Shown here one piece after another: positions 1 through 62,653 of a stretch of 62,653 bases of DNA. Origin of the DNA: Deltaproteobacteria bacterium (GTDB taxonomy: Bacteria; Myxococcota; Myxococcia; Myxococcales; 40CM-4-68-19); NCBI GenBank assembly GCA_025358085.1, contig JANYKT010000132.1, positions 1-62,653 of the forward strand, read 5' to 3'. Numbering within the stretch: the first letter of the stretch is position 1; the number at the start of each line of letters is the position of its first letter. Position numbers and translations under genes: made by a program. Under the pieces are notes generated by a model, which did no database searches, had not been told where the DNA came from, and saw nothing but the letters and a program-made list of their open reading frames with translations.

Positions 1-868
1 CTGTTCTGCGAGCAGCTCGATTACAACCTGCTGTTCCGCTGGTTCCTCGACATGAACATGGACGAGGAGAGCTTCGTTCCGACCGTCTTCACGAAGAATC
101 GGAAGAGACTTATCGAGCACGAGGTGGCCAGCCGCTTTTTCGGCGCGATCGTCGAGCAGGCGCGCAAGGCGGGCTTGATGAGCGACGACCATTTTACCGT
201 CGACGGCACTCTCATCGAGGCGTGGGCGTCGCTCAAGAGTTTCAAGCGCAAGGACCAGAAGCCTGGCGACACGCCGCCGCCCGACGATCCAGGGAATCCC
301 ACCGTCGATTTCCACGGCGAGAAGCGCAGTAACGAGACTCACGAATCAAGAACCGATTCAGAGTCGCGGCTCGCGAGAAAAGGCAAGGGCAAGGAGGCAA
401 AGCTTTCCTACCCGCAGCACGCGCTGATGGAGAATCGGAACGGACTGCTGGTCGATATCCAAATCGCGACGGCGACTGGCACCGCCGAGCGCGATACGGC
501 GATCAAGATGGTCGACGAATATCTTCCCGGGGTGGCGCGGATCACGCTCGGCGGGGACAAAGGCTACGACACGCGCGGCTTCGTAGAGAACTGCCGCGAG
601 CGTAAAATCACGCCGCACGTCGCGAAGAACGAGGGACTCCGCCGCAGCTCGGCGATCGACGGGCGCACGACTCGACATCCGGGCTATCCGATTAGTCAGG
701 TCATAACGAAAGCGAGTCGAGGAAATCTTTGGCTGGACGAAGACGGTTGGCAATTTTCGGAAGACGCGCTTCAAAGGTCTCGAACGTACGCAACTCGCCT
801 CGTATCTGGTGGGCGCGGCCTACAATCTGCTGCGGATGGGTAAGCTGCTGACGGTCGCGGCGGCATAA
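1..868 (+). pseudogene. IS5-family transposase, 5' end outside window, frameshifted
   Basis: DDE transposase of the IS5 family, which cuts and pastes its own element. The frame is open from base 1 (LFCEQLDYNLLFRWF), so the start lies left of the window. The N-terminal DUF772-type part and the central block with the catalytic Asp context (FTVDGTLIEAWAS, GDKGYDTRGFV) are intact. Near 700-708 the frame breaks. The family C-terminus (RVEEIFGWTKTVGNFRKT, then LVGAAYNLLRMGKLL) continues in the next frame to TAA at 866-868, which fits one inserted base. In the original frame the protein ends at 843 with an unrelated tail. It is therefore probably inactive, unless the frameshift is a sequencing error. 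Confidence 0.85.
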
Positions 869-946
869 GCGCGGGCCGAGCGACGCCCAAAGGCAAGTGG
901 CGGACTCACGCCGCGCGCGAGCGGAGCAGTGACTCAACGTCAAGCC

Positions 947-968
947 GGTTTTTTCCGCAGCCTGCTAG
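947..968. repeat. Putative right end of the IS5-type element plus CTAG target site
   Basis: Eighty bases after the transposase stop lies GGTTTTTTCCGCAGCCTG followed by CTAG (965-968). IS5-group elements have short terminal inverted repeats and commonly duplicate a 4-bp YTAR target, so CTAG would be the target copy. The left end is outside the window, so neither the inverted repeat nor the duplication can be confirmed. Confidence 0.4.
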
Positions 969-1597
969 GTGAATAAGCGCGCACGGAAGGTGCCAGCCGC
1001 GCTTGGGACAACTCGACGGCGCTGGCCGACTGCGCAGATTCTCCGAGGCGATATTTCTTCTTTCGCTGCTTCGCAGGAATGGCGGCGGTGCGCCGGGAGA
1101 TTGATTCCAGACCGGGTAACCCGAGCCGCGCGTAACTCGGTGTCGCTTCAACGGCGAGCGAAAAGTGACCGAGGAACCCCTGCGTATCGCCAGTGAACCT
1201 CGAACTCAGCCGGGGTGCGGCTCGAGAATCGTCTCCGGCTTGACACGACTGTTGCTGAAGAACCGATACGCAGCCTCGAGTTGCGACTCGTCCGCGGCTG
1301 AGTCGGCGGCTCGACCCGTTGGCGGATCAACTCGCGGAGGGAATGCCTCCATCGACCCAGTCGGGTCTGACATCGATCCGTCGATGTGTAGGATGGTGAG
1401 AGCCAACGGCTGCGAGCGCTGCGACCCTCGCGCGGCCATCGGGCGGAGACCGCGCTTCAGTCCAATCAGAGAAATTCGATCGGACTGAGTTCAGGGTCGT
1501 AGGTCGGCTTGGCTTCTGGCGCTTCGATGGGTGCGACGACGACCAGCACTTTTGTGGAAGTCGACGTTCATCGCGACGAGGAGGTCATCATCAACGG
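969..1597. other. Intergenic stretch without recognisable gene
   Basis: No reading frame here has a convincing family motif, ribosome binding site or conserved look. It lies between two mobile-element remnants and is probably decayed insertion debris. One minus-strand peptide near 1478-1560 vaguely resembles the end of an IS630-like transposase (YDPELSPIE) but is too short to call. Confidence 0.5.
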
Positions 1598-1613
1598 CCG
1601 CCCCTCATGCGGG
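1598..1613. repeat. REP-like half-palindrome upstream of the tyrosine transposase
   Basis: CCGCCCCTCATG (1598-1609) followed by CGGG. The twelve bases are an exact inverted match to CATGAGGGGCGG at 2526-2537 on the other side of the REP-type transposase gene. Inverted palindromic motifs flanking such a gene are typical of REP/RAYT systems. Here the right arm of the palindrome is imperfect. Confidence 0.45.
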
Positions 1614-1806
1614 TGAAGGCGCGGGAGGCCGGCTGAAACGTTCGGGCACGCGCGCCGAGGCTACCGGCCGCGACCAGGCCGCAGCGGGTTGGCCGAAACG
1701 CGTCAATCGCGGAGCAACCGAGAACCTCGCATGGAGCGACCCTGGATGACTGAAAACCGGCCCGGATCCGGTTGACAGACTTGAGCGATACCAATACAAT
1801 CCTCAA

Positions 1807-1864
1807 TCAAGATGCAACACTGAATCCCAATCTCAATCGCAACAAGGATCCTTCAAGATGCAAC
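1807..1864 (+). repeat. 12-bp direct repeat in the leader of the tyrosine transposase
   Basis: TCAAGATGCAAC occurs at 1807-1818 and again at 1853-1864. The second copy contains the start codon used (1858). The first gives a three-codon frame ending at once in TGA. Between them is an A/C-rich stretch (CCCAATCTCAATCGCAACAA) unlike the GC-rich surroundings, and the palindrome AAGGATCCTT (1844-1853), which overlaps the likely ribosome binding site AAGGA. Confidence 0.5.
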
Positions 1865-2490
1865 CACAACAGCTCGATCTGCCCAGCTGGGGCGGGCGCC
1901 GCAAGGGCGCCGGGCGCAAGCCCAAGGGGACGTTGCGGCTCGTCTCGCACCGGTCGCGGCCAGTGCACCTCGCGCGCCATCCGTTGCATGTGGTCTGGCG
2001 GATGCGGCCTGAGGTTCCCAGCCTGCGCAAGCGCGCCGTCATGGATTTGCTTCGCCTGGTCCTGTCGGCCGGAGGGTCCCGCGCGACTTTTCGGCTGGTG
2101 CATTACTCAGTCCAGGGCAATCACGTGCATCTGGTCGTGGAGGCCCACGACAAACTGTCGCTTTCGCGCGGCATGCAAGGGTTGGCGGTGCGCGTGGCGC
2201 GGGCAGTCAACCGCGCCGCGGATCGCAAAGGTCGCGTGCTTGCCGACCACTACTTCGCCCGGGAACTGTGCACGCCAGCGGAAGTGCGGCGCGCGGTGCG
2301 CTACGTCCTGGACAATCACCTGCACCACGGCACGGGTCGCGCGCCGGAGGAGGACCCTTGCGCCTCGGCTGGGGCCCTGGCTACGCCGCGCACCTGGCTG
2401 CTGACGGTCGGGTGGTTGAGGAGCCGCGCGGGCCCGCTCCCGGTTGCGTATTGGCCAAGCTCAGAGGACCCCCGCGCTCTGTTCCCGTAA
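1858..2490 (+). CDS. REP-associated tyrosine transposase (Y1/HUH, IS200-like)
   Basis: A 210-aa single-strand DNA nuclease/transposase of the TnpA-REP (RAYT) type. These enzymes recognise REP palindromes and use one Tyr and an HUH pair. Visible features: a basic N-terminus (GGRRKGAGRKPKG), the metal-binding HUH motif NHVHLVVE near residues 89-96, a later helix RRAVRYVLDNHLHH carrying the likely catalytic Tyr, and the C-terminal PRTWLLTVGW typical of these proteins. AAGGA about seven bases upstream supports the ATG at 1858. The gene stands alone between decayed sequences and is flanked by an inverted palindromic motif (1598 and 2521). It looks intact. Confidence 0.88.
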   Translation: MQPQQLDLPSWGGRRKGAGRKPKGTLRLVSHRSRPVHLARHPLHVVWRMRPEVPSLRKRAVMDLLRLVLSAGGSRATFRLVHYSVQGNHVHLVVEAHDKLSLSRGMQGLAVRVARAVNRAADRKGRVLADHYFARELCTPAEVRRAVRYVLDNHLHHGTGRAPEEDPCASAGALATPRTWLLTVGWLRSRAGPLPVAYWPSSEDPRALFP

Positions 2491-2520
2491 CCGAGGGACG
2501 AGCAAAGCGCGGGCCCTCCC

Positions 2521-2537
2521 CCGCCCATGAGGGGCGG
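2521..2537. repeat. REP-like palindrome downstream of the tyrosine transposase
   Basis: CCGCCCATGAGGGGCGG can form a six-base-pair stem (CCGCCC/GGGCGG) with a five-base loop. It lies 30 bases after the transposase stop and is inverted relative to the related motif at 1598. It may be the REP substrate of that enzyme or act as an intrinsic transcription stop; no T tract follows. Confidence 0.45.
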
Positions 2538-2905
2538 TGCAGGTCGAGGAGACCCGAATGACGACCTGGAAAAGGAAGCAGACTCAAACTCCTTGGCTGC
2601 GTGAACCGGAAGTCGCTCCGAAAGTCCGGAGGCACGGTCCATGCGCCTTGGGTTAGGTGGAGGGGCCTGCTCGCGCGCTCGGTGGGAAGATCGGCACCTG
2701 ATAGCTCTGAGCATAGCGATCATCCTGTAGGGTCGGGGTCCGCCTTCAGAGCAGGTCTTGGCGCCGCAAGACCAAGCGGCGTTCCGAAAGCGAGCATTCA
2801 AAGTCGGCCTGGGCTTCTCCGTCTCGCTGCCGTTCTTGGTGCCGGTGCTGGTGGCGGTCCGAGTACTGCTCCACCGCTCGCGGCCATGAAGGGAGCAACC
2901 TGGGC
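2538..2905. other. Intergenic debris, one orphan membrane-like peptide
   Basis: No complete gene. At about 2765-2888 the plus strand can encode FRKRAFKVGLGFSVSLPF followed by a hydrophobic stretch and a basic end, which looks like a stray transmembrane segment. It has no start or ribosome binding site. I take it as the tail of a lost gene. Confidence 0.35.
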
Positions 2906-3236
2906 CTGAAAGTCACTCTGCAAGACGAATACGGCAACGGGCTCGGCTCCGTCGAGGACCCGCGCAATTCGCTGCACGTGGTCTTGCCGGTTCCCGATGA
3001 TGCTCGGTTTCCATGGGCCGGCACCATCGACTGGTACGGGGACACCACCTTCAACCGCGTACAGGCCGAGCGCCTTGCTGGTGAATGGCCTTGGCTCCTT
3101 GCGATCGTCGCCGACCCCAGAGATGCAGGGGCTCCTGCGGCGAATTGGAGCATGGAGCAAAAGTCCCAACGGCTCGCCGGACTTCGTAGCAGCCGGGAGC
3201 GCCCGCGATGTGCGCGGCCTGCGACCGGCGCGCTAA
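2906..3236 (+). pseudogene. Frameshifted remnant of a conserved hypothetical protein
   Basis: From 2906 one frame reads LKVTLQDEYGNGLGSVED, then FIDWYGD-like text (TIDWYGDTTFNRVQAERLAGEW, given here in parts). After about 3085 the likely continuation (TPEMQGLLRRIGAW) is in the next frame. The composition and the charged/aromatic pattern look like a real protein, similar to small myxobacterial hypotheticals I half-recognise, not to random high-GC translation. There is no ATG at the front. Interpreted as a broken gene with lost 5' end and at least one frameshift; function unknown. Confidence 0.45.
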
Positions 3237-3393
3237 TCTTCCCGCCACTCCAAGGCGACGTTGCGGCCGGCTGCGCGGGCGCATCAGCTTCATCGAACGA
3301 GGTCGCCAAGCTTGACTCAGCGCGGCCTTTCGGGTACTGAGCGCTGCTTTTTCGAGGGTCTGCAGACGGGCCCTTAGAGCAGGAGTGATTGCA

Positions 3394-3675
3394 ATGGCCG
3401 TCAAGCTGCGCCTCGCCCGCCGTGGCGCGAAGAAAGCACCGTTCTACCATGTCGTCGCGACCGACTCGCGCAACCCGCGGGACGGCGAATTTTCCGAGCA
3501 GATCGGGACCTACGACCCGAGCTTCACGCCGGCCAAGGTCACCCTCGAGCAGGACCGGCTGGCGCACTGGCTGAAGATGGGCGCCAAGCCCTCGGCGACC
3601 GTGGCGCAGCTGATCAAGCTGGCCGCCAGGGTCCAGAAGGCCGCGCCGGCGAAGAACGCCGCTTCGGCGAAGTAG
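3394..3675 (+). CDS. rpsP: 30S ribosomal protein S16
   Basis: Small-subunit ribosomal protein bS16, 93 aa, needed for 30S assembly. The N-terminus AVKLRLARRGAKKAPFYHVV and the following TDSRNPRDGEFSEQIGTYDP are canonical. AGGAG at 3381-3385 sits eight bases before the ATG at 3394; a GTG at 3385 overlaps that site and is not the start. It is the first gene of an rpsP-rimM-trmD-rplS operon. The usual upstream neighbour ffh is absent and replaced by mobile-element debris. The Ala/Lys-rich tail (AAPAKNAASAK) is ordinary for high-GC species. Confidence 0.97.
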   Translation: MAVKLRLARRGAKKAPFYHVVATDSRNPRDGEFSEQIGTYDPSFTPAKVTLEQDRLAHWLKMGAKPSATVAQLIKLAARVQKAAPAKNAASAK

Positions 3676-3682
3676 CAGCGCC

Positions 3683-4189
3683 ATGGACACCCTGCCGCCG
3701 CGGCTCGCGGTAGGGCGCGTGGCCAGGGCCCACGGCGTCCGCGGACGTTTGTTGATTGCGCCGTACAACGCCGAGTCGATGGGCCTCGACAAAGTTCCCC
3801 GCCTCTGGCTCGAGGCCAGGGACGGTACCCAGCGGCTCTTCGAAGTCGCGGGCGCCGAGCGCGTCAACCTTGGCTATCTCGTCTCGCTCAAGGGTGTGGA
3901 CGACAAGGATGTCGCCGACACGCTCCGCGGCAACGTCGTGCTCATGGCGCGCGAGGAGCTGCCGCAGCTCAGCGACGGCGAGATGTATGCCGTCGATCTG
4001 ATCGGCTTGAAGTTGTTCGACACCCAGGGCGCCGATCGCGGGGTGGTGGAAGCCATCGAAGCGGCGGGGCCCAATGAGCTGTTGCGCCTGTCCACGGGAG
4101 CGCTGGTCCCGATGGCGTTCGTCCGCGAAGTGCAAGACGGGCGCATCGTCGTCGAGGCGCCCGAAGGTCTTTTCGAATTGGGAGAGTAA
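3683..4189 (+). CDS. rimM: Ribosome maturation factor RimM
   Basis: 16S rRNA processing factor, 168 aa, binds S19 and helps mature the 30S head. The N-terminal beta-barrel begins [20 protein letters not shown], the family hallmark. The C-terminal half is a PRC-barrel ([18 protein letters not shown] through [14 protein letters not shown]). It starts seven bases after rpsP and ends two bases before trmD, so it is translationally coupled in the operon. Length is normal and nothing is unusual. Confidence 0.96.
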
Positions 4190-4191
4190 AC

Positions 4192-4950
4192 GTGCTGTCG
4201 GTCGAGGTCCTCACGCTGTTCCCGCGCCTGATCGCGGTCCCTCTCGCGGAGAGCATCCTGGGCAAGGCCCAGGAGAAGGGGCTCCTGCGCGCGCGAGTGA
4301 CCGACATCCGGGACTTCGCGGAGGGCCGGCACCACGTCACCGACGACTCGCCCTACGGCGGCGGCGCGGGAATGGTGATGAAGCCCGAGCCGCTGGTCGC
4401 TGCCATCGAAGCGGCCCGCGCGCGGGCGCCGGGGGCGCGAGTCATCCTCCTCTCTCCGCAGGGCGCCCGCTTCGATCAAAGGAAAGCCGCCGAGCTCGCG
4501 CGGCGGACGGAGCTCATCTTCGTCTGCGGGCGCTACGAGGGCGTGGACGAGCGGATCCTCGGCTTCATCGACGAAGAGCTGTCGCTGGGCGATTTTGTCC
4601 TCACCGGCGGCGAGTTGGCCGCGCTTTCGGTCATCGACGCAGTGGCGCGCCTGGTTCCAGGCGTGCTGGGCAACGACCAGAGCGCAATCCACGAGACTTT
4701 CGCCGACGACGCAAGCCCGCTTCTGGAAGGCCCGCACTACACCCGGCCGCCAGAGTTTCGCGGGCTCAAGGTGCCCGCCGCGCTGCTCTCCGGCGACCAC
4801 GCCCGCATCGCCCGCTGGCGGCGCCAGCAAGCGCTCGTGCGCACGCGCGCGCGCCGCCCCGACTTGTTTGGCAAGCTGGACTTGACGCCCTTGGACCAGG
4901 TCCTCTTGCAGGAAGATCTTGACGCAGTCCCCGTTTTAAGCGACCGGTAG
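4192..4950 (+). CDS. trmD: tRNA (guanine-N1)-methyltransferase TrmD
   Basis: Methylates G37 next to the anticodon using S-adenosylmethionine, preventing +1 frameshifts; homodimeric SPOUT enzyme. The 252-aa protein shows [28 protein letters not shown] and [13 protein letters not shown], the motifs of the trefoil-knot cofactor site, and the C-terminal domain. The start is GTG at 4192, two bases after the rimM stop. It sits in the conserved position between rimM and rplS. Confidence 0.97.
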
Positions 4951-4971
4951 GCGACTTTTGCAGGAGCACAT

Positions 4972-5346
4972 ATGCGTTTGAAGGCGATCGAAATCGTAGA
5001 GATGCTGAACGTGAAGGCGGAGGCGCGGGCTACCGTCCCGGCGTTCCGCGTGGGCGACACGGTGAAGGTGCACTCCAAGATCTCGGAAGGAGACAAGGAG
5101 CGCATCCAGGTATTCGAAGGCATCGTCATCCGCATCCAGCGCAAGCACGTCGCGACCACGTTCACTTGCCGGAAGATCAGCTACGGCGTCGGGGTCGAGC
5201 GCATCTTCCCCATGTATTCGCCTCGCATCGACAAGATCGAGATCATGGCCAGCGCCAAGGTGAAGCGCGCGCGCCTGTTCTACTTACGCGACCTGAAGGG
5301 CAAGGCAGGCCGTCTCAAGAACGCAGCTGAGAACGCAGGCCAGTAA
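4972..5346 (+). CDS. rplS: 50S ribosomal protein L19
   Basis: Large-subunit protein bL19, 124 aa, at the 30S-50S interface. Recognisable blocks are [32 protein letters not shown] and the [18 protein letters not shown] core. AGGAG at 4961-4965 precedes the ATG at 4972. It ends the conserved ribosomal part of the operon; the next gene begins 12 bases later. Confidence 0.97.
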
Positions 5347-5357
5347 GAGGGGGCGGC

Positions 5358-7103
5358 TTGCAGCTCACGGAGCTGCTGTTCCAGAGGGTCAAGGAGCTGG
5401 GAGCGCAAGGCCTGCTGGCGTTGCGGCCCGGCTACGTTTCCGTCGTCTCGAAGTCGCCGTCGCTGCGCCTCGCGCTGGTGGCGCCGCTCTTCCCGGGACC
5501 CGACGATGGCCGCCGGCTGGTCGATGGCCAGGGTCCGACGCGCGTCGGGGTCGGCACGTTCGGCGGGGACGGCTCGCCCTACCGCGTCCTCCGCGAGCTG
5601 GGCGGCGCGCGCACGCTGCAGAAGCTCGACGCAACCACGCGCAAGTTCACTTCCGTCAGCAGCGACGCGCTCGAGATCGACTCGTTCCTGCGCGTCGAAT
5701 GCGGGCTGCCGCAGGCCGACGCTTTTACCGGTTTCTTCGTGGTCGAGGCCAATGAGCTGCCGTCCCTGCGCGGCAAGGGGCCGCTGACCGAAGCCTTCGT
5801 CGATCAGCCGCGCGTCCAGACGCTGCGCGACGAGCTGGCAATGACGAAGAAGTTCGAGGGGCAGCAGGACCACCTCTTCAAGGCGCAGCAGCGGCTGATC
5901 GAGCTGAAAGAAGTCGGGGACCGGGCGCGGGTGGCCGAGGAGAACCTCGAAGCCATCGCCTCCGAGTTGGGTCGCGCCCGCTGGACCGCCGAAGAGATGA
6001 GGGACCTGGCCGAGCGGGCCGCCCGCGCCCAGGGCGACTTGCGCAAGCGCGACGAGGCGCTGGCCGAGAGCGCAACCCGCAGGCAGCGCGCCATCCGCGA
6101 CGTGCCGCCGCCCCCCGAGCCACTCCTGCGCAGCCCCTGGTTCGGCGGCGGCGTGGGTCTGGGACTCGCGCTGGACGGGCTCGCCTTTGCGCTGCGCCAG
6201 CCGTGGATCGCGCTGCTTGGGTTGTTGCCCTGGACCGCCGCGCTGGTGGCGGTGCTCCGCTGGATCGGCGACGACGAGGCCGACAAGGAAGCCGCTGCGT
6301 GGACGCAGGAAATCAAGGAGCACGATGCGGCTGTGCGGAGATCTTACGACGAGGAGCAGGCTCCGCTGCGGGCCGCGCTGAAGGCGGCCAAGGCCGATTC
6401 GCCCGCCGAGCTGCTGGAGCTGTTCAAGCAGCGCGAAGACATCCTGGTGCGGCGCGAGGCTGCGGAGAAGAAGCTGCAGGAGGCGCGCGCGCACGAGCTG
6501 CTGCCGCGCGTGGCCATTGAGACGCCGGTGCTGGAGGCTGAACGCGCGAAGCTGGAGGACGACGTTCACGCCATGGGCTTCTCGCGGCCCATGGCCGAGA
6601 TCGAGCTCGACCTGCGGCTTGCGATGGGCCTCGGCGACGGGCGCAAGTCCACGGGCGCGCCTGAAGCGGAGGTGCCAAAGAACCTGATCGACCGCGCTGC
6701 CGAATTGATGTCCCTGAGCGCAGATGAGCTGTGGGCCGAGATGACTCCGCGGCTGGGTGCTTATCTGGGCGCGCTCACCGACCAGCGGGTCGTCTCGGCG
6801 AAGCCGGACGACAAGGGCTTCCTCACGCTTGCGGCGCTGGACGGGCGCAGCGGATCGTATCTGTCGCTGCCGGCGCCGCTGCGTGACCTCGTCTACGTCG
6901 CGCTGCGGCTGTTGCTGCTCGAAAAAGTGGCCTCGTACAAGCGCGTTCCCATCATCATCGACGACGCTTTCGGGACGCTCGAGGCTCCGCGGCGCGCGCT
7001 GATCGCGAAGATGCTCAAGGGCATCTCGTCGCAGACGCAGATCATTCATCGCACGGTCGAGGCGCCGGCCGAGGGTGTGGCCGACGTCGTGCTGCAGGCA
7101 TGA
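5358..7103 (+). CDS. SMC/YhaN-like coiled-coil ATPase with degenerate P-loop
   Basis: A 581-aa protein of unknown function. The N-terminus has the strand pattern of SMC/RecF/YhaN ATPases, but where GxxGxGKS should be it reads VVSKSPSLRLALVAPLFP, so Walker A is missing. Long coiled coils (about 150-255 and 305-430) flank a hydrophobic hairpin (about 258-300, two probable membrane segments). The C-terminus has a signature-like LPAPLRDLVYVALRLLLLE and an intact Walker B, VPIIIDDAFGTLE. The start is TTG at 5358 after GAGGGGGC. It follows rplS by 12 bases and overlaps yraN by four (ATGA), so it is co-transcribed with translation genes. It may bind but not hydrolyse ATP, or scaffold a membrane complex. 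Confidence 0.7.
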   Translation: MQLTELLFQRVKELGAQGLLALRPGYVSVVSKSPSLRLALVAPLFPGPDDGRRLVDGQGPTRVGVGTFGGDGSPYRVLRELGGARTLQKLDATTRKFTSVSSDALEIDSFLRVECGLPQADAFTGFFVVEANELPSLRGKGPLTEAFVDQPRVQTLRDELAMTKKFEGQQDHLFKAQQRLIELKEVGDRARVAEENLEAIASELGRARWTAEEMRDLAERAARAQGDLRKRDEALAESATRRQRAIRDVPPPPEPLLRSPWFGGGVGLGLALDGLAFALRQPWIALLGLLPWTAALVAVLRWIGDDEADKEAAAWTQEIKEHDAAVRRSYDEEQAPLRAALKAAKADSPAELLELFKQREDILVRREAAEKKLQEARAHELLPRVAIETPVLEAERAKLEDDVHAMGFSRPMAEIELDLRLAMGLGDGRKSTGAPEAEVPKNLIDRAAELMSLSADELWAEMTPRLGAYLGALTDQRVVSAKPDDKGFLTLAALDGRSGSYLSLPAPLRDLVYVALRLLLLEKVASYKRVPIIIDDAFGTLEAPRRALIAKMLKGISSQTQIIHRTVEAPAEGVADVVLQA

Positions 7104-7462
7104 CCACGCGGATGCGCCTGGGCGCGCTCGGCGAGGACGCCGCGGCGAGCCTGCTGACGAAGGCCGGATACAAGATTCTGAAGCGCAATCACCGCTGCCG
7201 CCTGGGCGAGGTGGACCTGATCGCCGAGCAGGGCGCGCTGCTCGTCTTCGTCGAAGTGCGCACCCGCGGGACCGCGGCGTTCGGCGCGCCGGCCGCCACC
7301 GTGACCGTGGCGAAGCAGCGTAAGGTCATTATCGCCGCGCGCGACTTTCTGGCGCGGTGGCGCGGGCCGGAGCGCGGCGTGCGCTTCGACGTCATCTCCG
7401 TCGTCGATGCGCCCGGTGCTCCCGTGCTCACACATATTCCCGCGGCTTTCGAAGCTGATTGA
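7100..7462 (+). CDS. yraN: UPF0102 family protein, YraN-like putative endonuclease
   Basis: A 120-aa member of the YraN/UPF0102 family, a restriction-endonuclease-like fold of unproven substrate. Visible features: LGEDAAASLLTKAGYKILKRN, then the nuclease-like core GEVDLIAEQ and LLVFVEVRTR (E-x-D then E-x-R in place of E-x-K), then AKQRKVIIAARDFL. It overlaps the preceding ATPase gene by ATGA and the following rsmI by TGATG, so three genes are coupled. yraN beside rsmI is a common pairing in other bacteria. Confidence 0.9.
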   Translation: MTTRMRLGALGEDAAASLLTKAGYKILKRNHRCRLGEVDLIAEQGALLVFVEVRTRGTAAFGAPAATVTVAKQRKVIIAARDFLARWRGPERGVRFDVISVVDAPGAPVLTHIPAAFEAD

Positions 7463-8304
7463 TGGCGCTCTATGTCGTCGCGACCCCAATTGGCAATCTC
7501 GGCGATATCACCGCGCGCGCCCGGACGGTGCTCGCTTCCTGCGATGGGGTGATTGCCGAGGACACGCGCTACTCCGGGCAATTGATGCAATTCCTCGGAT
7601 TGAAGAAGCCTTTTCATTCCCTGCCCGCCTTTGACGAAGCCGCGCGCGTGCAGCCTTTGATCGCACGGCTGACCGCGGGCGAGTCGCTGGCGCTGGTGAC
7701 CGACGCGGGGACTCCGGCCATCTCCGACCCGGGCGCGCTGCTGGTGCGGAGTGCGATCAACGCGGGCATTCCCGTGATACCGATTCCCGGGCCGAGCGCG
7801 GTCATCGCCGCGGTGAGCGTCAGCGGCTTTCTCGAGGGGCGATTCCATTTCGCGGGGTTCCTGCCGCGCAAGGCGGCGCACCGGGCGGAGATGTTGAGTG
7901 AGATCTCGAGTCTGCGCGCGCAGCTCGTCTTCTATGACTCGCCGAACCGGGTTCACGAGACTCTATTGGACCTGCAGGAAGCGCTGGGCGATCGGGCGGC
8001 GCTGGTGGCGCGCGAGCTGACCAAGCTGCACGAGGAGCTGGCGCGCGGGACGCTGTCCGAGCTCGCTGAGCGGTTCAAGGCCGGGGTGCGCGGGGAGATC
8101 GTCATCGTGGTCGCGGGCGCAACCGTCGAGACGGTGCCGGAAGATCCGGCCGCACTGGAACGCGAGGTTCGCGAGCGGCTGGCCCGCGGCGAGCGGCCCA
8201 AGGAGATCGCCGAGGCGGTGGTTGGCAGCCGCGGAGAGAGCCGCGCGGGCCGGCCCGGCAAGCGCGAGGTGTACCAGCTCGCGCTGCGCCTCAAGGACGA
8301 GTAG
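7462..8304 (+). CDS. rsmI: 16S rRNA (cytidine-1402-2'-O)-methyltransferase RsmI
   Basis: Tetrapyrrole-methylase-fold enzyme, 280 aa, that 2'-O-methylates C1402 in the ribosomal P site. Motifs: ALYVVATPIGNLGDITARA at the N-terminus, IAEDTRYSGQLMQFLG, ALVTDAGTPAISDPG, the PGPSAVIAA loop, and FYDSPNRVHETL. ATG 7462 overlaps the yraN stop (TGATG); a TTG three bases earlier is possible. It is the last gene of the 3.4-8.3 kb operon and converges on the next gene. Confidence 0.96.
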   Translation: MALYVVATPIGNLGDITARARTVLASCDGVIAEDTRYSGQLMQFLGLKKPFHSLPAFDEAARVQPLIARLTAGESLALVTDAGTPAISDPGALLVRSAINAGIPVIPIPGPSAVIAAVSVSGFLEGRFHFAGFLPRKAAHRAEMLSEISSLRAQLVFYDSPNRVHETLLDLQEALGDRAALVARELTKLHEELARGTLSELAERFKAGVRGEIVIVVAGATVETVPEDPAALEREVRERLARGERPKEIAEAVVGSRGESRAGRPGKREVYQLALRLKDE

Positions 8305-8334
8305 GCGCGACGACGAGTAGGCAAGGACCCCAAT

Positions 8335-9708
8335 CTAGAAGTTGAGCGAGAGCGTGCCCGCGACGCCCCAGATGAAGACGGCCTCGGCACGCAGGCGGCG
8401 CCCGGGCTGGTCAAGCCGGAAGTCATAGTTCGGGTTCTGGTCCGGCGCGGCGCCGTTGCCAGCACTGACCGTCACCTTCCCGGAGCCCGTCTTGTCCTCG
8501 CCGATGTTTTCATGCGTGAGCAGATGCGGAGTGTCGAAGCCGACGCTGCCGTAGACGCGCGCATGCAGCCAGCGCGCGACGCGTCCATAGATGCCCAGCT
8601 GCGCCGTGCCATTCATGTATTCATCGCGACTGGTGAGCTTGCCCAGCATATCCGTCACCTGCGTGTAATCGCGCGCGGAGCCATTATAAGTAACGTCGGC
8701 GCGGAGATCGAAGGCGAGCTTCTGCTGCGCTTTGTTGTCCTCGGCGGCGACCAGCTCGGTTCCCACCGAGAAGCCCGCCTGGTATCCCGGGCTAAATCCG
8801 GTCTCGCCGCTCCAGGAGAGCTTGCCGGTCGCGGCGCAGTTCGCCTTCGCCACGTCGGCCAGCAGCTCCGGGTGCCAGCAATTGTCATAAGGACCGTCAC
8901 CCTTGCCGTTGCCGCGCGGGACGATTGGCGCGCGCCCCCAGAGGCGGACATAAGGGTCCAGCACTCGATATCTCTTCGAGAAGGTCGTCCACAATTCAAA
9001 GAGGTGCACGCGCTTGTGCTCGCCGCCGCTTGCGGGCAGCTTTCCCGCGCCCAGCTGGCTGTTGAATCCAAACTGCGAGGGGTCGTCGGGCGAGATGGGC
9101 AAGGGCAGGGTGTAATCAAGTCCAATCACCCAGGTCGAGACCGGTTTGCCGGGCGGAAACAGCTCGGGCCGCAAGCGCAACTCGCGCTCTTCATTGATCG
9201 GGCCCCAGGCGAATCCAATCACAGGGTCGCGCAAGCCCGCGCGCGTGCTCTGTCCAGGCACCGGCACGATGGGCGACGCTGGCCCGGCCGGACTGCACGA
9301 GCCCGGCTTGAGGCATCCGGAGATATCGAGATGATTGTTCTTCAGCGTCGAGGCGCTCTCGACCGAGACGCCGCCCACGTCGGCATAGCGCCAGTCCCGC
9401 TCGTCTTTCAGCACCAGCGGCAACAGTGCGTGCAGCTCCAGATCGTGCCAGAGGCCGACGCCGAGCCGCAGACCCAGCTCGTCCACGGTGCGCAGCGTGT
9501 GCAGCTCGTCGACCAGTCTGGTGGCGCCGTTCGCGACCTGCTCGCGCGCGATGCGCGTCTCCTCGCGCGAGTGCAGCAAGGTCGCTTCGAGGTCGATCTC
9601 GAGCGGGTGCTGCTCGTCCATCGCGTCGGCCACGTCGGTGACGTGCGCGGCGAAAACCGGAGATGCGAGGAAGAGAGCCAGGAGCGCCGTGCGCCGGAAG
9701 CAGGTCAT
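8335..9708 (-). CDS. Outer-membrane beta-barrel protein, unknown substrate
   Basis: A 457-aa secreted protein with a Sec signal (ALLALFLASPVFAA) and a mature chain made of alternating amphipathic strands rich in Tyr, Trp and Gly, ending in Phe (GTLSLNF), as outer-membrane barrel proteins do. Segments such as VGLWHDLELHALLPLVL and PYVRLWGRAPIVP look like barrel strands; a loop near residue 130 holds two Cys (GCLKPGSC) and another pair lies further on. It overlaps the regulator gene upstream on the same strand by four bases, suggesting co-expression. I cannot name a family; transporter or surface protein are both possible. Confidence 0.7.
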   Translation of the reverse strand: MTCFRRTALLALFLASPVFAAHVTDVADAMDEQHPLEIDLEATLLHSREETRIAREQVANGATRLVDELHTLRTVDELGLRLGVGLWHDLELHALLPLVLKDERDWRYADVGGVSVESASTLKNNHLDISGCLKPGSCSPAGPASPIVPVPGQSTRAGLRDPVIGFAWGPINEERELRLRPELFPPGKPVSTWVIGLDYTLPLPISPDDPSQFGFNSQLGAGKLPASGGEHKRVHLFELWTTFSKRYRVLDPYVRLWGRAPIVPRGNGKGDGPYDNCWHPELLADVAKANCAATGKLSWSGETGFSPGYQAGFSVGTELVAAEDNKAQQKLAFDLRADVTYNGSARDYTQVTDMLGKLTSRDEYMNGTAQLGIYGRVARWLHARVYGSVGFDTPHLLTHENIGEDKTGSGKVTVSAGNGAAPDQNPNYDFRLDQPGRRLRAEAVFIWGVAGTLSLNF

Positions 9709-11105
9709 GATTCCACCTCGCGCAGCCCGAACTCTTTCATCTTCATCTGCAGGCTCTTGCGCGAGATCTTCAGCAGCCGCGCGGTGCGGGTGACGTTGCC
9801 GGAGGTGACCTCGAGTCCGCGCATGATCAGCTCGCGCTCGATTGCCTGCACCTGTTCGCGCACGATTTCTTTGAGCGGTCCGGGCGGGCCCGACAGGGAA
9901 TGCAGCGGGGGCGCCTCGGCCGCGACTCCGCCCTGCCGCAGCGAGGCCGGCAGATCGGCCGCGCGGATGGTGGTCCCCTCGGCGAAGAGGATGGTGCGCT
10001 CGAGGATGTTTTCCAGCTCGCGAATGTTGCCCGGCCAGGAATAAGCGGCGAGCGCCTGGAGCGCCTCGTCATCCACGCGCTCGACCGCCTTCTTCAGCCG
10101 CGCATTGTACTTCTGGCGGAAGTGCTCGACTAGCAGGGGAATGTCGTCGCGCCGTTCCCGCAGGGGCGGGAGGAACACCGGCACGACGTTCAATCGATAG
10201 AAGAGGTCTTCGCGAAAGCGGCCGGCGATGATCTCCTTGGACAGATCGCGCGAGGTGGCGGCGATCAGTCGCACCTCGACGCGCGTGGTCTTCACGCCGC
10301 CGACTCTCTCGAATTCGCTCTCCTGGATGGCGCGCAGGAGCTTGACTTGCATCTCCAGCGGCACCTCGCCGATCTCGTCGAGAAAGAGCGTGCCGCCGTC
10401 GGCAAGCTCGAAGCGGCCGGGCTTGGAAGACACCGCACCGGTAAAAGCGCCTTTCTCGAACCCGAACAATTCGGCCTCGACCAGGTCGCGCGGGATGGCG
10501 GCGCAGTTGATCTTGATGAACGGCCGGTCGCGGCGCGACGACTTCTCGTGCAGCGCGGTCGCGACCAGCTCCTTGCCGGTGCCACTTTCACCCTGGATCA
10601 GCACGGTCGAGGGCGCGTCGGCCACCTTGCCGATGATCTGCTGCAGCTCCTGCATGCGTGCGCCGCGGCCGACGATCTCCGTGTAGCGGCGCGCGGTGCC
10701 CTCCTGCGGCGCTTCGGGGATCACGTTCTTGGCGTTCTCGTCGCTCTGCCGCGCGGCCTTGGCGATGATCGCCTTCAGCTCGGCGGTCTCGAACGGCTTG
10801 GCGACGAAGTCGAAGGCGCCGGCCTTCATCGCCTCGACGGCGCGGTCGACGCGGCCGTGCGCGGTGACCACGATCACCGGCACGTCGGGGTGGCGCGCGA
10901 CCACGCGGCGGAGCAGGGTGAGCCCATCCATGCGCGGCATCACCAGGTCGGTGACGATGACGTCGGCGCCGTCGCGCTCGAGTGCGGCCAGGGCCTCTTC
11001 GCCATCGGCGGCGACCTGCACTTCGTAGCCCTCGCGCTGGAGCGTGGCCGCGAGGACCTTGCGCAGGTTCTGCTCATCATCGACGACGAGGACGCGGTCT
11101 GCCAT
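9705..11105 (-). CDS. Sigma-54-dependent response regulator, NtrC family
   Basis: Three-domain transcription activator, 466 aa. Receiver domain 1-115 with DD at 9-10, phospho-acceptor Asp53 ([11 protein letters not shown]) and Lys103. AAA+ domain about 145-380 with Walker A GESGTGKE (172-179) and the sigma-54 contact loop GAFTGA (219-224), both intact. The Fis-type HTH is at the C-terminus ([20 protein letters not shown]). It works with RNA polymerase sigma-54 and needs a histidine kinase; the NtrB-like kinase at 15016-17313 on the same strand is a candidate partner, but they are not adjacent. It overlaps the outer-membrane protein gene downstream, a likely co-transcribed target. Confidence 0.94.
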
Positions 11106-11195
11106 TGGGGCTTGCGACTATCACCGCGCGCGATCGTCAACAAGCGACGCCTTGGTCAGGCGCGTTGCGGTCTCGCGTTCGCTAGAGTCCCTCTG

Positions 11196-12095
11196 GTGAT
11201 CCTCAAAGCGATCGGCGGCTGCGCGGCGATCCTCCCCTCGTGGGGCTGCGCCGCGGGCTCGGCCTGCGTTGACCTGCGCAGGACCCTCGCCGACGCTCGT
11301 CTCTGCGCGCCACCCTGCGCCGCCAGCGCGGACTGCCGCGAGGGCGAGGTCTGCTGCGAGGGCGAGGTCTGCTGCGGGCCGCAAGGCAATGCCTGCCTGC
11401 CCACCGCGCTGTGCGGTCCGCCGGTCAGCAGCATCACCTGCGCCGCGCCCACGCTGATTGCGGGCGGCACCATCGTGGCCACCCAGCCACCCAAGGGGAT
11501 TTGCAACCAGCCCATCCAGCCCAGCGCGGCGCCCGCGGCGCAGGTGCAGAGCTTCGGCACCCGGCGGGTCGGCGAATCAGTCCCGTTCAAGGTGCCGGGA
11601 GGGACCGGGAGCGTCAGCATCTACGAGCAGGCGACGCCCGCTGCGAGCGCCGGGAAGATCTACTTTACCGACGCATCGACACACCGATTTCGCCTTCGCG
11701 CTGGAAGGCGCTGGGGCCCGCGGCGGCACCGCAGCTCGAAAAGTTGATCAACGACCCGCAGGCGTTTCCCACGCGGCGGGCCAAGGCGCTGGACGGCCTG
11801 GTGTCGGCCGCGCCGGAGCGCGCCGCGCCGAGGCTGTCCCGGCTCGCGCAGAGCGAGGACGAGCCCATCGTGGTGCGCGTCTCGGCGATGCACGGCGCCA
11901 CGCGGCTCTTGCCTCGCAGCAGCTGATTGCGGCGCTGAAGCCCCTGCTGCAGTCGGCGAAAGAGACAGGCCTGCGGGCGTCCACTGCCGACTTGCGGGCG
12001 CGGCATGGGCGCTCGGGGGGTGCCAGGCGGTGCGCGCGCAGGCCGCGCGAGAGGAGCGCGGCGCCTTCGACCGGGCGCTCGATCGCTGCCAGTAG
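11196..12095 (+). pseudogene. Collapsed tandem copy of the metzincin/HEAT-like gene pair
   Basis: From GTG 11196 the frame encodes a Cys-rich secreted N-terminus that matches the start of the next gene (compare QVQSFGTRRVGESVPFKVPG here with QVQAFGTHRVGDSVTFTVPA there). Around 11655-11680 this is joined, out of frame, to sequence matching the interior of the gene at 13737 (IDTPISPSRWKALGP versus IDVPIPVSQWRALGP). Two more frame changes follow (near 11910 and 12020), yet similarity runs to the same C-terminal end, FDRALDRCQ and TAG at 12093. So the whole protease catalytic part was deleted and the rest decayed. Confidence 0.75.
11340..11375 (+). repeat. Perfect 18-bp tandem duplication in the collapsed copy
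   Basis: GAGGGCGAGGTCTGCTGC occurs twice in direct succession (11340-11357, 11358-11375), duplicating the peptide EGEVCC. The intact paralogue has a single CC at this place (ALVCCAATG). Slipped-strand duplication in a sequence no longer under selection is the simplest reading. Confidence 0.85.
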
Positions 12096-12181
12096 TCCGT
12101 GCGTTTTGAACTAAAGCGCAGCTGGCTGTGTCCCATTTGGGGGACGCAGGCTAGATTACGCGGCTACCCGAGGAGACCTTC

Positions 12182-13723
12182 GTGAGCCCTGAAGTCATCG
12201 CCGCCGCTTGCGCATTTGCTCTCGCCTGTAGTGGCTGCAGCAGCAATGACAACCCCCGGATCGGCTGCCTCGGGGACGGCGACTGCAAAGATCCGGCTCT
12301 GGTCTGTTGCGCAGCGACTGGCTACAGCTGCGTTGCTGCAGGGGCCTGTCCCGCGGCCTCGGCCACGACTTGCGCGGCTGCCGCCAACATCGTTCCGGGC
12401 GGAACGGTTTCCGCGCCGGAGCCGCCTGCTGGGGCGTGCATGAAGTCGGTGAAGCCCAGCGCCCTCGCCGCCGGACAGGTGCAGGCTTTCGGCACGCACC
12501 GAGTCGGCGACTCGGTGACCTTCACCGTGCCCGCGGGCACCGGCAGCGTGACCCTGGTCGAGCAGGCGGTGGATGCGGGGCCCTCGGTCGTCTTCCAGGG
12601 CCGCGTCATCGAAAACAGTGCGGTGCCGCTCGACGTGACCACGCCCGATGGAACGAAGATTTATGACGACCTCACCTGCTGCGACGCGGACGGCGGCGAT
12701 CCCAGCCGGCAGTATCCGGTCTACTTCGGCGGCGGGGGATCCAGCACGCTGGCGCTCACCATCCCGAATGCAACCGCGCTGCTCAGCGCCGTGTACCGGG
12801 ATGGCGGCGGCTTGCCCGCGGGTACCTGGAAGATGACGGTCAACGACTACGCGAGTGAGTGCGTGGGCGACCCCACCTGCACCGACGGCGGGTCGCCCAA
12901 CGGCACCTACGACGTCACGGTGCTCACCAGGCAGGGATTGCCCACTTCGGGCGCGCTCGACGTGAGCCTCTATCTGGTGGCCAGCACTTCAGGCTTGAAC
13001 AACCAGACCGCGCCGGCCAGCCCGGCCATCCAGCGGTTCGTGCAGACGCTCAGCTCGTACTACGCGCAGGTCGGCATCTGCGTGCGCACCGTGACCGTCT
13101 CCGACGTGCCGGTCTGGGCGCAGAACGCCTATGGCACGCACATCGACGCCGACCGGACCTCTCCCTGCAGCGCGCTCGACCAGATGTTCACGCTCTCGAA
13201 GCCAGGCAACGCGCTCAATTTATTCATGGTGCAAAGCATCACCTCGACCGCGACCGGCGGGCAGCAGGTGGTCGGCATCGACGGCACCATTCCGGGGCCC
13301 TCGACCATCGGGGGCACCATTCACAGCGGCGCGGCGGTGTCGATCGCGAACCTGGGCAGCCTCGGCTGCAGCGGGGCCGTCGACAACTCGCACTGCGCGC
13401 CTGACAACGTCGCGTACATCGCGGCGCACGAGGGGGGGCACTTCATGGGGCTCTTCCACACCAGCGAGTCGACCGGCGAGTTCTTCGACCCGCTCACCGA
13501 CACGGCGACTTGCCGCTGCGAGACCTGCGTCGCGGCCAGCAAGGTCGCCGGCTGCAACCGCGACGGAAGCGGTCCACAGGTTATGGCGCTGGATTGCCGC
13601 AAGCCGGACGGAACCTGCGGCGGCGGAGACGACCTGATGTTCTGGATCTTCGACGACGCCTCGCAGGGCAAGCTCTCGCCGCAGCAGGGGCAGGTCATGC
13701 GGCTCAACCCCGTCGTCCAGTGA
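12182..13723 (+). CDS. Secreted lipoprotein metalloprotease of the metzincin type
   Basis: A 513-aa predicted lipoprotein zinc protease. GTG 12182 follows GAGGAG. The signal ends at a lipobox (FALACSGC). A Cys-rich segment follows (CLGDGDCKDPALVCC, CVAAGAC), then a beta-rich region. The catalytic motif HEGGHFMGLFH (residues 416-426) fits HExxHxxGxxH exactly: three His ligands, catalytic Glu417 and the metzincin Gly. DDLMFW near residue 482 is a plausible Met-turn. Abundant Cys suggests disulfides outside the cytoplasm. It is followed 13 bases later by a HEAT-like gene and preceded by a wrecked copy of the same pair. Subfamily uncertain. Confidence 0.85.
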   Translation: MSPEVIAAACAFALACSGCSSNDNPRIGCLGDGDCKDPALVCCAATGYSCVAAGACPAASATTCAAAANIVPGGTVSAPEPPAGACMKSVKPSALAAGQVQAFGTHRVGDSVTFTVPAGTGSVTLVEQAVDAGPSVVFQGRVIENSAVPLDVTTPDGTKIYDDLTCCDADGGDPSRQYPVYFGGGGSSTLALTIPNATALLSAVYRDGGGLPAGTWKMTVNDYASECVGDPTCTDGGSPNGTYDVTVLTRQGLPTSGALDVSLYLVASTSGLNNQTAPASPAIQRFVQTLSSYYAQVGICVRTVTVSDVPVWAQNAYGTHIDADRTSPCSALDQMFTLSKPGNALNLFMVQSITSTATGGQQVVGIDGTIPGPSTIGGTIHSGAAVSIANLGSLGCSGAVDNSHCAPDNVAYIAAHEGGHFMGLFHTSESTGEFFDPLTDTATCRCETCVAASKVAGCNRDGSGPQVMALDCRKPDGTCGGGDDLMFWIFDDASQGKLSPQQGQVMRLNPVVQ

Positions 13724-13736
13724 GGGTGAGGACACC

Positions 13737-14309
13737 ATGTGGATCCTGATCGCAGCGCTCGTCGCCTCACCTGCCACAGTCCGGAAGGCTCCCTTGCAGG
13801 CGCCGGCCGACGCTCCGGCCGAGGCTCCGGTGCCGCAGCTCTCGCCCGAGGAGCTTCGCGCCCGGATCGATGCTTTCCTCGGCGTCATCGACGTGCCCAT
13901 TCCGGTCTCGCAGTGGCGCGCGCTCGGGCCGCAGGCCGCGCCTCTCCTCGAACAGATCATCGGTGATGCGCAGGCGTTCCCTTCCCGGCGCGCCATGGCG
14001 GTCGATGGCCTGGTCGCCGCCGCGCCCGAGCGTGCCGCGGCGCTGACTCCGCAGCTCGCGCAGAGCGAGACGCAGCCGGTGGTGGTGCGGGTCGCGGCGC
14101 TGCACGGCGCCGTGCGGGTGCTGCCGCCCCTGAAGCTTGTGGCAGCTCTGAAGCCGGTGCTCGAGACAGCGAAGGAACTCGGGCTCCGCAAGTCCGCTGC
14201 CGAGCTGCTGGCGCGGCACGGGAAGATAGCTGGCTGCCGCGCGGTGCGGGCGCAGGCGGGGCGCGAGGAGAGCGGCGCGTTCGACCGCGCACTCGAGCGC
14301 TGCGAGTGA
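13737..14309 (+). CDS. Small HEAT-like repeat protein, probably secreted
   Basis: A 190-aa protein with a short hydrophobic N-terminus (MWILIAALVASPATV), a Pro/Ala linker (residues 20-38), then helical repeats with the look of HEAT units: RALGPQAAPLLEQIIG, DGLVAAAPERAAAL, VRVAALHGAVRVLP and RKSAAELLARHG. Two Cys lie near the C-terminus. It probably binds a protein partner. Its fixed pairing with the metzincin gene, seen also in the decayed upstream copy, suggests a partner, inhibitor or chaperone role; this is inference only. It overlaps the next gene by GTGA. Confidence 0.65.
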   Translation: MWILIAALVASPATVRKAPLQAPADAPAEAPVPQLSPEELRARIDAFLGVIDVPIPVSQWRALGPQAAPLLEQIIGDAQAFPSRRAMAVDGLVAAAPERAAALTPQLAQSETQPVVVRVAALHGAVRVLPPLKLVAALKPVLETAKELGLRKSAAELLARHGKIAGCRAVRAQAGREESGAFDRALERCE

Positions 14310-14995
14310 TTGCGGCGGCGCTCGCGGACCGCGTCGCGGCTGCGGGGCGCGAGACCCCCGGCGCGCTCGCGGCCTTCGACGCCGACGGCACGCTCTGGCG
14401 CGAGGACATCGGCGAGGCTTTCCTGCGCCGCCTGATCTCGCGCGGCTGGGTGACGCTCCCGGACGGCAGCGATCCGTACCGGGCCTATGAGCTCCGCGTG
14501 GCCCAGGACCGCGCCCACGGCTACGCCTATGCGGCGCAGCTCCTGGCGGGGCTCGATGAGGCGCGGGTCGCGGTCGAGGCGGAATCGTTCGCGCGCTGGT
14601 GGGTGCCGCCGCGGCTGATCGCGGACACCCGCGCGCTCCTTGAGATTTGCCTCCGGGCGGGGTTGTGTCCGCTGGTGATCTCGGCGAGTGCGCTGCCGAT
14701 CGTGCGCGCCGCGGCACCGCTGGCCGGCTTTTCCCGCTGGGCGGGCATCGAGACGAGCGTGCTGCAGGGGCGCTTCACGGAAGACCTGGTTCAGCCGATC
14801 ACCTATGCCGCCGGGAAGGTCGAAAAGGTTGCGACCATGGGAGCTCTCGCGCTCGCCTGCGGGGATTCGCTGCCCGGCGATCTGGCTCTGCTGGAGGCGG
14901 CAGGGTTGGCTGTCGTGATCGCGCCGGCCGCGGGCTCACCCTTGAGCCTCGAGGCGCGCCGGCGCGGGTGGCCGGTGCTCTCGCAGGACACCTAG
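14306..14995 (+). CDS. HAD-superfamily phosphatase, SerB-like (HAD-IB)
   Basis: A 229-aa haloacid-dehalogenase-type hydrolase. Motif I is AAFDADGTLW (nucleophile and acid Asp, about residues 25-27), motif II is LVISAS, the motif III Lys is probably in AAGKVEK, and motif IV is ACGDSLPGDLALL. The cap inserted after motif I puts it near phosphoserine phosphatases of subclass IB. Starts at GTG 14306, overlapping the previous stop by four bases. The substrate cannot be told from sequence. It converges on the histidine kinase gene with 20 bases between. Confidence 0.85.
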   Translation: MIAAALADRVAAAGRETPGALAAFDADGTLWREDIGEAFLRRLISRGWVTLPDGSDPYRAYELRVAQDRAHGYAYAAQLLAGLDEARVAVEAESFARWWVPPRLIADTRALLEICLRAGLCPLVISASALPIVRAAAPLAGFSRWAGIETSVLQGRFTEDLVQPITYAAGKVEKVATMGALALACGDSLPGDLALLEAAGLAVVIAPAAGSPLSLEARRRGWPVLSQDT

Positions 14996-15015
14996 GGACG
15001 GCGCCAGGTCGAAGG

Positions 15016-17313
15016 CTACGAAGTGCTGGCGCGGCCGATGACAGGCCGCGCCTGGTCGTCCTCGAGCTTCCTGTTCTGAATTGGCGTCGGCACCTGGACC
15101 AGGCCGAGGCGGCCCGCGGTGTCGAGCGCGCTGGCCGAGGGAAAGCGGAGGATGAACTCGGTCCCTTCGCCCAGGCGGCTCTGCACTTCGATGGTGCCGC
15201 CATGCCCCTTGACGATGCGCTGTGAGATGGCGAGTCCGAGGCCCGTCCCCTTGGACTTGGTGGTGTAGAAAGGAATGAAGATGCGGTCGAGCGCCTCCTC
15301 CGGAATGCCTGCGCCGGTGTCGGCGAAGCGCACCTCGATCTGGTCGGCGGCGTAGCGCGGCGTCGAGTCCGACAGGCCCAGCTCGACCGGCGCGTGCGGC
15401 CGCCGCGTGCGCACCGTGAGCCGCCCGCCGTCGGGCATGGCCTGCACCGCGTTGAGCGCGAGGTTGATGAAGACCTGCTTGAGCTGCTCGCCGTCGCCAC
15501 TCACGGCGGGGAGGCCCGGCGTGAGATCCAGCGCGAGCTCGATGTTCTGCGGCAATGAACTCTCGATGAGCTTGATGGTCCGCGAGAGCACGTCGTTCAC
15601 GTCGGTGGGCTGGAACTTGCCGGTGACGCCGGGACCGGGGAAGGGCCGCGAGTAGTCGAGGAACTGCGCGACCACGCCGTCGAGCCGGTTCACTTCTTCG
15701 ACGATGATCTGGAGGATCTCAGCGTCGCCCGGCTGCAGCGCCGAGGGGTCGAGATATTGCGCCGCGCCCTTGATGGCGCCGAGCGGATTGCGGATCTCGT
15801 GCGCGAGGCCAGCCGCCATTTCGCCCAGCGCCGCGAGGCGGTCGCGCTCTTTCATGCGCTCATAGAGCCGGCTGTTCTCGATGGTAATGGCGGCCTGGTC
15901 GCCGACCTCCAGCATGGCGGCGAGCTCGTCGGAGGCGAACGCTTCGGGCACGCGATCGTCCAGCATGCAGAGAAAGCCGACCACGCGCTGGCCCGCGAGC
16001 AGCGGGATGGTGACGCCTGCGCGCATGGCCGCCATGGCAGCGCCCATCTCTGATTGCCGCGTGCGCTCCTCGGCCAGCGCGGACGCCTCGGGAGTGGCCT
16101 CCGTGGTCTCGCCGGTCTCGCCGTCGGGGAGGAGCTGGCGTAGCTCGGCGAGGCGTCGCTCCACCAGCTCGACCAGCTGGGCTTTCTGGCCGGACTGCGC
16201 GCTCTGGACCAGCGCGCGCATGGTAGCGGCGTCGATGTACGGCGTGGGCGCGGGGCCGCGGAAATCGAGCCGCCGATAGCCGAGGCCGTCGTCGGCGAGC
16301 AGGTAGATCGCTCCGTGCGTGACCCGCCGGGTTTCGTAAAGTCCGTCGAGCACCACCTGCCCCAGTTCGCGCACGTCGATGATGCCGGCCATGCGCTGCC
16401 GCAGCGCCGCGAGCGACTGCACCAGCTCGAAGCGCTCGGCGAAGAAGAGCGACAGCACCCGCTCCTCGACCTTGGCCTTGAGCGGCTCGAAGAGGATGAG
16501 GATGACGAACGAGGCGATGAGCGTGTTGAAGAGGAAGAGGCCGGTGGAGGCGCCGCCAGTCCAGCGCACGAGCAGCCCGTAGACGGCGGCGAGCACCAGG
16601 CCGACGCAGCCCAGCACGACGATTTTTCCCAGCAGCTCGTTCAAGTCGAGCAGGCGGTGCCGCAGGATCGTCTGCGAGAGGAAGTAGAGGTAGATGGTGA
16701 GCGCGACGTTCGCGAAGGGCGGCGGAGGCCAGTTGGCGAGGCGGATGAGGAGCTCGCCGAAAGTCAAGCCGACGCAGAGCGCGGCGCCGACCCAGAGGTA
16801 GAAGAGGCGGGCGCGCTCGGTGCGGCTCGCGGCACGGCGCATGCGCGCATAGAGCAGGCTGACGCCGGCGGTCAGCTGCAGGAAGATGGCGCTGGCGGCG
16901 GTGATGCGCGCCCACTGGACGGTGCCGAGCGGCGACAGCGCGAGAGCCACGGTGGCGACGCCGGTGCCGTACGCGAGCCGGCGCAGCCCTGCGGCGCGGC
17001 CGGCCGACTCGCCCTGGAACTCGACCAGGAAGCCGAGCATGGCCGCTGGCAAAAGGCCGGCGGCCGCGAGCGTCAGCCGCAACGGCCAGGGCCGCGAGCC
17101 GCCGAGCATGCCGCTGAGAAAGTCGCCCAGCTCGTAGGCAAGCAGAGAGAAGTTGAGCACGGCAAAGGCCGTCCAGAGCCGCGTGCGCCCCTGGCGCAGC
17201 AGCATGGCGACCGCGAGCGCCAGCGAGACCACGCCGGCGAGCAACGCGCTCTGCGTTCGTGCGTCGATTTCTCTCTCCTCCCCTGCGATCGCGGACCGCT
17301 CGAAGCCTAACAT
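15016..17313 (-). CDS. Membrane sensor histidine kinase with GAF domain, NtrB-like core
   Basis: About 750-765 aa. Seven to nine hydrophobic segments in the first 300 residues form a membrane sensor (LLAGVVSLALAVAMLL onward). A GAF-like region follows (about 320-530), then HisKA with the phospho-acceptor His in GLAHEIRNPLGAIKGAAQYL, and HATPase_c with N-box INLALNAVQAMPDGG, G1 DTGAGIP and G2 GTGLGLAISQRIVKGHGG. ATG 17313 is the only nearby standard start, but a much better ribosome binding site (GGGGAGGAG, complement of 17275-17283) lies inside that frame, six bases before an in-frame ATC at 17268. The partner may be the NtrC regulator at 9705. Confidence 0.93.
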   Translation of the reverse strand: MLGFERSAIAGEEREIDARTQSALLAGVVSLALAVAMLLRQGRTRLWTAFAVLNFSLLAYELGDFLSGMLGGSRPWPLRLTLAAAGLLPAAMLGFLVEFQGESAGRAAGLRRLAYGTGVATVALALSPLGTVQWARITAASAIFLQLTAGVSLLYARMRRAASRTERARLFYLWVGAALCVGLTFGELLIRLANWPPPPFANVALTIYLYFLSQTILRHRLLDLNELLGKIVVLGCVGLVLAAVYGLLVRWTGGASTGLFLFNTLIASFVILILFEPLKAKVEERVLSLFFAERFELVQSLAALRQRMAGIIDVRELGQVVLDGLYETRRVTHGAIYLLADDGLGYRRLDFRGPAPTPYIDAATMRALVQSAQSGQKAQLVELVERRLAELRQLLPDGETGETTEATPEASALAEERTRQSEMGAAMAAMRAGVTIPLLAGQRVVGFLCMLDDRVPEAFASDELAAMLEVGDQAAITIENSRLYERMKERDRLAALGEMAAGLAHEIRNPLGAIKGAAQYLDPSALQPGDAEILQIIVEEVNRLDGVVAQFLDYSRPFPGPGVTGKFQPTDVNDVLSRTIKLIESSLPQNIELALDLTPGLPAVSGDGEQLKQVFINLALNAVQAMPDGGRLTVRTRRPHAPVELGLSDSTPRYAADQIEVRFADTGAGIPEEALDRIFIPFYTTKSKGTGLGLAISQRIVKGHGGTIEVQSRLGEGTEFILRFPSASALDTAGRLGLVQVPTPIQNRKLEDDQARPVIGRASTS

Positions 17314-17628
17314 GAGGGCCTGACACCAAAGCCTCAGATCACTGCCCCTTTTCACCCAATGCAGAATCCAGGCCTCCGAACCTGCCAACTACTTTATTTG
17401 TCCGGAGAGTTCCGGCTGACCTGCGTCGGGTGCCCGGAGCCGGACCGATCGGCGCCAGCGGCGGGCAAAGCCAGTCCCGCCCGAGGGTCTCGCAGCATGT
17501 GATCCGAGTGCCGAAGCCCGCGCTGGCACCAGAGCCTGCCTCGCAGCCTGACCGAAGTGGACGAACGACTTGGTAGAACGCTAAATGAATCGACTAAACC
17601 GGGTTACTCTGAAGCGCGAGGGAGGCTT
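17314..17628. promoter_or_regulatory. Divergent intergenic region between sensor kinase and cupredoxin-like gene
   Basis: About 315 bases without a gene; it must hold the promoters for the minus-strand kinase and the plus-strand cupredoxin/chemoreceptor pair. The last 60 bases are less GC-rich (TAGAACGCTAAATGAATCGACTAAACC), as expected for a promoter. I cannot assign boxes with confidence. GAGGGAGG at 17618-17625 is the ribosome binding site of the next gene. Confidence 0.4.
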
Positions 17629-18339
17629 ATGCACCACTCATACTGGGCTCCGCTTTTCACTGCCGCACTCCTGGTGTCCACCGCCGCGTCTGCCTACGAA
17701 GAGACGGGGGTCGCCCACGGAGGCACCATCCGCGGCCGGGTGACCTTCCTGGGACGCCCGCCGAATCCGCGTGCGACCTTGGTCACGAAGGACGTCACAG
17801 CTTGCGGTAAGACACATATCGACGACGCCTTCCAGGTGTCGAAGGAAGGCGGCGTGCAGGATGTAGTGGTCTACCTGCTGGACGTTCGCTCAGGGAAAAA
17901 ATGGACCGATACTGTCCAGCCCACGCTCGATCAGAAGGGCTGCCATTATCTCCCTCATGTGCAGGTGGTGCGGGACCACGCAACGCTGCAGGTCAAGAGC
18001 AGTGACCCGGTGCTGCACAACGTGCATGCATTCCTCAACGGCAGCACGGTGATCAACATGCCGGTGCCCCCGGCGACGAGCCTGGTACTGCGTCAGAAGC
18101 TCGACAAGCCCGGCGGCATGCAGCTCAAGTGCGACGTGCACGCGTTTATGCGCGGTGGCATTTTCGTCGCAGCGAGCCCTTATTACGCGCTCACCCGCGC
18201 GGACGGCACCTATGAGATCCTCGAGGTCCCACCGGGCAGCTACACCATCGTCACCTGGCACGAGGTCGGGGGGCCGATCAACGAACCCATCGAGGTGCCC
18301 GCGGGCGGCACCGTCACCTGGAATGCGCGGGTGCGTTGA
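17629..18339 (+). CDS. Secreted cupredoxin-like protein with C-terminal carboxypeptidase-regulatory-like fold
   Basis: A 236-aa exported protein (signal ALLVSTAASAY). The mature chain has a conserved pattern of possible type-1 copper ligands: HNVH (His130, His133) and, 35 residues on, KCDVHAFM (Cys168, His171, Met174), i.e. His...Cys-x2-His-x2-Met. Two further Cys (59, 105) could form a disulfide. The last 50 residues (DGTYEILEVPPGSYTIVTWHE) are a CarboxypepD_reg-like beta sandwich. ATG 17629 is set by GAGGGAGG. A close paralogue is encoded at 30178-30879. Its stop directly abuts the chemoreceptor start, so both are co-translated. Likely a periplasmic or surface electron carrier or copper-binding protein; copper binding is inferred. 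Confidence 0.75.
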   Translation: MHHSYWAPLFTAALLVSTAASAYEETGVAHGGTIRGRVTFLGRPPNPRATLVTKDVTACGKTHIDDAFQVSKEGGVQDVVVYLLDVRSGKKWTDTVQPTLDQKGCHYLPHVQVVRDHATLQVKSSDPVLHNVHAFLNGSTVINMPVPPATSLVLRQKLDKPGGMQLKCDVHAFMRGGIFVAASPYYALTRADGTYEILEVPPGSYTIVTWHEVGGPINEPIEVPAGGTVTWNARVR

Positions 18340-20346
18340 ATGAGGTGGCTCCTGCCTCGCACGCTCGCGGCCAAGATCGTTCTCCACTCGGTGGGCATCG
18401 CCGCGGCGCTCGCGCTCAGCCTGACCTTGATTGGCTATCGCAAGTCCGTGCAAGGACTGGGCGAGCGAAGCGCCAAGGTTCTCGAATCCGAGGCGACGCT
18501 GAACGCGAGCCTGGTCGACACGTGGGCTCGCGACCGGCTGGCCGGGTTGCGCGCGCTCGCCAACCTGCGGCCGGTGCGACGCCTTCTGGAGACCGCCGCG
18601 GCGCCGGTGGAGGTCGATCTCGACGCTGCCGACACCGCGATGGGCGACGCGATTGCGCTTGCACCCGAGATTCAGTCGGTCGCCCTGATCGACCCGACGG
18701 GCCGCGTTGTCCGCAGCACCGATCCCGCCGAAGAAAGCCAACACTTCGAGCGGCGTGCCTACTTCCGTGAGGCACTTGCAGGGCGACCGTTCATCAGCGG
18801 AATCACCGCCTCGCTCGTCCCAACCGAGCCGGTCGTCTTCTTCTCGGTACCAGCGCTCGGCTCGAACGGTACCGTCATCGGCGTGGCACGGATCCAGGTA
18901 AGCCTCGCCCCGGTCCGTAGCTTCGTCGCCGCCGCTCGCGACCGTGGAGGGTCAGGCGCGAACGGCCTGCTGCTCGACGAGTCGGGATTGGTGATGGCCA
19001 ACACGATCGATCCGGGCTGGCAGCAGCGCCCCATCGCCGCGCTCTCCGCTGCAGGAGAGCGCGCACTTCTCGACGACAAGCGGTGGGGAACCGCGCCGGC
19101 GCCTCTTCCCTTGCAAAACCAGGAGCTCGCAGCGGCGCGCGGAATCACGGTGGCCACTGCGGTGCGATTTTCCCTTGGCGGCGCCGAGCAGCTGGGCGCC
19201 GCGGAGCCGCTCGCGACCGCACGCTGGCTCTATGTCGCTTCGCTGCCGCGTGTCGAGGTCGAGCGCACCGCTACCGACCTGCTGCGCAACGACATCCTTG
19301 CCGCGCTGGTCGGGCTCCTCGCGGCCATCGGACTCTCACTGCTCTTCGCGCGGCAGCTGGTAGCCTCGGTGATGCGCCTCACCGCCGTCAGCGCGCTCAT
19401 CGTCAGCGAGGGTGATCTGACCCAAAAGCTGGAGTCCACCTCCGACGACGAGGTTGGCCAGCTGACCCGGAGCTTCGCGCGCATGGTCGAGGCACTGCGC
19501 GAGGCGCTTACGGCGCTCAAGGCCTCGGCGAAAGAGTTGGAGGAAGCAGGGAATGACCTGCACACCACCATGGACCAGCAATCGCAATTGATCGGGCAGC
19601 AGGCCGCGGCGCTACAGGAGACGCAGGTCACCGCGCAGGAGATCAAGCAGACCTCGAAGCTCGCGGCCGAGAAGGCACAGGCCGTCCTGCAGGTAGCGGA
19701 GCGGGCCGAGGAAGTCGGTCGTGCGGGAGAGACCGCGGTCGAGCGCAGCCTGGGAGGTATCTCCGAAATCGGGCGACGCGCTCTCGAGGTGGGGGACCAG
19801 ATCGAGCGACTCTCTGAAAGCGCGCGGCAGATCGGCGGCATTACCCTGACGGTCAAGGACCTCGCCGACCAGAGCAACATGCTGGCGCTCAATGCCGCCA
19901 TCGAGGCAGTGCGCTCGGGCGAGCACGGCAAGAGCTTCGCCGTCGTCGCCCGGGAAATCAGAAGCCTCGCGGACCAATCGATCAAAGCCACGGGCCAGGT
20001 GGGCGAGATTCTTTCGCAGCTGCAACAGTCGATTCGTGCCGCCGTCTCCATCAGCCACCAGAGCAATGAGGGCATGGAGGCCGGCCTCGTCCAGGTGCGC
20101 GCATCGGGCACTAATTTGCGCGAGATCGTCGGAATCACGCGCGAGAACGTCGCAGCCGCACGGCAGATCGCGGCCGCGGTGAGTCAGCAGAATCTGGGCA
20201 TCGGCCACATCTTTACCGCGGTCACCGACCAGCTTCGGATGATGGAGACGGTGCGCGGCGGCCTCGAGACCACCCATCGGGCTTCAGACCAGCTGAGAGC
20301 CGTGGCCGAACGCCTCGCGGGAACGCTGTCGCGCTATCGCCTCTAG
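18340..20346 (+). CDS. Methyl-accepting chemotaxis protein
   Basis: A 668-aa chemoreceptor. Membrane segment at about 10-30, a periplasmic sensor of roughly 270 residues of dCACHE type (IDPTGRVVRSTDP, RRAYFREALAGRPFIS), second membrane segment (ILAALVGLLAAIGLSLLFA), HAMP (LTAVSALIVSEGDLTQKLE) and a long helical signalling domain with the hairpin tip DLADQSNMLALNAAIEAV and GKSFAVVAREIRSLADQS. It begins right after the cupredoxin-like gene's TGA, with no gap. No heme-binding CxxCH is present in its sensor. It probably reports a ligand or redox condition tied to the neighbouring respiratory genes. Confidence 0.95.
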   Translation: MRWLLPRTLAAKIVLHSVGIAAALALSLTLIGYRKSVQGLGERSAKVLESEATLNASLVDTWARDRLAGLRALANLRPVRRLLETAAAPVEVDLDAADTAMGDAIALAPEIQSVALIDPTGRVVRSTDPAEESQHFERRAYFREALAGRPFISGITASLVPTEPVVFFSVPALGSNGTVIGVARIQVSLAPVRSFVAAARDRGGSGANGLLLDESGLVMANTIDPGWQQRPIAALSAAGERALLDDKRWGTAPAPLPLQNQELAAARGITVATAVRFSLGGAEQLGAAEPLATARWLYVASLPRVEVERTATDLLRNDILAALVGLLAAIGLSLLFARQLVASVMRLTAVSALIVSEGDLTQKLESTSDDEVGQLTRSFARMVEALREALTALKASAKELEEAGNDLHTTMDQQSQLIGQQAAALQETQVTAQEIKQTSKLAAEKAQAVLQVAERAEEVGRAGETAVERSLGGISEIGRRALEVGDQIERLSESARQIGGITLTVKDLADQSNMLALNAAIEAVRSGEHGKSFAVVAREIRSLADQSIKATGQVGEILSQLQQSIRAAVSISHQSNEGMEAGLVQVRASGTNLREIVGITRENVAAARQIAAAVSQQNLGIGHIFTAVTDQLRMMETVRGGLETTHRASDQLRAVAERLAGTLSRYRL

Positions 20347-20371
20347 AATCCGCAGTTGGCATTCCGTTGCG

Positions 20372-20926
20372 CTAGAGCGACAGCTCGTAGCCGAAGTAGA
20401 CGAATGGAAGGGGCAGGACTCGCGCGCCCGTGAGTTCGCGATCACCTACGCGCGGGACACCCGAGCGCGCGACGTCGAAAGCGAGCCCAAGCCAAGGGGT
20501 TACGTAAAAGCCGTTTTCGAATGGAAACCACTGGTACCCGGCCTCGGGCGCGATGAAAAGGTGAAGCTGGTTGTCTTCAGCGCCGGGGAAGGCGCTGTTC
20601 CGGTAGCGGAAGTCGCTGACGAAGGTTCGCCCGCCGATAAAGAAGCCGCGCCGCTCGTCGTTGAAATACCGGCTTACGTAAGCAAGCGCGGACCACTTCG
20701 CGCGCACGCTCCAGCCGCTTTCGCCGGCGAGCTTGTCCACCGCGAAGCCCGGAAAATCGAGCGCGAAGGTGCCGAGTCCGAAGCGCCATCGGTCGAGTCC
20801 GGGAGGCTTCACGCCCAGGTAGAGGGCGTACCCATGGCTGACGAAGTCCACCGGATCGCTCTCGGCCGAAAGCTTCCACGAGGGAGAAGTAGAACCGGCA
20901 GCGGCCGCAAGGAGGAGGGCGAGCAT
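20372..20926 (-). CDS. Small outer-membrane beta-barrel protein
   Basis: 184 aa with a short signal (MLALLLAAAAGS) and an eight-strand-like pattern of aromatic amphipathic strands (FGLGTFALDFPGF, RRGFFIGGRTFVSDF, LHLFIAPEAGYQWFPF, FYVTPWLGLAFDVA, FVYFGYELSL). Size and pattern resemble small OmpW/PagL-like barrels, without a motif that decides. It converges on the chemoreceptor gene and follows the AraC regulator on the same strand with a gap of about 60 bases, so it may be its co-transcribed neighbour. Confidence 0.65.
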   Translation of the reverse strand: MLALLLAAAAGSTSPSWKLSAESDPVDFVSHGYALYLGVKPPGLDRWRFGLGTFALDFPGFAVDKLAGESGWSVRAKWSALAYVSRYFNDERRGFFIGGRTFVSDFRYRNSAFPGAEDNQLHLFIAPEAGYQWFPFENGFYVTPWLGLAFDVARSGVPRVGDRELTGARVLPLPFVYFGYELSL

Positions 20927-20985
20927 GCACGAATGATTGGTGCTGGTCCCTCAAGCGGCAACCTATGGATAAGCCGTTCGAACGC

Positions 20986-21804
20986 TCAGCCGAGACGCGC
21001 GAAGGCTGCGGGCGTGAATCCCACCACGCGCTTGAACCAGCGGGTGAAGTGAGGCTGGTCCGCGAAGCCACAATCCAGTGCCACGTCCGCGATCGGAAGA
21101 CCGCGGTCGAGCATTTCGCGGGCGCGGGAGATTCGCAGGTGCAGCTGATAATGGTGCGGCGGCGTACCAACCTGCTCGCGAAACAGGCGCAGCAGGTGAA
21201 AGCCGCTCAGCCCCACCGCATCGGTGAGCTCCGCGAGCGAGACGGGCTCGGCCCAGCGGTCGCGCAAAATCTGGCGCACCCGCACCACTTCGGGCCGCAG
21301 CTTGCGCGCCCGCAGGCGCATCCCTTCGGTCGTCTGCAGGGCCGCAGTCGTCTGGCCGACCAGCGCGGCGAGCGCCGCGGTCTGGAGCGCGGGAGGCTCG
21401 TCGGCGGACATCGAGGCGAGGAGCACTCCGAGTGCTCCGGCCAGCGCGGGAAGGCGAAAGATGCCGGCGTCGAACTGGTCGGCGACGGGGCCCGCGAGCA
21501 GGTTGAACGTTTTTGGGCGGATCAGCACGCGCACCGTGGTGCCACTGGCGCTGAGGCGCTCGAGAACGCGGGGATTGCAATCGGGGCCGTTCAGCATCAT
21601 GTCGCCCGGCTCTACGACGATTTCCTGACTGCCGACCCGGAGCCTGGTGACGCCTTCGACGATGTGCGTGACCTGCACGGCAGGCAGGAAATGGAAAGGT
21701 GGGATCTGCCCCGCGTAGGAACTGCTTGCGATCTCGACCCCTGGAAGTACCGCCGACCGCAACGTGCTGAACACCAACCCTCGTTCGGCGAATGGACTAA
21801 GCAA
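20986..21804 (-). CDS. AraC-family transcriptional regulator
   Basis: DNA-binding regulator, 272 aa from the preferred start. An N-terminal cupin-like sensor (about 1-110; VGSQEIVVEPGDMMLNGPD) is followed by two HTH motifs (VSLAELTDAVGLSGFHLLRLF and PIADVALDCGFADQPHFTRWF, quoted in part as the AraC signature) ending GFTPAAFARLG. I prefer TTG 21804 with GCAGGAG four bases upstream; the longer frame to 21909 adds residues unlike the family. It is divergent from the heme-porin gene at 21983 and is its most likely regulator. Ligand unknown. Confidence 0.92.
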   Translation of the reverse strand: MLSPFAERGLVFSTLRSAVLPGVEIASSSYAGQIPPFHFLPAVQVTHIVEGVTRLRVGSQEIVVEPGDMMLNGPDCNPRVLERLSASGTTVRVLIRPKTFNLLAGPVADQFDAGIFRLPALAGALGVLLASMSADEPPALQTAALAALVGQTTAALQTTEGMRLRARKLRPEVVRVRQILRDRWAEPVSLAELTDAVGLSGFHLLRLFREQVGTPPHHYQLHLRISRAREMLDRGLPIADVALDCGFADQPHFTRWFKRVVGFTPAAFARLG

Positions 21805-21881
21805 TGTACTCCTGCGGCCCCTCCCCGTCGGCCATGTTGTCGAGACAAAAAGAAGAACACAAGGGTCGCAACAAAACGAAA

Positions 21882-21891
21882 CGTTAGCAAT
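21882..21891 (+). promoter_or_regulatory. Candidate regulatory motif CGTTAGCAAT upstream of heme-porin gene 1
   Basis: In the relatively A-rich region between the divergent AraC gene and the heme-porin gene lies CGTTAGCAAT, about 92 bases before the start. The promoter region of the second heme-porin gene has CGTTAGCGAT at a similar distance (98 bases). Nine of ten bases agree. It could be a shared operator, perhaps for the AraC protein; two sites are too few to be sure. Confidence 0.25.
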
Positions 21892-21982
21892 TCTGTTCAA
21901 GACCGTCAAGGCAAAGGGAGCAGACGATTACAGGTAAAGAATCGTCGAAAACCTGACGCTGAGCCCCCCCGGGAGGAGCACG

Positions 21983-23356
21983 ATGAGACGGACGATAGGG
22001 CTCGCTCTTGCTGGACTTACCGCCGGGCTGGTTGCACTCTTCGCCTTCGCTCTTTTCTCGCCTGACGCGATTGCGATTCCTGCGTTCGCGCGAAAGACAG
22101 GGCTCGCGTGCTCCGCCTGTCACGAGGTCTGGCCGCGCCTCAACGACTTCGGCCAGAACTTCCGCGATCGCGGATATCGGCTGAAACGCGATCGTGACGC
22201 TCCGGTCGAGCAGGACCCGGCTTACTGGCCACTCGCCTTCCGTACCACCGCGGGATACGAGTTCGTCCGCCAGGCGATGGTCCAGACGGATAACGGGCCC
22301 GTAACAACGAATACGGGAACCTTTGGCTTCACCGGCCTCGACATCTGGGCGGCGGGCACTCTCGGCGAGCGTCTCTCGTTCGCGATCACGTACACCCCTG
22401 GCCTCAAGGGCACCGGCTTCCAGCTTGGCAGCAATCCTGATGGCAGCGATCTGGAGACGGCGTGGATTGGCCTCAACGATCTCGTCATCCCCGACTGGTT
22501 CAACTTGCGGGTGGGAAAGCACGCGCTCGACCTGCCCATCGACGAGCACCGGCAGATCACGTTGACCTCGGGATACAACGTCTATCATTTCCATCCGCAG
22601 GGCTCGCAGGTGTCGTTCGAACCCGGCAACAACCAGGCGGGCGTGGAGCTTTATGGCCACTCGCCCCTGTCGCGGGTTCGGTACTCCGTATCCCTCATCA
22701 ATGAGCGCGACGCGGCGTTCTTTTCGTCCAACATCATCAGCAATCCCGTGGTCTGGGGCCACGTCACTGCTCAGCAGTATCTCGACAACGATATCCTCGC
22801 CGCGGTCAAGGGCGGGGTCTTCGGCTCCTACGGCCTGCACCCGATCAGCTCGTCCCTCCTGACCCCTCCGACGACGGCAGGTGGGCCGCCAGCCACTCCG
22901 GGCATCGTTCCAAACAGCGGCTTCAACCTCAAGAAACATTACACCTATGGCGCTGAAGGACATCTCCAGTTCTTCAGCACGGTCAATCCGTTGACGCTGA
23001 CCGGTGTGGTCTGGGGGGACTTCCAGGACGCGGAGCTGGGCGGCCTCGCCACCGGGGGACAGGACACGCAATGGTTCGGGGCCTTCCTCGAGGGCGTGTA
23101 TACTTACAACCCGCGGCTCAGCTTCATCGGCCGCTATGAACGCATCCGCACCACGCAGGCGAACGATCCCGCCGCCTATCAGCCGATGGGCGATTTGACC
23201 TCGTTCACCGGCGCAATTCGCCACACCTTCGAGCTTTCCAGCCGCACCGAAGCAGCGCTTCAGCTGGAGCTGACCAAGGGATCGCTCAGAGGCGCCGATT
23301 CCATGACCCTGCCCTCGACTTATACCGGGCTGATTGCTTTCGACTTCACGATGTAA
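21983..23356 (+). CDS. Cyc2-like outer-membrane cytochrome-porin fusion, copy 1
   Basis: A 457-aa exported protein. After the signal (to about residue 30) comes IPAFARKTGLACSACHEVWP, with one c-type heme site CSACH (43-47), followed by LNDFGQNFRDRGYRL. The remaining ~380 residues are barrel-like: alternating strands (FGFTGLDIWAAGTLGERLSF, ITLTSGYNVYHFHPQGS, YTYGAEGHLQFF) ending in Tyr/Phe-rich strands and FDFTM. A single N-terminal heme with the xPxFARxTGxxCxxCH context fused to a porin is the layout of the Cyc2 family (outer-membrane iron oxidases). It is followed 13 bases later by a diheme cytochrome gene. The natural electron donor is not known; Fe(II) is only one option. Confidence 0.75.
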   Translation: MRRTIGLALAGLTAGLVALFAFALFSPDAIAIPAFARKTGLACSACHEVWPRLNDFGQNFRDRGYRLKRDRDAPVEQDPAYWPLAFRTTAGYEFVRQAMVQTDNGPVTTNTGTFGFTGLDIWAAGTLGERLSFAITYTPGLKGTGFQLGSNPDGSDLETAWIGLNDLVIPDWFNLRVGKHALDLPIDEHRQITLTSGYNVYHFHPQGSQVSFEPGNNQAGVELYGHSPLSRVRYSVSLINERDAAFFSSNIISNPVVWGHVTAQQYLDNDILAAVKGGVFGSYGLHPISSSLLTPPTTAGGPPATPGIVPNSGFNLKKHYTYGAEGHLQFFSTVNPLTLTGVVWGDFQDAELGGLATGGQDTQWFGAFLEGVYTYNPRLSFIGRYERIRTTQANDPAAYQPMGDLTSFTGAIRHTFELSSRTEAALQLELTKGSLRGADSMTLPSTYTGLIAFDFTM

Positions 23357-23369
23357 GAGGAGGCGGCAA

Positions 23370-24275
23370 ATGTCCGGATGGAAGCCAGTCCTGCTCGCGG
23401 TCGCGCTGCCTGCAGCGCTCGCGCTCGCGCAGCCGGCGACGCAGGCAAAGCCCGCCGCTGCACCCAGCGCTGCGGCAGCTCCGGGGTCGACGTCGGCCCC
23501 CGCGGCGGCGCCAGCGGCAGCGACCGCCCCGGCCGCGGACCAGCCCGTGGAGAAGCCACCCAATCCGCCGAAGCCGCTTGAGCAGTCGCGGGTCGATCGC
23601 GGACGCCAAGTGTACCAGCGCTTTTGCATCTCTTGCCACGGCGAGAACGGGGACGGACGCGGATACTCCGCGCAATGGCTCAATCCGCAGCCGCGCGATT
23701 TCACCCGCGCGATCTTCAAGTGTCGCTCGACCCCGAGCGGGACGCTGCCGGTCGACGACGACCTGATGCGCACGCTGCGCGAGGGCCTCTACCACACCAA
23801 TATGCCGTCCTGGGCTGTCCTCGGCGATCGCAACATGCGCGACGTCGCCGAGTACATCAAGGTCTTCTCTCCACGCTGGAAAGAGGAAGGTCCAGGCGAC
23901 CCGATCAGCTATGCGCCTGAACCGCAGGACAATGCGGAATCGCGCAAGAAGGGCCAGTCGGTGTGGAACGCGCAGGCCTGCTTCAACTGCCACGGGCAGG
24001 GCGGCAAGGGCGACGGCGCCTCGGTGTCCACGCTCTTCGACGATTGGGGCAACCATATCGTGCCCTTCGACTTCACCAGCAGCCCGCACCGCAAGTGCGG
24101 CAACAGCGACAAGGATCTCTACCGGACCTTCCTGACCGGTATCAACGGAACGCCGATGCCGGCCTTCGCCGATACGCTCACCCCCGAGGACGCCTGGCAC
24201 CTGGTCCACTTCCTCAAGACGCTGCGCGTGGAGAAGACCGAGCAAGGCATCTTCAACCTCTCCATGGGCAAGTGA
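23370..24275 (+). CDS. Periplasmic diheme cytochrome c, partner of heme-porin 1
   Basis: 301 aa: signal peptide, a flexible Pro/Ala linker (about 21-72), then two class-I-like heme domains with CISCH (86-90) and CFNCH (204-208). Likely axial Met are in HTNMPSW (145) and GTPMPAF. The linker suggests a tethered or reaching carrier in the periplasm. ATG 23370 follows GAGGAGG. It pairs with the heme-porin upstream and precedes the oxidase operon. Two extra Cys (FKCRS, HRKCG) are not heme ligands; the first is Trp in the paralogue at 37645. Role inferred: relay from the outer membrane towards the oxidase. Confidence 0.9.
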   Translation: MSGWKPVLLAVALPAALALAQPATQAKPAAAPSAAAAPGSTSAPAAAPAAATAPAADQPVEKPPNPPKPLEQSRVDRGRQVYQRFCISCHGENGDGRGYSAQWLNPQPRDFTRAIFKCRSTPSGTLPVDDDLMRTLREGLYHTNMPSWAVLGDRNMRDVAEYIKVFSPRWKEEGPGDPISYAPEPQDNAESRKKGQSVWNAQACFNCHGQGGKGDGASVSTLFDDWGNHIVPFDFTSSPHRKCGNSDKDLYRTFLTGINGTPMPAFADTLTPEDAWHLVHFLKTLRVEKTEQGIFNLSMGK

Positions 24276-24292
24276 TCTTGCAGCGCCTGCTT

Positions 24293-24934
24293 TCAGCCAT
24301 CGCGATTGATCAGCAACCCGGCGTCGCGCAGCACCAGGTCGAGGGTGCCTTCGAGCGCGGGGTCGTAGATCCCTCGCAGCCGCAGATGCGCGTCCAGCAG
24401 GAAGAGAGCCTGCGGCGCCGTGCAGCCGCCGTCGATGCGTTTCATCGACAGGGCCACCCCGGGCTCGTCGCCGAGGAACGACCAGAGGCGCGGGTTGGCG
24501 GCGTGCGCCCGCGCCCAGGCGAGCCGCGTCTCCAGCGAGCTCGGGTTGAGCATGAAGGTGACCAGGTGCAAGGCGTCGCCGAGGTTGCGGCCGCGGTGCT
24601 GCAGCTGGCGCATCCGGTCGCTCGAGAGCGCAGCTGCGGCACAGCGGACGTCGAGGAAGTCCGCGATCCAGACGCGGCCGCGCAGTTGCGCGTCGCCGAG
24701 GGGGCGGCCCTGCTGATCGACCGACGCAAAGGACGCCACGGTTCCGAGGAAGGGCAGGGCAGGAGGCAGCGTCTCTCGTACCGCGCGGGCGATTGGCCAG
24801 GAGAAGATGAGGCCGACCAGGACCATCCAGAACAGCGGTCTGCCCACCAGCGCGGCGATGCGTCGCTGCAGGCGGACTTCGGGGGATTCGGGCATCGGCA
24901 CGGTTCTCGGGAGGCGACGGTCCGCGCCGCTCAT
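24293..24934 (-). CDS. SCO1/SenC-like protein with degenerate copper site
   Basis: A 213-aa membrane-anchored thioredoxin-fold protein (TM near 25-45: LFWMVLVGLIFSWPIARAV). The SCO-type core is recognisable: GRVWIADFLDVRCAAAAL where SCO proteins have ...FTRCPTICP, then TFMLNPSSLETRLAWARAH for SVDPxxDTP.... The second Cys of CxxxC is absent, and the His that completes the copper site is not at its usual place (DGGCTAPQALFLLD). Normal SCO loads copper into CuA of oxidase subunit II. This one, although beside a cox operon, may not bind copper in the usual way. The start is uncertain: 24934 or 24895. It is divergent from the cox operon. Confidence 0.7.
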   Translation of the reverse strand: MSGADRRLPRTVPMPESPEVRLQRRIAALVGRPLFWMVLVGLIFSWPIARAVRETLPPALPFLGTVASFASVDQQGRPLGDAQLRGRVWIADFLDVRCAAAALSSDRMRQLQHRGRNLGDALHLVTFMLNPSSLETRLAWARAHAANPRLWSFLGDEPGVALSMKRIDGGCTAPQALFLLDAHLRLRGIYDPALEGTLDLVLRDAGLLINRDG

Positions 24935-24990
24935 AGCACGGTGCCTGTCGGCATGAATGAGGCAGCTCAATTGCGCAAGGAGCGTCATCG

Positions 24991-25629
24991 GTGAGCACCG
25001 CAACGAGCACCGCTGTTCTGGACCAGCCTCCCGCCGCAGCCTGGCCGCCCGATCGGCAACTCGGCACCGCGTCTCCAGCAAAGATCGCGATGTGGATCTT
25101 CCTCGTCTCCGACGGATTTTCCTTCTTCGCCCTTTTACTCGGTTACGGCATCCTGCGCAGCGGCAGCAGCACCTGGCGGCATCCCGGGGAGCCGTCGCTG
25201 AGCATCCCGTTCACCGCGCTGCTGACTTTCATTCTCATCTCTTCCAGTCTCACCGTCGTGCTCGCCTACGACGCCTCCCTGCGCGGCAGGCAGCGCCAGA
25301 CCTCGGCATGGCTCGCTGCCACCGCGCTGCTCGGATCGCTGTTCCTCCTCGGGCAGTACGCGGAGTATTTCGGCATCCTGCACCCGGGACTGATCAAGGA
25401 AGGGCTCGTGCTCGGCAAGTCCTCGTACGCGAGCACCTTCTACGTCATCACCGGCTTCCACGGCGCGCACGTTCTCGCCGGCGTCATCTACATCCTCTTC
25501 GTGCTCGTCTACAGCCTTCGCGGCAAGGCCTCGACGGGCCTGGTCGAGGTGCTCGGGCTCTTCTGGCACTTCATCGATCTCGTCTGGCTGCTCGTCTTCA
25601 CGCTCGTCTACCTGCTCCAGGCGACCTGA
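24991..25629 (+). CDS. coxC: Cytochrome c oxidase subunit III, first copy
   Basis: A 212-aa integral membrane protein with the subunit III fold: MWIFLVSDGFSFFALLLGY in the first helix, STFYVITGFHGAHVLAGV and LFWHFIDLVWLLVFTLVYLL at the end, the family signatures. GTG 24991 follows AAGGAG. It stabilises the oxidase core and proton uptake. It heads the cox operon, an unusual place, and a second subunit III gene comes later (28637). It is three bases from the next gene. Confidence 0.9.
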   Translation: MSTATSTAVLDQPPAAAWPPDRQLGTASPAKIAMWIFLVSDGFSFFALLLGYGILRSGSSTWRHPGEPSLSIPFTALLTFILISSSLTVVLAYDASLRGRQRQTSAWLAATALLGSLFLLGQYAEYFGILHPGLIKEGLVLGKSSYASTFYVITGFHGAHVLAGVIYILFVLVYSLRGKASTGLVEVLGLFWHFIDLVWLLVFTLVYLLQAT

Positions 25630-25631
25630 CC

Positions 25632-25928
25632 ATGACCCCCGACGCGCACGCCCCGGCGGGCACCCGCCGCTATCTCGGCATCTTCGCGGTCCAGGTGCTC
25701 CTGACCGGCGCCGCCATCGGGATCGCCATGATCCCCGGCCACCCGCACGCCATCTTCATCGCGCTCATCGCGATCATGATCACCAACGCGGCCTGGGTGG
25801 CGCTCAACTTCATGCATTTGCGCTGGGAGACTCGCGGCCTGCGCCGGATGGTCGGCATCCCGCTCGTGTTCCTCGCCGTCTACGCGATCGCACTCACGCT
25901 GGAGGCTGCATGGCGGCACCTGCAATGA
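25632..25928 (+). CDS. Cytochrome c oxidase subunit IV-like protein
   Basis: A 98-aa membrane protein with three hydrophobic helices: FAVQVLLTGAAIGIAMI, AIFIALIAIMITNAAWVALNFMHLRWE and VGIPLVFLAVYAIALTLEA. Size, the FMHLRWE end of helix two and position between oxidase subunits match bacterial oxidase subunit IV (CtaF/COX4-pro type), a small assembly or stabilising subunit. It overlaps the next small gene by ATGA. Confidence 0.8.
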   Translation: MTPDAHAPAGTRRYLGIFAVQVLLTGAAIGIAMIPGHPHAIFIALIAIMITNAAWVALNFMHLRWETRGLRRMVGIPLVFLAVYAIALTLEAAWRHLQ

Positions 25929-26083
25929 TGGCCGCGCTTCTGGCCTGCCCGCTCTGCGGCGGCCTCGGCTCGGGCAACGCGAGCGCCTCGGCTGGCATCG
26001 CCCTGATGATCATCCTGATGGCCGCTACGCCGTACGCGATCGCGGCCGTCGTGATCCATGCCATTCGCAAGAGCGAGGGCTAG
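25925..26083 (+). CDS. 52-aa membrane protein in the cox operon
   Basis: A short gene, ATG 25925 (or 25928) to TAG 26083. It encodes an N-terminal CPLC motif (LLACPLCGGLGSG), one strong membrane helix (GIALMIILMAATPYAIAAVV) and a basic end (HAIRKSEG). It overlaps the upstream gene by ATGA and lies three bases before the subunit II start, so tight coupling argues it is real. I do not recognise a family. It may be an extra small oxidase subunit or assembly factor; the CxxC could bind a metal or redox partner. Confidence 0.65.
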   Translation: MMAALLACPLCGGLGSGNASASAGIALMIILMAATPYAIAAVVIHAIRKSEG

Positions 26084-26086
26084 CGC

Positions 26087-26842
26087 ATGGACTTCCTCGG
26101 ACTGCCTCACGATGCGTCGGTGAACGGTTACCGCATCGACCACCTCATCAACGAGACCAGCTTCTTCGTCATCCTCTTCTTCGTGGTCACCGCGGCGCTG
26201 ATGCTCTACGCGTGCCTCCGCCACGGCGAGCGGCACCAGGCATCGTATGATCACGGCGACACCTGGAAGTCTTTTCGCTGGACCCTCGCCGTTGCCGCCG
26301 CGATCTTCCTCGTGGTGGACGGCCCGCTCCTGGTCGAGAGCCTCACCGACCTGCGCGAGGTCTTCTTTAACTTCGCTTACGCCGAGAGCCAGCCGCAGGC
26401 GGTGCGCATCGAGATCAACGCGCACCAGTGGATCTGGACCGCGCGCTACGCCGGCCCGGACGGAAAGTTCAACACCGCCGACGACATCGTGACCACCAAC
26501 GACGTGGTCATCCCGCAAGGCGCGCCGGTGATCATCCAGATCACGTCCACCGACGTGATCCACTCCTTCAACCTCCCCAACATGCGCATGAAGATCGACG
26601 CGGTGCCGGGCATCGTGAACCGCATGTGGTTCGAGGCGAAGGAGACCGGTCAGTTCGACATCGCCTGCGCGCAGCACTGCGGCTCGAATCATTACAAGAT
26701 GAAAGGCACTCTCACCGTCCTGCCGCGGGCCGACTACAACCGCTGGCTCGGGGAAGCTTCCGCCAACTCGTCGCGCGGCTTCGACCCCGACGACGCTGAA
26801 GCGCACTGGGGCTGGGACTGGGCCGCCTACTCGAGGATCTAG
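26087..26842 (+). CDS. coxB: Cytochrome c oxidase subunit II
   Basis: A 251-aa subunit that accepts electrons from cytochrome c at the binuclear CuA site. Two N-terminal helices (FVILFFVVTAALMLYA and AVAAAIFLVVDGPLLV) anchor a periplasmic cupredoxin domain with AHQWIWTARY-like text (NAHQWIWTARYAG) and the complete CuA motif CAQHCGSNHYKM (Cys194, Cys198, His202, Met205). No heme domain is fused, so it is not caa3-type; a separate cytochrome must feed it. Subunit I starts two bases after its stop. Confidence 0.96.
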   Translation: MDFLGLPHDASVNGYRIDHLINETSFFVILFFVVTAALMLYACLRHGERHQASYDHGDTWKSFRWTLAVAAAIFLVVDGPLLVESLTDLREVFFNFAYAESQPQAVRIEINAHQWIWTARYAGPDGKFNTADDIVTTNDVVIPQGAPVIIQITSTDVIHSFNLPNMRMKIDAVPGIVNRMWFEAKETGQFDIACAQHCGSNHYKMKGTLTVLPRADYNRWLGEASANSSRGFDPDDAEAHWGWDWAAYSRI

Positions 26843-26844
26843 AA

Positions 26845-28632
26845 ATGACCGCGCACAACGAGACGGGCGAGCTCCAGCCCATTCACCACGAGCCGACCAG
26901 CTTCTTCCTCAAGTACCTCTGGTCCACCGATCACAAGATGATCGCCAAGCAGTTCATGTGGGCCGGGCTCGTGTTCCTGCTCATCGGCGGAACGCTGGCG
27001 ATGATGATCCGCTGGCAGTGGGCGTTCCCCGGCGCGCCGGTGCCGATCCTCGGCTCCATCCTGCTGCGCGGATCGGGCGGCGTGATCGGCCCGGCGCAGT
27101 ACATGACCATCTTCACCACGCACGGTTTGATCATGATCTTCTTCGCGATCACGCCGCTGCTCATCGGCATGTTCGGGAACTTCCTCATCCCGCTGCAGAT
27201 CGGCGCGCGAGACATGGCCTTTCCCTGGCTGAACGCGCTCTCCTTCTGGATGTACGCGCTCTCGCTGGTGCTCGTGATCGCCTCGTTGTTCGGCAACCTC
27301 GGCCCGGCCGGCGCAGGGTGGACGACCTATCCGCCGCTCTCGACCAACCTCGGCACGCCAGGCAGCGGGCAGACGCTGATGGTCGCGGCCGTTTTCGTGA
27401 CCGGCGTCGGGTCGATCATGGGCGGCGTCAACTACGTCACGACGATCATCCGGCTGCGCGCGCCTGGCATGGACTACTTCCGGATGCCACTCACCATCTG
27501 GGGACTGTTCCTTACCGCCATCCTCAACGTGCTCTTCGTCCCGGTGCTGGGCTCGGCGGCCTTTCTGCTCCTGCTCGACAGGATGTTCGGGACGCAGTTC
27601 TTCATCGCCGGGTCAGTGACGGGCGCGCCGGCGGGCGACCCGATCATGTTCCAGCACCTGTTCTGGATCTTCGGGCACCCGGAGGTCTACATCCTGATCC
27701 TCCCCGCCTGGGGGATCATCGGCGACCTCTTCTCCTTCTTCTCCCGCAAGCCCGCCAACTTCTACCGCGGCACGGTGGGAGCGATGATCGCCGTGACCGT
27801 CCTCTCCGCGGTTGTCTACGGCCACCACATGTTCCAGACCGGCATGTCGCCGATGCTGGGCAAGAGCTTCATGGTGCTGACGCTCATCATCAGCATCCCG
27901 TCGGTGATGCTGGTGCTCAACTGGCTGCGCACCCTCTGGGGCGGATCGATCCGGCTCACCGTGCCCATGCTGTTTGCGCTCGGCACCATGTTCGTCTTCG
28001 GCGTAGGCGGGCTCACCGGTCTTTACCTCGGCGCCGTGGTCCCGGACATCTATCTGCACGACACGATGTTCGTGGTGGGCCACTTCCACTTCACCATGGC
28101 CGCCGCGTCGTTCCTCGCCACCTTCGCGGGGCTCTACTTCTGGTTCCCGAAAATGTTCGGCAAACGCCTGAACGACACCCTCGGGAAAATCCACTTCTGG
28201 ATGAGCTCAGTCTTCATCACGCTCGTCTTCGGAGGCCAGCTCCTCGCCGGATACGCCGGACAGAGCCGGCGCCTGTACGACCCCTACCAATATAGCTTCC
28301 TCACCCGCCTGCACGGCCTGAACCGGTGGACGAGCTACGCCGCATTTTTGCTGCTGCTCGGCCAGTTCGTCTTCATCTTCAACTTCTTCCGCACCATGTT
28401 CTTCGTGAAGGCGAGCGGGATGGAGGCCAATCCCTGGCAGGTCAGCACGCTCGAGTGGGCCATCCCCTCGCCGCCGCCGTACCACAACTTCGACACCATC
28501 CCGATCGTGGTGCGCGGCCCGCACGAGTTCGCCAACCCGGTGGTGCTCGAGCGGCTGGGGCGCGACTGGATCGGCCAGGCCGAGGAGCTGCCCGAAGCGA
28601 TGCCGGGCAGCGCGCGGAAGGCAGGCACCTGA
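26845..28632 (+). CDS. coxA: Cytochrome c oxidase subunit I
   Basis: Catalytic heme-copper subunit, 595 aa, twelve membrane helices. Ligands are visible: His in TTHGLIMIFF for the low-spin heme; GHPEVYILILP with the CuB His and the cross-linked Tyr of type A oxidases; GHHMFQTGM with the two other CuB His; and VVGHFHFTMAAAS with the two heme His. It reduces O2 to water and pumps protons. It sits between subunit II and a second subunit III. C-terminal soluble tail of about 60 residues; otherwise normal. Confidence 0.97.
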   Translation: MTAHNETGELQPIHHEPTSFFLKYLWSTDHKMIAKQFMWAGLVFLLIGGTLAMMIRWQWAFPGAPVPILGSILLRGSGGVIGPAQYMTIFTTHGLIMIFFAITPLLIGMFGNFLIPLQIGARDMAFPWLNALSFWMYALSLVLVIASLFGNLGPAGAGWTTYPPLSTNLGTPGSGQTLMVAAVFVTGVGSIMGGVNYVTTIIRLRAPGMDYFRMPLTIWGLFLTAILNVLFVPVLGSAAFLLLLDRMFGTQFFIAGSVTGAPAGDPIMFQHLFWIFGHPEVYILILPAWGIIGDLFSFFSRKPANFYRGTVGAMIAVTVLSAVVYGHHMFQTGMSPMLGKSFMVLTLIISIPSVMLVLNWLRTLWGGSIRLTVPMLFALGTMFVFGVGGLTGLYLGAVVPDIYLHDTMFVVGHFHFTMAAASFLATFAGLYFWFPKMFGKRLNDTLGKIHFWMSSVFITLVFGGQLLAGYAGQSRRLYDPYQYSFLTRLHGLNRWTSYAAFLLLLGQFVFIFNFFRTMFFVKASGMEANPWQVSTLEWAIPSPPPYHNFDTIPIVVRGPHEFANPVVLERLGRDWIGQAEELPEAMPGSARKAGT

Positions 28633-28636
28633 CCCC

Positions 28637-29227
28637 ATGCAGAGCGAGGTGATTGCGCTGCGATCGCCGCGCGCGCGGACCGAGACCACCGCCTGGCTGG
28701 GCATGATCATCTTCCTCGGCTCGTGGGCGATGCTCTTCGCCGCGCTCTTCTTCGCCTATGGCGTACTGCGGTTCGGCGCCATGCAGTGGCCGCCCGCAGG
28801 CACGCCCGTACTTCCGGTGCTTCTGCCTGCGGGCAACACCTTGGTCATCCTCGCGAGTAGCGTGGCCCTCCAACTCGGCCTTGGCGCCGCGCGCCGCGGG
28901 CGGGCCTCGCTGGTCGCTCCGGCAGTCGGCGCGAGCCTCTTGCTCGGCCTGGGCTTCCTCGCGCTCCAGACCCTGCTGTGGATGCGGCTGATCGGCAGCG
29001 GGCTTCGTCCGCAGAACGGCCCTTACGCGTCGGTCTTCTACGCCTTCACCGCCTTTCATGCGGTTCACGTCGCGGGCGGTATCGTCGCGCTGGCCTGGCT
29101 GCTGATCCGGGCGCTCCAGGGAGCTTTTACTCCCGCGCGGCATCTCCACCTGCGCCTCTGGACGCTGTATTGGCACTTCGTCGGCGCGGTCTGGCTGCTC
29201 CTTTTCGTCACCCTTTTTGCGCTGTGA
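28637..29227 (+). CDS. coxC: Cytochrome c oxidase subunit III, second copy
   Basis: A 196-aa subunit III-like membrane protein: WLGMIIFLGSWAMLFAALFF at the start, ASVFYAFTAFHAVHVAGGIV and LYWHFVGAVWLLLFVTLFAL at the end. It is related to but clearly different from the copy at 24991. Position after coxA is the usual one. Two subunit III genes in one operon, one at each end, is uncommon; some bacteria split subunit III, but both here are near full length for the short form. Confidence 0.88.
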   Translation: MQSEVIALRSPRARTETTAWLGMIIFLGSWAMLFAALFFAYGVLRFGAMQWPPAGTPVLPVLLPAGNTLVILASSVALQLGLGAARRGRASLVAPAVGASLLLGLGFLALQTLLWMRLIGSGLRPQNGPYASVFYAFTAFHAVHVAGGIVALAWLLIRALQGAFTPARHLHLRLWTLYWHFVGAVWLLLFVTLFAL

Positions 29228-29235
29228 GGATTCCG

Positions 29236-30153
29236 ATGCGTCTCGCGCTCTTGCTGCTCGTCGCCACCTCCTGCGCCCGTGAGGAACGGATCTTCAAGGA
29301 GCCGGTGAAGCTCGGCGGTCAGACGGTCTCCGCCGACACGCTCAACAACGGCCGCGTCGCATATCTGCAGAACTGCCGCGCCTGCCACGGCGACAACGGC
29401 GACGGCAAAGGCCCGGCGGCGCTGGCCATGCGCCCGCCTCCGCGCAATTTCACGCAGGGGTCGTTCAAGTTCGCCGGCGTGCTCGACCAGAAGCTGCCGC
29501 GCGATGAAGACCTGGTGCGCATCGTCCGCCAGGGACTGCATGGCACCGGCATGCTGGGCTGGGAGGTGCCCGATCAGAAGCTTCTGGAAATCATCCAGTA
29601 CATCAAGACGCTGTCGCCCAAATGGCAGGAGGATGACGCGGTCGGCGTGGCGGTCACCATCGCGCCGGATCCCTGGAAAGAAGCGAAGAGGGAAGAAGCC
29701 GTCGCGCGCGGAAAGGTCCTCTACCATGGCTTCGCGCAGTGCCTCGGCTGTCACCCGGGATATGCGACGAAGCAGGAAATTTACGACGCTGGGAAGGCAA
29801 CGCTCGGGTCCGGTACCACCGACTTCCGCGACCATATGTACTTGCCCGAAATCAAGGACAGCGAATACGGCGTGAAGATCCTGCCGCCCGATTTCCTCTT
29901 CAATGAATTGCGCTCGGTCAATCGAGACACGGAGCTGCCGGATCTCTATCGGATCCTGGTCGCCGGCGTGACCGGCGCCGCGATGCCAGCCTGGAATCCG
30001 ATGACCCTGCCCAACAAGGAGGCCGATATCTGGGCGCTGGCGTATTATGTGCGCTCACTGACGCTGCTCAAGGGCACGCCGGGCGCCGAGGAGCTGCACC
30101 AGAAGCTGGCCTCGCAGAACGACTTCGTCCCGCCGCCGGAGGCCGCACAGTAG
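29236..30153 (+). CDS. Diheme cytochrome c lipoprotein ending the cox operon
   Basis: 305 aa. A short signal ends at a probable lipobox (LLVATSC), so it is likely anchored by lipid. Two heme c sites, CRACH (47-51) and CLGCH (169-173), lie in domains that resemble those of the cytochromes at 23370 and 37645 (GDGKGPAAL, PRNFTQGSFKF, IQYIKTLSPKWQ). Likely Met ligands are in GTGMLGW and GAAMPAW. It starts eight bases after the subunit III stop. It is the best candidate for the direct donor to CuA, since subunit II lacks a heme domain. Confidence 0.88.
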   Translation: MRLALLLLVATSCAREERIFKEPVKLGGQTVSADTLNNGRVAYLQNCRACHGDNGDGKGPAALAMRPPPRNFTQGSFKFAGVLDQKLPRDEDLVRIVRQGLHGTGMLGWEVPDQKLLEIIQYIKTLSPKWQEDDAVGVAVTIAPDPWKEAKREEAVARGKVLYHGFAQCLGCHPGYATKQEIYDAGKATLGSGTTDFRDHMYLPEIKDSEYGVKILPPDFLFNELRSVNRDTELPDLYRILVAGVTGAAMPAWNPMTLPNKEADIWALAYYVRSLTLLKGTPGAEELHQKLASQNDFVPPPEAAQ

Positions 30154-30177
30154 GCGCAGCGGCGGAACGAGGCGCGG

Positions 30178-30879
30178 CTACTTCACCTTGCCATCGAACT
30201 CCGCCTTGCCGCCCGCGGCCACCGTCACCGGCTCGCTGAGCGGACCGGCGGCCTGGTGCCAGGTGGCGATGGTGTAGCTGCCGGCCGGGACGTCCTTGAT
30301 CTCGTAGCTGCCGTCGTCGCCGGTGAGCGCATAGTAAGGATTGCTGGCCACGAAGATACCGCCGGTCATGAAGTTGTGGACGTCGCACTTGAGCTGTTCG
30401 CCACCGGGCTTGTCCAGCTTCTTGGTGAGCACCAGCCCCGGCTGCGGCGGCACGGCGAAGTTGATGACGGTCGAGCCCGCGAGTAACGAGTGCACGTTGT
30501 GCAGCACCGGATCGCTGCTCTTGACTTGCAGCGTCGAGTGGAGCGGCACCACCTGCACCATGGGCTCATAGTGACAGTCCTTCTGGTCGAGCACCGGCTT
30601 CATGTCGCCGGTCATCTTCTTGCCGGTCTTGATGTCGGAGAGATAAACGACCACGTTCTTCACGCCGCCGCCCGGCCCCACGATGAACGTCTCGTCGTCG
30701 CGCGAAGTCCCGCAGACCTTGGGGTCCTTGTTCGTGGCGATCTTCTTCGCCGCGGGAGGCTTGCCGTTGTAGGTGATCTTTCCCGAGATGGTCCCGCCGT
30801 TGCTGACCGGGCTTTCGGTGTATTGCGCTGCCGCCGGCAACGAAAGGAGTAGTGCCGCAGAGAGAAGAAGCGATCGCAT
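30178..30879 (-). CDS. Secreted cupredoxin-like protein, second copy
   Basis: 233 aa, signal LLLSLPAAAQY. It shares with the protein at 17629 the whole architecture and the ligand-like spacing: HNVH (His127, His130), then KCDVHNFM (Cys165, His168, Met171), plus Cys56 and Cys102 and the C-terminal DGSYEIKDVPAGSYTIATWH sandwich. GGAGG seven bases upstream fixes ATG 30879. It converges on the cox operon's last cytochrome gene. The pair frames the heme-porin 1/oxidase genes (one on each side). It is probably a soluble copper protein in electron transfer; not shown. Confidence 0.75.
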   Translation of the reverse strand: MRSLLLSAALLLSLPAAAQYTESPVSNGGTISGKITYNGKPPAAKKIATNKDPKVCGTSRDDETFIVGPGGGVKNVVVYLSDIKTGKKMTGDMKPVLDQKDCHYEPMVQVVPLHSTLQVKSSDPVLHNVHSLLAGSTVINFAVPPQPGLVLTKKLDKPGGEQLKCDVHNFMTGGIFVASNPYYALTGDDGSYEIKDVPAGSYTIATWHQAAGPLSEPVTVAAGGKAEFDGKVK

Positions 30880-31018
30880 TCGTGATCCTCCAGGGTGATT
30901 GACAGGGAATTGTAACGGCGCCGGAACCTTCTTCATCTTGAATAAAATTGCGCTCCGTCGAACTGAGTGCACCCGGGCAAGGTGCACGGCCCGCGGATAG
31001 CCAAATGCAGACCGGCTT

Positions 31019-31693
31019 TCAGCCGGCGGCATTCAACGCCCGGAGTATGTGCGCGACGACCTCGTCCACGCCCACTCCGTGCGTGCACTGCGCGAAGACC
31101 GTCGGGCCGTCTCCGCGCATCCGCCTGGCGTCGCGGGCCATCACCCCGAGGTCCGCGTTCACGGCGGCAGCGAGGTCGGTCTTGTTGATCACCAGCAGGT
31201 CCGACTGCGTGATGCCCGGCCCGCCCTTGCGCGGCACCTTGTCGCCGCCCGCGACGTCGATGACGTAGATGGTGTAATCAGCCAGCTCGCGGCTGTACTG
31301 GGCGGCGAGGTTGTCGCCGCCGCTCTCGACGAAGATCAGCTCAGGATGGACCGTCTCCATCAGCTCCTCGATCGCGAGCAGGTTGTGGCTGATGTCCTCG
31401 CGGATGGCGGCGTGTGGGCAGCCGCCGGTCTCCACCGCGCGGATTCGCTCCTGCGGCAGCGCCTGGTTGCGCAGCAGGAACTCGGCGTCCTCGCGGGTAA
31501 AGATGTCGTTGGTCACCACGCCGAGCGATCGCTCGGCGCGGAGCGCGCGACAGAGCGCAAGGAGCAGCGCGGTCTTGCCGCTGCCCACGGGACCACCGAT
31601 GCCGACGGTGAAAGCGCGCGCCTGGTAGTCGCGGCGCAGCGGCTCGTCCCGCTCGTGGAAGTGGCCCGGCTCGTCGTGGTCGTCGTGGCCCAT
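31019..31693 (-). CDS. ureG: Urease accessory GTPase UreG with His-rich N-terminus
   Basis: A SIMIBI-class GTPase, 224 aa, that drives nickel insertion into urease with UreD and UreF. P-loop [13 protein letters not shown] near residue 32, [15 protein letters not shown], the nickel/zinc-binding CPH in [23 protein letters not shown], and the base-recognition NKTD. An N-terminal extension [18 protein letters not shown] carries four His. Such tails store nickel in some species; it may compensate for the absence of ureE. It is the last gene of the operon, 11 bases after ureF. Confidence 0.96.
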
Positions 31694-31704
31694 TGCTCAC
31701 TGGC

Positions 31705-32337
31705 TCAAGACAGGAAGAGGCGCGAGTAGAGCTGATCGTGCGTGGCCTGCAGGAGGTCTTCGAGCGGCGCGGTCTGCTGCGGGTCTCGCAGCGCCGCGCA
31801 AGCGTGCAGCGCTTCTTCCAGCGAGGGTGCGAGCTGCGCTTGCAGCGCCTGCGCCTGGTGCGTTCCCGCGAGCGCGAGCCGCACGGCCGCGCTGACGGCG
31901 CCCCGGAGCGTGCCGAAGAGCAGCAGCCGCTGCATCTCCTCGAGGCCCAGGCCCAGCCGCCGCGAAAGCGCGCCAAAGAGCGGCGCGTGGTGGCGCCGCA
32001 GCGTCCGCGTCTCCTCGCGCAGTCCTTTCGTCTCGGGAAATGCGAGCGCGCAGGTCTGCAGCAAGGCGCGACCCTGCTGGCGGCTGGCTCGGTTGGCGAC
32101 GTGATTGGCCAGGAATGCCTCGGCGCGGGCGTCAAGCCGGGGCAGCTGGTCCGGGTTCTCGTGCGCGGCAGAGGCCAGCGGGAGCGCGGCGTGGGCGGCC
32201 TGCCAGATGAGATCGCGCAGGAAGCGCGGAAGGTCCCGGACTTCGCCTGCCTGCGCCGCGGCCTCGAGGCCGGCGGAGTGTGCGAACCCGCCCGAAGGGA
32301 ACGCGGAGTCGGCAAGCTGGAGGAGCAGCCAGGACAT
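31705..32337 (-). CDS. ureF: Urease accessory protein UreF
   Basis: A 210-aa helical accessory protein that bridges UreD-bound apo-urease and UreG. N-terminal LLLQLADSAFPSGGFAHSAGLEAA is the family signature; C-terminal half matches in helical pattern (LLLFGTLRGAVSAAVRL). ATG 32337 is set by GGAGG ten bases upstream; a longer frame to 32445 is not UreF-like. A 175-base gap without a gene separates it from ureC; ureE, often found here, is missing. Confidence 0.93.
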   Translation of the reverse strand: MSWLLLQLADSAFPSGGFAHSAGLEAAAQAGEVRDLPRFLRDLIWQAAHAALPLASAAHENPDQLPRLDARAEAFLANHVANRASRQQGRALLQTCALAFPETKGLREETRTLRRHHAPLFGALSRRLGLGLEEMQRLLLFGTLRGAVSAAVRLALAGTHQAQALQAQLAPSLEEALHACAALRDPQQTAPLEDLLQATHDQLYSRLFLS

Positions 32338-32512
32338 TTCGAGCGAACCTCCTTTTGAGTCACCCGCCGCCGGGGCGGGGTGCTGCCCAGCGCGACGCTT
32401 GCACGACTTGTACATCCCCCGATATCTCCAGGCCAGGCTGGACACGCGCTCGATCGCCGCGGCAGGTCGCTAGCGCGGCTCCCTCACGATATCCGGAAAC
32501 GAAGCGCCCTGG

Positions 32513-34231
32513 CTAGAAGAGCGAGTACCGCTGGGCGAGAGGCAACACCGTCGCGGGCTCGCAGGTGAGAAGCTCGCCTTCGGCGCGGACCTCGTAGGTC
32601 TCGGGGTCGACCTGCATGCGCGGCAGTGCATCGTTGAGCTTCATGTCACGCTTGCCGAGCGCGCGGCAGCCGCGCACGCCGAAGAGCCGCTTGCGCAGTC
32701 CGCGGACCGTTCCTTCCTCGAGCGCGCGGCGCGACACGAAGGCCACGCTGGTGGCGCCGGAGGCTCCGAACATGGGGCGCATCGACAGCGGCTGCGGGGT
32801 CGGAATGGACGCGCCCGCATCGCCCATCTGCGCCCAGGCGATGAACCCGCCCTTGATGACGAGCTCGGGTCGCGCGCCGAAGAAAGCCGGCCGCCAGAGC
32901 ACCAGATCGGCGAGCTTGCCCACCTCGATGGAGCCCACCTCGGAGGCGAAGCCGTGCGCGATGGCCGGATTGATGGTGTACTTGGCGATATACCGCCGGA
33001 TACGAAAGTTGTCCGCGGGCGAGGGGCCGGCTCCGGCGCCTGGTCCGGCTCCGATGAGCACCCCGCGTTGCTGGCGCATCTTGTGCGCGGTCTGCCAGGT
33101 CCGGGTGATCACCTCGCCGACGCGGCCCATGGCCTGGCTGTCGCTCGACATCATGCTGATGGCGCCGAGGTCGTGCAGGATATCTTCCGCGGCGATGGTC
33201 TCGGCCCGGATGCGGCTCTCGGCGAACGCCACGTCCTCGGGGATCTCGCGGTCGAGGTGGTGACAGACCATCAGCATGTCGAGGTGCTCGTCGAGGGTAT
33301 TGATGGTCAGCGGCCGCGTCGGGTTGGTCGAGCTGGGCAGGACGTTGGGCTCGCCGCAGACGCGCAGGATATCGGGAGCGTGGCCGCCCCCCGCGCCTTC
33401 CGAATGATAGGTGTGGATCGTCCGGCCCTTGAAGGCTTTGATCGAGTCGTCCACGAAGCCCGACTCATTCAAGGTGTCAGTATGAATCGTCACCTGGACA
33501 TCTTCGGCATCGCCGATGGCTAAACAGCAGTCGATGGCCGCGGGAGTGGTTCCCCAGTCTTCGTGCAGCTTGAGGCCGATGGCGCCGGCGCGGATCTGAT
33601 CGACGAGGCCGGCCGGCAGCGAGCTGTTTCCCTTGCCGGTGAAGCCGATGTTCAGCGGAAGGGAATCGCACGCCTCCAGCATGCGCGCGAGGTTCCAGGC
33701 GCCGGGCGTACAGGTGGTGGCATTGGTGCCGGTGGCTGGGCCCGTCCCTCCGCCCACCCAGGTAGTGATGCCGCTCGCCAGCGCCTCGGGCGCCTGCTGC
33801 GGCGAGATGAAGTGGATATGCGAATCGACCCCGCCGGCGGTGAGGATCAGTCCCTCGCCGGCGATGGCCTCGGTAGTGACACCGACCACCATCCCCTTGG
33901 TGACGCCGTTCATGATGTCGGGATTGCCAGCCTTTCCAATTCCGACGATGCGTCCATGCTTGATTCCGACGTCGGCCTTGTAGATACCGGTGAAGTCCAG
34001 GATCAAGGCGTTGGTGATCACGCAATCGAGCGCCTCTGCGTCGCTCGAGCCTGCGTGCTGGCCCATGCCGTCGCGCAGCACCTTGCCGCCGCCGAACTTG
34101 CACTCATCCCCGTAATGGGTCAGGTCGCGCTCGACCTCTGCGATCAGGTCGGTATCGCCGAGCCGCACGCGGTCTCCCGTGGTCGGACCATACAAGTCGG
34201 CGTAATGGCGCCGGTCGATTTGCCGGCTCAC
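32513..34231 (-). CDS. ureC: Urease alpha (catalytic) subunit
   Basis: The nickel amidohydrolase that hydrolyses urea to ammonia and carbamate, 572 aa. Key parts: [16 protein letters not shown] near the N-terminus, [14 protein letters not shown] with two Ni ligands, [13 protein letters not shown] with the Lys that is carbamylated, [10 protein letters not shown], and the flap [10 protein letters not shown] with the catalytic His. The start is GTG 34231, which overlaps the ureAB stop (GTGA). The frame stays open far upstream but that part is a shadow. All active-site residues I can check are present. Confidence 0.97.
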
Positions 34232-34953
34232 TTCACACCCGCTGCACTGGCGCGGCCGGCCTCGGTGACCGGTCCGGAGGAGAACGCATTGCCGCCCCGG
34301 ACGATGCGCGCCCCGCCCAACTCGACGAGCGCGACCGTCTTCGCTTCGCCCGGCTCGAAGCGGACGGCGGTGCCGGCCGGAACATCGAGCCGCATCCCGT
34401 AAGCCGCGCCGCGATCGAACGACAGCGCGCGATTGGTCTCGTGGAAGGGATAGTGGCTGCCGACCTGGATGGGACGGTCTCCGAGGTTGGTTACCGGCAG
34501 CTGCAGCGTCGCGCGGCCGGCATTGAGGGTCAGCTCCCCGGGGGCGGCGATGACCTCGCCGGGCTGCGGCTCGTCTTCGGGCAGCGCGAACGGCGTCGCG
34601 GGAGGCGGCAGAAAGCTGCCGTACAGCGCCAGCGCGAGATCGCCCTGCGTCAGCGCGATCGGGTGGTGGACGGTCACGAGCTTGGTGCCGTCCGGAAAAG
34701 TTCCCTCGACCTGCACCTCGGCGATCAGGCCGGGCACGCCCGCCATCACCTGCGCGCGGCCCAGGATGCGGCGGCCCAGGTCCATCAGCTCGGCGACGCG
34801 GCGGCCGTCGCGAATGAGCTCGAGCAGCACCGTGGCGATCAGCGCGACCGCTTCCGGATAGCTGAGGCGCAGCCCGCGCGCGAGCCGCTTTTGCGCGAGC
34901 GTGCCCGCGCCGTGCAGCACGAGCTTGTCGATCTCTCTCGGGGTCAGGTGCAT
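34228..34953 (-). CDS. ureAB: Fused urease gamma-beta subunit
   Basis: A single 241-aa chain that joins the gamma subunit (residues 1-100, [21 protein letters not shown] to [18 protein letters not shown]) and the beta subunit (about 125-241, [16 protein letters not shown], then [16 protein letters not shown] and [17 protein letters not shown]). Most bacteria make two proteins; fusions are known from Helicobacter and some actinomycetes. The linker ([17 protein letters not shown]) is Pro-rich. Forms the (ab-c)n holoenzyme with ureC, with which it overlaps by four bases. Confidence 0.95.
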
Positions 34954-35001
34954 GGCGCGAACTTAGGCTCGCCTCGCGAAGCGGTAAAGCGGGGCCTGGC
35001 G

Positions 35002-35799
35002 TCAGGCGCGGCGCGCGAAAGGGTCGTCCCCAAGCAGAGCGGGCAGGGCGAAGAAGAGCTCGCGGATACGAGCGGCCGCGACCTGGACGGAAACGGCGGC
35101 GAGGCGGACCAGCGCGCCACCCTGGACGGGGCTCCCGGCCTCGACGATTTGCGCGCCACGCGCGACCGGCGCCGCGGCAATGCGGGCGAGCGCGGCGGCC
35201 GCCCCGGACTCCAGCAGCGGCCCAAGCAGGAGCACCGTAGCGAGACAATCGAAGCGGCCGAGCCGCTCGGAAAGCGGGCCGTGCGCGGCGTCGAGCAGCA
35301 GCGCTTCGTCGAGGACTGTGAGAGGACCGCGGTCGATGCGCAGCGCGCTGTGATAGCGCGAAAGGGCCCAGCGGCCGTCGCGCGCGACGCGGCCCGCGGT
35401 GACGCAGTCGACCAGCGCCAGCGAGGAGCCCGCGGCCATGTCCACCCGCGTGCGCTGCTCGTGGCGGCTGCCGGCGAAGCACGAGGTCGGATCGGGAAGG
35501 ATCGCGAGCAGCGAGCCTTCGGAAAGTGCGACCTCGAGCGACACCTTCGACGCGAGCGAGGACCGATAGATGCGCGTCGAGCCCTGCGACGAGAGCACCG
35601 CGCGCGCCGCTGGGCCGACCGTCGCTCGCAGCCGGATCTCGTCGCCCGCGAGCAGGCCTCCGCCGAGCGTGGTCGTATAGGCCCAGGCGCCGTCGCCGTG
35701 ATTGCGCGGCGTCAGGAGGCGCAAGGGCGCGATAGCGAACGCGCTCCGCACCACGGTGCGGTGGCCGGAAAGCTCGAAGGCGAGGCGTGATTCCATCAT
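35002..35799 (-). CDS. ureD: Urease accessory protein UreD/UreH
   Basis: A 265-aa scaffold that binds apo-urease and guides nickel delivery. Family text: [41 protein letters not shown] and [17 protein letters not shown] (shown in parts). ATG 35799 with AGGTGG upstream; a second ATG follows at once. It is the first gene of the operon ureD-ureAB-ureC-ureF-ureG. No urea transporter or regulator is next to it. Confidence 0.93.
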
Positions 35800-35828
35800 G
35801 CGGGACCCACCTGGCCCGTTCCGTGAGG

Positions 35829-36014
35829 TTATCCGAAGAAGAAGGCGGTCAGGCCGCCATCGATGGAGACGGTCTGCCCGGTCACATATCGCCCGGGCTC
35901 GCCGCAAAGAAATGTCACCAGCGGCACAAACTCCGCGGGCGTGTTGGCCGTGATCCCCTCGGCGGCAACCTCGCTGGCCAGCGACTCGAGCGCCGCCGCC
36001 ACCGCGCTGAGCAA
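35829..36014 (-). pseudogene. C-terminal remnant of a short-chain dehydrogenase/reductase
   Basis: The minus strand encodes LESLASEVAAEGITANT joined directly to PAEFVPLVTFLCGEPGRYVTG and QTVSIDGGL. This is the end of an SDR protein (substrate-loop helix, then the (G)xYVTGQxxxVDGG C-terminal strand) with the 40 or so residues between them missing, and with no Rossmann half or catalytic Tyr. It is thus a doubly truncated relic. It lies between ureD and the second heme-porin module. Confidence 0.7.
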
Positions 36015-36017
36015 CGC

Positions 36018-36197
36018 GACGTCCTATCGCCGCGCGAGGAGCGCAAGGCGCTGCTGAAGACCCGCGGCCCGCTCCACGCGGAGGCCGATCTGGCGGTAGA
36101 CACCTCGAAGCTCGGCGTCGACGGTTCGGTGAGTACGATTATTTCTTCGTTCGATCGAGACGCGAACCAGCCCGACGGTACAGGGGTTTTCCGGTAA
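36018..36197 (+). pseudogene. Possible C-terminal remnant of a shikimate-kinase-like protein
   Basis: On the plus strand, overlapping no real gene, is SPREERKALLKTRGPLHAEADL followed by AVDTSKLGVDGSV and a stop at 36197. Shikimate kinase and relatives end with R-x-PLY-x-E-x-A-DL-x-VDT-x...; this matches that pattern. No P-loop domain remains. It touches the SDR relic on the opposite strand, so the two are pieces of different lost genes. Confidence 0.35.
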
Positions 36198-36322
36198 TTC
36201 CGTTGAGGCTGTTTCCGTTAGCGATAAAATTGTACTGTAATAAGGCAATAAATGTGTAAGTCTGTTTGGTATCAAGTAGTGTTAAGTGGTACATGACAAT
36301 CAAGTCGGGCCCGGGGGGGACC
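36198..36322 (+). promoter_or_regulatory. AT-rich promoter region of heme-porin gene 2
   Basis: About 110 bases markedly poorer in G+C than the surroundings (GATAAAATTGTACTGTAATAAGG), ending with a G-rich ribosome binding site GGGGGGGA just before ATG 36323. At 36216-36225 it has CGTTAGCGAT, nine of ten bases like the motif upstream of heme-porin gene 1 and at nearly the same distance from the start. I do not assign -35/-10 boxes. Confidence 0.45.
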
Positions 36323-37636
36323 ATGAATCTATATGCGAGGCTTCTTTTCGTTGGCGTGCTTTGCGCTTCGATGTCGGCGCAAGCGATTCCACTGTTCGCG
36401 CGGAAGACCGGAATGGCCTGCACTTCTTGTCATGAGGTCTGGCCGCGCCTGACGGACTTTGGACAGCTCTACCGCGACCGCGGCTTCCGGCTCGCGCGAG
36501 GACGCGATGCTCCTACCGAGCAGGATCCTTCCTATTGGCCAATTTCATTCCGCACAGCCGCGGGGTACCAGTTCCTCCGGCAGGCGCTCCAGAGCACCGA
36601 CGCCGGAACGACGGTCGCGCAGACCGGCTCGTTTGGTTTCAGCGGGCTCGACATCCTCACCGCGGGGACGCTGGGCGACAAGCTCGGCTTTCTGGTTGTC
36701 TACACGCCGGGGCTCGGCGGCGCCGGATTTGGACTCGCCCCGCAGGGTGGCGATCTCGAGTCCGCATGGGTGACGGTCATCGAGCCTTTTGCGACCAGCT
36801 GGGTCAACCTCCGCGTCGGAAAGCACGCGCTCGACCAGCCTGTCGACGAGCATCGCACGCTGACGCTCACACAAGGATATGGAGTTTATCACTTCCACCC
36901 GCAGGGGAGCGCGTCGCCGTTCGAGGTCGGACGCAACCAGACCGGGCTCGAGGTCTGGGGACTTTCGGAGGTCGGCCGCCTGCGGTACTCGGTCTCCTTG
37001 TTCAACGAGAATGGGGCCGCGTTTTCCGGTCACGTGTTCAGCTCGCCGACGGTTTGGGGCCACGTGCAGGGCTTACAGCACTTCGACAACGGGCTGCTGG
37101 TCGCGGTCAAGGGCGGACTCTTCGGCGCGGTCGGATTCCACCCGATCCAGCAGGACTCCCTCACGGCACAGGGCGGGGCGCCGGTCCCGGTGGTGGGAAC
37201 GGCGCGCGACCTGCGCTCGTTCCAAAGGCTCGGTGCCGAGCTGCACCTGCGGCTCTTCAGCAATGCGAAGCCGCTCACGTTGACGGGTGTCGTCTTCACC
37301 GCGAGCGAGGATGCACAGCTCTCGCAGGGGCCCACGGGGGCGCCGCAGAACGCGACCTGGCTGGGCGGGTTCGGCGAAATCACCTGGACGCCGGCGCTGT
37401 TCTTGACCGGGCTGCTGCGCGTCGAGCGAATTCGCACGCTCAATCCGGGCGATTCACAATCGCTGGCGGAGCTGGGTGACCAGACCATCATCACCGCCGT
37501 GCTGCGCAGCACCTTCGACATCGCCAACCGGAATGGCTTTGCGCTCCAACTCGAGGCCAGCCGCTCCACCACACGGGTCCTGGGCGCCAGTCCTCCAGTG
37601 ACGACCGTCCTCGCCGCAGTCGACTTCGCTTACTAG
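36323..37636 (+). CDS. Cyc2-like outer-membrane cytochrome-porin fusion, copy 2
   Basis: A 437-aa paralogue of the protein at 21983. Signal to about residue 20 (VLCASMSAQA), then IPLFARKTGMACTSCHEVWP with heme site CTSCH (33-37) and LTDFGQLYRDRGFRL, then about 370 residues of barrel strands with many positions shared (GKHALDQPVDEHRTLTLTQG, YHFHPQGSAS, NPLTLTGVV-type KPLTLTGVVF) and a C-terminal aromatic end (VDFAY). A diheme cytochrome gene follows after eight bases, as in copy 1. The two copies are diverged rather than recent duplicates, which suggests separate conditions or donors. Confidence 0.75.
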   Translation: MNLYARLLFVGVLCASMSAQAIPLFARKTGMACTSCHEVWPRLTDFGQLYRDRGFRLARGRDAPTEQDPSYWPISFRTAAGYQFLRQALQSTDAGTTVAQTGSFGFSGLDILTAGTLGDKLGFLVVYTPGLGGAGFGLAPQGGDLESAWVTVIEPFATSWVNLRVGKHALDQPVDEHRTLTLTQGYGVYHFHPQGSASPFEVGRNQTGLEVWGLSEVGRLRYSVSLFNENGAAFSGHVFSSPTVWGHVQGLQHFDNGLLVAVKGGLFGAVGFHPIQQDSLTAQGGAPVPVVGTARDLRSFQRLGAELHLRLFSNAKPLTLTGVVFTASEDAQLSQGPTGAPQNATWLGGFGEITWTPALFLTGLLRVERIRTLNPGDSQSLAELGDQTIITAVLRSTFDIANRNGFALQLEASRSTTRVLGASPPVTTVLAAVDFAY

Positions 37637-37644
37637 GAGACGCC

Positions 37645-38418
37645 ATGACGAACAACGCAAAGCTATCTGCCATGCTTCTTCTTCTGGCCGGCGCGGCCGT
37701 CGCAGCGGGGAGTGAGCCGCGGCCGATCGACACATCGAAGGCCGATCGCGGGCGGGACGTCTACGGACGCTATTGCATCTCCTGCCACGGCGGCGATGGG
37801 GACGGTCGCGGCTATTCCGCGCATTGGCTCGATCCGGCGCCGCGGGACTTCACAGGCGCGGTCTTCAAGTGGCGCAGCACGCCCTCCGGCGCCTTGCCGT
37901 CTGAAGAAGATATCCTGCGGACGCTGAAGGGCGGCCTCTATCATACGAACATGCCACCCTGGGCCGTGCTCGGGGAGCGTGACCTGCGCGACGTGGTCGA
38001 GTATCTGAAGACCTTCTCTCCACGCTGGCGGAACGAGCCGGTGCCAACCGCGATCGTCATTCCGCTGGAGCCTCCGGACACGAGGGAGTCGCGTGCGGCG
38101 GGCGCGGAGGTCTACAAATCTTCCGGCTGCGCGAACTGCCACGGAGAGCAGGGCAAGGGCGACGGCCCTTCGGCGGCGGAGCTGAAAGACGACTGGGGAC
38201 ATCGCATCGCGCCATTCGACATGACGCGCAGCGAATTTCTCAAGTGCGGTGGCTCGCCCAAGGACGTCTACCGCGTCCTCATGACTGGCCTCAACGGCAC
38301 GCCGATGCCCTCGTTCGCCGACCAGTTGAAGGCAGAGGAGGCATGGCAGCTCGTCCACTTCGTCCGCAGCGTCGTCAGGCCGGATTCGCCGATCAAGCCC
38401 GCGATCGTGCAACGCTGA
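37645..38418 (+). CDS. Periplasmic diheme cytochrome c, partner of heme-porin 2
   Basis: 257 aa, exported (MLLLLAGAAVAAGS), two heme c domains with CISCH (44-48) and CANCH (162-166), likely Met ligands in HTNMPPW and GTPMPSF. It is closely related to the cytochrome at 23370 (CISCHGGDGDGRGYSAHWLD versus CISCHGENGDGRGYSAQWLN) but lacks that protein's long Pro/Ala linker. Forms a two-gene unit with the heme-porin gene eight bases upstream. Confidence 0.9.
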   Translation: MTNNAKLSAMLLLLAGAAVAAGSEPRPIDTSKADRGRDVYGRYCISCHGGDGDGRGYSAHWLDPAPRDFTGAVFKWRSTPSGALPSEEDILRTLKGGLYHTNMPPWAVLGERDLRDVVEYLKTFSPRWRNEPVPTAIVIPLEPPDTRESRAAGAEVYKSSGCANCHGEQGKGDGPSAAELKDDWGHRIAPFDMTRSEFLKCGGSPKDVYRVLMTGLNGTPMPSFADQLKAEEAWQLVHFVRSVVRPDSPIKPAIVQR

Positions 38419-38708
38419 CCGCACGGTGCTGTTGCTGCAACCGGAGTTGCCGGCGGAATCGCTCGTCCGATCGCCTTCCTCCTCGTGCACGACCATGGCG
38501 CGACCCCGTGCCATCGCCAGCGCATGAGCCTTGGTACTACGACCCTTGACATCACGCGCATCGGACCCGGCGTCGGGCTACTGGCAGTCGTTGTGCAGCA
38601 GGCCGGGCGCCGGGGGGGCGGTACCCGTGGACGTGTATCGGCGCGCGCTCACGCTGGCCTTGACCCAGTGACGCAAGCAACGGCAGCAAAGGTGAGCTCT
38701 CTTGTTCG

Positions 38709-41576
<2,868 letters not shown>

Positions 41577-41622
41577 GCAGGTGCTCCAGACGCGCGCTGT
41601 CTACCCCAGATCTATCGGGCCT

Positions 41623-44600
41623 TCACGGCAACGTCGCGATCAGCAGCTCGAAGCCGGTCTGGAGCAGCAGTCGCTTGGGTCCCAGGACGGCGATTCCGAA
41701 CACAATGGGGACCGCGGGATTCGCTCCCAGCGTGGTCGCGCCCCTCGGGATGAGCAACGTGCTCGTGCCACCGGCCGGGACCATCTTCAGACCAGCGACG
41801 TCGCCGTAGTACAGGGTTCCTGCGGCATCGACGGCCAGGCCACCGGTGTAGACGACGCCTGTCACCCGCGACACGTCGAGACCGTCGGCCGACACGCGGC
41901 GGATGGTGTTGGCGTCGCCGACATAGAGTGTTCCGTCGGGTGCCAAAGCGAGCGCGCGGGGAGACTGAAAGCGCGCCGTTGCGACCGGCCCGTCAATGTC
42001 GCCCGCCTGGCCGGTCACGCCGGCGTAGGTGGTGACGTTGCCCGCGACATCGATGCGTCGGATCGCGAAGTGATCGCTGACGAAGACATTTCCGCCCGAC
42101 CCGACGGCGATGCCCTGCAGTTCATAGAAGCGCGCCGTGGTCGCGCTGCCGTCGTTGTTGCCGAAGTCGGTCCTCGAGCCGGCCAGGAAGGTCACGGCAT
42201 TGTCCGTGCCGATCCGGCGCACGCCGTAGTTGTCGGTTACGTAGAGCACGCCGGCGGGATCGCTGGCGATCGGTCCGATGTTGGTGAACTGCGCTTCGTT
42301 CGCCGTGCCGTCGACCGCGGCCTGGTGACCTCCCGAGAGCCCGGCGATCAGGGAGACGTCGCCGCTCGGCGCGATCCGGCGCACCAGGTCGGTCCCGTAG
42401 TCGGCGATCACCACGTTGCCCGCCGGCTCGACAGTCACTGCCTGGCGCGTATCGGGGCCCATCACGATCGGCTCCAGCGCCAGCGTGCCGGTGCCTGCGG
42501 AAGTCCACGCGACGCCGGGCGCCGTAGTCGCGATTGTCCTGACCACGCCCGTCGTGCTGATGCTGCGCACGGAATGATGGTCACCCACCATATAGCCGCC
42601 GCCCGACATGTTGGCGATGCCGGCGACGGCGTTCAGCTGGCCCTTTCCCGGCGCCCCGTCCAAATAGCCGCCCAACGTGAAGGTGCGCGTACCAGCCAGG
42701 GTCGAGACGACGCCGGTGGTGGTGTCGATCTGACGCAGCAGACCTCTTTCGTCGCTGACGACCAGCGTCGTGCCGCGCAGAACGATGGCGACCGGAAAGG
42801 GGATCACGGCGGTGTCGCCGGGGCCGTCAGGAGGGGTCGAGGAATTCGTGCCGTTGCCCGCGAGCGTGCTCACGTCTCCGGCGCCGCCGCCGCCGCCGCG
42901 CGTGATGCGGCGCACCCGCAGATTGCCGAAATCGGCGACGAACACCTCGCCGCTCGCGGCCACGGCCACGCCCTTTGGCAAATTGAATTGCGCGGCCGCC
43001 GCCATCCCGTCGGAGAAGCCGAGGCTGCTGCCGGCATAGGTCGTGACCACGCCCGCCGTCGTCACCCGTCGGATGCGGTGGTTGCCGAAATCGCCGACGT
43101 AGAGGTCTCCGTCGGGGCCAAGCGCAATGCCGACCGGCGAGTTGAAGCGGGCGGCGCTGCCGTTGCCGTCCGCCGAACCGCTCGCGCCTGGGGAGCCGGC
43201 GATGGTGCTCACCGTGCCGTCGATCGCGATCTTGCGGATGACGTGATTGCCGGTGTCGGTCAGATAGAGGACTCCCGCCCCGTCTTGTGTGAGCCCTTGC
43301 GGCGCGTTGAAGCGGGCAGTCTCCGCGGTGCCGTCGGCGAACCCCGCCGGCGAGCCGCCACCCGCCACGGGCGTGATCGTCGAGAGGTCGGCGCTGAGCC
43401 GCTTGAGGCGGTTGAGCGTGATGAAGGTGAAGCTGCCCGCCGCGTCCTGCACGATCCCGGTGACGCTCGGCGCCTCCGCGTTATCGCGCAGGCCCGTGAT
43501 CGGGAGCGCGGCGAGCATGGCCGCCGGCGGCGCGGTGACGGTCAGGAGCGCGGTGTTGCTCGTCGCGGCGGACAGTCCGCTGCAGCTCAGCTGCGCCCGG
43601 AATTGCGCACCGTTGTCGGTGGCGGCGGAAACGAAGGTGGTCGTTGCCGCGGTGGCGCCGGCAAGGTCGGTCCAGATCGACGTGCCGGGAGCGTCGCGCT
43701 GCCATTGAATCGCCAGCGCGCCGGAGCTGCAGGTGGCAGCCACCGTGAAGCTCGCTGTCGCACCGGCGACGAAGCTGACATCGGCGGGCTGCGCCGTGAT
43801 GCTGAGCACCGGTGCGGCCAGCGAGACGGTGAGCGTCGCCGACATGCTGGTGGCGGTGCCGGCTGGGTTGGTGACGATTACATTGAAGGTCGCGCCGCTA
43901 TCGTTGGCGACGGTCGCGTCCGTCGTGTAGCTCGCGCTGGTCGCGCCCGCGATCGCATTGCCGTTCCGCTGCCATTGATACTCCAGCGGCGCGCTGCCGG
44001 AGGCGACCACGTTGAACGTCGCTGTTTGCCCGGCGACGACGCTGACATCGGCGGGCTGCGTTGTCAGCACTGGCGGATTGGGACCCTCCCAGGTCATGGT
44101 GTACCCGACGCTCGGGAGCTGCAATGGGGGCGCGGCCCCGACGGCGTTGGTGCGCATCACTTGTATCAGGTACTGCGACCCCGGCACCGCGCTGCCCAGG
44201 GAGAGCCGAGCAACGTAGGACTGGCCAGTGAAGGTCGGTTCGCCCACAGCCAGCGCGCTGCCAGTGAGGTCGAGCAAGGACAGTTGCAGCGACTCCCGGG
44301 CGGAGAGGTCGAGCGCCGTGTACGAGGCTGAATGCGTGAACATGTACCCGTCGTAGCGGTCGGTGAACCTCCCCACGATGGGGTCGCCGGGATGCACGAC
44401 CTGGTAGACGCGATCGTGGACCGGACCGTCGCCGCCGCGAGCGCTGACCCCGGCGCTGAAGTCGTAGTGACCCGTCGCGCCCGGCGTGCTCGGGACGACC
44501 TTGACGTAAAACGTTCCGACGGGGACGTTGCCGAACTTTGGATTGGACCCGCAGGTAGCGTCGCTCGCTACCGACGCGCCCACCTGCGTTGCGGACTGAT

Positions 44601-47037
44601 CGTAGAGCGTCAGGGTCAATGGGACATCCGTCGATCGAATGCCAAAGCCGGCAGAGCTGGTGAGGTACCGGTTGGTGATGCTGCCTGGGCTGTCGAAGCG
44701 ATACCAGTCCACGTCCCCCGTCGTGATGGTCGCCGATCCCGAGGCGCCGGAACCGAGGTTGGTGGCGAGGTCGATTCGATCGTTTGGCTCGTAGGAGTCC
44801 GGGCTGACGGGAAAGATGAACGTGTCTTCCGCTGTCCAGCTGAGGTCGTAGGCGTTGGTCCGGCCGGACACCTTCAAGAAATAAGTTCCCGCCGGAACCT
44901 CGTAGGCGGCAAACAGCCCGTTCTTGCTGGTGCGCCAGACGTACTGTTCGAAGCGGCCGCAGGCGCCGGCCTGTGCAGCCAAGCCGTAGCCGTCGCCCAG
45001 GGTGACCCTCCCGAGCGATTCCATGAACGCGAGGTTGATACTGACGTTGGTCGTCTTGGTGAAGGACAGGCGAAAATAGTCCTGGTCGCTGTCGGTGTCG
45101 AGGTTGAGGTTTTTGTACATGCCGGGATCGATGGGGCGCGCCGCCGCTTCCGAGTTGTTCGGCTCGAACGCATCTTTCACTCCGGCGATGCCCTCGGCGG
45201 CCTTGCGCACGGCGGCGTAGGCATCGACATACCTGGTCACCGGACTCGCGCCGGGATGTGCCGTGTCGGTGAGCAACTGGGCCACTTGATCTCCGGTCAA
45301 GTCCGGCGCGATCGCCTTCACCATCGCGGCCACGCCGGCGACGAACGGGGTCGCGGCGCTGGTCCCGCTGTGTTTTTGCGGAGAAGCCGGACCGGCGCCG
45401 TCGTTGTCCGTCGGGGCGGGCGACGACATGGTCGGTATGTCGGTCGGGGCGAACAGCCGAACCGGGCCACCGACATTCGAGTACGCCTTGCGCGTCGCGA
45501 CGTCGTCCTCCAGCGCGCCCACGCAGAGCACGTGGTCGTCGAGGCACGGGTGCACGAAGTGGGGGGCCCCGACGTCGTACCCATTCCCGGCGGCGTCGCC
45601 GTTGCCGGCCGCGGCGATGAAGACAGCCTTGCTTCCATTGTTGACCGCGTCATCGATGGGCGTGAACAGCCGGTCGAAGATGCGGCACAGCTTGTTGCAG
45701 TCTCCGCCGAAGCTCATCGATACAACGTCCGCTCCCCACGCCGCGGCCGTTCGGATAGCGCGGTTCCGCTGCGCAGTCGACCCGTTAAACTTGAGCAAGA
45801 TGGGGTCGCCCACCTGCCCTCCGACGCCTGCTGCACCCGAGTGGTTGGAGATCAATCCAATGGCGACGCCGGCCGAGTTGTTGCCATGCCAGAAGCAGCT
45901 GCTGTTGCCGCTGCAGTTGTTGGGGTTCGGCCCGTCAGCGATCGCCGTGTCCCCGTTGAAGTTGTACTGGGCTGGATTGGCCGGGAGGTCGGTGTCGGTT
46001 CCCCGAGGGTTACCCGTCGTGTCGAGCCAGAAGCCACCATCGATGATGGCAACGCGCACCCGTCGGGTGATGCCGCGCGCCGACAGGAACTGCCAGGCCA
46101 AGGTGACGTTGGACTGACTTCCGCTGGTCCAGAAGCGCGACCAGTCTGGCGTAGCGGTGAAGGCATCCAGGTAGTTGCCACCCGGAACGGGGCGCTCCTC
46201 CGTCGAGAGCAGGATCGACGGGAAGTCTTGCGGATGCTCGAGGCGGTCCGGCGCAGCGTTGAAGCCCGCCGCCGTCGCGCTCGTGACCGCGGCCATCGAC
46301 CGCAGGGCATCGTCTGAGGAGAACTCGACCGTTCCTCCCAGTCCCATGGCGGCGGCATCGGTGGCGAAGGTGCCCGTGCTCACGGCGGCGGTGTTGATGC
46401 GCACCAGGTAGGACTGCGCCTGACGCTGGGCGGCGGTGAGCGAGACGCCGAGCGAAGCGGGCGGCTCAGGGACCGAGTCGTCGCCAATGACCACTCCCTG
46501 GTATCGCTGCAGGAAGGTTGCGAGGTCCGTTGCGCTCTGCGGACGGATGAGCACCTGCCCGACCAGGAACTCCGAGGTCACGCCGGCAGCGTCGCGGGAG
46601 GCCGCGACCTGGATCGCCGTCCCCTTCCCGTCGGGCAGCGAAGGCTGCGCTGGCACAAGCACGGGGTTCACGGTGGCCACGAAAGGAACGGCTGGGACGA
46701 CCCTGATGTCCGCGCTGCCGGATTTGCCCGTGTCACGCGCGGACATCGCCTTCACGTGGACCGTCGTTGATGCCGTCCCCAGGGGCGCGACGTAGAAGGT
46801 CGGATTCGCCGACGCATCGACGAGCGTGCCGCCGCCGTCGACGGACCAGCGCACCGTCTTATCGGCCGCGGAGCCCTCGACGGTCGCTCGAAGCTGGAAC
46901 CGGAGTCCGCCGGTGACCTCCGCCGGAGCGACGACCGCCACGCTGGTGACGCCCCCGGACGAGGAAGAACGACACGCCGAGGAGGAGACAACTAAAAGCG
47001 CGACCGCCAACCATTGGACTTTCAAGAATTCCCCCAT
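41623..47037 (-). CDS. Giant subtilisin-like lipoprotein with Ig-like and NHL repeats
   Basis: 1804 aa. ATG 47037 after AAGGGAG; the signal ends at a lipobox (LLVVSSSAC). An Ig/BACON-like segment precedes an S8 protease: Asp in VAIIDGGFW, His in FWHGNNSAGVAIG, oxyanion Asn in IAAAGNGDAAG, Ser in SGTSAATPFVAGVAAM. Then two PPC-like domains (DAFEPNNSEAAARPID with DSDQDYFRLSF; DSYEPNDRIDLATNLG with GDVDWYRFD), two Ig-like domains (TQPADVSVVAGQTATFNV; AQPADVSFVAGATASFTV) and about 600 residues of NHL/propeller repeats (NAPQGLTQDGAGVLYLTDTG and similar). It is a surface enzyme with adhesive or scaffold parts. Divergent from an ECF sigma factor at 47208. Confidence 0.92.
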   Translation of the reverse strand: MGEFLKVQWLAVALLVVSSSACRSSSSGGVTSVAVVAPAEVTGGLRFQLRATVEGSAADKTVRWSVDGGGTLVDASANPTFYVAPLGTASTTVHVKAMSARDTGKSGSADIRVVPAVPFVATVNPVLVPAQPSLPDGKGTAIQVAASRDAAGVTSEFLVGQVLIRPQSATDLATFLQRYQGVVIGDDSVPEPPASLGVSLTAAQRQAQSYLVRINTAAVSTGTFATDAAAMGLGGTVEFSSDDALRSMAAVTSATAAGFNAAPDRLEHPQDFPSILLSTEERPVPGGNYLDAFTATPDWSRFWTSGSQSNVTLAWQFLSARGITRRVRVAIIDGGFWLDTTGNPRGTDTDLPANPAQYNFNGDTAIADGPNPNNCSGNSSCFWHGNNSAGVAIGLISNHSGAAGVGGQVGDPILLKFNGSTAQRNRAIRTAAAWGADVVSMSFGGDCNKLCRIFDRLFTPIDDAVNNGSKAVFIAAAGNGDAAGNGYDVGAPHFVHPCLDDHVLCVGALEDDVATRKAYSNVGGPVRLFAPTDIPTMSSPAPTDNDGAGPASPQKHSGTSAATPFVAGVAAMVKAIAPDLTGDQVAQLLTDTAHPGASPVTRYVDAYAAVRKAAEGIAGVKDAFEPNNSEAAARPIDPGMYKNLNLDTDSDQDYFRLSFTKTTNVSINLAFMESLGRVTLGDGYGLAAQAGACGRFEQYVWRTSKNGLFAAYEVPAGTYFLKVSGRTNAYDLSWTAEDTFIFPVSPDSYEPNDRIDLATNLGSGASGSATITTGDVDWYRFDSPGSITNRYLTSSAGFGIRSTDVPLTLTLYDQSATQVGASVASDATCGSNPKFGNVPVGTFYVKVVPSTPGATGHYDFSAGVSARGGDGPVHDRVYQVVHPGDPIVGRFTDRYDGYMFTHSASYTALDLSARESLQLSLLDLTGSALAVGEPTFTGQSYVARLSLGSAVPGSQYLIQVMRTNAVGAAPPLQLPSVGYTMTWEGPNPPVLTTQPADVSVVAGQTATFNVVASGSAPLEYQWQRNGNAIAGATSASYTTDATVANDSGATFNVIVTNPAGTATSMSATLTVSLAAPVLSITAQPADVSFVAGATASFTVAATCSSGALAIQWQRDAPGTSIWTDLAGATAATTTFVSAATDNGAQFRAQLSCSGLSAATSNTALLTVTAPPAAMLAALPITGLRDNAEAPSVTGIVQDAAGSFTFITLNRLKRLSADLSTITPVAGGGSPAGFADGTAETARFNAPQGLTQDGAGVLYLTDTGNHVIRKIAIDGTVSTIAGSPGASGSADGNGSAARFNSPVGIALGPDGDLYVGDFGNHRIRRVTTAGVVTTYAGSSLGFSDGMAAAAQFNLPKGVAVAASGEVFVADFGNLRVRRITRGGGGGAGDVSTLAGNGTNSSTPPDGPGDTAVIPFPVAIVLRGTTLVVSDERGLLRQIDTTTGVVSTLAGTRTFTLGGYLDGAPGKGQLNAVAGIANMSGGGYMVGDHHSVRSISTTGVVRTIATTAPGVAWTSAGTGTLALEPIVMGPDTRQAVTVEPAGNVVIADYGTDLVRRIAPSGDVSLIAGLSGGHQAAVDGTANEAQFTNIGPIASDPAGVLYVTDNYGVRRIGTDNAVTFLAGSRTDFGNNDGSATTARFYELQGIAVGSGGNVFVSDHFAIRRIDVAGNVTTYAGVTGQAGDIDGPVATARFQSPRALALAPDGTLYVGDANTIRRVSADGLDVSRVTGVVYTGGLAVDAAGTLYYGDVAGLKMVPAGGTSTLLIPRGATTLGANPAVPIVFGIAVLGPKRLLLQTGFELLIATLP

Positions 47038-47207
47038 TTTGGCTCCCTTCTCGTTTCCTTCGAAGATGAATACGTAAACCGCGGTCAAGACCCGCCACGC
47101 GAAGCGTTGGCAGGGTGCCGCGGGCTGATTTCATCCAGCGCAGGCGGTGAGGCTCACGGAGGGGTCCAGCGAGCCGGCTATGATGCCCAGGCTCGGGAGG
47201 TGGGGCG
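47038..47207. promoter_or_regulatory. Divergent promoter region between the giant protease and the ECF sigma gene
   Basis: 170 bases that must hold promoters for both directions. GGGAGG at 47195-47200 is the ribosome binding site of the sigma gene. The stretch next to the protease gene is less GC-rich (GAAGATGAATACGTAAACC). ECF sigma genes often autoregulate, so a shared promoter motif is likely but I cannot define it from one example. Confidence 0.4.
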
Positions 47208-47765
47208 ATGTCCAGAGGTCGCGAAGACGACGGCGATGGTGCGCCGGGCAGCGGAGTCGTCGATTGGACGGCCACTGACCGGCTCGTGCCGCTGGTCTAT
47301 CAGGAGCTGAAGGCGATGGCGCGCCGAGAGAGGCTGCGCCTGGCTGGCGGCGAGACGCTGGCCACCACCGCGCTCCTGCATGAGGCCTACGTGCGGCTGG
47401 CGGACGCGCACGGTTTCCAGTCGCGCGGACACTTCCTGGCCACCGCCGCGGTGGCGATGCGGCGCATCCTCATCGACCGCGTGCGCGCGCAGCTCGCCGC
47501 CAAGCGGGGAGGCGGCGTGGAGAAGATCACGCTCGAGGAGATCCCGGACTTCGTCGTCGAGGACGAGGCCACCGTGCTCGGCGTGAACGACGCGCTCGAG
47601 CGGCTTGCCGGCCTCAATCCCCGCCTGATGCGGGTGGTGGAGTGCCGGTTCTTCGCTGGCTATAGCGAGCTCGAAACAGCCGAGGCCCTGGGCATCTCCG
47701 AGCGCACCGTGCAGCGCGACTGGGCCACGGCGCGCGCCTGGCTGAAAAGAGAGATGGGCCGCTAG
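47208..47765 (+). CDS. ECF sigma factor (kinase-linked Sig-70_X6 type)
   Basis: An alternative sigma factor, 185 aa. Region 2 includes LVPLVYQELKAMARRERL and LLHEAYVRL with FLATAAVAMRRILIDRVRA; region 4 is LNPRLMRVVECRFFAGYSELE-type text with the HTH AEALGISERTVQRDWATARAWL. This pattern is the ECF subgroup usually found beside Ser/Thr kinases. Here the kinase is 6 kb away beyond the protease, all three probably one regulatory unit. No anti-sigma gene is adjacent. Confidence 0.93.
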   Translation: MSRGREDDGDGAPGSGVVDWTATDRLVPLVYQELKAMARRERLRLAGGETLATTALLHEAYVRLADAHGFQSRGHFLATAAVAMRRILIDRVRAQLAAKRGGGVEKITLEEIPDFVVEDEATVLGVNDALERLAGLNPRLMRVVECRFFAGYSELETAEALGISERTVQRDWATARAWLKREMGR

Positions 47766-47950
47766 CGGCTCCCGCCGAAGGCGACTTGCGCGCGCGCCGC
47801 GCCGGGGTTAATCCTTTGCCGCTCGCGAGGGCAGCGCGGCGTTTCGCCCACCTTGGTTGACGCGCTCAACAAATATCAACCTAAGGCGCTGGGCTCTCGC
47901 TCGTGTCTGGAGCGGCAGGCGGTCCTCGTGGGCGGGAAGGTCTCTCCGCC

Positions 47951-49159
47951 ATGTCAGACAAGCCGAACGAGAAGCCGAAAGCCGGGAGCCAGCCGGGTTG
48001 GGGAACCCTCGCAGTCCACGGGGGCGAGCCGCGCGGCAAGGCGTTCGACGCGGTCACCACCCCCATCGTCCAGTCGGCCACGTATGCCTTCAAGGACACC
48101 GCGGAGATCGCGCGCTACTTCGAGGGCGATCTCGATCGCGAGGAGTATGGCCGCTATGGCAACCCGACCGTGCGGGCGGCCGAGGCCAAGCTCGCGGCGC
48201 TCGAGGGCGCGGAGGACGCGGCGCTGTTTCCCAGCGGCATGTCGGCGGTGACCACCGCGATGTTCGCGCTGCTGAAGAGCGGTGACCACGTCATCCTCAC
48301 CTCCGACGGCTATCGCCGCACGCGCCAGTTCGTCACCGTCATCCTGGCGAGGCTCGGCGTCGAGCACACGCTGGTCAAGCCCGATGACGAGCGCGCGCTG
48401 CTCGCCGCGCTGCGGCCCGGCCAGACGCGAATCATCATCGGCGAGTCGCCCACCAATCCATATCTGCGGGTTGCCGATCTCGCGCTCTTCGCCCGCGCGC
48501 GCGACGCCTGCCCCGGCGCGAATCTCCTCGTCGACGCGACCTTCGCCACGCCCATCAACCAGCGGCCGCTCGAGGGCGGTGCGGACCTGGTGCTGCACTC
48601 CTGCACCAAGTATCTGGGCGGCCACAATGACCTGCTCGCCGGCGCGCTGTGCGGCCGCGCGCCGCTGGTATCGCTGATCAAGGACCTGCGCGGGGTGCTG
48701 GGCGGCGTGCTCGATCCGCAGAGCGCGTTCTTGCTCATCCGCGGACTCAAGACCTTGCCGCTGCGGGTGCGCCGTCAGAACGAGACCGCGCTGAACGTCG
48801 CGCGCTGGCTGGAGCAGCACGCGCGCGTGCGGGAGGTCTTCTATCCGGGCCTCGAGAGCCACCCGGATCATGCGCTGGCGACGCGGACCATGAGCGGCTT
48901 CGGCGGCGTGGTGAGCTTCCGTGTCCGCGGCGACGCGCAGGCGACCTCGCGGGTCGTCGACGCCTGCAGGCTCGCGACCATCGCGCCGTCGCTCGGCGCC
49001 ACCGAGACGTTGATTGAGCAGCCCGCGCTGATGTCCTATTTCGACAAGACGACAGAGGAGCGCGAAGCGATCGGCATCTATGACGATCTGGTGCGGCTGT
49101 CGGTCGGCCTCGAGGACGCGGACGACATCATCGCGGACCTCGCGCAGGCGCTCACGTGA
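47951..49159 (+). CDS. Cys/Met-metabolism PLP enzyme (cystathionine gamma-synthase type)
   Basis: A 402-aa pyridoxal-phosphate enzyme that makes or breaks the C-gamma-S bond of cystathionine/homocysteine. Signature features: GRYGNPTVRAAEAKLAALEGAEDA, the PLP-binding Tyr/Arg region, IIGESPTNPYLRVAD, VDATFATPINQRPLEGGADLV (in parts) and the PLP Lys in HSCTKYLGGHND. C-terminal SLGATETLIEQPALM fits the family. ATG 47951 is preferred; an open frame reaches 47903. It overlaps the homoserine dehydrogenase gene by four bases, so the pair supplies methionine synthesis; whether it is MetB, MetC, MetY or MetZ cannot be decided. Confidence 0.9.
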   Translation: MSDKPNEKPKAGSQPGWGTLAVHGGEPRGKAFDAVTTPIVQSATYAFKDTAEIARYFEGDLDREEYGRYGNPTVRAAEAKLAALEGAEDAALFPSGMSAVTTAMFALLKSGDHVILTSDGYRRTRQFVTVILARLGVEHTLVKPDDERALLAALRPGQTRIIIGESPTNPYLRVADLALFARARDACPGANLLVDATFATPINQRPLEGGADLVLHSCTKYLGGHNDLLAGALCGRAPLVSLIKDLRGVLGGVLDPQSAFLLIRGLKTLPLRVRRQNETALNVARWLEQHARVREVFYPGLESHPDHALATRTMSGFGGVVSFRVRGDAQATSRVVDACRLATIAPSLGATETLIEQPALMSYFDKTTEEREAIGIYDDLVRLSVGLEDADDIIADLAQALT

Positions 49160-50448
49160 AGCCGGTGCGCATCGGGCTGCTCGGCTGCGGGACCGTCGGC
49201 GGCGGCGTCGTGCAGCTGCTGCATGAGAACGCGCGCTATCTCGCCTCGCGCGTGGGCGCGGAGCTGTCGATTGCCCGCGTCCTGGTTCGCGCGCCCGAGC
49301 GCGAGCGCGTGCCGCAGCTCTCGCGCGCGCTGCTCACCACCGACCCGGAGCTCCTCTTCAATGATTCATCGATTGACCTGTTCGTCGAGGTGATCGGCGG
49401 CGTGGACCCGGCGCGCGCCTATGTCGAGCGCGCGCTCGATCAAGGCAGGAGCGTGGTGACCGCCAACAAGATGCTGCTGGCGCTGCACGGGCCGGCGCTG
49501 GTGGATCGGGCCATTGCGCGCGGGGCCGACCTGGCCTTCGAAGGCTCGGTCGGTGGCGGCATTCCTATCGTGCGCACGCTGCGCGAGGCGCTGGCCAGCG
49601 ACTGGGTGGTCTCGCTTCGCGGCATCATCAATGGCACCTGCAATTACATCCTCAGTCGTATGAGCCTCGAGGGCTCGACCTTCGAGGCCGCGCTCGCAGA
49701 GGCGCAGGAGCTGGGCTACGCCGAGGCCGAGCCGTCGCTGGACGTGGACGGCCACGACGCCGCGCACAAGCTGGTGGTGCTGGCGATGCTCGCATTCGGC
49801 GCGCGCGTGTCGATTGGCAGCGTGCCGGTCGAGGGCATCCGCCGCATCCAGCCCATCGACCACCAGTTCGCGGCGCGCTTCGGCTTTGCGATCAAGCACC
49901 TGGCCATCGGACGCGATCACGGCGGCGCGGTGGAGCTGCGCGTGCACCCCGCGCTGGTGCGTCGCGAGAGCGTGCTGGCCAATGTCAGCGGGGTGCTGAA
50001 CGCCATCGCGCTGGAGGGCCGCGCGCTCGGGCCCTGCCTGCTCTCGGGCCGCGGCGCGGGCGACCTGCCGACCGCGGTGAGCGTGGTCGCGGACATCGTC
50101 GACGTGGCGCGGGCTCGGCTGCACGGGACCGCGGGCCTCGACACGCGCGCCATCCAGCTGCAGGCGCGGCCGGTGCAGCCGCTCGAGGATCTGGTGTGTC
50201 GCAGCTACCTCCGCTTTCCGGTGCGCGACCGGCCCGGCGTGCTGGCGCGCATCGCGGGCGCGCTGGGCGAGTGCGGCGTGTCGATCGAGCAGATGGTCCA
50301 GCAGGGCAGCAGCAGCAGCGAGACACCGGTCCAGATTGTGCTGCTGACCCACGCGGCTCGCGAGCGCGACGTGACGCGCGCGCTGCTGTTGCTGCGCGAC
50401 GCCGACTTCGCCGTCCAGCCCGCGCTCCGCATCCGCGTCGACGAGTAA
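49156..50448 (+). CDS. hom: Homoserine dehydrogenase
   Basis: Reduces aspartate semialdehyde to homoserine with NAD(P)H, 430 aa. Rossmann start VRIGLLGCGTVGGGVVQLL, catalytic core with TANKMLLALHG, EGSVGGGIPIVRTLR, GIINGTCNYILSRM and the AEAEPSLDVDGHDAAHKL signature, then a C-terminal ACT domain (RDRPGVLARIAGALGECGVSI) for allosteric control. GTG 49156 overlaps the upstream gene (GTGA). Full length with nothing missing. Confidence 0.97.
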   Translation: MKPVRIGLLGCGTVGGGVVQLLHENARYLASRVGAELSIARVLVRAPERERVPQLSRALLTTDPELLFNDSSIDLFVEVIGGVDPARAYVERALDQGRSVVTANKMLLALHGPALVDRAIARGADLAFEGSVGGGIPIVRTLREALASDWVVSLRGIINGTCNYILSRMSLEGSTFEAALAEAQELGYAEAEPSLDVDGHDAAHKLVVLAMLAFGARVSIGSVPVEGIRRIQPIDHQFAARFGFAIKHLAIGRDHGGAVELRVHPALVRRESVLANVSGVLNAIALEGRALGPCLLSGRGAGDLPTAVSVVADIVDVARARLHGTAGLDTRAIQLQARPVQPLEDLVCRSYLRFPVRDRPGVLARIAGALGECGVSIEQMVQQGSSSSETPVQIVLLTHAARERDVTRALLLLRDADFAVQPALRIRVDE

Positions 50449-50705
50449 TCCATGCTCGGCGCTGCGTAGCACGCCGCGCCTGGGTTCCGGTCCTCCGCTT
50501 GGTCGAGTGCGGCCGAGCCAGGAGCTTGTCGACGAAACGTGGAGTTATCAAATCCCATCGGACCCGGCTTGCGGCTTCAACGTCTTGTCTCATTGCCTCT
50601 AGACGATCGAACGCGGCGCGCTTCGACCGGCGTAGTGACGGATCGGTCTGCTATCGGTGCGGAGCCTTGAGTCCCGGGAAGCGACAGCCGGCTCCCGCTA
50701 GTTGA

Positions 50706-51120
50706 GCGGTCAGCCACCACTACGCGTCGCAGTGGTATCAGGGACGCCTCATCGACCCGTCTGACCGCGAAGGAAAGCTGTTCTATCTGGATCGATTTCC
50801 AGAACGGGTCGTGCACGCAGACGGACGGTGTCACAAACGGACGGACCTGCGCAGACTTGGTCCGGTGAGCTGCTTCCAAGCCGACCGCCTCTACTCGCTC
50901 AAGCTCCCCAACAACGACGCCGATGCTTCAATTCATCGATGCGCAGAGGTTGCGCACGCCGAAGGGCTTTTGGATTGGCTGAAGGTGGAGTTTGCGCGAA
51001 GAGTCACCAGGAGATCCGCTCTACCTCATGGAGCGGCCCGGCGGAATGCCGCACATGCGCTGGGCGGTTTCCATGGACGGAAGCAAAGGCGGATGCCACA
51101 TTCGCTGGGAGAGCAAGCCT
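50706..51120 (+). pseudogene. Decayed gene of unknown function upstream of the lytic transglycosylase
   Basis: Protein-like text runs in one frame from 50706 (YQGRLIDPSDREGKLFYLDR, then CHKRTDLRRLGPVSCFQADR and YSLKLPNNDADA). Near 50925-50935 it moves to the next frame (MLQFIDAQRLRTPKGFWIG), meets a TGA at 50980-50982 and resumes after it (GDPLYLMERPGGMPHMRWAV, SMDGSKGGCHIRWESKPDVP). The pieces join into one plausible protein with a frameshift and a stop. I do not recognise the family. No start codon at the front; the first 250 bases after hom hold nothing I can name. Confidence 0.5.
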
Positions 51121-51121
51121 G

Positions 51122-53647
51122 ATGTCCCCCCGAATCGCCCGATCTGTTTCCTTCCCTGAGCCGCTGGCCTTCGCTGCTTTGGCCTTCGCTGCTTTTCTTG
51201 GCGCGACGGCAGCGGTCGCCGCGTCTGGTGCGGTCGCGCCGGCTGAGGCCCAGGGGACTCTGCAGCAGCCGCCGGGCAGCGGAAAAACCAGCGAGGCTTC
51301 CGCGGCCGACGGTCCCGCTTTCGGCAACCGCGAACTGGAGCCGTACTTCGCCGCACCGCCGCTGAAGAACGCGCTCGCCGAGCTGCAGGCAGGCCGCGCC
51401 GCCCAGGCGCTCAAGCTCATCCCGGTGAAGCCGAAGGAGACGCCGGTCCGCTGGCTGCGGGCGCTGGCGCTCAAGGCCGCGGGACAGAGCTCGGCAGCAC
51501 GGGCGCTGTTCGAGCAGCTCGCGGCGGCGCCCGGTCCGCTGGCCGATCGCGCGCTGCATCTGGCTGCGCTCTGCGCCATCGATGGCGGCGACGGGACCGC
51601 GGCCGAACGGTTGCTGGGCCAGGTCTCGGCCCGCTACGTGGACGCCGATCAGGCCATGCTCGAGCGGGCTCGCCAGCTGATGAAGCTGCGCCCCGCCGGG
51701 CCGGCCTCGGCGGCGCAGGTGCAAGAGGTTCTGGAGCCGCTCTTGAGCGGGATGGTCCGCGCCGACCTCGGATCCGCGCATCTGCTCGCGGGCGACGCGC
51801 AGCTGGCCGCGGGCGCGAAGGAGAAGGCGCGCGTCCACTATCGGGCGGCCTGGGTCGAGCACCCGCTCTCGGGAGCGGCGCAGAGCGCGCACGACCGCGA
51901 GCGCGCACTGGGCCCCGGTGCGCCGGTGCCGCCGGCGCTGCTGATCAAGCGCGCCGAGATCCTGCTCGACGCGCACCGCAATCATGAAGCGCTCGATCAG
52001 CTGGCGCGGCTCTCGCTGCCGTCGCTCTGCCTGGGCGGCTGCCCCGGCGACCGCACCCCGGCTGGACTGATCAAGGCCGCGCTTCTGGCGGTCGTTCCCG
52101 ACGCTGCGCCTTTGCCGCACCAGCCGACCCCCGAGGACGTGGCTCGCGAGCCGGTACAGCCTGCCGACCCGCTCGCTTGCAGGGCAAAGCTCGATCAAGG
52201 CCGCGCCTTCCGCAAAGACCACGAGTATGCCAAGGCGCGAAGCGCGCTGGCTCCGGTGGTCCTGCGCTGCGCCGATCCCGACCTGCGCGCGCGCGCGCTG
52301 TACCTGCTCGCGCAGCTCGAGACGCTCGCGAACAACCCCGACGCCGGCCCGCTCTGGCAGGCGCTGGCGCGCAAGTTCCCCAGGTCCACGCTCGCCGATG
52401 ACGCGCTCTTCACCGAGGCCATCGTGCGCCGGCGCTCGGGCGATCCCGTGGGCGAGCGCGCGCTTCTGCAGGACCTGGTTGACAATCATCTCGACAGCGA
52501 CCTGCGCGAGGAGGCCATCTTCCGCCTCTTCTGGTCCAATCAGACGGAGGGTCACGGACGGGCGGGGCTGTTGTTTCTGGATCAGCTGGCCACGCACCCC
52601 GACCCGGATGGCGTCGAGGAAGAGCGGGCGCGGTATTGGCGGGCGCGGGTTCTGCTCGAGCCGGAGCCGGGCGAGAGCGATCAAGCGCGCGCGGCCGCTC
52701 TGGAGGCCGCCCGAAGCGATCTGCGCTGGCTCATCGAAGAGCGGCCGCTGACCTACCACGGGCTGCTCGCGCGGGGCCGGCTGCAGGAATTGGACCCGAA
52801 TCTGCTGCTTGCCGTCAGCGCTCGCGAGGAGAAGGAATTTGCCAACGCCAGGCCACTGCCGCTGCACGCAGGCGCTCTCGGGCGCGATCCGCACCTGCTC
52901 GCCGCGGTCGAGTTGATCCGGCTGGGCCTCAAGACCGAGGCTGTGCGTGAGCTCACCGCGGTCGATCGTTCTCCAGCGCGGGCCGCGGGAGGCGCGGGCC
53001 AGGAGCCGCTGACGCTGATCGCCGATCTCTACTCGCGCGCCGGAGATTTCCGCAACGCGCACGCGCTGGTGCGCACCGACCTGAGGGCTATTTTGCGGCG
53101 GCCGGTTTCGGGCCTTGCGCTGCGGGCGGCCTCGCTCGCCTATCCGCTCGCCTTCCGCGACGAGATCGTGCGCGTCTCGAAGACCGCGAGCATCTCGCCC
53201 GACCTGCTGCAGGCGCTGGTGCGAGAGGAGAGCGCGCTCGATCCCAAGGCACTCTCGTCCACTGGCGCGCTCGGTCTCACGCAGGTGATGCCGGCCACCG
53301 GCCGCGTGGTGGCGCAGCGACTCAAGATCAAGGGCTTCCAGCCCGCGCAGCTGCTCGAGCCTGCGACCAGCCTGCGCGTCGGTGGCGCATACCTGGGAGA
53401 GCTGTTCGCGAAGTTCCGGCACCCGGCCCTGGCGCTCGCCTCGTACAACGCCGGTCCGGGCGCGGTGGGCGGCTGGGTCAAGGCGCGCGGCGGGCTCCCG
53501 CTCGATGCTTTCGTCGAGGAGATCCCCCTGGACGAGACCCGAGGCTACGTCAAGCGCTGCCTGCGCTCCTACGCCGCCTACCAGTTCCTCTACGGCGAAG
53601 GCCGCGCGCGCCTGGCCACGGTCGTCCAGAAGCTCGCCACCCGCTAG
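51122..53647 (+). CDS. Soluble lytic murein transglycosylase (Slt-like)
   Basis: Cleaves the glycan chains of peptidoglycan, 841 aa from ATG 51122. Signal peptide (FAALAFAAFLGATAAVAAS). A long superhelical region of TPR-like helices (about 80-660) as in Slt70, then the C-terminal lysozyme-like SLT domain with catalytic Glu in VREESALDPKALSSTGALGL, then TQVMPATGRVVAQ and ALASYNAGPGAVGGWV. The frame continues upstream of 51122 over the decayed gene, but the signal peptide decides the start. Stands alone. Confidence 0.93.
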   Translation: MSPRIARSVSFPEPLAFAALAFAAFLGATAAVAASGAVAPAEAQGTLQQPPGSGKTSEASAADGPAFGNRELEPYFAAPPLKNALAELQAGRAAQALKLIPVKPKETPVRWLRALALKAAGQSSAARALFEQLAAAPGPLADRALHLAALCAIDGGDGTAAERLLGQVSARYVDADQAMLERARQLMKLRPAGPASAAQVQEVLEPLLSGMVRADLGSAHLLAGDAQLAAGAKEKARVHYRAAWVEHPLSGAAQSAHDRERALGPGAPVPPALLIKRAEILLDAHRNHEALDQLARLSLPSLCLGGCPGDRTPAGLIKAALLAVVPDAAPLPHQPTPEDVAREPVQPADPLACRAKLDQGRAFRKDHEYAKARSALAPVVLRCADPDLRARALYLLAQLETLANNPDAGPLWQALARKFPRSTLADDALFTEAIVRRRSGDPVGERALLQDLVDNHLDSDLREEAIFRLFWSNQTEGHGRAGLLFLDQLATHPDPDGVEEERARYWRARVLLEPEPGESDQARAAALEAARSDLRWLIEERPLTYHGLLARGRLQELDPNLLLAVSAREEKEFANARPLPLHAGALGRDPHLLAAVELIRLGLKTEAVRELTAVDRSPARAAGGAGQEPLTLIADLYSRAGDFRNAHALVRTDLRAILRRPVSGLALRAASLAYPLAFRDEIVRVSKTASISPDLLQALVREESALDPKALSSTGALGLTQVMPATGRVVAQRLKIKGFQPAQLLEPATSLRVGGAYLGELFAKFRHPALALASYNAGPGAVGGWVKARGGLPLDAFVEEIPLDETRGYVKRCLRSYAAYQFLYGEGRARLATVVQKLATR

Positions 53648-53809
53648 CCGTACAAATGCCGGCGGTCAGGCCGTCCCGGGTTCAACGACGGTATCAAGAT
53701 GGAAGAGGGAGCCCCCAGCTGGAGCGCTTCAGCCGGGGCTCGCCAAGCCTTGGCTCTCGCCGGCTCCGGGCGCTGCTCCCAGGCATGAATCTGCGTCCGC
53801 AGCTGGCGC

Positions 53810-54952
53810 CTAATGATCTTCGTTCGCAGCGAGCACGCGCAGCAAATTGCCGCCCAGGATCTTCTCGATGTCCTCGTCGGAGCGACCCCGCTTGCGCATC
53901 TCCTCCGTCAGCACCGGCAGCTTCGAGACGTCCTCGAGCCCGACCGGAAACAGCGGTGCGCTGTCGTAGTCGCTGCCCAGGCAAACGTGGTCCACGCCGG
54001 CGATCCGCACCAGGTGATCAATGTGGTCCACCAGCGCCGAGAGCGGCACCGCTGGCAGCGTGGTGCCCGCGTACAACTTCTGTTTCTCGGAAGGGTGCAT
54101 GCCCTTGGTCTTCTGCAGCAGGGCTTGGCTCGCCTTGCGGAAATTGTCGTCGAGATAAGTGCGCGAGAAGTCGACGCAGACCGCGCCGCCATTGCGCGCC
54201 ACCGCCGTCAGCATTGCGTCGCTGGCGTTGCGCGGGGCGTGCGACAGCTCGCGCGACGAGGAGTGCGTCAGCAGAAGTGGCTTCCTGGCGAGCCGGATCA
54301 CGTCCCAGAGGAGCGGGTCGCTCCCGTGCGACAGGTCGATGATGATGCCCAGCTTCTCCATCTCGGCGACGACGCGCTTGCCGAAGGGAGTCAAGCCCTC
54401 CTGCTCGCCTTCCGCGGTGGAGCCGCCGATGGGGCTGGAGCTCGACCACGACAGCGTCAGGTAGCGCACGCCGCGCGCAGCAAAGTCGCGCAGGTGCTGG
54501 AGTTGCTCGTCCTCGGTGCCGGGCAGCAGCAGGTGCCCGCCCTCGACGCCGAGCAGCGCCGAAGCCTTGCCCGCGAAGGCGTTGGCCTTGATCTGGTCCG
54601 CGGTCCGCGCCATGGCGATCTTGCTCGAGTTGGCCGCAACCATCGCTTCGACAGCGTCGATTTCCTTCATCGACTGCGGGAAGAATTCGTGGAGGTCGAC
54701 CGACTCCGGGTGCACGAAGATGGAGAAGAACTGCGCGTCGAGCCCGCCTTCGCGCATGCGGGGCAGGTCGCTGTTGTGGTCCTGGTGCCGGACGCCGAAG
54801 TCGTAGCCCTCATAGAAGATGGCTTCAGTCACGTCGGAGTGTGCGTCGATGACGATCGCCCGCTGGTGGAAGTCGAGGTCTCGCGCGCTGACCAGGTGTT
54901 TCTGGCTTCCACAGGCGCAGCAAAGAAGGAGAGCAAAAGCGATTGGGCGCAT
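53810..54952 (-). CDS. Lipoprotein membrane dipeptidase (peptidase M19)
   Basis: A zinc dipeptidase of the renal dipeptidase family, 380 aa. Lipoprotein signal MRPIAFALLLCCACGSQ with Cys at the cleavage point. Metal ligands: HxD in VIDAHSDVTEA, Glu in GVEGGHLLLPG, His in LLLTHSSSREL; DLSHGSD and CLGSDYDSA are family features. ATG 54952. Transcribed away from selA with 58 bases between starts. It may cleave dipeptides from the cell wall or environment. Confidence 0.93.
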   Translation of the reverse strand: MRPIAFALLLCCACGSQKHLVSARDLDFHQRAIVIDAHSDVTEAIFYEGYDFGVRHQDHNSDLPRMREGGLDAQFFSIFVHPESVDLHEFFPQSMKEIDAVEAMVAANSSKIAMARTADQIKANAFAGKASALLGVEGGHLLLPGTEDEQLQHLRDFAARGVRYLTLSWSSSSPIGGSTAEGEQEGLTPFGKRVVAEMEKLGIIIDLSHGSDPLLWDVIRLARKPLLLTHSSSRELSHAPRNASDAMLTAVARNGGAVCVDFSRTYLDDNFRKASQALLQKTKGMHPSEKQKLYAGTTLPAVPLSALVDHIDHLVRIAGVDHVCLGSDYDSAPLFPVGLEDVSKLPVLTEEMRKRGRSDEDIEKILGGNLLRVLAANEDH

Positions 54953-55010
54953 GTCCTGCACTTTTCCAGAGAATTGCCCCCGGCGGAAGGCCAAGCTTAA
55001 GTTGCTCCCC

Positions 55011-56414
55011 ATGGCGGATGCCCTCCGATCGTTGCCCTCGGTGGACGAGGTGCTGGCGCGGCCGGCGGTGCGCGCGCTGGTCGAACGCGTCGGCCGCGCG
55101 CCCGCCAAGGCTGCGGTGCGGGCGGCCATCGCCGAGGCACGAGCGCGGCTCCGCGCTGGAAGCGCACAGGGTTCGGGCGACGCGCAGGGTCCTGTCACCG
55201 ACGCGGCGGTGCTCGCGCTCGCCGAGAAGGATGCGCGACCGCGCCTTCGCCGCGTGATCAACGCGACCGGCGTGGTCCTGCACACGAACCTCGGCCGTGC
55301 ACCGCTGCATCCCGAGGCCCTGCGCGCCGTGGCCGAGGTGGCACAAGGCTACTCGTCGCTGGAACTGGATCTGGAGACCGGCAAGCGTGGACAACGCAGC
55401 GCGAACGTCGAGCCGCTGCTCTGCGAACTCTTCGCCGCCGAGGCCGCGCACGTCGTCAACAATTGCGCCGGCGCCACGCTGCTCGCGCTGGCGGCCGTGG
55501 CGGGCGGCGGCACCGCCATCGTCAGCCGCGGCGAGCTGGTTGAGATCGGCGGCGGCTTTCGCATACCAGAAATTCTCGCGCAGTCGGGCGTGCGGCTGAA
55601 AGAGGTCGGGACCACCAACCGCACGCGTCTCTCCGACTATGTGCTGGGCCTGGCCGAGGTGCGTGCCGCAGGCTCGCAGCCGCTTGTCGTGCTGCGCGTG
55701 CACCGCTCGAACTTCGCGCTGGTGGGCTTCACCGAAGAGCCGACGGTCGCTGAGCTCGCGACCCTGCGGGTCCCGCTGCTGCACGACCTCGGCAGTGGCG
55801 CCCTGGATGCGACGCTCGGCGACACCACCGCCGGGCAGTCGCTGCAAGAGGGCGCGGACCTGGTGCTGATCAGCTCTGACAAGCTGATGGGCGGCCCCCA
55901 GGGCGGCATCATCCTCGGCACGCGGGAGCTGGTCGAGCGCTGTCGACGGCATCCACTCGCCCGGGCTTTGCGCGCCGACAAGATGCTGCTCGCTGCGCTG
56001 GAGGCGACGCTGCGGGTCTATCGCGCCGGACGCTCGGGCGAGATTCCGGCGCTCGCGGCAATCCATGCGTCGCCAGAGCTCTTGCACCAGCGGGCGACGA
56101 AGCTTGCGCTCGAATTGCAGCAACGCGGCGTGCGCTGCACGGTGGTCGCCTGCGAGGGACAGGTCGGCGGAGGCACACTGCCTCTGCGCAGGCTTCCGGG
56201 TGCCGGCATCACGATCGAGGGCTCTCCTGCCCGCCTCCTGGCAGCGCTGAGGGCGGGCGACCCCGCAGTTCTGGCCATCGTTCGAGAGGGAAAGGTCACG
56301 CTCGACGTCCGTTGCGTCACGGATCTGGGCGAGCTGGCGAGGGCCATTTCCAGGGCGGGGGATGCAGCCGGGCTGGAAGGCGCTACACTAGTGGACGATG
56401 GAAGGGAGGTCTAA
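55011..56414 (+). CDS. selA: L-seryl-tRNA(Sec) selenium transferase SelA
   Basis: Converts Ser-tRNA(Sec) to selenocysteyl-tRNA(Sec) with PLP and selenophosphate, 467 aa; a homodecamer. N-terminal LRSLPSVDEVLARPAVRALV, then RVINATGVVLHTNLGRAPL, NNCAGATLLALAAV, VEIGGGFRIPEI and the PLP Lys in LISSDKLMGGPQGGIILG. C-terminal SPARLLAALRAGDPAVLAIV is also typical. selB, selC and selD are not in this window, so they must be elsewhere if the pathway works. It stands ahead of the HNH gene by two bases. Confidence 0.96.
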   Translation: MADALRSLPSVDEVLARPAVRALVERVGRAPAKAAVRAAIAEARARLRAGSAQGSGDAQGPVTDAAVLALAEKDARPRLRRVINATGVVLHTNLGRAPLHPEALRAVAEVAQGYSSLELDLETGKRGQRSANVEPLLCELFAAEAAHVVNNCAGATLLALAAVAGGGTAIVSRGELVEIGGGFRIPEILAQSGVRLKEVGTTNRTRLSDYVLGLAEVRAAGSQPLVVLRVHRSNFALVGFTEEPTVAELATLRVPLLHDLGSGALDATLGDTTAGQSLQEGADLVLISSDKLMGGPQGGIILGTRELVERCRRHPLARALRADKMLLAALEATLRVYRAGRSGEIPALAAIHASPELLHQRATKLALELQQRGVRCTVVACEGQVGGGTLPLRRLPGAGITIEGSPARLLAALRAGDPAVLAIVREGKVTLDVRCVTDLGELARAISRAGDAAGLEGATLVDDGREV

Positions 56415-56416
56415 AC

Positions 56417-57019
56417 GTGGTGCTTTCTAGCAGCGTGCTGGTTCTCAATCGGCTCTACCAGCCAGTGCACGTCACCAGCGTCCGCCGCGCGCTCATCCTG
56501 CTGTATCGCGGCGCGGCCAAGGCGGTGGACGAGCGTTACCAGACCTTCGACTTCGAGAGCTGGGCCGAGCTGACCGCGGCGCTGCACGAGGAGTCCATCG
56601 GCACTCCCCACAAGCGCCTGCGGGTGCCGCGGGTCATCCTGCTCCAGGCCTACGACCACCTGCCGCGGGCGCGGGTGCGCTTCTCGCGGCTCAACGTTTA
56701 CGCGCGCGACCACAACACCTGCCAGTACTGCAGCCGCACGCCGTCGCGCGCCGAGCTCAACCTCGACCATGTGATTCCGCGCAGCCACGGCGGCGTCACC
56801 AGCTGGGAAAACGTCGTCTGCTCCTGCGTGCCGTGCAACCTGCGCAAGGGCGGCCGAACGCCGGAGCAGGCGCATATGAAGCTCAAGCGCACGCCGTCGA
56901 GGCCGCGCTGGACGCCGTTCTTCCGCGGACCGCCCAAGACCGGCGCTTTCTACCAGCAGTGGCTGCCGTTCCTCACGCTCAGCGATATGGCGTACTGGAA
57001 CGCGGAGCTCGAAGACTGA
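56417..57019 (+). CDS. HNH endonuclease family protein
   Basis: A 200-aa protein with an HNH nuclease core: YARDHNTCQYCSRTPSRAEL, LNLDHVIPRSHGG, TSWENVVCSCVPCNLRKG (two CxxC pairs for structural zinc; His of DHV as base; Asn and the last His/Asn). N-terminus SSVLVLNRLYQPVHVTSVRRA is well conserved among chromosomal copies in myxobacteria and other phyla. GTG 56417 with GGGAGG upstream, two bases after selA. It is not part of a mobile element here and its role is unknown; DNA repair is one guess. Confidence 0.9.
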   Translation: MVLSSSVLVLNRLYQPVHVTSVRRALILLYRGAAKAVDERYQTFDFESWAELTAALHEESIGTPHKRLRVPRVILLQAYDHLPRARVRFSRLNVYARDHNTCQYCSRTPSRAELNLDHVIPRSHGGVTSWENVVCSCVPCNLRKGGRTPEQAHMKLKRTPSRPRWTPFFRGPPKTGAFYQQWLPFLTLSDMAYWNAELED

Positions 57020-57058
57020 TCCGTGACGGCCGCACCCGCATCAAGTACAGTCGTCACC

Positions 57059-57328
57059 ATGGCCGCTCTCATCGATACGCCCGAAGCCGCGAACCGCCTC
57101 GCTCGCGCCATCGCCTCCGACCTCTCGCTTTACAACGAAGCGAAGATCAAGGAGGGCATCGAGCAGGACACCTTTTTTGACGTCCTCTCCGACGAGATCC
57201 AGGAGGGCCGCGTGCACTATGAGGGCCGCGTCGACAAGGGGCTGCTCGCGCGCACCAACTTCTTCGACCGCGCGCTGGTTGACGTCATCCTCGCGCGGAA
57301 GGGCCACATCCTGTCGAAGATCTGGTGA
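57059..57328 (+). CDS. Conserved small protein of unknown function
   Basis: An 89-aa acidic helical protein (MAALIDTPEAANRLARAIAS, DLSLYNEAKIKEGIEQDTFF, then ILARKGHILSKIW at the end). I do not recognise a named domain; the text looks conserved and matches the style of small myxobacterial proteins. ATG 57059 is preferred; a GTG at 57023, four bases after the HNH stop, would add 12 residues. Overlaps the pseudouridine synthase gene by four bases (GTGA), so it belongs to this operon. Confidence 0.7.
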   Translation: MAALIDTPEAANRLARAIASDLSLYNEAKIKEGIEQDTFFDVLSDEIQEGRVHYEGRVDKGLLARTNFFDRALVDVILARKGHILSKIW

Positions 57329-58245
57329 AGCTGACGGTGAGCGCGGCAGAGGCTGGCCAAAGGATCGACAAGCTCCTGGTCGCGCGCCTGCCCGAGCTGT
57401 CCCGTTCGCGGCTCAAGTCCCTCATCGAGCAAGGCCACGTTCTCCTCGACGGCGCGTCCGCCAAGGCGAGCGCGCGGCCGCGGTCTGGCGCAGTGCTCGC
57501 CGTTGAAATTCCTGCTGCCACACAGACCGCGCTGGTGGCCGAGGCTCTGGCTCTGCCCGTGCTCTACGACGATGCTTTCTTGCTGGTGATCGACAAGCCC
57601 GCGGGGATCGCGGTGCATCCCGGAGCCGGCATCTCGAGCGGTACGGTGGTGCACGGGCTGCTCTCGCAAGTGCGCGACCTGGTCGGCATCGGGGGCGAGC
57701 TGCGGCCCGGCATCGTGCACCGGCTCGACAAGGACACGAGCGGCTGCCTGGTGGTGGCGAAGAGCGAGGTCGCGCTGCGCGGGCTGCAGGCGGCTTTCAA
57801 GGCGCGAACGGTGGACAAGCGCTACCTAGCGCTGGTGCACGGCGCGCCGGCGGACTCCGGGGAGTTCGACACGCTCTACGCGCGCCACGCGGTCGACCGC
57901 AAGCGCTTCAGCTCGAAGGTGCGCGAGGGCCGCCGGGCAGTGACGCGGTGGCGCGTGCTGCGGCGCTTCGAGCAGGCGACCTTGGTCGAGGTCGAGTTGT
58001 TGACCGGTCGCACCCACCAGATCCGCGCCCACTTCGCGGATGCCGGCTTTCCGTTGCTCGGCGACAAGCTCTACGGCGGAACGCGGCGCGACGCGAAAGT
58101 CTTCGAGCGCCCGCTCATCGCGCGGCAGGCGCTGCATGCGGCCCGCCTGTCCTTCGCGCATCCCATCACCGCGGCCATGGTCGCCTGCGAGGCGCCGGCG
58201 CCGGAAGACTTCCGAGCCGCCGTCCGCGCGCTGGAGGGCACTTGA
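57325..58245 (+). CDS. RluD-family 23S rRNA pseudouridine synthase
   Basis: A 306-aa RluA/RluD-type enzyme that isomerises uridines in RNA. N-terminal S4 RNA-binding domain (QRIDKLLVARLPELSRSRLKS), then catalytic domain with PGIVHRLDKDTSGCLVVAKS (catalytic Asp in RLDKDTSG), DKRYLALVHG, LLTGRTHQIRAHF and GDKLYGG. Starts at GTG 57325. The S4 domain points to RluD (positions 1911-1917) rather than RluA, but specificity is inferred. Confidence 0.93.
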   Translation: MKLTVSAAEAGQRIDKLLVARLPELSRSRLKSLIEQGHVLLDGASAKASARPRSGAVLAVEIPAATQTALVAEALALPVLYDDAFLLVIDKPAGIAVHPGAGISSGTVVHGLLSQVRDLVGIGGELRPGIVHRLDKDTSGCLVVAKSEVALRGLQAAFKARTVDKRYLALVHGAPADSGEFDTLYARHAVDRKRFSSKVREGRRAVTRWRVLRRFEQATLVEVELLTGRTHQIRAHFADAGFPLLGDKLYGGTRRDAKVFERPLIARQALHAARLSFAHPITAAMVACEAPAPEDFRAAVRALEGT

Positions 58246-59303
58246 ATCCGGCGGAACTCCGCGCCGCCGCCGGTCAGGGCACAGGCGCTCTCCCCGGCAG
58301 AGGTGCTGTCCCCCGCGGTTGCACCGCCCGCCCGCACTTGCAGCTGGCACTCCTCGCGGTGCCGGCCCTGCTGGCCTGCGCGCATCCGCCCCCGCCAAAG
58401 GTGGCAAGGGGCGAGGTGCTGCACGCGCGCGTGCACTCGCACGGCCTGGCGGCAAATCTGCTCGGCGACCCGGCTGAGCTCGAGGTCGTGGTCTGGCTGC
58501 CCCGCGGCTACGCGACCAGCGAAAGGCGCTATCCGGTGCTCTACCTGCTGCATGGTTTCGGAAGCAGCCCCGCGACCTTTTTCGATGGCTCGGCCGCGGG
58601 CTTTTCCATCGAAGCCGAAGCGCCCGACTTCATCGTGGTCGCGCCCAGCGGGCACAATCGCTACGGCGGCAGCTTCTGGGTGGACTCGCCCGTCACCGGC
58701 GCATGGGCCAAGGCGCTCGACACGGATCTGGTCGCCTGGGTCGACAAGAGCTTCCGCACGCTCGCGGCCGCGTCGGCGCGCGGGATCGCCGGCCACTCGA
58801 TGGGCGGCTTCGCGGCGCTGCAGCACGGTCTCGCGCGGCCCGATCTCTTCGGCGCCGTCTACGCGCTCTCGCCCTGCTGCCTCGGAGACCAGCTGGCGCG
58901 AGACCTGCCGGAGAGCGCCGGAGCGTCGCTGCGCACGCCGGACCAGGTCGCCCGCGCGCAGGATCTGGGCGGCCTCGCCGTCGCGGTCGCGGCGGCGTTT
59001 TCTCCCGACCCATCGCGGCCGCCGCTCTTCGTCGATCTGACCCTGGCCGCGCGCGACCGCTGGACCGCGCCGCTCCTGCTCGCGAACGCAAACAAGCTGC
59101 GCGTGATCGGCCTCGAGTTCGGCCGCGAGGACGAGTTCCGTCACCTCCCTGCAACCGTCGAGCAGCTCTACGCCGGGCTCCAGGAGGCCCGGGCCCAGGT
59201 CCAGCTGCAGGAATTTGACGGCCACCACTCAGACCATCTGGGCGAGCGCCTCGAACTACGGGTCCTCCCGTTCTTCGCCTTCGCGTTATCCTCCCGCCCG
59301 TGA
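58242..59303 (+). CDS. Lipoprotein esterase, alpha/beta hydrolase (esterase D/PF00756-like)
   Basis: Up to 353 aa. Hydrolase core: YPVLYLLHGFGSSPATFFDG (oxyanion loop), FIVVAPSGHN, the nucleophile elbow GIAGHSMGGFAAL, and a C-terminal catalytic His in FDGHHSDHLGER. A lipobox (LLAVPALLAC) lies about 45 residues after TTG 58242, too far for a normal signal, so an internal TTG at 58338 is probably the real start. The first choice overlaps the upstream gene by TTGA. The likely job is hydrolysis of an ester at the cell surface; substrate unknown. Confidence 0.8.
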   Translation: MNPAELRAAAGQGTGALPGRGAVPRGCTARPHLQLALLAVPALLACAHPPPPKVARGEVLHARVHSHGLAANLLGDPAELEVVVWLPRGYATSERRYPVLYLLHGFGSSPATFFDGSAAGFSIEAEAPDFIVVAPSGHNRYGGSFWVDSPVTGAWAKALDTDLVAWVDKSFRTLAAASARGIAGHSMGGFAALQHGLARPDLFGAVYALSPCCLGDQLARDLPESAGASLRTPDQVARAQDLGGLAVAVAAAFSPDPSRPPLFVDLTLAARDRWTAPLLLANANKLRVIGLEFGREDEFRHLPATVEQLYAGLQEARAQVQLQEFDGHHSDHLGERLELRVLPFFAFALSSRP

Positions 59304-60355
59304 AGGACCTCGCGAGCCACATCCCCTTGCTTCTCTCGCGTGCGCGCGCGCTGCTTCGGCTGCCGGGCGGACCTGAGGGCGAGCTCGGCCGCAGGGAGAT
59401 CCCCAAGGCGGCCGCGGCGGTGATGGCCCTGCACGACGGGCTGGTGGGAAGCCGCCCGCTGGCGCGACCCGAGACTTACGACGAGGCCGGACATCTGGGC
59501 GCCTACCTGCTCTGGTGGTGGCCCCAGACTTACCAAAAGACTCGCGCGGCGCTCTCGCTGTCGGCGTTGCCTTCGTTGCCCGCGAGTCCGCGTATCCTCG
59601 ACCTTGGGGCGGGACCAGGGCCGGCTGCCATCGCGGCGCTTGATGTGCTGGGCGGCGAGGCGCTCGCCATCGACGTGAGCCAGCCCGCGCTTGCCGAGGC
59701 GCGCGCTCTGGGAAATCTGCGCACGCAGAAATTGAATCTCGCGCTGGAGCCGGCTCCGCGCGGCTTTGATCTGGTGATCGCGGCAAACCTCCTGCTCGAG
59801 CTGCCCGAGGTGCGGCGCCGGGCGCTTTTGGACTCGCTCGAGGGCGTGGTGGTGCTGATCGAGCCGGCGCTGCGAGAGACCGGCCGCGCGCTCCTGGAGC
59901 TGCGCGACTTGTTGCTCGCTGCCGGCTCCTGGAAAGCGCTGGCGCCTTGCCTGACGCAGCGGCCCTGTCCCGCGCTCACCCTGGCGAAGGACTGGTGCAC
60001 CGCTGAAGCCCGCTGGACTCCGCCGCGGCACATCACGCAGCTCGCCGGGGCGACCGGTCTGCGCGCCGACGAGCTGCTCTCGTTCGCGCCGCTCGTCCTC
60101 GCGCGCGAGTCGCCGCCGCCGGCTCGACACGTCTGGCGCGTGGTCGGCGTGCCGCCTCCCGAGAAGGGCAAGCGACGCTTCTTCATCTGCAGCGACGAAG
60201 GCCGGCTGCCTCTCGCGCGCCTGGACAAGTCCGCCTCGCCAGCGAACCAGGCGTTTGACACCCTCGAGCGCGGCGACCTGGTCCGGGTGGGGTCGGTGGA
60301 CCGGCGCGGCGACGGCCTGCGCGTGGATGCTGCCACGAAATTGGAGAAGCTTTAA
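59300..60355 (+). CDS. Rsm22-like SAM-dependent methyltransferase-fold protein
   Basis: A 351-aa protein with a class I methyltransferase core (RILDLGAGPGPAAIAAL motif I, LAIDVSQPALAEAR, FDLVIAANLLLELP) and, after it, a Cys cluster CLTQRPCPALTLAKDWCTAE seen in Rsm22-type proteins, followed by a C-terminal beta domain with RRFFICSDEGRLPLARL. Rsm22 acts in mitochondrial small-subunit assembly; its relatives bind an Fe-S cluster at such Cys. The bacterial role is probably ribosomal but unproven. GTG 59300 overlaps the esterase stop by four bases. Confidence 0.82.
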   Translation: MKDLASHIPLLLSRARALLRLPGGPEGELGRREIPKAAAAVMALHDGLVGSRPLARPETYDEAGHLGAYLLWWWPQTYQKTRAALSLSALPSLPASPRILDLGAGPGPAAIAALDVLGGEALAIDVSQPALAEARALGNLRTQKLNLALEPAPRGFDLVIAANLLLELPEVRRRALLDSLEGVVVLIEPALRETGRALLELRDLLLAAGSWKALAPCLTQRPCPALTLAKDWCTAEARWTPPRHITQLAGATGLRADELLSFAPLVLARESPPPARHVWRVVGVPPPEKGKRRFFICSDEGRLPLARLDKSASPANQAFDTLERGDLVRVGSVDRRGDGLRVDAATKLEKL

Positions 60356-60356
60356 A

Positions 60357-61328
60357 TTGAAGCTGCTCATCTTGATGGGTCCCACTGCCTCCGGAAAGAC
60401 CGGACTCGCCTGCGATCTGGCCGAGCGGCTGGGCGCCGAGATCGTCAACGCCGACAGCCAGCAGTGCTACCGCGGCCTCGACCGCGTCACCGCCAAGCCG
60501 ACCGCGCAGGAGCAGGGGCGCGTGCGTCACCACTTGCTGGACGTCGCAGAGCCGGAAGAGCAGCTGGACGCGGCGGCGTTCGTACGCATGGCCGATGCGG
60601 CGCTGAAGGACATCGCCGCGCGGGGCAAGCGCGCCATCGTCGCGGGCGGGACCGGGCTCTGGATCCGCGCGCTGGTGAATGGATTGGTTGACGCGCCCGC
60701 CGCAGACTCAGGGTTCCGGACGGCGCTCCGCGCGGAACTTGCCGAGCGCGGGCCCTTGGTATTGCACGCGAGGCTTTCGGCGATCGATCCGGAATCGGGG
60801 GCGCGGATCCACGCCACCGACCGCGTCCGCGTCGAGCGGGCGCTCGAGGTCCACGCGCTCGGGGGCAGACCGCTGAGCGAGCTGCACCGGGCCCACGCCT
60901 TCGCGGAGCGGCGCTATGAGGCCAGGCGAATCTTCATCGATCCGCCGCGCGAAATACTGGCTGCGCGCATCGCGGCGCGGACGCGCGAACTCTGGACCAG
61001 CGGCGCGCTCGAGCGCGAGACGCGCTGGCTGCAGGAGCGCATCGCGCGCGTACCCGCGGCGGCAAAGGCGCTGAAGATCATCGGTTACGGCGAGTGCGAC
61101 CGGTGGCTGCAGGACGGCTTGGCCGCGGCCGGGCTCGAACCCGGTGTCGACGCGAGCCTCGAGCGGGGTTCGGTCGAGGCGACGCTGGAGCGCATCAACG
61201 CGCGCACCCGGCAGTACGCAAAGCGGCAGCGGACCTGGTTCGCCAAAGAGGCACGTCCCGTTGCCTGGCCTCTCGACGCAACGCTCCTTTGCGAAGACGC
61301 TTTGCGGTGGTACGAGGCCGCCGAATGA
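60357..61328 (+). CDS. miaA: tRNA dimethylallyltransferase MiaA
   Basis: Adds a dimethylallyl group to A37 of tRNAs that read U-starting codons, 323 aa. P-loop ILMGPTASGKTGLACDLAE, IVNADSQQCYRGLDR, TAKPTAQEQGRVRHHLLDV, VAGGTGLWIRALVNGL, and the C-terminal QYAKRQRTWF typical of the family. TTG 60357 with GGAGAAG seven bases upstream is the start. Overlaps accA by four bases. Confidence 0.96.
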   Translation: MKLLILMGPTASGKTGLACDLAERLGAEIVNADSQQCYRGLDRVTAKPTAQEQGRVRHHLLDVAEPEEQLDAAAFVRMADAALKDIAARGKRAIVAGGTGLWIRALVNGLVDAPAADSGFRTALRAELAERGPLVLHARLSAIDPESGARIHATDRVRVERALEVHALGGRPLSELHRAHAFAERRYEARRIFIDPPREILAARIAARTRELWTSGALERETRWLQERIARVPAAAKALKIIGYGECDRWLQDGLAAAGLEPGVDASLERGSVEATLERINARTRQYAKRQRTWFAKEARPVAWPLDATLLCEDALRWYEAAE

Positions 61329-62338
61329 GCACCTACGCACTGGAGTTCGAAAAGCCGCTCCTTGAGCTGGAGCAAAAGCTGGCCGAGCTCAAACGTTCCG
61401 CGGCCACCGGCACCGCGCTCGAGCCCGGGGACACGCTCGACAGCGAGATCCGGCGGCTGGAAAAGCGCTGCGCCAAGCTGCAGCAGGAGATCTTCGCCGA
61501 GCTTTCGCGCTGGCAGGTGGTCCAGCTTTCGCGCCATCCGAACCGGCCCTACACGCTTGATTACGTCCAGCGGATCTTTACCGATTGGATCGAGCTGCAC
61601 GGCGACCGCGCCTTTGCCGACGACCCCGCGCTGGTGGGCGGCTTCGCCCGCCTGGATGGCGAGCCGGTGATGGTGCTGGGCCAGCAAAAGGGTCGATCCA
61701 CTAAAGAGAATATTCTGAGAAGCTTCGGTATGCCGCGACCCGAGGGCTACCGCAAGGCGCTGCGGCTGATGAAGCTGGCCGAACGGTTCGACCGGCCGGT
61801 GATCGCTTTCATCGATACGCCGGGCGCCTATCCCGGAATCGACGCCGAGGAGCGGGGCCAGTCTGAGGCCATCGCCGTCTGCCTGGAGGAGATGGCAGGC
61901 CTCGAAGTCCCCATCATCTCGGTCGTCATCGGCGAGGGCGGGTCGGGCGGGGCGCTGGCCATCGGCGTCTGCAACCGGCTGCTGATGCTGCAATACAGCT
62001 GGTACTCCGTGATCTCGCCAGAGTCGTGCGCGGCCATCCTGTATCGCGACTCGTCCAAGGGCGAGAAGGCGGCCGAGGCGCTCAGGCTCACCGCGCGGGA
62101 CGCCTACGAAATGGGCATCGTCGAGGAGCTCATCGAGGAGTCGCCCGGCGGCGCGCACCGCGACCCGGCGGTCACCGCGCAGAACCTGGGCCTCGCCTTG
62201 CGGCGCCATTTGCGCGAACTTCGCGATTTGGGTCCCAAGGGCCTGGTGGACGACCGCTACGCAAAGTTCCGTAAGTTGGGGCCGGTGACCGAGCCGCGGC
62301 CCGAGCCCGCCTCTCCGCTGCGTCGCGAGACCGATTGA
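61325..62338 (+). CDS. accA: Acetyl-CoA carboxylase carboxyltransferase subunit alpha
   Basis: Carboxyltransferase alpha subunit, first step of fatty acid synthesis with AccD, 337 aa. Typical features: N-terminal coiled region (LEFEKPLLELEQKLAELK), WQVVQLSRHPNRPYTLDY, GDRAFADDPALVGGFAR, MPRPEGYRKALRLMKLAERF, FIDTPGAYPGIDAEERGQSE, GEGGSGGALAIGVCNR and SVISPESCAAILYRD. ATG 61325 overlaps miaA (ATGA). Confidence 0.97.
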   Translation: MSTYALEFEKPLLELEQKLAELKRSAATGTALEPGDTLDSEIRRLEKRCAKLQQEIFAELSRWQVVQLSRHPNRPYTLDYVQRIFTDWIELHGDRAFADDPALVGGFARLDGEPVMVLGQQKGRSTKENILRSFGMPRPEGYRKALRLMKLAERFDRPVIAFIDTPGAYPGIDAEERGQSEAIAVCLEEMAGLEVPIISVVIGEGGSGGALAIGVCNRLLMLQYSWYSVISPESCAAILYRDSSKGEKAAEALRLTARDAYEMGIVEELIEESPGGAHRDPAVTAQNLGLALRRHLRELRDLGPKGLVDDRYAKFRKLGPVTEPRPEPASPLRRETD

Positions 62339-62396
62339 CGACAGCGGCTGAAGTAGCGCTTGATCAGCCGCGGCTTACGCGCGAAGGATCGAAGTA

Positions 62397-62653
62397 ATGT
62401 CTCGCACCTGCCCGGAATGCAGCGTTTCCTATGAAGAAGAGATCCTTCACTGCCCGGAGGACGGTCTCGACTTGTCCAACGTGGAGCCGGACGACCCGCT
62501 GATCGGGCGCAGCATCGGCTCTTACCGGGTGGTGAGGCCGCTGGGCAAGGGTGGCATGGGCGCGGTGTACCTGGCCGAACACCCGGTGATCGGGTCGCGC
62601 GTCGCCATCAAGTTCCTGCACCCGCAGTACTCGACTGACGAGAAGATCGTCGA
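62397..62653 (+). CDS. Ser/Thr protein kinase, N-terminal part (runs off window)
   Basis: The first 85 codons of a kinase gene. It begins with a small zinc-ribbon-like segment CPECSVSYEEEILHCPEDG (two CPxC/D halves), then SIGSYRVVRPLGKGGMGAVYLAE (Gly loop) and VAIKFLHPQYS (Lys). This layout is common for myxobacterial PknB-type kinases. ATG 62397; the rest lies beyond the right edge. Confidence 0.88.
   Translation, partial: MSRTCPECSVSYEEEILHCPEDGLDLSNVEPDDPLIGRSIGSYRVVRPLGKGGMGAVYLAEHPVIGSRVAIKFLHPQYSTDEKIV

Follow-up and report, generated by a model that had tools for sequence, protein, structure and literature searches.

We propose that two adjacent genes on a 62,653-nucleotide contig of a Deltaproteobacteria bacterium (the window, by which we mean this whole stretch of DNA) probably stand at the start of an electron-input chain, which would draw on a donor dissolved outside the cell, Fe(II) being the likeliest, and pass its electrons through an aa3-type oxidase to O2. 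The genes encode a Cyc2-like fused monoheme cytochrome-porin (copy a; 21983-23356, forward strand) and a putatively periplasmic diheme c-type cytochrome (23370-24275, forward strand). The evidence was obtained by computation and consists of the gene content, the heme and copper motifs of the encoded proteins, a neighbourhood conserved in relatives and a predicted barrel.

The Cyc2-like proteins and their diheme partners

Copy a starts with an ATG, ends in a stop codon at 23354-23356 and encodes 457 aa. As read from the sequence, its hydrophobic N-terminus ends in SPDAIA and is followed by IPAFARKTGLACSACHEVWPRLNDFG; the signal peptides of this protein and of a second Cyc2-like protein in the window (copy b) were judged by eye, from a hydrophobic N-terminus with a terminal A-x-A. 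The single heme site of copy a, AIPAFARKTGLACSACHEVWPRL, has its CxxCH coded at 22108 and sits in the stretch AIPAFARKTGLACSACHEVWPRLNDFG, after which come about 380 residues of alternating strands with no further CxxCH. The earlier note had described one protein with an N-terminal CxxCH in an IPAFARKTG context ahead of about 380 barrel-like residues, and the open reading frame at 21983-23356 on the forward strand is that protein. Its assignment to the Cyc2 family is likewise supported by the motif, the single heme and a porin-like 16-strand prediction with OprP and OprO as best matches. Cyc2 proteins are defined by AxPxFAR[Q/K][T/Y] shortly before a single CxxCH, a PxL after it, a length of at least 365 aa and a 16-strand OprP/OprO-like porin (PMC8406198). 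The first element reads AIPAFARKT in copy a, within the longer pattern AIPAFARKT-x3-CSACH-x3-PRL, and AIPLFARKT in copy b; the heme site and PxL read CSACH-EVW-PRL and CTSCH-EVW-PRL, respectively, with one CxxCH in each protein, and the lengths including the signal peptide are 457 and about 439 aa. Three residues separate the motif from the CxxCH in both copies and in FARQTG-type proteins of the phylum, the published spacing being five by a count that is unclear (PMC8406198). Searches of the copy a protein against PDB sequences, Pfam and NCBIfam gave no family or sequence match, a profile search of the PDB found nothing, and the plasmid collection searched held no match.

Structure prediction, named in the earlier note as the check on the barrel, did return one. 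The AF2 model of copy a, built from a shallow alignment of six sequences, contains exactly 16 strands over residues 84-455 at low confidence (mean pLDDT 45.9), with better scores in its C-terminal half (pLDDT mostly 55-72). The best solved match found by Foldseek is OprP (4.8e-5), and a second structural alignment places OprO and OprP at the top (Z 16.9 and 16.6), with other general or 16-strand porins scoring almost equally, within about 1.5 Z of these two. OprP and OprO are the templates reported for Cyc2 (PMC8406198), and the model is consistent with a 16-strand porin of this kind. Compared with A. ferrooxidans Cyc2, Cyc2-PV1 and Cyt572, the window proteins have the same motif, the single CxxCH, the PxL, a signal peptide, a predicted 16-strand OprP-like barrel and no other heme, but they belong to a separate clade of Myxococcota, marked by the signature CHEVWPRLNDFG...RDRGYR.

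The diheme cytochrome follows copy a at a distance of 13 bases, from the stop codon to its ATG at 23370, exactly as the earlier note had it. It is 301 aa long, its CxxCH sites are coded at 23624 and 23978, and it matches Pfam Cytochrome_CBB3 (PF13442) twice (1.2e-23). Its best solved match is PDB 6h5l_B, at 1e-48 and with two heme domains over 211 residues; no entry of the c4 type, the type of the diheme Cyc1, is found among its PDB matches at 1e-5. We take chain B of 6h5l to be the Kuenenia diheme redox partner of an HAO-like octaheme protein. Both are proteins of two heme domains, whereas the partner here is a Cyc2-like porin rather than an octaheme enzyme, and the protein encoded beside copy a has a Pro/Ala linker. 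This Pro/Ala-rich stretch of about 50 residues, to which attention had been drawn earlier, is indeed present ahead of the first heme domain. As a functional trait we rejected it: the linker is not a conserved part of the protein, because it is absent from the copy b partner and much shorter in relatives.

A CxxCH scan of all long frames in the window finds only five cytochrome genes, namely two Cyc2-like/diheme pairs and a further diheme protein at 29236-30153. The second pair, absent from the earlier note, spans 36266-38418 on the forward strand. Copy b (36317-37636, within the frame 36266-37636) aligns with copy a over 452 columns at 51% identity (4e-145) and is followed after 8 nt by a diheme cytochrome gene (37645-38418; PF13442, 2.1e-23), whose product is 56% identical to the copy a partner. 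No oxidase adjoins copy b in the stretch read. The region that separates the oxidase cluster from the second pair contains urease structural genes at 32.5-35.0 kb, among them a single ORF at 34228-34953 (reverse strand) that codes for a fusion of the gamma and beta subunits. Immediately past the second pair come two very long ORFs, 38709-41576 (955 aa) and 41623-47088 (reverse strand, 1821 aa), the latter with a lipoprotein-like start.

Relatives and conserved gene neighbourhoods

A profile made from the two window Cyc2-like proteins was run over 195 Myxococcota genomes, of which 40 had a match; each of the 30 proteins compared has one heme. In the tree, both window copies fall in a group of ten rows (group A, support 99/98), and a third Cyc2-like copy of the window genome, on another contig, falls in a group of 14 rows (group B, support 100/100) with the typical signature FARKYGTSCxTCHTVYPKLTPFGEAFRRNG. 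The tree also holds two proteins of the FARQTG...CHTQFPELTAFGR type (L065 and L069), one of them from the same family as the window genome, with a c-type-cytochrome-like stretch just upstream. Profile comparison relates groups A and B over most of their length at 2.2e-31 and over the barrel alone at 3.3e-11 (reversed control, 0.24). Between group A and the FARQTG type the similarity is confined to the heme end and does not extend to the barrel, which fits the poor conservation reported for the Cyc2 barrel (PMC8406198). A scan of named genomes gave four loci, and the nearest named relatives are Deltaproteobacteria MAGs, in line with the placement in Myxococcota and with the earlier view of the host as a probable myxobacterium.

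The aerobic oxidase that the earlier note had placed downstream of the first pair lies there on the same strand. Its genes encode a first subunit III (24991-25629; NF050119, 2.4e-31, under the curated cut-off), subunit IV (25632-25928; PF03626 COX4_pro, 44.1 bits, above cut-off), the CoxB subunit II (26087-26842; TIGR02866, 147.7 bits, at cut-off) with an intact CuA motif, CAQHCGSNHYKM, the CoxA subunit I (26845-28632; PF00115, 433.8 bits) with its GHPEVY signature, and a second subunit III (28637-29227; NF050119, 3.9e-33, again under the curated cut-off). The second diheme cytochrome (29236-30153, forward strand; PF13442, 6.5e-14) has a lipoprotein-like signal, LLLVATSC. Between pair and oxidase intervenes a gene on the opposite strand for a SCO1-like protein (24293-24961, start codon uncertain), recognised by a weak PF02630 match below cut-off and by alignment with intact SCO homologues. 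Its CxxxC is degenerate, as is the copper motif of this protein in group-A clusters (C-AAAA in the window, CISC in L045, CGAEG in L009); CxxxC is intact in the SCO proteins of L047 and of the Cyc2-less loci L077-L079. A gene convergent with the cluster (30178-30879, reverse strand) encodes a cupredoxin-like protein that also has a carboxypeptidase-regulatory domain and by profile matches CuA and type-1 copper domains. Residues invariant in the alignment offer His127/His130, Cys165, His168 and Met171 as candidate type-1 copper ligands; the AF2 model of this protein, with a pLDDT of 41, was set aside. A paralogue, 59% identical, is encoded at 17629-18339 (forward strand), and neither cupredoxin-like gene appeared in the earlier note. 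A match to the Leptospirillum cytochrome 579 model reached 46 bits against a cut-off of 280 and was discarded as superfamily-level only. Divergent from copy a is a gene for an AraC-type protein (20986-21909, reverse strand; HTH_18, 2.5e-22), a possible regulator, a homologue of which is also found near SCO-like and Cyc2-like genes in L009.

In group A the pair is conserved beyond the window. Besides the two copies of the window, seven further group-A loci have a diheme cytochrome gene of the same family directly 3' of the Cyc2-like gene; for a more distant protein (G102) a diheme cytochrome gene lies directly upstream instead. The gap between the two genes is 8-13 nt in five genomes (G000, G001, G039, G054 and G104), and because of this recurrence we do not regard the two-gene order as a product of chance. 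In five genomes including that of the window (G000, G001, G007, G039 and G104) the pair is linked to CtaE/CtaF/CoxB/CoxA/CtaE2/diheme/cupredoxin genes. In G001 the Cyc2-like, diheme, CtaE, CtaF, CoxB, CoxA, CtaE2 and diheme genes run co-directionally over some 7.4 kb and the cupredoxin gene converges on them; G007 has the same order split over contigs, the second of which starts inside the diheme gene, G104 has the cupredoxin and SCO genes ahead on the same strand, and in G039 the pair is placed after the oxidase genes. The link between pair and CuA oxidase is kept in relatives and is co-directional in three of them. Pairs with no oxidase in the stretches read occur in G054, G056, G057 and G058. 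The oxidase cluster and its diheme protein are also found with no adjoining Cyc2 gene in other Myxococcota (L076, L078 and L079), a finding absent from the earlier note. We therefore rejected the cluster as Cyc2-specific and regard it as an oxidase common in the phylum, onto which the pair has been added. A neighbourhood made up of a globin-coupled-sensor-like protein, a phospholipase-D-like gene and two response regulators is shared, at 54-64% identity, by the group-A pair of G054 (L044) and the group-B locus of the window genome (L052, on contig C73), as though one type of Cyc2 had taken the place of the other.

Group B has a different cassette, absent from the window itself: in 11 of its 14 loci (L051, L052, L055-L061, L066 and L068) the Cyc2-like gene occurs with genes for a cupredoxin and alternative complex III. 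Pfam Copper-bind is above cut-off in the two cupredoxins tested, ActA matches the solved subunit A of the complex at 1e-26, and ActD scores 113.6 bits against its own Pfam family. The cupredoxin and act genes of L066 are about 4 kb from the Cyc2-like gene, not adjacent. The third copy of the window genome is accompanied by the cupredoxin and ActA-E genes; its contig breaks off inside ActB, and a further contig of the same genome, presumably its neighbour, opens inside ActB and goes on to ActC, ActD and ActE. A contig edge falls within the cupredoxin gene of L070, and L062 and L067 have the cupredoxin gene and no act genes.

A possible electron route and its rivals

How might these parts work together? 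In the mechanism that we infer, from its outer-membrane location and direction to the order of carriers and the donor, a Cyc2-type outer-membrane barrel of 16 strands, its one heme domain seated at the periplasmic opening, would take electrons from a dissolved one-electron donor. The diheme cytochrome encoded beside it would collect them in the periplasm and deliver them to the CuA site, either directly or with the second diheme lipoprotein, the cupredoxin-like protein or both as intermediates, and the neighbouring aa3-type oxidase would reduce O2. The third Cyc2-like protein, together with its cupredoxin and an alternative complex III run backwards, could feed the quinone pool. In Acidithiobacillus the quinone pool is fed by a bc1 branch. 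We tentatively extend the mechanism to a two-branch uptake in some Myxococcota, a possibility to which we give less credence than to the chain itself. Electrons would run downhill to O2 from one Cyc2-like clade, by way of the diheme cytochrome and aa3 oxidase, and uphill to quinone from the other, by way of the cupredoxin and alternative complex III. Such a division would parallel the rus/pet split of Acidithiobacillus and be built from different parts. Fe(II) is the most likely donor because all three biochemically tested Cyc2 proteins oxidise it (PMC8406198). RuBisCO was not found in the window genome, which shows no sign of Calvin-cycle lithoautotrophy; with neither RuBisCO nor MtrB/PioB, the organism, if it oxidises iron, would likely be mixotrophic or use another carbon route.

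The rus operon of Acidithiobacillus has the order cyc2-cyc1-cup-coxBACD-rus-ctaTBA (PMC10654088). In both systems a Cyc2-type gene is followed by a diheme cytochrome and then a CuA-type aa3 oxidase, with a cupredoxin-type protein, and the three components cyc2, diheme cytochrome and aa3 oxidase occur together in the window and in four other genomes. Here, however, the diheme partner has the Kuenenia protein as its best match among solved structures, an SCO-like gene is present, there are two subunit III genes and an extra diheme lipoprotein, and the copper protein, cupredoxin-like but different from rusticyanin, also contains a carboxypeptidase-regulatory domain and is encoded convergently in the window. 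It is in gene order that the group-A clusters resemble the rus operon. Conduits of the MtrCAB/MtoAB/PioAB type also move electrons across the outer membrane, by means of a separate decaheme inside a 26-strand barrel (PMC8406198). PF11854, the family of the MtrB/PioB barrel, matches nothing anywhere in the genome assembly, which is 98% complete, and we rejected a conduit of this type on that ground. Neutrophilic iron oxidisers have cyc2 and act genes in one organism and are viewed as using them together (PMC4643136). Cyc2 and alternative complex III share one organism here as well, but the third, group-B gene is physically joined to the cupredoxin and act genes.

The same machinery might instead serve another donor, such as Mn(II), Cu(I) or redox shuttles. 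Doubt has been expressed that Cyc2 homologues far from the tested ones all oxidise iron (PMC8406198), Cyc2 has also been proposed for Mn(II) oxidation in Manganitrophaceae (PMC9040806), and copper-binding partners are encoded nearby; given that each Cyc2 protein tested so far oxidises Fe(II) and that the window gives no hint of another metal, we consider a different donor rather unlikely. Electrons might also travel outwards when O2 is short, leaving the quinone pool by complex III and crossing the periplasm on carriers, until the Cyc2-like protein hands them to an external acceptor. For group B this reverse direction is possible because alternative complex III, with which the third copy is encoded, normally oxidises quinol and passes electrons to a carrier, and the iron reducer Anaeromyxobacter is a myxobacterium. 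Against export speak the fact that several genomes link the window pair with a CuA oxidase that reduces O2, and the action of tested Cyc2 proteins as oxidases of their donor (PMC8406198), and it seems to us distinctly improbable. That the pair has no part in energy metabolism, and serves surface detoxification of Fe(II) or Cu(I), or redox sensing, beside a housekeeping oxidase by chance, would accord with the oxidase clusters that lack Cyc2, with the pairs found away from the oxidase and with the opposite-strand SCO-like gene that breaks strict co-transcription in the window. A linkage present in five genomes and three families, in more than one arrangement, is difficult to ascribe to chance, however, and the diheme partner is always kept, so that we rate this explanation as very improbable.

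Implications for Myxococcota

What would an electron-input chain of this kind mean for the phylum? Cyc2 as such is not new to it, contrary to the novelty suggested earlier: a published Cyc2 tree already holds deltaproteobacterial sequences that its authors assigned to Myxococcota (PMC12442345). Our searches, which covered open-access literature, brought up neither a rus-like cluster of Cyc2 and oxidase genes described for Myxococcota nor any account of Cyc2 linked with a cupredoxin and alternative complex III. For Zetaproteobacteria, several candidate carriers and interchangeable oxidases have been proposed as the Cyc2 route. Little is settled about the periplasmic partners of Cyc2 beyond Acidithiobacillus, and a linkage conserved across families names likely ones, a diheme cytochrome and aa3 oxidase in one clade and a cupredoxin and alternative complex III in the other. 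With the partners so named, the route from the outer membrane to O2 and to quinone becomes directly testable. Predation is what Myxococcota are better known for, along with the iron reduction of Anaeromyxobacter. Our observations point to metal- or electrode-fed respiration, little studied in this phylum, and could widen the list of iron-oxidising bacteria.
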